NCBI GenBank assembly: GCA_017744855.1
Contig: JAGIAK010000021.1
Span: 1 to 34,423 of the forward strand
Source: Microbacterium sp.
GTDB lineage: Bacteria; Actinomycetota; Actinomycetes; Actinomycetales; Microbacteriaceae
Direction: 5' to 3'
DNA: 34,423 nt
This document shows positions 1-34,423 of this stretch, in pieces. A program made the position numbers and the translations under genes. Position 1 is the stretch's first letter. Every line of letters starts with the position of its first letter. The notes under the pieces are model-generated. The model ran no database searches. It was not told the origin of the DNA and was given only the letters and a program-made list of their open reading frames with translations.

Positions 1-10
1 GAGGATGACG

Positions 11-2152
11 ATGACGCATCACGAGAACACCGACCCCGGCACGCTGCGCAGCAGGCGGATGGTGCTCGCCGGCTTCGGCGCTGCAGCCATCGGCGGTGTC
101 GCCGCCGTGGCGACGAGCCTGCCGGCGCAGGCCGCGGGTCCCGCGGTGCCGCAGACCGCGGTGAGCGCGCGCTCGGTCGGCAGCGCGGGAACCGTCGACG
201 AGCTGGCTGGGCTGAAGGGCAAGCCGGGCGACCTCGTCGCCGTGGCCGGGCACTCCGCCCCTGGCGACGGCGGCGGTGGCACCTATCGACTCGTGACCAG
301 CGACGCGCCGGCCCCGAACGGCGGGACGGTCGTGAAGGGCAAGGGCGGGTCGTGGGTGCTCGTGCACTCAGGCGTCGTGGACTTCCGGGTGTTCGGGCTG
401 TTCGACGCCTCCCAGCCGGCCGACGACGCGCTGGACGCGATGGTCGTCGACCCCGCGATCCACCGCATCGAGGCCCACACCGACCTCAACTTCGTGCGCA
501 GGCACCGGTTCTCGCGCTCGAACATCGCCTTCGACTTCGGCAACAACCTGATGACGACCGTCGGCATCGAGAACGCCGGCAAGGACGACCCGTTCGCCGC
601 CGTGATGTTCTTCCGCGGCGAGGTGACGGATGCCGTGCAGGAGGCGCGCCTCGGCGAGGACGTGCCCGATCTCGCCGACGTGTTCCCCGTGGCCGACTCG
701 TCGTTCTTCGCCGTGGGCGAGTGGTACGCGGCGGAGGTCAACCCGCTCAAGGGACGCTGGGAGCGGGAGCTGCAGCGGCTCGTGCAGGTCACCCAGATCG
801 TCGACGGCACCCACATCCGCGTGAACTACCAGAACGGCTGGCCGCTGGCGAAGGAGCGCTCCATCACGTGGCGGCGCATCGTCCCCGTGCACGACGTGCG
901 CGTGTCGAACCTGCGCTTCCGGGGCGGCGGCGCCGACGAGTTCACCGGCTCCCACCCGCTCGCCTTCGAGTACGCGGTGCGCTGCGACGTGGACCACATC
1001 GACGGCACGGCCACCTTCTGGCCGCTCATCCAGCGCCGGTGGAACACGTACTACTCCACCGAGAGCTGCAACCTCACCAACCCGACCTCGGTCACCTGGG
1101 GCGGTGCCGGGTACCTCACGCAGCAGATCTACTGCCTCTACGGTTACGTCGCGAACTGCCACACGTCGAACGCGCGCCACCTCAACGACTTCACCGCGAG
1201 CGCCTACTGCCTCGTGGAGAACTGCCACGGCGACGGCGACGACCAGGGCCCGTTCGTGACGCACGGCCAGTACGAGCACGACCTCACCTACGTCGGCAAC
1301 TCCGGCCTGATGACGTTCGCGAACTCGGGCGCAGCCTGGGGCTCCGCGGCCAAGCGCATCACGGTGCGCAAGCACGTGTGCTCGTGGTTCGTCGCCCGCG
1401 TGCGCGTCACCGACCTCACACTGGAGGACGTGCGGGTGATCGGCAAGCCGTCGCTGTCGGGCTCGGGGATGCTGTGGATCAACGCCGACGGCGCCCAGCT
1501 GCGCGGGTGCACGGCATCCGACACCCTCATCATCACGCAGCAGTCCGACGCGTCCTCGCGCCCGACCGTGATCGCCGACTCCGACTTCCGCTTCACCGCC
1601 CCGGGCGAGCTGACCAACGCCTCGGTCACGACGCCGGTCGTCTTCGTCGACACCCTGCTCGAGGGGGTGGGCGGCATGAAGGTCAACGGGCCCGGCGCGG
1701 TGACCTTCCGCGGCGCGACCCTCACCGCGGCGCCGTCTGCCGACCCGGTGACCCTCGCCTCGGCGAAGGTGCGCATCGAGGGCTCGACGCTGTCGGGGGC
1801 ACGGCTCGTCGCCGCGGGCCCCGACGGGCAGGAGCTCGAGATCTCCGGCAGCACGCTCGAGGGCGCGGCCGGCGCCGTGATCTCCCGCAAGGGCGCAGGC
1901 GAGCGTCGCGTGCTGCTGTCGGGCTCGACGATGCGCGGCAAGGATGCCGTGCACGTGAAGCTCGCCGACGGTCGTAACCACTACCGCGCGGTCGGCACGC
2001 GGTTCGACGGTGGATCGGTGGAACTGGCGGATGCCGCGTTCGGCGCGGGCTCGACGCTCGTGCACACGGGCAACGTCGAGGTCGGCGTCGCCCGCACGGC
2101 CTTCCCCGTGGCGGGTCCGGCCGTGGTCGACACGGCCAACGCCGTGGTCTGA
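11..2152 (+). CDS. Tat-exported beta-helix / tailspike-like protein (paralogue 1)
   Basis: Secreted protein of about 713 residues, probably a polysaccharide-binding or -cleaving beta-helix; no activity can be assigned. The N-terminus has a twin-arginine signal (SRRMVLAG, Arg15-Arg16), a hydrophobic stretch and an AQA cleavage site near residue 41. Next comes a head segment (PGDGGGGTYRL, NGGTVV, VVDFRVFG) like the N-terminal region of phage tailspikes and pectate-lyase-superfamily proteins, then an Asn/Cys-rich central part with CHGDGDDQG at about nt 1227-1253, and a repetitive C-terminal half of short beta-strand-like runs. It is a full-length paralogue of the protein at 9617-11836. I chose ATG 11 over ATG 5 because GAGG at 1-4 then lies six bases upstream, the same spacing as in the paralogue; from ATG 5 there would be no spacer. 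The promoter lies outside the window. A strong terminator follows. Confidence 0.82.
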   Translation: MTHHENTDPGTLRSRRMVLAGFGAAAIGGVAAVATSLPAQAAGPAVPQTAVSARSVGSAGTVDELAGLKGKPGDLVAVAGHSAPGDGGGGTYRLVTSDAPAPNGGTVVKGKGGSWVLVHSGVVDFRVFGLFDASQPADDALDAMVVDPAIHRIEAHTDLNFVRRHRFSRSNIAFDFGNNLMTTVGIENAGKDDPFAAVMFFRGEVTDAVQEARLGEDVPDLADVFPVADSSFFAVGEWYAAEVNPLKGRWERELQRLVQVTQIVDGTHIRVNYQNGWPLAKERSITWRRIVPVHDVRVSNLRFRGGGADEFTGSHPLAFEYAVRCDVDHIDGTATFWPLIQRRWNTYYSTESCNLTNPTSVTWGGAGYLTQQIYCLYGYVANCHTSNARHLNDFTASAYCLVENCHGDGDDQGPFVTHGQYEHDLTYVGNSGLMTFANSGAAWGSAAKRITVRKHVCSWFVARVRVTDLTLEDVRVIGKPSLSGSGMLWINADGAQLRGCTASDTLIITQQSDASSRPTVIADSDFRFTAPGELTNASVTTPVVFVDTLLEGVGGMKVNGPGAVTFRGATLTAAPSADPVTLASAKVRIEGSTLSGARLVAAGPDGQELEISGSTLEGAAGAVISRKGAGERRVLLSGSTMRGKDAVHVKLADGRNHYRAVGTRFDGGSVELADAAFGAGSTLVHTGNVEVGVARTAFPVAGPAVVDTANAVV

Positions 2153-2161
2153 GCAGAGGGC

Positions 2162-2197
2162 CGAAGGGGCGGGGCGCATGCGCGCCCCGCCCCTTCG
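2162..2197. terminator. Bidirectional intrinsic-type terminator hairpin
   Basis: A perfect 16-bp stem (2162-2177 with 2182-2197) closes a 4-base loop (ATGC). It lies between the convergent ends of the tailspike-like gene and gntR. AA and TT at the stem base give only a vestigial U-tract, as is common in high-GC actinobacteria. Being symmetric, it can serve both strands. Confidence 0.85.
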
Positions 2198-2234
2198 CGT
2201 CGCCGGTGGTCTCCGCTGGCCCCGGGGCCGAGGC

Positions 2235-2897
2235 TCAGTCCGCGGCGGGCTCGGCGAGGTGGGCGATGCGGTCGACGGCCTGACGCACGTGCTCGGCGAT
2301 GACATCGCCGGCGCGATCGGGGTCGCCGCTGGCGATGGCGTCGAGGATGAGGCGGTGGCTGCGCACGTGCTCCGACTGCTCGCGCGGGGGCAGGGCGGCG
2401 TTGGCGGCGGTGATGAAGCCGGTGATCCGGCCGCGCAGCTGGGCGCTCAGCTCGGTGAGGAAGCGGTGGTCGGAGAGCTCGGCGAGCGCCTGGTGGAAGG
2501 CGCGGTCCTGCCGCAGCACCTCGTCCATGTCGCCGGGTTCCGCCGCCTCCATGGCCTCGATGATCGCGCCGAGCCGGGCGGCGGACTCGTCGGTCCAGCG
2601 CTCCTGCACCCGTACCGCCATGAACTGCTCCAGCACGATGCGCAGGCTCGAGATCTCCTCGAGGTCGCGCGCGGTGAGCTCGGCGACGCGGGCTCCGCGC
2701 CGAGGTTCGCGGGTAATCAGGCGCTCCTCGGCGAGGCGGGTGAGCGCCTCGCGCACGGGGATGTGGCTGACGCCGAGTCGCTCGGCGAGCTTGCGCTCGA
2801 CGAGTCGTTCGCCGGGAGCGAGCTCTCCCGCGTGGATCGCGGAGCGCAGCTCGTCGGCGACCTGCTCCGCGATGTTCTGATCCGACACACTGCGCAT
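2235..2897 (-). CDS. GntR-family regulator, FadR/FCD subfamily; probable local repressor
   Basis: A 220-residue DNA-binding regulator of normal FCD-subfamily length. Residues about 8-72 form the winged helix-turn-helix (LAERLGVSHIPVREAL at 37-52). The rest is an all-helical FCD effector domain with the typical metal/ligand pattern Asp131, His135 (DRAFH), His181 and His203. FCD regulators usually sense small carboxylic acids such as sugar acids and are released from DNA by them. The start ATG at 2897 has GAGGAGGG (complement of 2906-2913) eight bases upstream. It is divergent from the MFS transporter gene, and the shared region holds an exact TGCTATAGCA palindrome plus a looser one nearer gntR. 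It is therefore the best candidate for the protein that binds the repeated TGCTATAGCA sites across 3-17 kb and also controls itself. That link is inference. Confidence 0.9.
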   Translation of the reverse strand: MRSVSDQNIAEQVADELRSAIHAGELAPGERLVERKLAERLGVSHIPVREALTRLAEERLITREPRRGARVAELTARDLEEISSLRIVLEQFMAVRVQERWTDESAARLGAIIEAMEAAEPGDMDEVLRQDRAFHQALAELSDHRFLTELSAQLRGRITGFITAANAALPPREQSEHVRSHRLILDAIASGDPDRAGDVIAEHVRQAVDRIAHLAEPAAD

Positions 2898-2962
2898 GCG
2901 TGCGACCCTCCTCGACTGCGCGGCGCCGTCTCCGGTCGCGGCGGTGCGCTTTGTCGTTCGCT

Positions 2963-2978
2963 CGATGCTATGGCATCG
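2963..2978. promoter_or_regulatory. Variant operator upstream of gntR
   Basis: CGATGC-TATG-GCATCG, 6-bp perfect arms round a 4-base centre. It differs from the main ATGCTATAGCA motif mainly in the centre (TATG for TATA). On the minus strand it contains TAGCAT, a possible -10, about 65 bases before the gntR start. This suggests weak autoregulation. Confidence 0.5.
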
Positions 2979-2988
2979 GAGTCGAGGG

Positions 2989-3026
2989 TGGACAAATACT
3001 CACATCTGCTAGATGCTATAGCAAAT
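2989..3026 (+). promoter_or_regulatory. Promoter/operator of the MFS transporter gene, with TGCTATAGCA
   Basis: TGGACA at 2989-2994 is a good -35 match. Twelve bases later comes TGCTAGATGCTATAGCA (3007-3023), whose last ten bases (3014-3023) are a perfect palindrome overlapping the expected -10 zone. A bound protein would block RNA polymerase. The whole 38 bases match 32 of 38 positions at 4444-4481, upstream of the ABC operon. Confidence 0.7.
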
Positions 3027-3054
3027 TGATGACCGATCGACGAAGGAGCGAACA

Positions 3055-4401
3055 GTGTCCGATATCCGAACGACCCCCGACGTGCGGAGCGCAGAGGAGG
3101 TGGGAGCCTCCGCCATGAAGAAGGCGATCTGGAGGCTGGGCCCCTTCCTGGGATTGCTGTATCTGGTCGCCTACATCGACCGCAACAACGCGGGCTTCGC
3201 CAAGCTCGAGATGACTCAGGCCCTGCAGATCACGGAAGCGGCCTTCGGGTTCGCCGCCGGCATCTTCTTCATCGGCTACCTCCTCTTCGAGGTGCCGAGC
3301 AACCTGCTGCTGGAACGCTTCGGCGCGCGCAAGTGGATCGCCCGCATCATGATCTCCTGGGGCATCGTGGCCGGCCTCACCGCGTTCGTGCAGGACGAGA
3401 CGCAGTTCGCGATCGCCCGGTTCGTGCTCGGCATCGCCGAGGCCGGCTTCTTCCCCGGTGTGCTGCTGTACCTCACGCTGTGGTTCCCGCGGCAGTACCG
3501 CACGCAGGTGCTCGCAGTCTTCGTGCTGTCCAACCCCATCGCCAACGCCGTCGCGGCTCCGCTGTCGGGATGGATGCTCGAGCTGCACGGTCTGTGGGGA
3601 CTCGACGGCTGGCAGCTCGTCTTCCTCCTGCAGGGCATCCCCGCCGTGCTCCTGGCGTTCGTCGTGTTCTTCTGGCTGCCCGACCGCCCGCAGGACGCCC
3701 GCTGGCTCGATGCGGCGGAGCAGAGCTGGATCACCGACACCCTGGCCGCCGAGACCGCGGCGACCGAGCGCCAGCACGGACGGATGCGGCTGCGCGAGGT
3801 GTTCGGCAACGGCCGCCTGTGGACCCTCATCGTGCTGTTCTTCGGCGTCGTGTTCGGTGCGTACGGACTGGGCATGTGGCTGCCCACCATCGTGAAGAGC
3901 ATGGGCGACTTCTCCAACGCCACCACCGGCTGGCTCGTGGCCCTTCCCAACCTGTGCGCCGCGCTGGTGATGCTCCCGTGGGAGCGGCGGGCTCGCAAGC
4001 AGGGGAACATCCCGCTCCAGATCGGCATCACACTCACGATCACCGCGCTGTCCCTCGTGGCGGCCGTCGCGGCACAGGGGGTCCCCGTGCTCGCCCTCGC
4101 CGCGCTGTGCGTGGGGATGTCGGCGCTGTTCTCGACCACGCCGCTGTTCTGGAGCCTACCGCCGATGGTGCTCACCGGTACCGCCGCCGCGGCGGGGCTC
4201 GCGTTCATCAACTCGGTCGGAAACCTCGCCGGATTCGCCGGACCGTACGCGATCGGCTGGGTGAGCCAGACGACCGGCTCCGCGGTGTGGGGTCTGCTGC
4301 TCGTCTCGGGACTCACGCTGCTCGGCGCCGTCATCGCGTTCGTGCTGAGCCGGCGTGCGGAGTTCACCGCCCCGCCCGAGGCCCTTGCGGACGCGCCGTG
4401 A
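3055..4401 (+). CDS. MFS transporter, anion:cation symporter (ACS) type
   Basis: A 448-residue, 12-helix inner-membrane carrier. The N-terminal pattern YIDRNNAGFA (about residues 40-49) and EVPSNLLLERFGARKW are typical of the ACS family (ExuT, GarP, TtuB and phthalate carriers), which import sugar acids, tartrate and similar organic anions with protons. A long cytoplasmic loop lies mid-protein, between the sixth and seventh helices. The GTG start at 3055 has GAAGGAG at 3042-3048; no upstream start has as good a site. It is transcribed alone from the operator-bearing promoter at 2989-3026. The family's preference for acids fits the sugar-acid enzymes downstream and suggests that free aldonate or uronate enters by this route while oligomers use the ABC system. 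The substrate is not determinable. Confidence 0.88.
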   Translation: MSDIRTTPDVRSAEEVGASAMKKAIWRLGPFLGLLYLVAYIDRNNAGFAKLEMTQALQITEAAFGFAAGIFFIGYLLFEVPSNLLLERFGARKWIARIMISWGIVAGLTAFVQDETQFAIARFVLGIAEAGFFPGVLLYLTLWFPRQYRTQVLAVFVLSNPIANAVAAPLSGWMLELHGLWGLDGWQLVFLLQGIPAVLLAFVVFFWLPDRPQDARWLDAAEQSWITDTLAAETAATERQHGRMRLREVFGNGRLWTLIVLFFGVVFGAYGLGMWLPTIVKSMGDFSNATTGWLVALPNLCAALVMLPWERRARKQGNIPLQIGITLTITALSLVAAVAAQGVPVLALAALCVGMSALFSTTPLFWSLPPMVLTGTAAAAGLAFINSVGNLAGFAGPYAIGWVSQTTGSAVWGLLLVSGLTLLGAVIAFVLSRRAEFTAPPEALADAP

Positions 4402-4443
4402 GCACAGCGCCCATCGTCGCAGATATCGAATCGGACACGGGGC

Positions 4444-4481
4444 TGGACGAATCCCCACAGATGCTAGATGCTATAGCGAAT
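4444..4481 (+). promoter_or_regulatory. Promoter/operator of the ABC transporter operon, with TGCTATAGCG
   Basis: TGGACG (-35-like, 4444-4449), then twelve bases, then TGCTAGATGCTATAGCG (4462-4478). The layout is the same as at 2989-3026, with 32 of 38 bases identical. The palindrome (4469-4478) has one end-base mismatch. It lies about 40 bases upstream of the binding-protein start. Confidence 0.7.
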
Positions 4482-4519
4482 ACCCGTCCCGTTCTTTCGC
4501 ATCCAATGGAGGAGGCACC

Positions 4520-6058
4520 ATGACCCGTCGCCGCACATGGCTGGGAGGGGCCGCGATCATCGCCGCGGCCGCCCTGCTCACCGCCGGCTGCTCGGCATCC
4601 GCACCCGGAGGGGACTCGTCCTCCGGTGGCGGCTCGCTCACCGTGGCCGCAGCCCAGGGCATCCCTCAGCTGAACCCCGCCATCCGCACGTTCGCGTGGG
4701 AGGAGGTGCTGTTCCCGCTGCTGTGGAACGGCCTCACCAAGACCGACGAGTCCGGCAAAGTCGTCGGCGACCTCGCCGAGAGCTGGGAGGCCTCCGACGA
4801 CCAGAAGACCTGGACCTTCACCCTGCGCGACGGTGTGAAGTTCTCCAACGGCGACGCCTTCACGGCCGACGACGCCGTCGCCGCGTTCGAGTACTACCTC
4901 TCCGACGACACCGCGACGCAGGAGAAGAACAAGATCTCCATGGTCACCGGCGTCACGGCCCCCGACGAGAAGACGGTCGTCGTCACGCTCTCCGAGCCGA
5001 TCGCCACCTTCGCCGCCGGCATCGTCTGGGTGAAGATGATCGACGTCGCCGCGCTCGACACGATCGACAAGGAGCCCATCGGCACCGGTCCCTACGTCGT
5101 CGACAAGTTCACCCCCGACGACAGCCTCACCCTGGTGCCGAACCCCGAGTACTTCGGCACGGCCCCCGAGCTCGACAAGATCACCATCGTGAAGGCCGCG
5201 GAGTCCACGGCCGCAGTGACCGGACTGCGCTCCGGCGACATCGACGTGCTGTGGTCGGTGCCCCAGGGCGACGTGGCGGGGCTCGAGGGCGGCGGCGACA
5301 TCGCCCTCGTGAAGCCGGACAACCCCAGCCAGTGGCCGTCGTGGGAGATGGACACCACCTCCCCGCCGTTCAACGACGTGCGCGCCCGCCAGGCGCTCGC
5401 CTACGCGGTCGACCGCGAGGCGATCCTCGAGGCCGCGTACTCCGGGCAGGGCACCGTCTCGCCGACCAACAACGCCCTCGGCGAGGTCAACCCCTGGTAC
5501 GGGGGCGACCTGACCGACTACTCCTACGACCTCGACAAGGCCAAGGAGCTGTTCGCCGAGGCCGGCGTCACCGAGGGCAGCACGCTGACCTGGTGGGGCA
5601 TCGCCGGGCAGTACCCCGAGTGGAACACCAGCGGCGAGATCCTGCAGGCGAGTCTGAAGGAGATCGGCATCACGCTGAAGATCGACAACAACGACATCGG
5701 CACCTGGGTGGACTCCTTCTACCCCGCAGGCAAGAGCTACCCCGGCTACATCGTGCCGAACTTCCAGTCGACGCCGCCGGAGCCCGCGTACTCGCTGAAC
5801 TTCTACCTCGACGGCCGCTGCGAGTGCAACTGGGTCGACCCCGACTTCCAGACGGCGTTCGCCGCGGCCGTGGCCGAGCCAGACGAGACCGCGCGCGCCG
5901 AGAAGTGGGGCACCGTGCAGACGATCATCAACCAGCAGGTGCCGCTGATCGTGCCGCTGCAGTCCACCGTCGTCACCGCCACCGGCACCCGCGTGTCCGG
6001 CGTGTGGGTCGAGGGCGGCGGACAGCTGCACCTCGAGGGCGCGCAGCTGAAGGGTTGA
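4520..6058 (+). CDS. ABC transporter substrate-binding lipoprotein, family 5 (SBP_bac_5)
   Basis: A 512-residue extracytoplasmic binding protein tethered by lipid. The lipobox is LTAGC with Cys24, after an RRR-containing n-region. The mature part has the family-5 pattern of Opp/Dpp-type receptors: an N-terminal strand, WEASDDQKTWTFTLRDGVKFSNGD, and VRQALAYAVDRE-like segments near the middle (here ARQALAYAVDREAI). In this family, members bind oligopeptides, nickel or oligosaccharides such as cello- and xylo-oligomers and plant-derived sugars. The start ATG 4520 has GGAGGAGG at 4508-4515, four bases away. It is the first gene of a tightly packed operon with two permeases and a fused ATPase. Given the enzymes nearby I infer an oligosaccharide ligand; a peptide ligand cannot be ruled out. 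Confidence 0.92.
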   Translation: MTRRRTWLGGAAIIAAAALLTAGCSASAPGGDSSSGGGSLTVAAAQGIPQLNPAIRTFAWEEVLFPLLWNGLTKTDESGKVVGDLAESWEASDDQKTWTFTLRDGVKFSNGDAFTADDAVAAFEYYLSDDTATQEKNKISMVTGVTAPDEKTVVVTLSEPIATFAAGIVWVKMIDVAALDTIDKEPIGTGPYVVDKFTPDDSLTLVPNPEYFGTAPELDKITIVKAAESTAAVTGLRSGDIDVLWSVPQGDVAGLEGGGDIALVKPDNPSQWPSWEMDTTSPPFNDVRARQALAYAVDREAILEAAYSGQGTVSPTNNALGEVNPWYGGDLTDYSYDLDKAKELFAEAGVTEGSTLTWWGIAGQYPEWNTSGEILQASLKEIGITLKIDNNDIGTWVDSFYPAGKSYPGYIVPNFQSTPPEPAYSLNFYLDGRCECNWVDPDFQTAFAAAVAEPDETARAEKWGTVQTIINQQVPLIVPLQSTVVTATGTRVSGVWVEGGGQLHLEGAQLKG

Positions 6059-6059
6059 C

Positions 6060-7022
6060 GTGACGCTGTCCATCCTGCGCCGGGTGGCGATCAGCATCGG
6101 CATGCTGATCGCCACCTCGCTCCTCGTGTTCGTCGTTCTCCGGCTGCTGCCTGGCGACCCCGTCATCACCCGGCTCGGCTCGACGCCGGGCGTGGATGCC
6201 GAGATGCTCGATCGCCTGCGCAAGGAGGCCGGCCTCGACGCGCCCATCATCGAGCAGTACCTGCGCTGGATGGGCGGCGTCTTCACGGGCGACTTCGGCC
6301 AGTCGTACTTCAACCAGTACTCGGTCACCGAGCTCATCTCGCAGCGGCTCCCCGCCACGCTCGAGCTCACCCTGATCGGCATCCTGCTGGCCGTGGCGAT
6401 CGCCGTCCCCGCGGCCGTGATCGCGTCGCTGCGCCCGCTCGGGGTCGTCGACCGCGTGCTCACCGCGATCTCGACGGCCGGCATGGCTCTGCCGCAGTTC
6501 CTCATCGGCATCGTGCTGATCGTCGTGTTCGCCGTGCAGCTCAAGGTGCTGCCCGCCCGCGGATTCACGCCCTTCGGCGAGGACCCGGCGCAGAACCTGC
6601 TGCGCATGATCCTGCCCGCGCTCACCCTGGCCTTCGCCGCCGCGCCGCTGCTGATGCGATTCCTCAGGGCGTCGATGGTCGAGGTGCTCGACGCGCCGTA
6701 CATCCGCACGGCCCGCGGCAAGGGGCAGACCGCGTCCGGCGTCGTGCTCGGGCACGCGCTGCGCAACGCGCTGATCCCCGGGCTCACGATGCTCGGCCTC
6801 ATCGTCGGCTACACGCTCGGCGGCGTGGTGATCGTGGAGTACGTGTTCGGCGTGCCCGGACTCGGCTCCCTCGCGATCGACGCCGTGTTCAAGCGCGACT
6901 ACGCCGTGCTGCAGTCGGTGGTGCTGCTGATCTCGGCGATGTTCATCCTCACCACGCTCGTGGTCGACCTGCTCTACGGCGTGCTCGACCCGCGTCTTCG
7001 TGCAAGGAGCAGCCGTGGCTGA
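6060..7022 (+). CDS. ABC transporter permease, DppB/OppB type
   Basis: A 320-residue inner-membrane permease with six predicted helices. The N-terminal helix is followed by the family motif LLPGDPV and a periplasmic segment. The cytoplasmic EAA loop reads YIRTARGKGQTASGVV and contacts the ATPase. The GTG start at 6060 begins one base after the stop of the binding-protein gene, so the two are translationally coupled. The end overlaps the next permease by eight bases. Confidence 0.93.
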   Translation: MTLSILRRVAISIGMLIATSLLVFVVLRLLPGDPVITRLGSTPGVDAEMLDRLRKEAGLDAPIIEQYLRWMGGVFTGDFGQSYFNQYSVTELISQRLPATLELTLIGILLAVAIAVPAAVIASLRPLGVVDRVLTAISTAGMALPQFLIGIVLIVVFAVQLKVLPARGFTPFGEDPAQNLLRMILPALTLAFAAAPLLMRFLRASMVEVLDAPYIRTARGKGQTASGVVLGHALRNALIPGLTMLGLIVGYTLGGVVIVEYVFGVPGLGSLAIDAVFKRDYAVLQSVVLLISAMFILTTLVVDLLYGVLDPRLRARSSRG

Positions 7023-7859
7023 CACCCTCACCCTCGCCCTGCGCTCCGCGCGGCCCCGACGTCGCATCGCCTGGGGGTCGTGGATACCGCTCGCGCTGCT
7101 CGCGCTCATCGTGCTGGCCAGCGTGCTCGCCCCGCTGCTCGCGCCGTTCGACCCGTCTGCGCAGTCCTCCGACCGGTTCGCGAGCCCGTCGGCGGGGCAC
7201 CTGTTCGGCACCGACGAGCTCGGCCGCGACCTGTTCAGCCGCGTGCTGCACGGCGGTCAGCTCACCATGGCGATCGCCGGCGGAGCCACCCTGGTGGCGA
7301 TGCTGCTGGGCATCGCGTGGGGCATGGCGGCGGCGTTCGGCCGCGGCGTCCTCGACGAGGTCCTCATGCGCCTCGCCGACACCGTCATGGCGATCCCGCA
7401 GATCCTGTTCGCGCTCGTCTTCATCTCGGCGTTCGGCGCCGACCCCGTGAAGCTGGCCGTGATCATCGGCATCCTGCTCACCCCGACCACCGCCCGCCTG
7501 GTGCGGTCCTCGGTGCTCAGCGAGCTGCAGGAGGACTACTTCACCGCCGCCGTGGCCTTCGGGTCGACGCGCGCGCGCCTGCTGTTCACCGAGGTGCTGC
7601 CGAACGCCCGCGGTCCCATCGTGGTGCAGGCGGCGATCAACGCGGCCAACGCGATCCTGCTCGAGGCGTCGATGAGCTTCGTCGGCCTCGGCATCGCACC
7701 GCCCGAGGCCACGTGGGGGACGCTCGTGCAGCAGGGCTACCAGAAGATGTACCAGTCGATCGGGTACGTGCTGTTCCCCGCGCTGTTCATCTTCGTGACC
7801 ATCTGGCTGCTCAATGTGCTCGCCGATCAGTTCGGCGGCGACCGGAAGGGGAAGGGCCG

Positions 7860-7863
<4 letters not shown>
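7015..7863 (+). CDS. ABC transporter permease, DppC/OppC type
   Basis: A 282-residue second permease. It has a short cytoplasmic N-terminus, a first helix (IPLALLALIVLASVLAPLL), the OppC/DppC signature FGTDELGRDLFSRVLHGG, and an EAA loop around DYFTAAVAFGSTRARLLF. I set the start at GTG 7015 rather than GTG 7000, because AAGGAG at 7004-7009 sits five bases upstream. This gives an eight-base overlap with the first permease. It ends in an ATGA overlap with the ATPase gene. Confidence 0.92.
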
Positions 7864-9616
<1,753 letters not shown>

Positions 9617-9620
<4 letters not shown>

Positions 9621-11836
9621 CCATCATGGAACCGGAGGCGGGGGCATCGGCCGTCGCGGATGTGGGCGACGTCACGGTGCGCTCCGCCGGCCGCCGCCGT
9701 GCGCTCATGGCCGGTCTCGGCGCGGTCGCGATCGGCGCGGCCGGTGCTCTCGCGAGCGCGCCGCCCGCACACGCCGCCCCCGTCGCGGCCGGTGCCAAGG
9801 ACGTCACGAGAGCGGAGTCGGTCGCCGACCTGGCGCGACTGAAGGCACGTGACGGCGAGGTGGCGATCGTCGCCGGCTACCGCACGCCTGGCGACGCCGG
9901 GCTGCTCGTGTACGTGGGCAGTGAGGACAAGGTGGTGACGGCCAACGGCGGCACGGTGATCGCCGGCGCTCGCGACACCCGCTGGATGCTGCAGCACGAC
10001 GGGACCGTCGACTTCCGGGTCTTCGGTATCGCCGGCCCCGAGACGGCGGCCGACGACGCGCTCGATGCCATGGTGAACGACCCCCGCATCCGCCGGATCG
10101 AGGCCGGTACCGACCTGTTGTTCCAGAGACGGCACCGCTTCACGCGCTCCCACCTGGAGATCGACTTCGGCGGTCACCTCGTCACGACGGACGGCATCGA
10201 GAAGAACACCCACGACAATCCGTTCGGCGCCGTCCTCTTCTTCACCGGAGTCTCGAAGGACGTCGTGGTCGAGCACCCGCTCGCCGAACCGTGGCCCGAG
10301 TTGACGGATGCCGTAGCCGTGCCGGACGCATCCCGGTTCCCCGTCGACTCCTGGTGGGCGGTGCAGTGCGCTCCCGTCGCCGGGGGAGGCGCGGACGAGC
10401 GCGAGCTCCAGCGCTTCGTGCGGGTGACGCAGCAGATCGACGCCACGCACATCCGTATCGACTACCTCAACGGCTGGCCGCTGGACACGGGGCGAAAGCT
10501 CACCTGGCGGCAGATGGACCCCGTCGCCGGCATCCGCATCGCGAACATGCGATTCCTCGGTGCCGGACCGTTCGACGGCCCCACAGACGGCTCGTTCCCC
10601 GACTCGCGCGAGCTCACCGGATCCCACCCGATCGCGTTCGAGTACGCCATCCACTGCGACGTCGCCGACGTGCACGCGAGCCGCACCTGGTGGCCAGTCA
10701 TCATGCGGCGATGGAACACGCACTTCACGACAGAACGCTGCTCCGTCGAGAACCCGCCGACGGTGTTCTACGGGGGCGCCGGCTACCTCACGCAGCAGAT
10801 CTACAGCCTCTACGGGAGGGTGAGCGACTGCACCTCGTCGAACGCGCGGCACCTCAACGACCTCACGGCCAGCGCCTACTGCATCGTCGAGAACTGCCAT
10901 GGCGACGGCGACGATCAGGGCGGGAACCCCTTCACCACGCACGGACAGTACGAGCACGACCTCACCTTCATCGGCAACTCCGGGCTCATGGACATCGCGA
11001 ACTCCGGCGCGCAGTGGGGCACCTCGGCGAAGCGCATCACCGTGCGCGACCATGTGTGCTCGTGGTTCGTCGCCGGCACGAAGATCAGCGATCTGACCCT
11101 GGAGAACGTGCGGGTCATCGGCCGCTCGACCTTCGATCCGCAGGCGACCATGACCATCAACGCCGACGGTGCGCAGGTGCGCGGCTGTACTGCGGGGCTG
11201 CTGGCCATCGGACAGCGGTCCTCGCGCTCCTCGCGCCCGACGGTCATCGAGGACTCCACCTTCGCGCTCCCCAAGGATCAGGTGCTCGTCCAGACACCGG
11301 TCACGACGCCGGTCCGCTTCGTGGACTGCACCATCACGGGGATCGACGGGGTCAAGGCGCGGGGCTCCGGTCCCGTCGAGTTCGTCGACTGCCGCCTCAG
11401 CGGTCCGGCATCGGGGGCGCCCATGGAACTCGGCGCCGCACGGGTGACCATCCGCGGAGGTTCGGTGCGCGACGTGCGGCTGAGCGCCACCGCTGTGCGC
11501 GACCAGCTCGTCGCCCTGGACGGGGTCGAGCTCGGCACGGAACGGACGGACGGCGCACTGCTGACCAGGTCCGCAGGTCCCGGCGTGGTCACGTGGCGGG
11601 TGAGCGGGGTGAGCTCGACGGTGTCGAAGGGCGTCGCGCACCTCGAGATCGCGACCGGCGTGAACCACGCCCGCGTCACCGGCAGCCAGTTCACCGGTGG
11701 GCGACTGCGGCTCGCCGACGGCTTCGCGGAGCCCTCGACGCTGCTCTACAGCGACACCGTCGAACGCGGCGTCGAGACCGCGCTGCCCGAGGCCGGCGCG
11801 CGCGTGGTGCTCGCCGACGTGCTGACGAGCGCCTGA
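9617..11836 (+). CDS. Tat-exported beta-helix / tailspike-like protein (paralogue 2)
   Basis: A 739-residue secreted protein, paralogous over its full length to the product at 11-2152. It has a longer n-region, then GRRRALMAG (Arg26-28), a hydrophobic stretch and an AHA cleavage site near residue 53. The conserved core includes ADDALDAMVNDPRI, ERELQRFVRVTQ, GGAGYLTQQIYSLYG, SNARHLND, NCHGDGDDQGGNPFTTHGQ, GNSGLMDIANSGAQWG and HVCSWFVAG. Conserved His, Asp, Glu and Cys residues cluster in the central part. Phage genes are absent, so a bacterial polysaccharide lyase, glycosidase or binding protein is more likely than a tail fibre. GAGGAGG (9604-9610) lies six bases before the ATG, which overlaps the ATPase stop. 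Being co-transcribed with the importer, it probably prepares or captures the imported ligand. Confidence 0.85.
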
Positions 11837-11870
11837 TCGGCGGCATCATGGAGAACAGGGAGGTCACCGC

Positions 11871-13262
11871 GTGAACGACACCGCCTCGCACACCCGCATC
11901 GGCGACAGCATCCGCATCCCCCGCACGACGGCGCGGATCGGCATCGCCCGTCGCGACATCACGCCGCCCGTCGGCATCCGCGCCAAGAACTGGGGCCCCG
12001 CCGACTGGGAGCGCTCGGAGGGCGCGCACCGGCCGTTCACGCTCACGGCGCTCGCCGTGGTCGGCGGCGACGGCCGTCCGCGTGTGCTGCTGGCGGTCGA
12101 CGGCACCTGGTGGCGCCGCGTCGCCGACGAGCGGGGCGTGCGCGGCGCGATCCTCGACGGCCTGGGACTGGAGCCCGACCAGTTGCTGCTGTCGCTGTCG
12201 CACACCCACGCCGGGGCCGTGCTGTGCGCGGCCGACGCGCACCTGCCGGGCGGTGAGCTCATCCCCGGGTACCTCGAAGCGCTCGCCGGGGCGGGTGTCG
12301 CCGCAGGGCGGGAGGCCCTCGACGGCGTGCGCCAGGGTCTCATCGAGTGGACCTCCGGTCGCTGCACGCTCGCCGCCGACCGCGAGCTCGACGTCGACGG
12401 ACGGCCGCTCGTCGGCTACAACCCCGGCGCGACCGCCGACGACACGGTGATGATCGGCAGGCTCAGCGTGGACGGCGTCGTGTGCGCGACGCTCGTGAAC
12501 TACGCCTGCCACCCGACCACGCTCGCGTGGCAGAACCGCGAGGTGTCTCCGGACTACGTCGGGGCGATGCGCGAGCTCGTCGAGGCCGCGACCGGCGCCC
12601 CGTGCCTGTTCGTGCAGGGTGCGTCGGGCGAGCTGGCGCCCCGCGAACAGTACACCGGAGACGTGGACGTGGCCGACCGGCACGGGCGCTCGCTCGGACA
12701 CGCCGTGCTCGCCGCCCTCGACGCGCTGCCGACGCCGGGGGAGCAGCTGACGCTCGACGGCGTCGTGGAGTCGGGGGCGCCGCTCGCGATCTGGACCGGG
12801 CGCGCCGTCGACGGCGGTTCCGGCGCTGCGGGCTCGCTGACGAGCGTCGAGCTGACGCTGCGCGACCTCCCCACGCTCGACGAGCTCGCCGAGGAGTGGA
12901 AGGACATCGACCCGCGCTCCCGCGAGGAGCGGCTCGGTCGTGCGCGCAACCTGCGCGACGGCTACATCGACGGCCCGACCGTGCAGCATCCGGTATGGGC
13001 GTGGCGCCTGGGCGACGCCGTGATCGTGGCGCACCCCGGCGAGGCCTACTCGCGGCTGCAGACCACGCTGCGCGCCCGGTTCCCCGAGACGCCGGTCCTC
13101 GTGATGAACCTCACCAACGGACCGGGTTTCGTGTACCTGCCGACGCGCGACGCCTACGATCGCGGCGCGTATCAGGCGTGGCAGACCCCGCTCGCCCCCG
13201 GCGCTCTGGACGCGCTGGAGAGCCACGCCGTCGCCGTGGTCGCCGGTCTTCTCGGCCCCTGA
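11871..13262 (+). CDS. Neutral/alkaline ceramidase-fold hydrolase, probably not a ceramidase
   Basis: A 463-residue protein like the catalytic N-terminal domain of neutral/alkaline non-lysosomal ceramidases (PF04734-type). Visible family marks are ARIGIARRDITPPVG (residues 21-35), SLSHTHAG with likely zinc ligands His111 and His113, and NYACHPTT with His214. The segment QGASGELAPR (249-258) sits where ceramidases have a G-D-x-S-P core, so the nucleophilic serine position is Ala256 here. No signal peptide is visible and the C-terminal ceramidase domain is missing, so it should act in the cytoplasm on something else, perhaps an amide- or ester-decorated sugar. The GTG start at 11871 follows AGGGAGG. 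It is the last gene of the operon; an inverted repeat follows its stop. Confidence 0.75.
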   Translation: MNDTASHTRIGDSIRIPRTTARIGIARRDITPPVGIRAKNWGPADWERSEGAHRPFTLTALAVVGGDGRPRVLLAVDGTWWRRVADERGVRGAILDGLGLEPDQLLLSLSHTHAGAVLCAADAHLPGGELIPGYLEALAGAGVAAGREALDGVRQGLIEWTSGRCTLAADRELDVDGRPLVGYNPGATADDTVMIGRLSVDGVVCATLVNYACHPTTLAWQNREVSPDYVGAMRELVEAATGAPCLFVQGASGELAPREQYTGDVDVADRHGRSLGHAVLAALDALPTPGEQLTLDGVVESGAPLAIWTGRAVDGGSGAAGSLTSVELTLRDLPTLDELAEEWKDIDPRSREERLGRARNLRDGYIDGPTVQHPVWAWRLGDAVIVAHPGEAYSRLQTTLRARFPETPVLVMNLTNGPGFVYLPTRDAYDRGAYQAWQTPLAPGALDALESHAVAVVAGLLGP

Positions 13263-13277
13263 CGCCCCGGATCGGGT

Positions 13278-13336
13278 TTCGAGTAGCGTGAATGGTCCTG
13301 TTTCGGCCTCGGATCGAGCCAATCACGCTACTCGAA
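13278..13336. terminator. Long inverted repeat, probable terminator or intergenic hairpin
   Basis: TTCGAGTAGCGTGA (13278-13291) pairs perfectly with 13323-13336. Past one A-A mismatch a further TGG/CCA pairs, leaving a loop of about 23 bases. It lies 16 bases after the stop at 13262 and separates the ABC operon from the next operator and promoter. There is no U-tract, and the loop is large for a terminator, so a repetitive intergenic element is the alternative. Confidence 0.65.
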
Positions 13337-13364
13337 TGCGCGGAGGGGATACCCCCGACTACAC

Positions 13365-13376
13365 TTGCTATAGCAA
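13365..13376. promoter_or_regulatory. Operator TTGCTATAGCAA upstream of the SDR/dehydratase operon
   Basis: A perfect 12-bp palindrome, the longest exact form of the repeated TGCTATAGCA motif. It ends 16 bases before the ATG at 13393, on or just upstream of the expected transcription start, so a bound regulator should repress. Confidence 0.75.
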
Positions 13377-13392
13377 AAAGCAGAGGAGAGAC

Positions 13393-14154
13393 ATGACCGC
13401 TCAGGCCCCCGTCGCGATCGTCACCGGCGGCTCCGCCGGCATCGGCTGGGAGATCGGCCAGCGCCTGGCCGCCGACGGCTACCTCGTCGTCGCCGCCGAC
13501 CGGGTGCCCGGCCTCACCGCCGGCGAGAACCCCGCCGGCATCCTTTGGCGTGAGCTCGACGTCACCGACCACGCCGGCGTCGACCGCGTCTTCGGCGAGA
13601 TCGAGGCCGAGCTCGGCCCCATCGAGGTGCTCGTGAACAATGCCGGCATCCAGCGGCACCGCGGCATCGAGGACCTCACCTGGGACGAATGGTCGTCCGT
13701 CGTCGACGTCAACCTGCACGGCGTGTTCTCTGCTCTGCAGGCGGCGGGGAAGCGGATGCTGGCGCACGGCGGCGGACGCATCGTGAACATCTCGTCGATC
13801 TCCTCGCGGGGCTCCGCGGGGCGCGCGCCCTACGCCACCACCAAGGCCGCCGTCATCGGCCTCACCGCCACGGCCGGCGCCGAGTGGGCGGCCAGGGGCG
13901 TGCGCGTCAACGCCGTCGCCCCCGGCTACGTCGACACCGGCGTCTTCCGACAGGGCGTCGAGCAGGGCACGCTCAGCCTCGACACGATCCTCGCCCGCAT
14001 CCCCGCGAAGCGCCTGGCCGATGCGAGCGAGATCGCCGCGGCCGTGAGTTTCCTCGTCTCCGACCAGTCCCGGTACATGAACGGCCAGACGCTCTACGTC
14101 GACGGCGGTTTCATGGTGGACTACGGCGTCCCCCTCGCGAAGAAGCCCGAATGA
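13393..14154 (+). CDS. SDR-family NAD(P)-dependent oxidoreductase
   Basis: A 253-residue classical short-chain dehydrogenase. Nucleotide-binding TGGSAGIG is at 11-18, an acidic Asp36 ends strand 2 (which favours NAD over NADP), NNAG is at 82-85, and the catalytic set is Ser134, Tyr147 and Lys151. The PG motif (APGYVDTG) and the C-terminal YVDGGF are present. The start ATG 13393 follows GAGGAGAG by two bases; longer forms would cross the operator and lack a binding site. It overlaps the dehydratase gene by ATGA. By position next to a dehydratase it could oxidise the 2-keto-3-deoxy acid at C4, as KDF and L-KDR dehydrogenases do, or oxidise the sugar to the lactone. This assignment is inference. 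Confidence 0.92.
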   Translation: MTAQAPVAIVTGGSAGIGWEIGQRLAADGYLVVAADRVPGLTAGENPAGILWRELDVTDHAGVDRVFGEIEAELGPIEVLVNNAGIQRHRGIEDLTWDEWSSVVDVNLHGVFSALQAAGKRMLAHGGGRIVNISSISSRGSAGRAPYATTKAAVIGLTATAGAEWAARGVRVNAVAPGYVDTGVFRQGVEQGTLSLDTILARIPAKRLADASEIAAAVSFLVSDQSRYMNGQTLYVDGGFMVDYGVPLAKKPE

Positions 14155-15233
14155 CCGAGATCTCCCGCGTCGACACCGCCACCGCGGTGCTTCCGCTCCC
14201 CGCTCCCCTGCACCTGGGGGCGATGACCGTGACCAGGCGGGAGTACAGCGCGGTGCGCGCCGTCACGGACGACGGCGTCGAGGGCGTCGCGTACTGCCTG
14301 TCGCGCGAGGCGCCGATGGCCGAGATCGTCGAGCGGCTCGTGGCGGGCCATGCGGTGGGAGCGGATGCCGACGACCCGGCGGCGACCTGGGAGCGGATGC
14401 TGCGCGGCAGCGCCATCGTCGGTCGTGTCGGTCTGGTCCGCCGCGCGATCGGCCTCGTCGACATCGCGCTCTGGGACATCGCCGCCCGTCGGGCAGAGGT
14501 GCCGCTGTGGCGGCTGCTCGGCACCGGGGACGCTCCGCGCGACGCGATGCTCGTCGCCGCATACCCCTCGCCGTCGCGGACCCCGCGTGAGGTCGCCGAC
14601 GAGGTGCTCGCGCAGGCGGACGGCTGGGCGCAGGTGAAGATCTCTCGTATTCCCGATCCGGCATATATGCGCGAGCTGATCGCCATGCTCACGGCGGAGC
14701 TGCCGGCCGAGACCGGTCTGGTGGTCGACGTGGGCTTCGGCTGGGCCGACGCCGATGCGGCCCTCGCGGAGATCGCCCAGTGGGGCGATCCTCAGCTCAC
14801 CTGGCTCGAGGACCCGCTGCTCCCCGAGGACGCGACCGGCTGCGCCCGCATCCGCCGCGAGTCCGGTCTGACGGTGGCGGTGGGCGATGAGGTGACCGAT
14901 CCCACCGTGCTCCGCGCGCTCGTCGAGGAGGGTGGTGTCGACGTGCTGCGGCTCGACGTCGTCGCGATCGGCGGCGTGACCCCTGCGCGCGAACTGATCG
15001 CGTGGGCGGGGGAGCGCGGCGTGCCGGTCTCAGGTCACGTCTATCCCGAGGTCACCGCGCACCTGGGCATCGGCATGGAGACCTTCGCCCGCGGTGTGAA
15101 CCCCTACGACCCGGCGCCCTCGTTCGTGATCGGAGGCCCGGCGTTCGACGGGCGGGTCGTGCCGCCGGCCGCGCCGGGGCTCGGGTTCACGCTCGATCCC
15201 GCAGTGTTCTACTTCGACGGGAGTGCACGATGA
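14151..15233 (+). CDS. Enolase-superfamily (mandelate racemase/muconate lactonizing type) enzyme, probable sugar-acid dehydratase
   Basis: A 360-residue enzyme with an N-terminal capping domain (1-125) and a barrel carrying the metal ligands Asp193 (VVDVGFGW), Glu220 (WLEDPL) and Asp246/Glu247 (VGDE). His296 (SGHVYPE), with Asp268 behind it, could be the His-Asp base of the mandelate racemase subgroup. Such enzymes remove water from aldonates to give 2-keto-3-deoxy acids. The second strand reads QVKIS: Lys163 is present, but the second Lys of the usual KxK is Ser165. The chemistry should therefore rest on the His-Asp dyad, as reported for rhamnonate dehydratase. It lies between two SDR genes, overlapping both by ATGA, so the three are one translational unit. 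Confidence 0.88.
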   Translation: MTEISRVDTATAVLPLPAPLHLGAMTVTRREYSAVRAVTDDGVEGVAYCLSREAPMAEIVERLVAGHAVGADADDPAATWERMLRGSAIVGRVGLVRRAIGLVDIALWDIAARRAEVPLWRLLGTGDAPRDAMLVAAYPSPSRTPREVADEVLAQADGWAQVKISRIPDPAYMRELIAMLTAELPAETGLVVDVGFGWADADAALAEIAQWGDPQLTWLEDPLLPEDATGCARIRRESGLTVAVGDEVTDPTVLRALVEEGGVDVLRLDVVAIGGVTPARELIAWAGERGVPVSGHVYPEVTAHLGIGMETFARGVNPYDPAPSFVIGGPAFDGRVVPPAAPGLGFTLDPAVFYFDGSAR

Positions 15234-16033
15234 CCGCTTCTTCTTCTGTTGGCGTGCGCAGCGCCGTGGTGACCGGGAGCGGCAAGGGCATCGGCCGAGC
15301 GATCGCCGAGCGGCTGACCGCCGACGGCTGGATCGTCGTCGGCCTGGAGCGCTCCCCCGGCTCGGGCACGGTCGAGGCCGGCATCTGCGCCGAGGTCGTG
15401 CTCGGCGACTCCTCTTCTCGGGAAGCCCACAGCAGGGCCGCGGAGGCCGCGATGGCGAGGGCACCGCTGGCCGGCTGGGTCAACAACGCCGGGATCACCA
15501 AGCGCACCCCGCTGCACGACCTCGACGAGGACGTGGTGCGCGAGGTCATCGGCATCAACGGGTTCGGCTACGTGTGGGGCTGCTCGGCGGCCGTCACGGC
15601 GTTCATCGACCAGGGGGTGCCCGGCGCCATCGTGAACATCGGCTCGATCCACGGGCGCTCGAGCTTCCCCGATCACGCGGCCTACGAGTTCACGAAGGGC
15701 GGCATCGACGCGCTCAGCCGCAGCGTCGCCGTGACCTACGGCGGCCTCGGGATCCGTGCCAACACCGTGGCCCCTGGCGGCGTGCGCACCCCGCACCTGG
15801 AGGCGCAGATCGCCGCGGCCGCCGACCCGGCCGCGGAGGAACGGGCCCTCGCCGAGGGTCCGCCGATGGGGCGCATCGCCCGCGCGGAAGAGGTCGCGGC
15901 GATCACCGCGTTCCTGTTGTCCGACGAGGCGCCGTACGTCACGGGGCAGTCGATCGCGGTGGACGGAGGCTGGACGGCGTCCTTCGGCGACGTCTCCGTC
16001 GACCCGGCGCTGCGCGCCCGCTTCGACTCCTGA
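15230..16033 (+). CDS. SDR-family NAD(P)-dependent oxidoreductase
   Basis: A 267-residue classical SDR. TGSGKGIG is at 15-22, Glu40 ends strand 2 (NAD preference likely), NNAG at 85-88, and the catalytic residues are Ser139 (IGSIHG), Tyr152 and Lys156 (YEFTK). The C-terminal AVDGGW is present. The start ATG 15230 overlaps the stop of the dehydratase gene. It is only distantly similar to the SDR two genes upstream, so the two probably act at different steps, such as sugar 1-dehydrogenase and keto-deoxy-acid dehydrogenase. Which is which cannot be told from sequence. Confidence 0.92.
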   Translation: MTASSSVGVRSAVVTGSGKGIGRAIAERLTADGWIVVGLERSPGSGTVEAGICAEVVLGDSSSREAHSRAAEAAMARAPLAGWVNNAGITKRTPLHDLDEDVVREVIGINGFGYVWGCSAAVTAFIDQGVPGAIVNIGSIHGRSSFPDHAAYEFTKGGIDALSRSVAVTYGGLGIRANTVAPGGVRTPHLEAQIAAAADPAAEERALAEGPPMGRIARAEEVAAITAFLLSDEAPYVTGQSIAVDGGWTASFGDVSVDPALRARFDS

Positions 16034-16063
16034 CCCCGCCCCTCTGGGCAGGGCCTGGGCTTG

Positions 16064-16121
16064 AGTTGGCACTTTGTGCTGTTCCCTCGCGAGAATTCCC
16101 GCCACAGCTGCCATGTGAGCG
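16064..16121 (+). repeat. 58-bp intergenic repeat, copy A
   Basis: Starts AGTTGGCAC and ends CCATGTGAGCG. Copy B at 16147-16204 has the same length and 49 of 58 identical bases. GCAC-TTT-GTGC inside could form a small hairpin. It lies between convergent genes and no coding reading fits. Confidence 0.75.
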
Positions 16122-16146
16122 GATGCTGGAGCGGGGCGCGGGATTC

Positions 16147-16204
16147 AGTTGGCGCCTAGTGCTGTTCTCGCGCGGCGATTCCCGCCACAACTGCCATGTG
16201 AGCG
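16147..16204 (+). repeat. 58-bp intergenic repeat, copy B
   Basis: A direct repeat of copy A after a 25-base spacer. The left CAGTTG pairs with CAACTG near the right end, giving a larger hairpin than in copy A. The first two-thirds varies more than the last third (27 of the final 28 bases are shared with copy A). Confidence 0.75.
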
Positions 16205-16249
16205 ACTGAGGTTGCGAGGGCCCCGGCGCGCAGGGGCGGATGCCGCGGC

Positions 16250-16630
16250 TCAGGCCTTGAGCATGGAGGCGCGGGAGATGCGGCCGTCGACCACGTCGAA
16301 CGTGGCGATCGTCTCGGTCGCGACGCCGGCGTTCACGACCTGCTCCTGCGCGACGACCCAGCGCGTACCGAAGAGCACGGTCGCCTCGATCACGCACGAC
16401 AGCTCGCGGTTCTGCAGGCGCGGCTCGTAGAACGCGCGGATCGCCGCGGCCCCGACGATCGGCTCCGGCGCGACGCCGGTGATGACGGCATCCTCCGCAT
16501 AGGTGGCGACGAACGCGTCGAGGTCGTGCGCGTTGAAGGCGTCGAGCTGCGCCTGCACGGTGTCGAGCGCAGAACGCTCGAGCGCAGAACGCCCCTGCGC
16601 GGAATGGTCGGGTCCGGTGCGGTCAGTCAA
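16250..16630 (-). CDS. SnoaL-like / NTF2-fold protein
   Basis: A 126-residue single-domain protein of the SnoaL-like polyketide cyclase / NTF2 superfamily. The N-terminal helix (VQAQLDAFNAHDLDAFVATYAEDAVI) followed by a curved sheet (GAAAIRAFYEPRL, TIATFDVVDGRI) is typical. Members bind small hydrophobic or carbonyl compounds and include isomerases, cyclases and non-catalytic binders. The start is TTG at 16630, supported by GGAGGAG (complement of 16637-16643) six bases upstream. It overlaps the SDR stop by eight bases, so the two are translationally coupled. A role in the same pathway, perhaps isomerising or binding a keto intermediate, is inference. Confidence 0.78.
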   Translation of the reverse strand: MTDRTGPDHSAQGRSALERSALDTVQAQLDAFNAHDLDAFVATYAEDAVITGVAPEPIVGAAAIRAFYEPRLQNRELSCVIEATVLFGTRWVVAQEQVVNAGVATETIATFDVVDGRISRASMLKA

Positions 16631-17372
16631 TGCGGACTCCTCCGTTGACGTCGTAGGTGGCTCCGGTGATGAACCGGGCGCGCTCGGAGGCGAGCGACGC
16701 GATGATCCAGGCGACGTCGGCCGGCTGGCCGAACGCGCCGAGGGGGATCGACGACTCGAGCTTCTCGCGTCCGGCGCCCTGCAGCTGGTCGGTGATCGCG
16801 CTGGCGACGGGGCCGGGGGTCACGGCGTTGACGCGGATGCCCTCCGTGGCCAGGTGCCGCGCGAAGCTGCGGGTGATGGCGAGGAGGGCGCCCTTGCTGG
16901 CGGCGTAGTGCATGCCGGTCTGCAGTGCGCCGACTTGGCCGGCGATGGAGGAGATGTTCACGACCGAGCGGTCGCCGTCGGCCGCGCGCAGCAGCGGGAG
17001 GGCCGCGCGGGTGAGCAGGAAGGTGCCGCGCGCGTTGGTCTCCAGCACGAGGTCCCACTCGTCGATGTCGATGTCGTCGAAGGGCGTGTACGGGCACACG
17101 CCGCCGTTGTTGACGAGCACGTGCAGCGCACCCCAGGCGGCCGTGACCTCGTCGACGAGCGCGGAGACGGATGCCGGGTCGCGCAGGTCGAGCCGCGAGA
17201 CGTGCACCTCGGCGGCGCCGGCCGCGCGGCACTCCTCGGCTACGCGGGCGGCTTCGCTCTCGCGCCCCGCGTAGGTGATCCACAGGGCGTAGCCCTCGCG
17301 GGCGAGTTCGAGGGCGGCGGCCGTTCCGATGCCGGAACTGGCCCCGGTGAGCAGGGCGCGGCGAACAGTCAT
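16623..17372 (-). CDS. SDR-family NAD(P)-dependent oxidoreductase
   Basis: A 249-residue classical SDR. TGASSGIG is at 9-16, NNGG (a variant of NNAG) at 88-91, and the catalytic residues are Ser142, Tyr156 and Lys160. The PG motif (TPGPVASA) and the final YDVNGG are present. Strand 2 ends in TYAGRES, with Arg rather than an acidic residue, which suggests NADP. The ATG at 17372 has no Shine-Dalgarno sequence. TAGCAT, a TANNNT -10, ends seven bases before it and forms part of the TGCTATAGCA operator, so the message is probably leaderless and repressed directly. It is divergent from the 2-hydroxyacid dehydrogenase gene. Confidence 0.9.
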   Translation of the reverse strand: MTVRRALLTGASSGIGTAAALELAREGYALWITYAGRESEAARVAEECRAAGAAEVHVSRLDLRDPASVSALVDEVTAAWGALHVLVNNGGVCPYTPFDDIDIDEWDLVLETNARGTFLLTRAALPLLRAADGDRSVVNISSIAGQVGALQTGMHYAASKGALLAITRSFARHLATEGIRVNAVTPGPVASAITDQLQGAGREKLESSIPLGAFGQPADVAWIIASLASERARFITGATYDVNGGVRID

Positions 17373-17380
17373 GACGCAAA

Positions 17381-17390
17381 TGCTATAGCA
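17381..17390. promoter_or_regulatory. Operator TGCTATAGCA for the SDR/SnoaL operon
   Basis: A perfect 10-bp palindrome centred 13 bases from the minus-strand ATG. It overlaps the putative -10 TAGCAT (minus strand) of the SDR gene. Together with the site at 17431-17440 it forms a divergent control region, the palindromes being 40 bases apart. Confidence 0.72.
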
Positions 17391-17423
17391 AGAGCGAGGT
17401 CGAAGAAACCGTTTCCTAAATCT

Positions 17424-17440
17424 TGCTAGATGCTATAGCG
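17424..17440 (+). promoter_or_regulatory. Operator TGCTAGATGCTATAGCG for the dehydrogenase/FAH operon
   Basis: The same 16-base core, TGCTAGATGCTATAGC, as at 3007-3022 and 4462-4477. TGCTA occurs twice, seven bases apart. TAGCGT (17436-17441) could be the -10, ending eight bases before ATG 17450. Unlike the other two copies it has no TGGACR upstream. Confidence 0.7.
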
Positions 17441-17449
17441 TTTGTGGAC

Positions 17450-18439
17450 ATGGCCGAACCCTTCATCCTCATCACGGATTGCGATCTCCCCGGCGATGCC
17501 GCCGAGCAGACGCTGCGCGCCGCGGGATTCCGTGTCGAACGCGCCCCCGACACCTCGTTCGAGACGCTCGCCGCCCTCGGTGCGGAGGCCGACGGCCTCA
17601 TCGTGCAGTGGCATCGCATCGACGGGGAGCTGATGGACCGGATGCCGAACCTGCGCATGATCAGCCGCCTCGGCATCGGCTACGACATGATCGACGTCGC
17701 CGCGGCCACCGCCCGCGGCATCGCCGTCGCGAACACCCCGAGCTACTGCATCGAGGAGGTCGCCGCGCACACGATCGCCATGATCATGACGCAGGCCCGC
17801 GGCCTCCCCGACTACGATCGCGCTCTGCGCGCGGGCGAGTGGAAGCCCGTCGCGGCCCGCCCCATGGCCGTCCGCCCCTCGCGCACGACGGTCTCCGTGC
17901 TCGGATTCGGCCGGATCGGCTCGCTCGTCGCTCGCGGATGCCGCGCGCTCGGCTTCCGCGTGCTCGTCGCCGACCCGTACGCCCCGGCCGACGCCGTGCG
18001 CGCCGCCGACTGCGAGCCCGTCGAGGTCGCCGACGCCATCTCCGCCGCCGACCTGCTCACGCTGCACGTGCCGCTCACCGAGGCGACGCGCCACCTCATC
18101 GACGCCGACAGCATCGCCACGATGCGCGAGGGCGCCGTGATCGTGAACACCTGCCGCGGCCCGCTGATCGACGAGCACGCCCTCGTCGACGCGCTGCGCA
18201 GCGGACGGATCGGCGCCGCGGCGCTCGACGTGTTCGAGGTGGAGCCGCTGGCGGAGGATGCCGTGCTGCGCGACGCGCCGAACGTGCTGCTCACCCCGCA
18301 CGCGGCCTGGTACTCGCCGGAGGCGCTGGAGGACCTGCCCGTGCACGCGGCGCAGAACCTTGTGGAGTTCCTCGGCGGACGTGCGGTGCCGGCCATCCTC
18401 AACCGCGAGTACGCCACGGCAGGGATCACGACGGCCTGA
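17450..18439 (+). CDS. D-isomer-specific 2-hydroxyacid dehydrogenase
   Basis: A 329-residue NAD-dependent enzyme interconverting a 2-hydroxy acid and a 2-oxo acid. The Rossmann motif LGFGRIG is at 151-157, Asp175 follows strand 2 (NAD preference), and the catalytic triad is Arg236 (NTCRGPLID), Glu265 (FEVEPL) and His284 (LTPHAAW). Length is normal for the glycerate/phosphoglycerate/formate dehydrogenase group. The most likely start is ATG 17450; GTG 17444 is possible. A TTG at 17423 would put the operator inside the coding region. There is no Shine-Dalgarno, so it is probably leaderless. It lies 56 bases ahead of the FAH-type gene. It may handle the hydroxy or keto acid released by that hydrolase, or a sugar 2-keto acid. 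Confidence 0.9.
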   Translation: MAEPFILITDCDLPGDAAEQTLRAAGFRVERAPDTSFETLAALGAEADGLIVQWHRIDGELMDRMPNLRMISRLGIGYDMIDVAAATARGIAVANTPSYCIEEVAAHTIAMIMTQARGLPDYDRALRAGEWKPVAARPMAVRPSRTTVSVLGFGRIGSLVARGCRALGFRVLVADPYAPADAVRAADCEPVEVADAISAADLLTLHVPLTEATRHLIDADSIATMREGAVIVNTCRGPLIDEHALVDALRSGRIGAAALDVFEVEPLAEDAVLRDAPNVLLTPHAAWYSPEALEDLPVHAAQNLVEFLGGRAVPAILNREYATAGITTA

Positions 18440-18495
18440 CGCCGCGCGGCGCAGGTCGCCGCACGCAGCAGCGACGAGAAGAAAGAGGATTCATC

Positions 18496-19353
18496 GTGGA
18501 GTTCATGAGACGCGGACCGCTCGGCGCCGAGCGCCCCTACGTCCGCGACGACGCGGGGGTCGTGCGCGACCTGTCCGCGCTGACGTCCGACGTCGACGGC
18601 GCGTTCCTCGCCGCCGACGGTATCGCGCGCACCCGTCGTGCGCTCGCGGCCGGCGAGCTGCCGGTGGCCGATGTCGACGGGCTGCGGATCGGTGCGCCGA
18701 TCGCGCGGCCGACCGCCGTGGTCTGCATCGGACAGAACTACGCCGCCCACGCCGCCGAGTCGGGGTCGGAGCCGCCGCAGCGTCCTGTCGTGTTCTTCAA
18801 GCACCCCAACACCGTCGTCGGACCCGACGACGTCGTGCTCCTCCCGCCCGGCGCGGAGAAGGTCGACTGGGAGGTCGAGCTCGCGGTCGTGATCGGACGC
18901 ACGGCGCGGTACCTCCCCTCTCCGGAAGCGGCGCGCGAGGTGATCGCCGGCTACACGATCTCGAACGACGTGTCCGAGCGGGCGTACCAGCTCGACGTGT
19001 CCGGCGGGCAGTGGTCGAAGGGCAAGTGCGCCGAGACGTTCAACCCGCTGGGGCCGGTGCTCGTGCCCGCAGACGAGGTCGACCCGCAGGCGCTGCGGCT
19101 GCGGTCCTTCGTCAACGGGGAGCCGCGGCAGGACTCCTCGACCGCCGACATGATCTTCCCTGTGCTGCAGATCGTGCACGAGCTCAGCCAGTACATGGTG
19201 CTCGAGCCCGGCGACGTGATCAACACCGGGACCCCGCAGGGTGTCGCGCTGTCCGGCCGGTTCCCCTATCTCGCGGACGGCGACGTGATGACCATCGAGA
19301 TCGAGGGTCTCGGACGACAGCAGCAGCGCACGGAGAGGGCCGTCGTCGGCTGA
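18496..19353 (+). CDS. Fumarylacetoacetate hydrolase (FAH)-family hydrolase, probable 2,4-diketo-3-deoxy-aldonate hydrolase
   Basis: A 285-residue cytoplasmic metalloenzyme cleaving C-C bonds next to ketones. Metal-ligand positions are Glu126 and Glu128 (DWEVEL) and Asp158 (SNDVSER). Other family marks are CIGQNYAAHAAE (77-88), VFFKHPNTVVGP, GQWSKGKC, and NTGTPQGV. The whole pattern, including the start EFMRRGPLGAERP and the end EGLGRQQQ, resembles enzymes annotated as 2,4-diketo-3-deoxy-L-fuconate or -rhamnonate hydrolases, which yield pyruvate plus a hydroxy acid. The GTG start at 18496 follows AGAGGA. It is the second gene of the operon with the D-2-hydroxyacid dehydrogenase. Ureidoglycolate-lyase-like or fumarylpyruvate hydrolase activity is the alternative. 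Confidence 0.87.
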   Translation: MEFMRRGPLGAERPYVRDDAGVVRDLSALTSDVDGAFLAADGIARTRRALAAGELPVADVDGLRIGAPIARPTAVVCIGQNYAAHAAESGSEPPQRPVVFFKHPNTVVGPDDVVLLPPGAEKVDWEVELAVVIGRTARYLPSPEAAREVIAGYTISNDVSERAYQLDVSGGQWSKGKCAETFNPLGPVLVPADEVDPQALRLRSFVNGEPRQDSSTADMIFPVLQIVHELSQYMVLEPGDVINTGTPQGVALSGRFPYLADGDVMTIEIEGLGRQQQRTERAVVG

Positions 19354-19385
19354 CCCTCCGGCGACGGCGCGGCGGCCTGCGCCTG

Positions 19386-19417
19386 CGGCACGGTTCCCTG
19401 CTGAGTGCACCGTGCCG
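19386..19417. terminator. Hairpin between convergent FAH and lactonase genes
   Basis: CGGCACGGT (19386-19394) pairs perfectly with 19409-19417 across a 14-base loop. It lies in the 142-base convergent gap. There is no U-tract, so the role as a terminator is only likely. Confidence 0.5.
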
Positions 19418-19495
19418 TGGGCGGAGGTCGCCGCCGTCGTGGTCCTCGGCGCGGATGCCGTCGGCTCGACGCCTCGACGCGTTCAGCCGGCGCGC

Positions 19496-20347
19496 TCAGC
19501 CGGCGAACGTCGAGACGGGGAGCCCGGCGACGCCGGGGCGCACGGCGTAGACCGATCCGGCATCCGTCCCGTGCCCGGCGGGCAGACCCTGCGCCGAGGT
19601 CGTGATGTACAGCGTGGCGAGGTCGTCGCCGCCGAACGTGCAGGCGCTCACCTGTGGGACGGGCAGCTCGATCCGCGCGACGAGGGCGCCATCGGCGTCG
19701 TACGCCTGCACGGCCGCCCCGCCCCAGAGCGCGACCCACACGCTGCCGTCCGCCGCCACCGTGAGTCCGTCCGGATAGCCCTGCTCCGCGGGGATCTCCA
19801 CGAGCGGGCGGCGGCCTGTGAGGTCGCCGTCGCGCACGTCGAACACGTCGATCCGATGCGTGGCCGTGTCGACGTAGTAGGCGTGCGTGCCGTCGGGGGA
19901 GAAGGCCAGTCCGTTCGACACCGTCACCCCGGTGAGCATCGTGTGGGCGTGCAAGTCGGCGTCGATGCGCACCAGCGAGCCGACGGGCGCCCCGCCGTCG
20001 AGCGCCATCGACCCCGCGAGCAGGCGGCCCTGCGGATCGGCGGCGCCGTCGTTCATGCGCGCGCGCTCGTCGACGGGGAGGGTCGCGACGGCGCGGAAGT
20101 CGTCGTCGGCGCCGTCGCTGAGCAGAAGTGTGCGGCCGCCGACTGCGACGAGGCCGCCACCCGCACGCGGCCGGACGAAGGCGAGGTACTCGTCGTCGAC
20201 GTGACGGCGTCGGATGCCGTCGGCGGCGAGCATCAGCAGGTCGCCGGCGTTCCCGTCGACCCAGAGCAGCGTGTTCTCCCGGCCCCACCACACCGGTCCC
20301 TCGGCATGGTGCGCCAGCGGTCCGGTGAGGTTCTCGGGGGTCAGCAC
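19496..20347 (-). CDS. SMP-30/gluconolactonase/LRE-family lactonase
   Basis: A 283-residue six-bladed propeller that hydrolyses sugar lactones to aldonates. The metal site is visible as Glu16 (AEGPVWW), Asn145 (VSNGLAFS) and Asp193 (GYPDGL), with substrate-side Asn99 (MNDGAADPQGR). These match the Glu-Asn-Asp set of SMP-30. No signal peptide is seen, so it acts in the cytoplasm. The start is GTG 20347. GGAGG lies only one base upstream, too close to work, but a -10-like TAGGCT ends seven bases before the GTG, which suggests a leaderless message. It has no TGCTATAGCA site, so it may be expressed constitutively. It would supply the lactonase step between sugar dehydrogenase and dehydratase. Confidence 0.9.
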   Translation of the reverse strand: MLTPENLTGPLAHHAEGPVWWGRENTLLWVDGNAGDLLMLAADGIRRRHVDDEYLAFVRPRAGGGLVAVGGRTLLLSDGADDDFRAVATLPVDERARMNDGAADPQGRLLAGSMALDGGAPVGSLVRIDADLHAHTMLTGVTVSNGLAFSPDGTHAYYVDTATHRIDVFDVRDGDLTGRRPLVEIPAEQGYPDGLTVAADGSVWVALWGGAAVQAYDADGALVARIELPVPQVSACTFGGDDLATLYITTSAQGLPAGHGTDAGSVYAVRPGVAGLPVSTFAG

Positions 20348-20354
20348 GCCTCCG

Positions 20355-20360
20355 AGCCTA
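20355..20360 (-). promoter_or_regulatory. Putative -10 (TAGGCT) of the lactonase gene
   Basis: It reads TAGGCT on the minus strand and ends seven bases before the GTG start, placing transcription start at or next to the start codon. No good -35 is visible. The same hexamer precedes the neighbouring gene at 21345-21350. Confidence 0.4.
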
Positions 20361-20424
20361 TCCGCGCGGTGCGCCGCGGTGCCGTGCGTTGCGCTACGGG
20401 ACGATCGAGTCGACGTAGCCGCGG

Positions 20425-21336
20425 TCAGCGCTCGTCGCGGCGGATGGGGAGCGGCTCGGGCCGGAGCTCCGGCTGGGGTGCGGCTGTGGTCGGTGCGGCT
20501 GCGGTCGGAGTGGCTGCCGTCGGAGCGGCTGTGGTCGGTGCGGCTGAGGCCGCAGGCGCGGGCTGTGCGGGCGCGGCATCAGCCGGAGCCGCGGACGCCG
20601 GGGCGTCGGGATGCGCGGGCAGCTCGCGGGCGACCTGCTTCTCGAGCACCTTGACGGCGTCGTCGGAGAGCAGGATGAGGCCGTCGAGCTCGTCGCGCAC
20701 GCGGCGGTAGGCGATGTTGCGCTCGGCCTGCGTCGCCGACTCGTCGACGGCGACCTTGAGCAGCTGCTGGGCACGGTCGAGCCGCTTGCGCTCGGGCTCG
20801 GTGAACGTCGTGTCGCGGAGGCGCCTGGCATCCTTCTCGGCGATCTCGAACGCCACGGCGTAGGCGCCGACCGCGTCGAGGTACTCGGCGACCTGCCGCT
20901 CGGTCACGGTCGCGTTCGCCGAGGCGGGCCGCAGCGTGTCGGCGGTCTTCTTCGCGCGCAGGAACGCGGCGACCAGGGGCTGGCGTCCGTCGCTCATGGC
21001 GGGGAACGCGATGAGCTTGGAGACGTCGAGCTCGTAGTCGAGCCAGCGCGCGGTGATCTCGTCGTGCTCGGCGAACAGCCGCTCGAGCAGGTCGTCTGGG
21101 GTCGTGGGGGCCGTGGTGTCGACGATCGTCGGGCCGCGGCGCTTCGCCTGCTGCGCGAGCGACCTGGCCTCGATCTCGGCGGTCTTGATCTGCGCCTTGA
21201 CGCGCAGCGCCTCCAGCCGACGCTCATGGCGACGGCGCGCCGCCCATTCCCAGCGCTTCGCGATGGCGCCGGCGACGCCCATCAGGGGGAAGATCACCCA
21301 CCAGAAATGGCCGAGCCACTCGAGGAACGGTTGCAT
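20425..21336 (-). CDS. Membrane-anchored coiled-coil protein of unknown function
   Basis: About 303 residues; I do not recognise a family. An N-terminal hydrophobic segment (about residues 5-25, WLGHFWWVIFPLMGVAGAIA) is followed by a basic, heptad-like stretch (AARRRHERRLEALRVKAQIKT... to about 60). Then comes a helical, charged middle (to about 245) and a low-complexity Ala/Pro/Thr tail built from repeated APTTA-like units. This suggests a single-pass protein with a cytoplasmic helical domain and a flexible tail. The start ATG 21336 was preferred to GTG 21342: TAGGCT ends eight bases before the ATG but only two before the GTG. Its gene follows the same strand as the lactonase, 77 bases apart, but no functional link is evident. 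Confidence 0.75.
   Translation of the reverse strand: MQPFLEWLGHFWWVIFPLMGVAGAIAKRWEWAARRRHERRLEALRVKAQIKTAEIEARSLAQQAKRRGPTIVDTTAPTTPDDLLERLFAEHDEITARWLDYELDVSKLIAFPAMSDGRQPLVAAFLRAKKTADTLRPASANATVTERQVAEYLDAVGAYAVAFEIAEKDARRLRDTTFTEPERKRLDRAQQLLKVAVDESATQAERNIAYRRVRDELDGLILLSDDAVKVLEKQVARELPAHPDAPASAAPADAAPAQPAPAASAAPTTAAPTAATPTAAAPTTAAPQPELRPEPLPIRRDER
20482..20541 (-). repeat. Four 15-bp tandem units coding an Ala/Pro/Thr tail
   Basis: Units at 20482, 20497, 20512 and 20527 start GGCTG; the first and fourth are identical. They encode five-residue APTTA/APTAA/TPTAA-like units near the C-terminus. The copy number may vary between strains. Confidence 0.7.
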
Positions 21337-21344
21337 GATCACTC

Positions 21345-21350
21345 AGCCTA
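21345..21350 (-). promoter_or_regulatory. Putative -10 (TAGGCT) of the membrane-protein gene
   Basis: It reads TAGGCT on the minus strand and ends eight bases before ATG 21336. No clear -35 is seen at the right distance. A minus-strand TTGACT at 21406-21411 is too far away to pair with it. The rest of the 21343-21572 gap shows nothing else I can support. Confidence 0.35.
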
Positions 21351-21572
21351 CTTCTCACCGCAGACAGGCGACACGGTCGGCGTGAACAGGACTTTCTTCA
21401 CTATGAGTCAAGTGCCTGTGAAGAGGGACACGTACGATGAAAACGGCGTCCTCTTTACCGATCCCCCCTCGACCGGCATCCGTCGCCCTCCGTGCGTCGC
21501 TCTCTCGCAGTGCGCCGATGACATGCTCGGCGTCGTGTCGCACGGGTGCCACCTCCGACCCAAGGAACTCTC

Positions 21573-22280
21573 ATGTCCTCCGTCAGCGACCCCTCCTCGC
21601 TCTCATCTGGAACATCTTCCACGACACCATCGCCCGTCCCCGAGACCCCTGAGCTGACTGTGCGGCGCCTTCGCCCCGTCGCCTCCCCGCTCGCCGAAGA
21701 GGCGTTCCACGGCATAGCTGGACGCATCACGAACGGCATCTACCAGCCGGGCGACCGGGTCAGCGACAAGGCGCTCGCCGAGGAGTTCGGCGTCTCGCGC
21801 ACTCCGGTGCGCGAGGCCATGCAGCGCCTGGAGCGCATCGGCCTCATCGAGATGCACCCGAGCAGATACACCGTCGTCACCGAGATCACGCCCGAGATGG
21901 CCCGCGCCACCTGGGAGTTCACCGGCCTGTACGCCGGCAACATCGTGCACCTCGCCCTGCCGGGTCTTGACGCCTCCGAGCGCGCCACGCTGCTCGCGCT
22001 GGTCGACGCGGCGATCACGGCGACGCGTGCCGAGAACGGATGGCTGCAGGGGCTCATCGGCCTCTTCGGCTTCCTCGCCGAGCGCACGGGCAACGAGCTC
22101 TACCGTTCTCTGCTCGGCGACTCCTGGTACCTCATCCTGCGCAACCTCTCCAGCCGTGGTGTCAGCGCCGAGTCGCGCGAGGGCTTCGCCTCCGCGCTCA
22201 CCGCGCTGTCCGCGGCGATCAGGGCCGGTGACGGCGAGGCCGCGGAGCGCGCTGCGCGTGCGATCTTCGGAGCCGTGTAG
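21573..22280 (+). CDS. GntR-family transcriptional regulator
   Basis: A 235-residue regulator. A disordered Ser/Thr/Pro-rich N-terminus of about 30 residues is followed by the winged helix (PLAEEAFHGIAGRITNGIYQPGDRVSDKALAEEFGVSRTPVREAMQRLERIGLI) and an alpha-helical C-terminal domain of FCD-like size. That domain lacks the clear Asp-x3-His and later His metal pattern seen in the GntR protein at 2235-2897, so it may bind a different ligand or none. The start ATG 21573 follows AAGGA at 21562-21566; an in-frame GTG at 21546 is possible. It ends nine bases from the convergent LuxR-type gene. The TGCTATAGCA motif is not found near it, so it probably controls a different target. Confidence 0.87.
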   Translation: MSSVSDPSSLSSGTSSTTPSPVPETPELTVRRLRPVASPLAEEAFHGIAGRITNGIYQPGDRVSDKALAEEFGVSRTPVREAMQRLERIGLIEMHPSRYTVVTEITPEMARATWEFTGLYAGNIVHLALPGLDASERATLLALVDAAITATRAENGWLQGLIGLFGFLAERTGNELYRSLLGDSWYLILRNLSSRGVSAESREGFASALTALSAAIRAGDGEAAERAARAIFGAV

Positions 22281-22289
22281 GCACGACCG

Positions 22290-24788
22290 TCAGAGCAGGC
22301 CGCGCTCCTGCGCGGCGACGATCGCCGCCGCCCGCTGAGCAACGCCGAGCTTGCGGTAGATGCTCTTGACCTGCGACTTGATCGTGTTCGGCGACACGTG
22401 CAGGCGCTCGGCGAGCCTCGGAAGGGGCTCGCCCGAGCGCAGGTAGCGCAGTACCAGCAGCTCGCGTGGCGAGAGGTCGCCGCCCGTGGTGCGGAACGGG
22501 TCGCCCAGGTGCGCCGGACGACGGATGCCGAGCCCTGCGCCGTCCGCGCCGAACCCCTCGGACGGCGCGAACACCAGGGGCGAGGTCAGTTCGAAGCGAG
22601 ACAGGGCAGCGCCCGCACGACCGAGCGCGGCTCTGCTCTGCGCCGCAAGACCCAGTCTGTCGGCCGCGCGCGCGACGATGAGCTCTGCCTCGACGAGCCG
22701 TCGCGGCCAGTTGTGGAAGAGCGTGGTCGAGCGCACCAGCGACAGCGCGTCCTGGTCCTCGCCCTGGTCGAGCAGCAGTCGGGCGCGGGCGAGGTCGGTC
22801 GCCGGCCCACCGGGCGATTCGCCGAGCAGGCGCTTCGCGTCGGCGGTCTCGCCGACGGCGCGGGCGAGGTCGGCGTGGATCGCGAACAGCCCGTCCAGGT
22901 GCGCCGGCACCGCGACGCGGCCACGGTGCGCGCGGACGGCGAGGTTCAGTTCGTCGTAACCAGCGACGGTGTCGCCCTCGAGCAGCCGCAGGTACGCTTC
23001 GGCCCACAGCAGCATCGGCCAGTGCTCGAAGCGGTCGGCGCGGTACTGCAACGGGCCGAGCGCCGAGCGCGCACGCGCGAGGTCGCCCTCCTCGATGGCG
23101 ATCAGCGCGTTCGCGAAGTTCCAGCCGACGCCCTGCACCGTGCGTGACCAGGTGTCGCCGAGGTCGGCGCCGATCTCGGCACGGTGGCTGCGAGCCATCG
23201 GCATGTTGCCGCGGTAGCCGTGCAGGTACGCGAGCAGCCCGGCGATGTGGCGCCGGCGTCCAGGTTCGGCGTCCCCCGCCAGCGTGGCGCTCTGCACGAC
23301 GGCCGTGTCCAGCCGGCCGGCGAGCATGCTCGTGATGGCGACCTGCAGGATGGCGGCGAACAGCGACGACCCCATGCGCTCGCGCACCTCGTCGGTCATC
23401 GCGTCGACCTCCGCGAGCAGTGCCGCACCGGCATCCGCCGCCTCGGCGTACCGGCGCACGGCACGGAACGCCCCCATGCGAGCCGTATGCCGCAGACAGC
23501 GCTCGATCACATCGTCGGAGGGCTCCCTGCGATCGAGGTCGTCGAGCCCCCACCGCACGAGCTCCACGACGCGCCTGGACGGGCGAGCCTCGCGCTCGCT
23601 CATCTCCACGGCGAGGGCGATGGCGACCTTGCCCTGAGCGCGCAGCACCTCGTCGGGGAACTCGCGCAGCACCCGGATGACGTCGTCGATGCGGTGCAGG
23701 CTGAACACCGAGAACAGGGTCACGAAGTACGCCCAGGCGGCGTCGTCGTCACCCGAGCCGACGATGAGCTTCAGCACGTCGACCGGGTCGCCCCAGCGCA
23801 TGAGGTGCGCGGCCGAGACGCCGTGCGCCCGGCGCACCTCTTCGGCGTCGAGCGACTCGGCGTGCTCGCCCAGCGCCGCACGGACCACGGCGTGGAACAC
23901 GAAGGCGTCGTGCCCGCGCTCGGTGAGCGTCTGCCCAGCGCCCGACTCGACGAAGCCGGCGAGCAGAGAGGGGCCGTCTGGGCCGACGAGCGCGGTCGCG
24001 AGTTCGTCGTCGACGGCAGGAGGGATGCCGAGGAGGGCGGCGCGGTCGCGATCGCGCGGCGAGCCGAACGAGCCGAGGACGTCGCGGGACATCTGCCTGG
24101 CGATCGTCGCGACGAGGTCCACCTCGTCGGCGTTCTCCGACCGGGCGCGATCGACGACCGACAACGCGAGCCGCACGGACAGCATGTTGCCGCGGGTGAT
24201 GGCGAGCAGCTCGTCGCGCTCGGCCGGCGACAGATCGGCGCCGACCGGCGAGAGCGCGTGCAGTTCGTCGGGGGTGACGAGCAGGTCGTCGCCGGTGAGT
24301 GTGCCGAGGCCGATGCGCACGGCGGTCTCCGGGTCGTCGAGCAGGGTCGCCGTGCGGCTGGCCGCGATGAGCCGCAACCGGTGGGCGTGGGTGAGCACGT
24401 GGCGCAGCTGCTCCTGCGCCGCGGAGTCGAGCAGGTGCAGATCGTCGACCACGAGCAGCACTTCGGCGGCCCTGGCGTTCAGCTCGGCGATCAGCAGCCC
24501 CGGCGCCTGGGTGGCGTCCGCCTCGCCCGACAGCAGGCGTGCGGCGGCGCTGCCCTCGGCCACGATGCCCTGTCCGACCATCGTGGCGATCACGCGATGC
24601 CAGAACGACGCGGCCGACCGGCACTGCTCGTCGAGCATGACCCAGGCTGTCGGCATCCGCTCGCTCGTGGCGAGCCAGTCGACGATGAGCGAGGTCTTGC
24701 CCGAGCCGGCGGCGGCGCGGATCACGGTGGCGCGCTCGCGGCCGATCTCGTCGAGGAGGCGGGCGCGGGTGATGCGGGAGGGGGTCAT
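22290..24788 (-). CDS. Large ATP-binding LuxR-family (MalT-like, LAL) regulator
   Basis: An 832-residue signal-transducing transcription activator. Walker A AAGSGKTS is at 26-33 and Walker B LLVVDDLHLL at about 111-120, followed by a STAND-type helical module and a long TPR-like region (about 320-750). A LuxR helix-turn-helix occupies the last 65 residues (LSPRELLVLRYLRSG, VSPNTIKSQVKSIYRKLGV). In this group ATP and an inducer drive self-assembly and DNA binding. The ATG at 24788 has no Shine-Dalgarno; the start could lie a little elsewhere, but Walker A is already near the N-terminus. It is divergent from the lipoprotein/DUF11 operon across 264 bases, which makes that operon its likeliest target. 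Confidence 0.92.
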   Translation of the reverse strand: MTPSRITRARLLDEIGRERATVIRAAAGSGKTSLIVDWLATSERMPTAWVMLDEQCRSAASFWHRVIATMVGQGIVAEGSAAARLLSGEADATQAPGLLIAELNARAAEVLLVVDDLHLLDSAAQEQLRHVLTHAHRLRLIAASRTATLLDDPETAVRIGLGTLTGDDLLVTPDELHALSPVGADLSPAERDELLAITRGNMLSVRLALSVVDRARSENADEVDLVATIARQMSRDVLGSFGSPRDRDRAALLGIPPAVDDELATALVGPDGPSLLAGFVESGAGQTLTERGHDAFVFHAVVRAALGEHAESLDAEEVRRAHGVSAAHLMRWGDPVDVLKLIVGSGDDDAAWAYFVTLFSVFSLHRIDDVIRVLREFPDEVLRAQGKVAIALAVEMSEREARPSRRVVELVRWGLDDLDRREPSDDVIERCLRHTARMGAFRAVRRYAEAADAGAALLAEVDAMTDEVRERMGSSLFAAILQVAITSMLAGRLDTAVVQSATLAGDAEPGRRRHIAGLLAYLHGYRGNMPMARSHRAEIGADLGDTWSRTVQGVGWNFANALIAIEEGDLARARSALGPLQYRADRFEHWPMLLWAEAYLRLLEGDTVAGYDELNLAVRAHRGRVAVPAHLDGLFAIHADLARAVGETADAKRLLGESPGGPATDLARARLLLDQGEDQDALSLVRSTTLFHNWPRRLVEAELIVARAADRLGLAAQSRAALGRAGAALSRFELTSPLVFAPSEGFGADGAGLGIRRPAHLGDPFRTTGGDLSPRELLVLRYLRSGEPLPRLAERLHVSPNTIKSQVKSIYRKLGVAQRAAAIVAAQERGLL

Positions 24789-25052
24789 GTCGGTTCGTGA
24801 GGGCAGGCGGGCGAGGGCGGTGCGTCGGTGGACGCGTGGAGGACCGATCGCGACGGGTCATCGATCACACCGGAATATCCCCCGCCCTGAGCGTAGTCGC
24901 GGGAGGGGGCGCAGCGGGTGCCTCGGGGCCGGGTGATTATCGGCAGAACCGGGTGAAGAGGTCTCTGCGGGGGTCGGGCCGTCCACTTGTATGTGACTGG
25001 ACTCGGTCGCGAACCCCAGCACGACGACCGACGCATCGACCGGGGAGGGACG
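24789..25052. promoter_or_regulatory. Divergent control region between the LuxR-type regulator and the DUF4333/DUF11 operon
   Basis: 264 bases, GC-rich, with a local AT-richer patch around 24933-24945 and another at 24987-24996 (ACTTGTATGT). No consensus promoter or clean palindrome can be called. Activator-dependent promoters often look like this. Confidence 0.35.
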
Positions 25053-25379
25053 ATGAACACCTCTGCGCGTCTGCGCTTCGTCGGGCTCGCCGTCGGCGTG
25101 ACCTGCGCCGTGCTCCTGCTCGGCGGATGCACCGCCTCGCACAGCGCCCCGGCGTCCGCCGTCGCCGACCGTGTCGTCGCGCACGTCGAGCGCACCCTGG
25201 GCGTGACACCGGGGGTCGACTGCGGCGACGGGGGCGTCGACCTCGTCGACGGCGCGGAGATCCCCTGCCGGATCACCGATCCGGAGACCGACCAGACCTA
25301 TGACGCGACCGTGCGGATCATCGCCCCGCAGCAGGGGCGTTTCGACATCGACCTCTCCGTGCACGAGCGGGCATCATGA
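25053..25379 (+). CDS. Small lipoprotein, DUF4333-like
   Basis: A 108-residue secreted lipoprotein. A hydrophobic signal leads to the lipobox LGGC (Cys26). The mature part has two cysteines (VDCGDGG, IPCRI) in the DUF4333 arrangement: a C-x-n-C pair, then a short beta hairpin (YDATVRI). Function of the family is unknown; it is common in actinobacteria. The start ATG 25053 follows GGGGAGGG; the in-frame extension upstream lacks a site and a signal. The gene is followed by the giant DUF11 protein with only 23 bases between the stop and that start, so they form one operon. Confidence 0.82.
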   Translation: MNTSARLRFVGLAVGVTCAVLLLGGCTASHSAPASAVADRVVAHVERTLGVTPGVDCGDGGVDLVDGAEIPCRITDPETDQTYDATVRIIAPQQGRFDIDLSVHERAS

Positions 25380-25402
25380 CCCGCCATCAGAAGGGCACCA
25401 CC

Positions 25403-28400
25403 ATGCACATCACACGCCGCCGCAACCGCCCCGATCGTCGGCGACCGGGAATCCTCCATGCCGTCCCGCGTGCGGCGGCAGCTCTCGTCACCTCGCTCCT
25501 GCTCGTGGTGGGCGTGCTCGTGCCCACCGCCGCGCAGGCGGCGGGCAGCGGCGTGCTCAACGTCACGATCACCCCGGTCAGCGACACCGGCGGGCCGCTC
25601 ACCGAGGCCAAGCGCGGGACCAACGGCAATCACGTCTCCTACCGCGTCGACTACTCGTGCGCCGTGGCGAACTGCGACAACGCGATCGTCAAGATCAGTG
25701 CACCGCAGGCGAATCCCTGGGGTATCGCCGTGACGGGCGCGATGGCGCCGAGCCTGCTCCGGTACCAGAACTGGACGCCGCCGACCGCCGGATTCGCGGC
25801 GCCGCCCTCCGGTGACGACGTCTCGGGCAAGACATTCTCCCTCGGCACGCTGCCGGCGGGGTCGTCCGGATCGTTCACGGCGGTCTACGGCTTCGGCGAC
25901 GCCACCCGCAGCCCGGCGGCCGGGTCGATGTACCCCGACGGCTTCCAGATCGTGCACTCCGCGACGATCTCCTCGACCACCGCGACGGCGGATGCCGCGG
26001 CGACGGCGGCGGCGGTGCGGTGGTTCTCCGCCGGCGCCCCGGCCCCCGCCATCTCGCTGTCGAACCCTGGCGTCGTGCGACCAGACACCGACGTCGCCTA
26101 CAAGATCTACATGACCGACGGCTCCGTCTTCTGGAGCAACGGCAACTTCGTCGGCAACGCGGCCCTCGCGGCCGCGGGCAACTCGACCGTCACGCTGCAG
26201 CTCCCCGCGGAAGCCGTGCTCGTCAACGCGGGTGGCGGCGTCTACGACGCGGCATCCAGGACCGTGACGTGGAGCACCGGTACTCTCGCGGCCCCCGTGC
26301 AGTGCGCCGCAGGCGGTTGGGGGCTGAACAGCGAGCCCCAGAACAGCTGGAACACGGCCGCGCCCTGCCAGGTGCCGCGGAGCTTCGTGGTGCGCTATCC
26401 CGCGTCCGGCTTCCCCGCCGCCGACGCGAACGGCTGCAACTTCGAGGCGCCCGTCTCGCCGAAGGCGACGGTGGACGTGAACTACCTCGACACCGCGCGC
26501 ACGCTGAAGTCGGCGACCGCGGGCACGACGCAGACCGTCTCCTGCTACGACCCGTTCGGACGCACCTCGATGGTGAAGGACGTCACGAACTCCGGCACGA
26601 CGGCGCAGGGCCGCAGCGTGCCCGTGCCGCCCGACACCACCGGACTCGTCTGCCCGACGTCAGGTCGCGACGACTGGGGCCGCACCTGCACGCCGGGCCA
26701 GCCCCTCGCCCCGTTCGCCGCGGCATCGAACTACTGGGCTGTCACGGCGTACAACGCCGGCAACGTGCCCGGTCGCATGAAGATCGTCGACAACGATCTC
26801 GACCAGCCGGGTCTGGCCGTGACGCGCATCAGCGCCACCCTCACCTCGACGATCGCGTACACCTACCGCTGCGGCTCTGCGGCTCCGGTCAGCGGCACCG
26901 CGACGTCGTCGAACCTGCAGCTGTCCAGCATCACCCCCGGCGCGGACTGCCGCTTCACCGCGGCGACCGTCACGTCGCTCAGCGACACCGGCCCCGGCAA
27001 CATCCGTCCGAGCGACGGCAACGTGGGCACGCCCTTCCAGGTGCTGTTCTCCTTCCTCGTCGCGCCTGGCACCGCGCTCGGGCAGCGCACCAACACGGCG
27101 ACGTCGAGCATCGACTACACCGCGTACCCGCAGATCGGGTCCCTCGCCGCCCCGCAGCGGAGCATCACGGCGAACCTCGTCGAGTGGCCCAAGGCGCTCG
27201 TCAAGGTGGGCATCACGGCGGCGTTCCCGGCAGCCCCGGTCGTGTCCGGGGGCGGTCAGCCGGTGCCGGGCAAGGACGTCACCTTCACCACGGGCGGTTC
27301 CACGAGCGCGTTCGCCGGAGACTCGACCTTCGAGCCGCAGTACGTCTTCTTCCCGCCCGTGGGCTGGACCATCAAGCCGGGTTCCGCGGCCTTCGGCCCG
27401 GACGCCCCCGCCGGAGTGCGGTTCGACTATCGCACCGTCACCGTCGGCGGCCAGCCGCGCGAGGCGGTCGTGGCGAGCTGGCCGGCCGGCACCACGGTGC
27501 CGGTCAACCGGGAGGTGCCGCGCATGACCGTGGTGGCGTCGCCGACCTATCAGGTGGCCCCTGGCACCAGCAGTGTCGCGGCGGCGTGGCTGGGCGACAG
27601 CAGGAACACCGTGTGGACCAGCGCCACCGCGAACTTCGCGGCAGCGGCTCTGGACGCTCCCGACGTCGACGCCGACGGGCTCACCTCAGAGGTGTTCTCG
27701 ACGGCGCAGAACTCCGGCGCAGGACAGGTCGGTGCGGCATCGGCCTCGTCGGTCACCAAGCAGATCTGCCAGCCCGATGCGACGGCCGCCGACGGATGCC
27801 GGTGGATCGGCGACCCCGCGAACCCCGTGCAGGTGTCGACGGTCGCGAACGCGATCAAGTACCGCGTGATCGTGCGCAACACGGGCAACACGAACCTCAC
27901 CGGGGTCGTCGCGTACGACGTCCTGCCGTACGTCGGCGACACCGGTACCAGCACGGGCACGTCGGGCACGCCCCGAGGGTCGACGTTCAACGAGACCCTG
28001 GTCTCCGCGTCGTCGTCGGCGCCCGGCGCCGCGCTCAGCTACTCGTCGTCGACGAACCCGCCTCGCCCCGAGGTCTACAGCGGTGCGACGACGGGTGCCT
28101 GGTCGGCGCCGATGGTCGGTGCGAGGGCGCTGCGGATGCAGTACGGCTCCACCCTCACGCCCGGTCAGAGTGTGACGTTCGAGTACACCGCCGGCGTCGG
28201 CAGCGGCTCCGGCGCAGACGCTCGCGCCTGCAACTCGGTGGCCCTGGCGTCCGCGCAGACTCTGCCGTCTGAGCCGCCGGCCGTGTGCGCGGTGACCTCG
28301 GAGGCCGACCTCGCCGTAACGGCGCCGGCGGCGGTCCAGGCGCAGATCGGCCGTCCCACCGTGCTGCCCTTCACGGTCACCAACCACGGCGGCTCCGCGA

Positions 28401-31400
28401 CGGCCGTCGGCGTGGTGACGATCGACGTGCCGGCGGGCGTCACGGTGACCGGTCTCGCCCCTGCGGGCTGGACCTGCACCGCGGCATCCGCGGCGCCGGT
28501 GACGGGACCTGCCACCCTGAGCTGCGTCCCCGATGCCGCTCTCGCGAAGGGGGTGGCGACGCGTCTCGACCTCCCGGTCATCGTCACGCGCGACGACGTC
28601 GTGGTGACGGGCACGGCCTCCGGCCCCGCCTACGACCCCGACCACGCCAACGACACGGACTCGATCCGCATCGCGGCGGCGCCGGCTCCCGCCGGCGGAG
28701 GACTCACGGTCTCGAAGAGCGACGGGGCGGCCTCGGCGGTCGCCGGTGCGCAGCTCACCTACACGGTGACCGTGCGCAACGAGCTGGTCGCCGAGTCGGT
28801 CTCAGGAGCGACGGTCGTCGACACCCTTCCCGCGGGCACCGAGTTCGACTCGGCGTCGGGAGGTGGCACGCTCACCGCCGGGAAGGTGACCTGGACGGTG
28901 CCGTCGATCGGCGCCGGCGCCTCGATCACCCGGACGGTGACCGTGCGCGTGACCGAGGGAGCGCCGACGACCATCGTGAACGAGGCCACAGCCACGGCCG
29001 TCGATCCCGCGTTCCCGACCCGCACTGTCGAGGGCAGGGGCGTCGACACCGACACGGTCGAGCGTCTCGGGCTGACGAAGACCGGAGCTCTCGCGAACCC
29101 GACGGCTCCGAAGCCGGGGGATATCGTCACCTACACGTTCGTGCTGACCAACCGCGGCGGCGGCGCTCTGTCTGGGGTGACCATCAGCGACCCCATGCCA
29201 GGGCTCTCCGCGATCGCGATCTCCTCATGGCCGTCGTTGCCGAACCGCCTCGGCGCGGGGCAGAGCGTCACCGGAACGGCGACGTACACGCTGACCCAGG
29301 CCGACATCGACTCCGGCGCGGTGGTGAACACGGCATCCGGTGCGGGGACCACGGCGGATGCGGCCGCCGTCCCGGCGACGGCGACGGCGACGATCCCGCT
29401 CGCGTCGCGTCCGGCTCTGTCGCTCGACAAGACCGCGACGGTCGCATCGGCGGGGGCCCCGCGCCCCGGCGACGTCGTCACCTACGCGTTCGTGCTGCGC
29501 AACACCGGCAACGTGACGGTGAGCGGCGCCACGATCTCCGACCCGCTTCCCGGGCTCGGTCCGGTCACGGTCGACGCCTGGCCGGGCGCCGTGGGTGTGC
29601 TCGCGGCGGGGCAGTCCGTGCGCGCGACGGCTGTCTACGTGCTCACCGCGGCCGATGTCGACCGCGGGCGCCTCGACAACACCGCGACCGCGACGGGCAC
29701 GGCGGCTGGCGGCGCGCCCGTGCGCGCCGACGACACCGTGCGCACCGATCTGCCGGAGACGGCGGCGCTGACGCTGACGAAGTCGGGTGTCCAGGACGAC
29801 CCGCTGTCTGTCGCCGCCGGCGACACCATCCGGTACTCGTTCACCGTGGTCAACAGCGGCAACGTGACGCTGACCGGGGTGGCTCTCGCCGACGCCCTGC
29901 CCGGGCTCTCCGCCATCTCCTTCGGCGCGTGGCCCGGCGCGACGGGCGTCCTGGCCGCTGGGCAGTCGGTGACGGCGACGGCGACGTACACGACCACCCA
30001 GGCCGACGTCGACGCCGGTCATGTCGACAACGTCGCCACGGCGACGGCGACGGCTCCGAGCGGGGCGGCGGCATCCGCCACCGACGCGACGACGGTCTCC
30101 ATCCCCGCCGATCCCGCGCTCGCGCTGGAGAAGACGGCGTCGCTCGCGGGCGCTGCGCGCGCCGGCAGCGTCGTGACCTACTCGTTCGTCGTGCGCAACG
30201 CGGGCAGCCTGACGGTGTCGGGCGTGACGGTGACCGATCCGCTGGCCGGGCTGTCGTCGATCTCGTTCGGCGCCTGGCCGGGAGCGACCGGCGTGCTCGC
30301 ACCGGGCGCCGAGGTGACGGCCACGGCCACCTACACGCTGACGCAGCAGGATGTCGACCGCGGGCGCATCGACAACATCGCGACCGCATCCGGCACGGCT
30401 CCTGGCGACCACGCGGTGACCGCCACGGACGGCAACACTCTGAGTCTGGATGCGGCGCCGGCGGTGACGCTGAGCAAGGTGGCGACGGGTCCCGGTGGTC
30501 GAGCGGATGCCGGCGATGAGGTCTCGTACGCGTTCACCATCGAGAACACCGGCACCGTGACGCTCACAAGTGTCTCGCTGACCGACGCCCTGCCTGGACT
30601 GTCGGCGATCTCCTTCGGCGCGTGGCCGGGCACGGAGGGACGGCTGGCTCCGGGGCAGAAGGTCACCGCGAGCGCGGTATACGCCCTCACGCAGGGCGAT
30701 GTCGACGCGGGCTCGGTGCGCAACACGGCGACCGTCGACGCCGTCGGCGTCCGTGGCGGGGCTGTGGCCGCGACCGACGAGGCCGTGGTCGATCTGGCCG
30801 CGGCTCCCGGCATCCGCCTGACCAAGACCGCGACGCCGCGCCAGCCCGCCACGGCGCAGGCCGGCGACGAGGTCGCGTACACGTTCGTCGTCGAGAACAC
30901 CGGCAACGTCACCGTCGGATCGGTCGGCGTGACCGACGCCCTGCCTGGGCTGTCGGCGATCGCGTTCGGTCCCTGGCCCGGTGCCGACGGAACGCTCTCT
31001 CCCGGCGAGAAGGTCACCGCGACCGCCGTCTACACGCTCACGCAGGACGATCTCGACGCCGGGTCGGTGTTCAACGAGGCCGTCGCCTCGGCGACCGCGG
31101 TGCGCGGCGGCACGGTCGACGGCGCGGACGACGTGACCGTCGTGCTCCCGGCGGACCCCGCCCTCTCGTTCGAGAAGACGGGCTCTCTGGAAGACGACGA
31201 GCGGCCGCTCGCCGGGCAGAATGCGACGTTCACGTTCACCGTGCGGAACACGGGCAACGTGACGGTGAGCGGCGTCGGCATCGACGACCCGCTCGACGGG
31301 CTCGGAGCCATCGAGTACTCCGGATGGCCCGGAGATGCGGGGATCCTCGCACCGGGGCAGAGCGTGACGGCGGCCGCCGTCTACAAGCTCACCCAGGCCG

Positions 31401-31981
31401 ACGTCGACGCCGGACGCCTCGACAACGCGGCGACCGTGAGCGGTCAGCCCGCGCGCGGCGACGAGGTCGTGGAGGAGGCATCGACCACGGTGCCGATCGC
31501 CGCCGTCCCAGGGCTCTCCCTCGTGAAGAGCGCGCAGCTCGACGACGCCGATCGCGACGGCAGGGCGAACCCCGGCGAGCGCGTCGCGTACCGGTTCGAG
31601 GTCGTGAACACCGGAAACGTCACGCTCACGCAGGTGCTGGTCGACGACCCGAAGGTGCGCGGCCTGTCGCCGATCGCCGAGCTGGCGCCTGGCGAGAAGG
31701 TCACGGTGAGCGCCGACCCGTACACGGTGACTGAGGCGGATGCCAGGGCCGGCGCCGTGCGCAACACCGCGACGGTGACGGGCGCCGCGCCTGGCGGCGC
31801 CCCCGTCACCTCCGATCCGTCGAGCACGACCACGGCCGCGGCGCTCCCGCCGGCCGGCGGCGGGCTCGCGACCACCGGCGGTCCCGATGTGCGACCGCTG
31901 GTGCCCCTCGCAGGGGTGATGCTGATCCTGGGGATCGCGCTGCTCCTGCGCAGGAGGCGGAAGGCTCTCTCCCGAGCCTGA
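25403..31981 (+). CDS. Giant cell-wall-anchored protein with DUF11 repeats and LATTG motif
   Basis: About 2192 residues, exported by a Sec-type signal (arginine-rich n-region, hydrophobic 24-41, AQA cleavage near 46). Residues about 50-1090 are beta-rich, with many Ser/Thr/Gly and several Cys. A DUF11-like module follows at about 1100, then eight tandem repeats of about 116 residues (29066-31842), each with G-x-x-V-x-Y-x-F-x-x-x-NTGNVT, a DPLPGL turn, WPG and YTLTQADVDAG-like motifs. The C-terminus has LATTG (2155-2159), a hydrophobic helix and RRRRK: a sortase-type wall anchor of the LAxTG class. It may be a stalk, adhesin or surface-layer component. I chose ATG 25403 because AGAAGGG lies seven bases upstream; ATG 25376 overlaps the lipoprotein stop and lacks a site. 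No sortase gene is in the window. Confidence 0.9.
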   Translation: MHITRRRNRPDRRRPGILHAVPRAAAALVTSLLLVVGVLVPTAAQAAGSGVLNVTITPVSDTGGPLTEAKRGTNGNHVSYRVDYSCAVANCDNAIVKISAPQANPWGIAVTGAMAPSLLRYQNWTPPTAGFAAPPSGDDVSGKTFSLGTLPAGSSGSFTAVYGFGDATRSPAAGSMYPDGFQIVHSATISSTTATADAAATAAAVRWFSAGAPAPAISLSNPGVVRPDTDVAYKIYMTDGSVFWSNGNFVGNAALAAAGNSTVTLQLPAEAVLVNAGGGVYDAASRTVTWSTGTLAAPVQCAAGGWGLNSEPQNSWNTAAPCQVPRSFVVRYPASGFPAADANGCNFEAPVSPKATVDVNYLDTARTLKSATAGTTQTVSCYDPFGRTSMVKDVTNSGTTAQGRSVPVPPDTTGLVCPTSGRDDWGRTCTPGQPLAPFAAASNYWAVTAYNAGNVPGRMKIVDNDLDQPGLAVTRISATLTSTIAYTYRCGSAAPVSGTATSSNLQLSSITPGADCRFTAATVTSLSDTGPGNIRPSDGNVGTPFQVLFSFLVAPGTALGQRTNTATSSIDYTAYPQIGSLAAPQRSITANLVEWPKALVKVGITAAFPAAPVVSGGGQPVPGKDVTFTTGGSTSAFAGDSTFEPQYVFFPPVGWTIKPGSAAFGPDAPAGVRFDYRTVTVGGQPREAVVASWPAGTTVPVNREVPRMTVVASPTYQVAPGTSSVAAAWLGDSRNTVWTSATANFAAAALDAPDVDADGLTSEVFSTAQNSGAGQVGAASASSVTKQICQPDATAADGCRWIGDPANPVQVSTVANAIKYRVIVRNTGNTNLTGVVAYDVLPYVGDTGTSTGTSGTPRGSTFNETLVSASSSAPGAALSYSSSTNPPRPEVYSGATTGAWSAPMVGARALRMQYGSTLTPGQSVTFEYTAGVGSGSGADARACNSVALASAQTLPSEPPAVCAVTSEADLAVTAPAAVQAQIGRPTVLPFTVTNHGGSATAVGVVTIDVPAGVTVTGLAPAGWTCTAASAAPVTGPATLSCVPDAALAKGVATRLDLPVIVTRDDVVVTGTASGPAYDPDHANDTDSIRIAAAPAPAGGGLTVSKSDGAASAVAGAQLTYTVTVRNELVAESVSGATVVDTLPAGTEFDSASGGGTLTAGKVTWTVPSIGAGASITRTVTVRVTEGAPTTIVNEATATAVDPAFPTRTVEGRGVDTDTVERLGLTKTGALANPTAPKPGDIVTYTFVLTNRGGGALSGVTISDPMPGLSAIAISSWPSLPNRLGAGQSVTGTATYTLTQADIDSGAVVNTASGAGTTADAAAVPATATATIPLASRPALSLDKTATVASAGAPRPGDVVTYAFVLRNTGNVTVSGATISDPLPGLGPVTVDAWPGAVGVLAAGQSVRATAVYVLTAADVDRGRLDNTATATGTAAGGAPVRADDTVRTDLPETAALTLTKSGVQDDPLSVAAGDTIRYSFTVVNSGNVTLTGVALADALPGLSAISFGAWPGATGVLAAGQSVTATATYTTTQADVDAGHVDNVATATATAPSGAAASATDATTVSIPADPALALEKTASLAGAARAGSVVTYSFVVRNAGSLTVSGVTVTDPLAGLSSISFGAWPGATGVLAPGAEVTATATYTLTQQDVDRGRIDNIATASGTAPGDHAVTATDGNTLSLDAAPAVTLSKVATGPGGRADAGDEVSYAFTIENTGTVTLTSVSLTDALPGLSAISFGAWPGTEGRLAPGQKVTASAVYALTQGDVDAGSVRNTATVDAVGVRGGAVAATDEAVVDLAAAPGIRLTKTATPRQPATAQAGDEVAYTFVVENTGNVTVGSVGVTDALPGLSAIAFGPWPGADGTLSPGEKVTATAVYTLTQDDLDAGSVFNEAVASATAVRGGTVDGADDVTVVLPADPALSFEKTGSLEDDERPLAGQNATFTFTVRNTGNVTVSGVGIDDPLDGLGAIEYSGWPGDAGILAPGQSVTAAAVYKLTQADVDAGRLDNAATVSGQPARGDEVVEEASTTVPIAAVPGLSLVKSAQLDDADRDGRANPGERVAYRFEVVNTGNVTLTQVLVDDPKVRGLSPIAELAPGEKVTVSADPYTVTEADARAGAVRNTATVTGAAPGGAPVTSDPSSTTTAAALPPAGGGLATTGGPDVRPLVPLAGVMLILGIALLLRRRRKALSRA
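29066..31842 (+). repeat. Eight tandem DUF11-type repeats, about 350 bp each
   Basis: Units begin with an L-x-L-x-K-T/S motif followed by NTGNVT-like, DALPGLS, FGAWPG and LTQxDVD motifs. Seven are full; the last lacks the WPG block and leads to the anchor. Copies share long stretches with synonymous changes, which suggests past expansion and selection on the protein. Confidence 0.85.
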
Positions 31982-31985
31982 TGCG

Positions 31986-32029
31986 CGGATCCGGGGTGCG
32001 GAGATCCCCTCTCCCGCACCCCGGATCCG
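31986..32029. terminator. Strong hairpin terminator after the DUF11 gene
   Basis: A perfect 16-bp stem (31986-32001 with 32014-32029) and a 12-base loop, starting four bases after the stop at 31981. No U-tract. The rest of the 311-base gap to the MFS gene holds the promoter at 32188-32216, and otherwise nothing I can support. Confidence 0.82.
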
Positions 32030-32187
32030 TCCCTTCGCCGACGTGGTGCGCGTCCGGGCAGGGTCGGGTCACCTGCCCGGACGCGGCTCGGTCTGCCGCG
32101 CTGCGCCTTCGCCACGAGCGCGACCGTGTCTTCGCGGGGCAGCGGGAAGCCGTGATCCTGCGTCTGGGAGAGTTCTGATGTCGCCCC

Positions 32188-32217
32188 TTGTGGTGGAAAC
32201 CTTAGCCGTCTAGGTTT
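32188..32217 (+). promoter_or_regulatory. Sigma-70-type promoter with overlapping inverted repeat, for the MFS gene
   Basis: TTGTGG (32188-32193), exactly 17 bases, then TAGGTT (32211-32216). An inverted repeat AAACCT (32197-32202) / AGGTTT (32212-32217) covers the spacer and the -10, so a repressor bound there would block initiation. Predicted transcription start is near 32223, giving a leader of about 70 bases. Confidence 0.68.
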
Positions 32218-32292
32218 TCATCGACAAGGGTGTCATCCGACCCGCGCTCACCGTCGAGCGCCGCGTGCATCGGGGCGCCGAAGGAGGCAGCA

Positions 32293-33639
32293 ATGAGTTC
32301 AGTCAGCGGCGCGGCCGCGGGCAACCCGTCCGGCATGACCGCCGCCAGCTCGGTGGCGTCGCGCGAGCATCATTGGTTCACGGAGCCGACCGAGCCGGCC
32401 AAGAAGAGCTACGTCACGTGGCTCGTCATCGCCCAGTTCGTCTTCTTCGTCGCCCTGCTCGGGCCGGCCATCGTCGGCATCGGCCTCAAGATCACCTCCT
32501 TGCAGGCCGCCGGAGCGGTCGAGGCCGGAGCAGCCGGACTCAACACCGCCTCGGCGATCCTCGGCGGCGTCGGCGCCTTCTTCGCGACGGTCGCGAACGT
32601 GGTGTTCGGGCGCGTGTCCGATCGCACCACCAGCCGATGGGGCCGCCGGCGCATCTGGATCGTGCTCGGCACGGTCATCATGACGATCGGCTTCGTCGTC
32701 ATGGCCTTCGGCGACAGCCTCCTCATCGCCACCATCGGCTGGGCGATCGCGCAGCTCGGCGCGAACATGACCCTCGCCCCGTTCGTCGCCACGATCGCCG
32801 ACCAGGTGCCCCGGTTCCAGCGCGGGGCGATCACGGCCGGCCTCGGCATCGCGCAGAACGTCGGCATCGTCGGCGGCGTCTACGTCGCCGGCTGGTTCGC
32901 GACGAACCTCTTCATCGTGTTCGTGGTGCCCGCGATCCTCGCGATCGTCGTGATGGTCGTGTTCGCGATCGTGCTCCCCGACAGGGTGCTGCCGGTCAAG
33001 CCCCCGCGCATGACCTTCCGCGAGGTGCTGGAGACGATCTGGGTGAGCCCCGCCAAGCACCCCGACTATGCGCTCGCCTGGTGGTCGCGCTTCCTCATCA
33101 CGTTCGCCGCCTTCGGCTTCACGGCGTTCCGGTTCCCGTACATGATGTTCCACCTCGGAGTCCCCGAGGGGGAGGTCGGCCTGCTCATCGCCAACACCAC
33201 GCTCGTCTACACCGGCGCACTCGTGCTGACGGCGTGGGCGGCGGGCAAGGTCTCCGACCGGATCGGCCGGCGCAAGGTCTTCGTCTGGACGTCGACGGCG
33301 CTGTTCGCGGTCGGCACCCTCGCCCTGATCTTCGTGCAGGACATCCCGTCGTACTACCTCCTGGAGATCTTCCTCGGCGCCGCGTACGGCATCTACGTGG
33401 GCGTCGACCTCGCCCTCGTCGTCGACGTGCTGCCCAACCCCGACGACTCGGGCAAGGACCTCGGCGTGTTCAACATGGCCAATGCGCTGCCGCAGACGGC
33501 GGCGCCCTTCGCCGGCGGCCTCGTGCTCGCAGCGACGGGTGGAGCATCCGGAGACGACTACACGGTGTGGTTCACGGTCTGCGCGATCGTGTGCCTCATC
33601 GGCGCGCTGGTGATCTTCCCGATCAAGAAGGTCAAGTGA
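32293..33639 (+). CDS. MFS transporter, sugar-symporter-like
   Basis: A 448-residue, 12-helix membrane carrier. About 40 hydrophilic N-terminal residues precede the first helix (TWLVIAQFVFFVALLGPAIVGI). The loop 2-3 motif GRVSDRTTSRWGRRRIWI and a second copy GKVSDRIGRRKVFVW after helix 8 mark the MFS fold, in the style of GPH/sugar-cation symporters. FNMANALPQTAAPFAGG lies near helix 11. The start ATG 32293 follows AAGGAGG by five bases. The substrate is unknown; in related loci such carriers usually import glycosides. It is probably controlled by the TetR gene 112 bases downstream. Confidence 0.86.
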   Translation: MSSVSGAAAGNPSGMTAASSVASREHHWFTEPTEPAKKSYVTWLVIAQFVFFVALLGPAIVGIGLKITSLQAAGAVEAGAAGLNTASAILGGVGAFFATVANVVFGRVSDRTTSRWGRRRIWIVLGTVIMTIGFVVMAFGDSLLIATIGWAIAQLGANMTLAPFVATIADQVPRFQRGAITAGLGIAQNVGIVGGVYVAGWFATNLFIVFVVPAILAIVVMVVFAIVLPDRVLPVKPPRMTFREVLETIWVSPAKHPDYALAWWSRFLITFAAFGFTAFRFPYMMFHLGVPEGEVGLLIANTTLVYTGALVLTAWAAGKVSDRIGRRKVFVWTSTALFAVGTLALIFVQDIPSYYLLEIFLGAAYGIYVGVDLALVVDVLPNPDDSGKDLGVFNMANALPQTAAPFAGGLVLAATGGASGDDYTVWFTVCAIVCLIGALVIFPIKKVK

Positions 33640-33652
33640 GGCCCTGAGAGCC

Positions 33653-33688
33653 GGGGCGGTCGGATCCTCGGGGGACTCCGGCCGCCCC
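33653..33688. terminator. Hairpin terminator after the MFS gene
   Basis: A 12-bp stem with one G-U pair (33653-33664 with 33677-33688) and a 12-base loop, 13 bases after the stop. It separates the MFS message from the TetR promoter. Confidence 0.7.
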
Positions 33689-33738
33689 TCCCATGAGGCG
33701 CACGGGGGAGCGTTATCGTGGCATATTCGTATATCTCC

Positions 33739-33744
33739 TAGACT
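33739..33744 (+). promoter_or_regulatory. Putative -10 (TAGACT) of the TetR gene
   Basis: TAGACT ends seven bases before ATG 33752, with no Shine-Dalgarno between, so a leaderless message is likely. CCTAGAC (33737-33743) also occurs in inverted orientation in the MFS operator (complement of 32208-32214), a hint of a shared binding site. Confidence 0.45.
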
Positions 33745-33751
33745 TATCGCG

Positions 33752-34354
33752 ATGACTCGTCGGGGGCAGTACGCGAAGGGCGCCGCCAAGCGGGAGGAGA
33801 TCCTCGCGGTGGCGCTCGACGTCGTGGCGGAGTTCGGATGCCGCAACGCGTCGAACCGCGAGATCGCGAACCGCGTCGGGCTCACCCAGCCCGGACTCAT
33901 GCACTACTTCGGCTCCCGCGAGGAGCTCTACATGGCGGTGCTCAAAGCCCGCGACGAGCGGGACACCGCCGCGCACTGGGACGGCAACGCGAACTTCCAG
34001 GGCTTCCTCGACGTGATCGCCCACAACACGCGCGTCCCCGGACTCGTGCAGCTGTACGTGGAGTTCTCCGCGGAGGCGAGCATCGGCAAGCATCCGGCGC
34101 ACGAGTACTTCACCGAGCGGTACCAGTGGGCGCGCGAACTGTCGAAGCAGTCGGTTCGTGCCGCTCAGGAGAGCGGCGAGTTCGGGCCGAACGTCGATGA
34201 AGACCTCGTCGCCGACATCATCGTGGCCACCGCCGACGGACTCCAGCAGCAGTGGCTGCTCGACCGCTCGATCGACATGGTCGCGCGGCTGCAGGCGGTG
34301 TGGGACGGCATCGCCGCCCTCTCGCACCTCGGCGAGTCCCCCGTCTCCTCCTGA
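33752..34354 (+). CDS. TetR-family transcriptional regulator
   Basis: A 200-residue regulator of normal TetR length. The N-terminal DNA-binding domain contains the helix-turn-helix CRNASNREIANRVGLTQPGLMHYFGSREELY (about 30-60), with the family's HYFGSREEL end. The C-terminal helical ligand domain includes EFSAEASIGKHPAHEYF, typical of TetR proteins related to the TetR_C_6 type. The ATG at 33752 appears leaderless. It follows the MFS gene on the same strand but behind its own terminator and promoter, so it is probably a local repressor of that transporter. Confidence 0.88.
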   Translation: MTRRGQYAKGAAKREEILAVALDVVAEFGCRNASNREIANRVGLTQPGLMHYFGSREELYMAVLKARDERDTAAHWDGNANFQGFLDVIAHNTRVPGLVQLYVEFSAEASIGKHPAHEYFTERYQWARELSKQSVRAAQESGEFGPNVDEDLVADIIVATADGLQQQWLLDRSIDMVARLQAVWDGIAALSHLGESPVSS

Positions 34355-34371
34355 CGCGCCGCGGCCGATCC

Positions 34372-34423
34372 GGCGGGCACAGTTTCGGAGCCCGCGGCGG
34401 GCCTGGCGGGCACAGCTTCGGAG
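34372..34423 (+). repeat. Direct repeat at the right edge
   Basis: GGCGGGCACAGTTTCGGAG (34372-34390) recurs at 34405-34423 with one change (18 of 19), a 33-base period. It runs to the edge of the window, so a longer array outside is possible. Confidence 0.6.

Follow-up and report, generated by a model that had tools for sequence, protein, structure and literature searches.

The window analyzed here is a stretch of 34,423 nucleotides from Microbacterium sp. (assembly GCA_017744855.1, contig JAGIAK010000021.1), and it carries an island that is predicted from its genes to be catabolic and to serve the breakdown of sugar acids. The gntR gene (2235..2897, minus strand) encodes an FCD-type GntR regulator (Pfam GntR, 2.1e-21; FCD, 1.2e-23), and the upstream region of a further gene at 14-2152 falls beyond the window. 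On the plus strand, an MFS transporter gene, mfs (3055..4401; Pfam MFS_1), is likely of the sugar-acid type, and its top NCBIfam match is "D-galactonate transporter" with 298.5 bits, under the cut-off of 395. The next four plus-strand genes (4520..9620) encode an ABC importer of the peptide/nickel type: the binding protein sbp (4520-6058; all NCBIfam matches below cut-off), two permeases (6060-7022 and 7000-7863) and an ATPase (7860-9620), the last three assigned by eye from the translations. A secreted-type protein (9617-11836, plus strand) and a ceramidase-fold protein (11871-13262, plus strand), whose fold match is to neutral ceramidases, have no Pfam match.

The plus-strand unit 13393..16033, with Pfam matches to adh_short_C2 and MR_MLE, consists of sdrA (13393-14154), an enolase-superfamily dehydratase gene (14151-15233) and sdrB (15230-16033). 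On the minus strand lie sdrC (16623-17372; Pfam adh_short_C2) and a small gene (16250-16630) that looks SnoaL-like by eye, and on the plus strand a D-isomer 2-hydroxyacid dehydrogenase gene, dhdh (17450-18439; Pfam 2-Hacid_dh_C), and a gene for an FAH-type hydrolase (18496-19353). The best NCBIfam match of the hydrolase is 2,4-didehydro-3-deoxy-L-rhamnonate hydrolase (255.9 bits, cut-off 500), and its nearest named pathway enzyme is PDB 8gsr (1.5e-55); the dehydratase reaches 124.3 bits against talarate/galactarate dehydratase (cut-off 500). The island enzymes thus fall short of the NCBIfam equivalog cut-offs for an L-rhamnose-type diketo pathway.

The 10-bp palindrome TGCTATAGCA occurs in six copies before six transcription units of the window. 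Three are exact, before mfs (3014-3023, plus strand), before the sdrA-dehydratase-sdrB unit (13366-13375, plus strand) and before sdrC (17381-17390, minus strand), and three differ by one letter: TGCTATAGCG before the importer (4469-4478, plus strand) and the dehydrogenase unit (17431-17440, plus strand), and TGCTATGGCA before gntR (2966-2975), a fixed imperfect version that reads TGCCATAGCA on the minus strand. The first-pass annotation had reported an operator repeated before five units, and every copy was found where it had placed them; the looser copy it saw before gntR (2963-2978) is the one-off TGCTATGGCA. The repeated operator was borne out, but the number of units must be raised from five to six because gntR is itself one. 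As had also been claimed, each copy lies in a gap upstream of a start codon, all six being intergenic at a distance of 8 to 68 nt. The pair of genes at 9617..13262 has no site of its own in the window.

All six sites carry TGCT/AGCA boxes, one-off letters aside, and the core is constant among the copies while the flanking letters vary. The mfs, importer and dehydrogenase promoters contain an extra half-site TGCTA 2 nt upstream of the site (3007-3011, 4462-4466 and 17424-17428, respectively). The promoter boxes and start sites given here are predictions: for mfs, a −35 TGGACA (2989-2994) and a −10 GATGCT (3012-3017); for the importer, a −35 TGGACG (4444-4449) and a −10 GATGCT (4467-4472), GATGCT being a weak −10; and for sdrA, a −10 TACACT (13360-13365). 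In the promoters of sdrC and the dehydrogenase, the predicted −10 itself consists of the palindrome's right half plus one T and lies 6-8 nt before the ATG (TAGCAT, 17380-17385, minus strand, 7 nt before the ATG of sdrC; TAGCGT, 17436-17441, plus strand). Because the −10 is so close to the ATG and no Shine-Dalgarno sequence is evident before either ATG, both genes look leaderless.

Dinucleotide shuffles of the window (n = 100) gave a mean of 0.06 matches to TGCTATAGCA and a maximum of 1, against the six real ones. A weight matrix derived from sites at 25 related loci had the same six sites as its top hits in the window (21.2-26.3 bits), and the next hit reached 8.0 bits; the best score over 20 mononucleotide shuffles was 16.0 bits. 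The first-pass annotation had pointed out that a palindrome common genome-wide would speak against its proposal. In the assembled part of the genome (3.14 Mb in 214 contigs, 79% complete) it is not common: eight sites were found in all, six inside the window and an extra one-off pair at C146:8164 and C167:3857.

The comparison was extended to 25 Microbacterium loci, which were found through gntR and overlap with the 198-genome sample described below. Counting sites within 200 bp upstream and including the window, we found a site before gntR in 26/26 cases, sbp in 10/10, sdrC in 7/7, dhdh in 5/5, mfs in 14/16 and sdrA in 15/21. The promoter classes keep their own variants: TGCCATAGCA in all 26 gntR promoters, so that the regulator gene regularly has a site of its own, as expected for autoregulation; TGCTATAGCG before all 10 sbp genes; and the extra TGCTA in all 14 site-bearing mfs promoters and in 5/5 dhdh promoters. 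Some of the genes that have no site within 200 bp (6 of the 21 sdrA and 2 of the 16 mfs genes) can be read as operon-internal, a reading that does not account for locus L011. Gene order varies among the loci and the sites stay with the unit starts, so that the comparison of orthologous loci suggested in the first-pass annotation shows the site kept across the 25 loci and the window despite the rearrangements. Chance or a dispersed repeat, for which the two additional copies elsewhere in the genome and nothing further could be cited, is refuted by the shuffles, the own-genome scan and the conservation across loci; the flanks also diverge from copy to copy while the core stays, and the probability of this reading is negligible.

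Across the genus, gntR was found in 23 of 198 genomes. The exact 10-mer is present in 22 of these 23 and in 6 of the 175 genomes that lack gntR (Fisher test, 9e-23, without correction for shared descent); the exception, G140, has gntR and two one-off copies only. In all 23, gntR has an upstream site that deviates by no more than one letter, and its product has the helix SHIPVREAL. In G196 and G060, a site lies distant from gntR, ahead of an sdrB homologue. The same site and the same helix are retained in other genera at 53-56% identity, and a search with the motif only led to hits in another family (G748 and G707, of one genus) that lie by gntR and enzymes 51-80% identical. The ceramidase-fold gene was found in 20 genomes, every one of which has gntR. 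Because the regulator and the enzymes travel together, co-occurrence alone cannot single out gntR; taken together, co-occurrence, gene orders and the motif-only search best support what the first-pass annotation had proposed, namely a single regulon with the FCD GntR as its putative binder. We found no published account of the site or of such a regulon in the literature.

It could be argued that a different regulator binds the sites, such as a distant FCD GntR with the helix SPTPVREAL, and that the local gntR is a passenger. In G168 and G087, the match to such an SPTP-type protein (30-33% identity) is preceded at about 120-133 bp by the same core, ATTTGCTATAGCAAAT, and G389 contains a relative of this protein and the 10-mer as well. 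Further observations count against the local GntR as the binder. No related GntR was found within 13-20 kb around the 10-mer in four of the six gntR-negative genomes that have it, and no FCD GntR was found near the 12-mer TTGCTATAGCAA in five of the eight genomes other than our own that carry it at the order level. At the class level, the 12-mer occurs in 16 of 394 genomes, and a GntR domain was found within 1.5 kb of the inspected site in none of 14 genomes (our own and G389 excluded), with one site inspected in each and more than one site present in six. However, 22 of the 23 genomes with the local gntR also have the exact site, and the SPTP type was seen beside an exact site in only 2 of 28 site-bearing genomes (G168 and G087), both without the local gntR, and we therefore consider a different binder improbable. 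It is still less probable that the palindrome serves a particular sigma factor as a core promoter element. It does overlap predicted −10 boxes, and its right half plus T can give TAGC[AG]T. However, the 10-mer is symmetric, its offset from the −10 varies (past TACACT at sdrA, over GATGCT at mfs), and it is nearly missing without this gntR, which makes this candidate unlikely.

The gntR product has the GntR winged helix (PF00392, 75.8 bits, cut-off 27) and the C-terminal FCD domain (PF07729, 84.3 bits, cut-off 24.3) that define the FCD/FadR subfamily. The TKGT/ACMA boxes of this subfamily are not found at its sites, and with C at position 3 the site breaks the GT...AC rule. This departure, like the third half-site in three promoter classes and the fixed imperfect copy at gntR, had escaped the first-pass annotation. 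Suvorova et al. (2015; PMC4494728) describe leaving out members whose motifs differ, NanR and BioR among them, and the subfamily call therefore rests on the domains. In the structure model (mean pLDDT 85.2), the best fold match is McbR, and VanR-group and further FCD proteins follow, with Brucella 7u5q, AlkR, PmiR and Atu1419 among the best. The FCD residues D131, H135, H181 and H203, which we take to be the metal ligands, are invariant in the GntR alignment. The predicted DNA-reading helix is S44-H45-I46-P47-V48-R49-E50, with His45 in 19/19 aligned sequences and in all 23 gntR-positive genomes; an Arg45 that reads operator G3, a feature of the VanR group, is thus not found, the protein having His45 and the site C3.

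We suggest that the six copies of TGCTATAGCA are very probably GntR operators, through which GntR would repress gntR and the five other units until a metabolite releases it. A GntR dimer would sit on each site with one monomer per TGCTA half and, by covering the −10/start regions of the six units, would repress them sterically. The third TGCTA may give tighter control of mfs, the importer and the dehydrogenase, and the imperfect site at gntR weaker self-control. An acid intermediate of the pathway might be the inducer, binding near the FCD metal site and freeing GntR from the DNA. GntR probably accepts a C at position 3, or reads it, because His45 replaces the arginine that reads G3 in Atu1419. 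FCD regulators can both repress and activate, and in C. glutamicum GntR1/GntR2 are reported to be repressors of gntP and gnd but activators of ptsG, where their site has its centre at −60, so that GntR might instead act as an activator, or in a mixed manner depending on the unit. However, all sites overlap the predicted −10/start regions at 8-68 nt from the start codon, which is the position of a repressor, and activation at any of these units is correspondingly doubtful, slightly more so than binding by another regulator.

The correspondence between residue 45 and site position 3 may extend further. Sites of this kind were tallied for seven FCD groups: in five of them Arg/Lys45 goes with TGGTATACCA, and in the other two, whose repressors are distantly related to each other, His/Pro45 goes with TGCTATAGCA (p = 0.048). 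The tally takes only perfect palindromes T[GT][GC]TATA[GC][AC]A that lie upstream of the domain, at most 330 bp from its start, and omits TCATATATGA (Lys45, L234), GTGTATACAC (Arg45, L221), CGGTATACCG (Arg45, L137) and the loci L133, L156, L164 and L171. A helix HMM, which superseded a helix regular expression (19 helices in 63 loci), reached 62 of the 63 loci, from three genomes, with a total of 63 hits, one gene being double-counted in the overlapping L250 and L255. Fourteen of the 63 hits are without Arg/Lys45, and three of these are SHIP or SPTP types; the other 11 regulators have no TGCTATAGCA upstream of their own genes, and nine of the 11 have no AT-rich perfect palindrome there either. 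One of these 11, L202 in G061, is itself an SPTP type (SPTPVREAM) and speaks against the rule, unless it acts through sites at other places. G061 itself has both states, SRIPVRDAL with TGGTATACCA and SHIPVREAL with exact and one-off TGCTATAGCA. The two operators are identical save for one turned-round base pair. Whether FCD regulators have a two-state specificity switch, in which Arg/Lys45 would read TGGTATACCA and His/Pro45 would read TGCTATAGCA, is to us an evenly balanced question, and for now we treat the rule as a lead.

To our knowledge, the operators of most FCD regulators are not known. The island, patchy in the genus, offers a clean putative six-unit regulon with a sharply predicted regulator-operator pair. 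If the residue-45/base-pair-3 rule is true, the two regulons of G061 would be kept apart by a single residue and a single base pair, sites could be predicted for FCD regulators without Arg/Lys45, and orthogonal repressor-operator pairs would become available for actinobacteria.

Several known systems resemble the one proposed here. Atu1419 of Agrobacterium fabrum (VanR group; PMC7797058) is likewise a two-domain FCD GntR that controls itself and catabolic genes through a 10-bp palindrome with a TATA core, ATGTATACAT, over −10 boxes. However, it is described as reading G3 via Arg45, whereas the window GntR has His-Ile at residues 45-46 and a C3 site. It is also described as a tetramer with DNA looping, and it has three palindromes, against six units in the window. 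AlkR of Pseudomonas aeruginosa (VanR group; PDB 9isw; PMC12042122) is also an FCD repressor acting over −10 regions, and its helix aligns gap-free with that of the window GntR, placing Arg45 opposite His45; this Arg45 is reported as required for full binding, and the AlkR site, ATTGTCAGACAAT, has GT...AC, unlike that of the window. The regulons that Suvorova et al. (2015; PMC4494728) describe for the FadR subfamily share palindromes, including a 2-nt-spaced class, autoregulation and extra half-sites at 7-12 nt from the centre of the site, but their common boxes have the key G-C pair in the opposite orientation to that in the window. HypR of Streptomyces coelicolor (PMC6608401) is likewise an actinobacterial catabolic repressor of this subfamily with sites near the −10/start, although its published logo, CTNTGC(A/C)ATGTCAC, differs from TGCTATAGCA. 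As for the enzymes, pathways of the 2,4-diketo-3-deoxy-L-rhamnonate type bring together the same set of two SDRs, an enolase-superfamily dehydratase and an FAH hydrolase, whereas those of the window score below the equivalog cut-offs and are accompanied by the additional ceramidase-fold and secreted-type proteins.

Exact copies of the palindrome TGCTATAGCA lie at 3014-3023, 13366-13375 and 17381-17390 of the window, and copies with one mismatch at 2966-2975, 4469-4478 and 17431-17440, giving six matches against 0.06 expected. As the first-pass annotation had claimed, every copy is intergenic and upstream of a transcription unit: gntR (minus strand), the MFS transporter gene mfs, the ABC importer, the SDR-dehydratase-SDR unit, the divergent SDR gene sdrC (minus strand) and the 2-hydroxyacid dehydrogenase-hydrolase unit. 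A scan of the source assembly (3.14 Mb, 214 contigs, 79% complete) found just two further one-off copies. With a weight matrix built from related loci, the six sites were the top six scores in the window, the next stretch being 13 bits lower. The finding is real, and the comparison of sequences supports the earlier reading of one regulon with the FCD-type GntR protein as its putative binder.

With the GntR protein as query, 27 loci were recovered from species genomes: 25 are from Microbacterium (73-87% identity), and two are distant proteobacterial relatives that hold no copy of the site. The comparison of orthologous loci bore out the conservation of the site, which reads TGCCATAGCA before gntR in 25/25 Microbacterium loci. 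Gene order varies among these loci, and the sites track unit starts. Counting the 25 loci and the window, a site was present at most 200 bp upstream of gntR in 26/26, of the importer binding protein gene sbp in 10/10, of sdrC in 7/7, of the dehydrogenase gene dhdh in 5/5, of mfs in 14/16, of sdrA in 15/21 and of the ceramidase-fold gene cer in 7/24. Four of the seven cer sites are spelled like that of gntR (TGCTATGGCA), and cer and gntR share one site in L030, L032 and L035. Both mfs genes without a site (L018, L027) follow importer genes, and of the six sdrA genes that lack one, five (L024, L027, L030, L032, L035) lie 35-220 bp behind cer; these genes may therefore be operon-internal, an account that leaves out the sixth sdrA, in L011. 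The letters are constant per promoter (TGCTATAGCG in 10/10 for sbp, exact in 14/14 for mfs and 15/15 for sdrA). An extra third TGCTA stands 2 nt upstream of the site at mfs (14/14), sbp (10/10) and dhdh (5/5), is absent from all gntR, sdrA, sdrC and cer sites of this set, and occurs at 26/70 distinct sites of the 25 loci. PMC4494728 reports such additional half-sites for GntR regulators.

At the mfs and importer promoters, the predicted box TGGACA or TGGACG stands 17 nt upstream of the predicted box GATGCT, and a predicted TACACT box is just upstream of the sdrA site. In the 12 sdrC and dehydrogenase promoters listed, the right half of the site plus T forms TAGC[AG]T, ending 6-8 nt from the ATG, and no Shine-Dalgarno sequence was seen at these starts. 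In G061, a single operator is placed between two start codons (CATGCGGAAAATGCTATAGCATTTCCGCATG). The position of the sites at the predicted -10 or start, including the G061 arrangement, fits a repressor that would sit over the -10 and start region. An acid intermediate is the likely inducer, since the hydrolase is close to L-2,4-diketo-3-deoxyrhamnonate hydrolase and the dehydratase belongs to the MR_MLE group, both below equivalog cut-offs. By eye, an inverted repeat (13278-13338, TCGAGTAGCGTGA ... TCACGCTACTCGA) lies directly upstream of the sdrA promoter, and a stretch of about 65 bp occurs in two imperfect copies between sdrB and a small gene (16050-16215).

Among 198 genomes of the genus, 23 have gntR (called at E <= 1e-40) and 28 have the exact 10-mer; the latter occurs in 22/23 genomes with gntR versus 6/175 without it (Fisher 9e-23, uncorrected for descent). 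In all 23 gntR genomes, gntR is preceded by a site that departs from the palindrome at no more than one position, and its product has the helix SHIPVREAL; G140, the sole one without the exact 10-mer, carries two one-off sites between its gntR and dehydrogenase genes. Almost all remaining exact copies are no more than about 20 kb away from gntR. Copies on other contigs or distant from gntR were found in G196, G060, G023 and G162, and the displaced site in G196 and G060 is upstream of an sdrB homologue (84-85% identical). Of the six that lack gntR, G168 and G087 carry the site upstream of a different FCD GntR, and for G191, G117, G042 and G173 the 13-20 kb examined around it showed no related GntR. 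The ceramidase-fold gene occurs in 20/198 genomes, every one with gntR. Its product (11871-13262) has no match in Pfam, NCBIfam or PDB sequences, and its model (mean pLDDT 67.8) resembles neutral ceramidases (E about 1e-11). Two long proteins (14-2152 and 9617-11836), apparently related by eye and with secretion-type N termini, have no Pfam match; their homologues were seen repeatedly in related loci.

At the family level (299 genomes), gntR matches at E <= 1e-35 were limited to the source genome, G225 (two tandem gntR genes) and G326, the latter two having proteins 53-56% identical with sites and an identical helix. In L101 (8654-10353), two gntR orthologues stand in tandem, sharing about 55% identity with that of the window and having TGCTAGATGCTATAGCA upstream. 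A motif-only search found the 12-mer TTGCTATAGCAA in 9/396 genomes of the order, including the source genome. In G748 and G707, from one genus of another family, sites surround a gntR of 59% identity and are accompanied by homologues of the island enzymes and secreted-type proteins (51-80% identity); in G389 they adjoin an SPTP-type FCD GntR. The other five of the eight genomes besides the source showed no FCD GntR, G762 and G724 being examined within 1.5 kb only. Among 394 genomes of the class, 14 besides the source genome and G389 have the 12-mer, and 0/14 show a GntR domain at most 1.5 kb from the examined site, so that at a distance from this order the 12-mer by itself does not establish a GntR operator. 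In four class-level loci (L258, L260, L262, L263), TTGCTATAGCAA stands at constant spacing from TCGAACAT as part of a longer conserved element, and the 1.5 kb around it showed no GntR domain; this element is probably a different system. In a separate FCD GntR group (SPTPVREAL/I; L086, L087, L121), the regulator gene is preceded by TTGCTATAGCA; L087 and L121 carry another copy at a distance of about 1.6 kb, one-off in L087. This group would have a regulon of its own.

In Atu1419, helix 3 is reported to act via Ser44, Arg45, Thr46 and Arg49, with Arg45 reading G3 of ATGTATACAT and a G3/C8 change abolishing binding (PMC7797058). The prediction set beforehand was that FCD regulators adjoining G3-form sites have Arg45. 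TKGTATACMA occurs in 69/198 genomes of the genus. Of 70 loci examined (30 + 40 chosen among the matches listed), 16 show a related GntR no more than 1.5 kb away, with Arg45 in 14 and Lys45 in two; in three of these (L156, L164, L171), the GntR gene is not immediately downstream of the site. Perfect palindromes at most 330 bp upstream, tallied across all loci retrieved, yielded 37 distinct protein-site pairs, which fall into seven groups. Five groups combine Arg/Lys45 with TGGTATACCA and two combine His/Pro45 with TGCTATAGCA, and none is crossed (Fisher p = 0.048 on groups). Since Arg/Lys45 predominates in 63 helix matches of three genomes (Arg 47, Lys 2), finding Arg next to G3 partly reflects what is usual in the family; the informative part of the tally is that both C3 groups lack Arg/Lys45. 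No TGCTATAGCA was found upstream of 11 other regulators without Arg/Lys45 (one SPTP-type). Both pairings are present in G061. The window has a second GntR-type gene (21573-22280), whose helix SRTPVREAM carries Arg45 in contrast with His45.

A domain search identified the regulator as a GntR/FCD protein, and its model (mean pLDDT 85.2) has McbR as the closest fold, with VanR-group AlkR and Atu1419 among the best matches. McbR has Ile at position 45, and Arg45 is therefore not universal. AlkR, which aligns without gaps through the helix, has Arg there, and its R45 mutant is described as a poor binder (PMC12042122). In the literature searched, supplements and RegPrecise being outside its scope, no such regulon was found and no paper had GntR and GCTATAGC together, although an earlier prediction in those sources is possible; judged by titles and abstract starts, apparently none of the literature with TGCTATAGCA concerns operators. 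The regulator retains R31, E34, R35, S44, R49 and E50. It has H45, I46 and P47, however, which are the same in all 19 sequences aligned, and position 3 of its site is C; the sites also differ from the FadR-subfamily boxes TKGT/ACMA (PMC4494728) in having TGCT/AGCA instead. The regulon is of a familiar type, and what is new is the inverted base pair together with the His45 helix.
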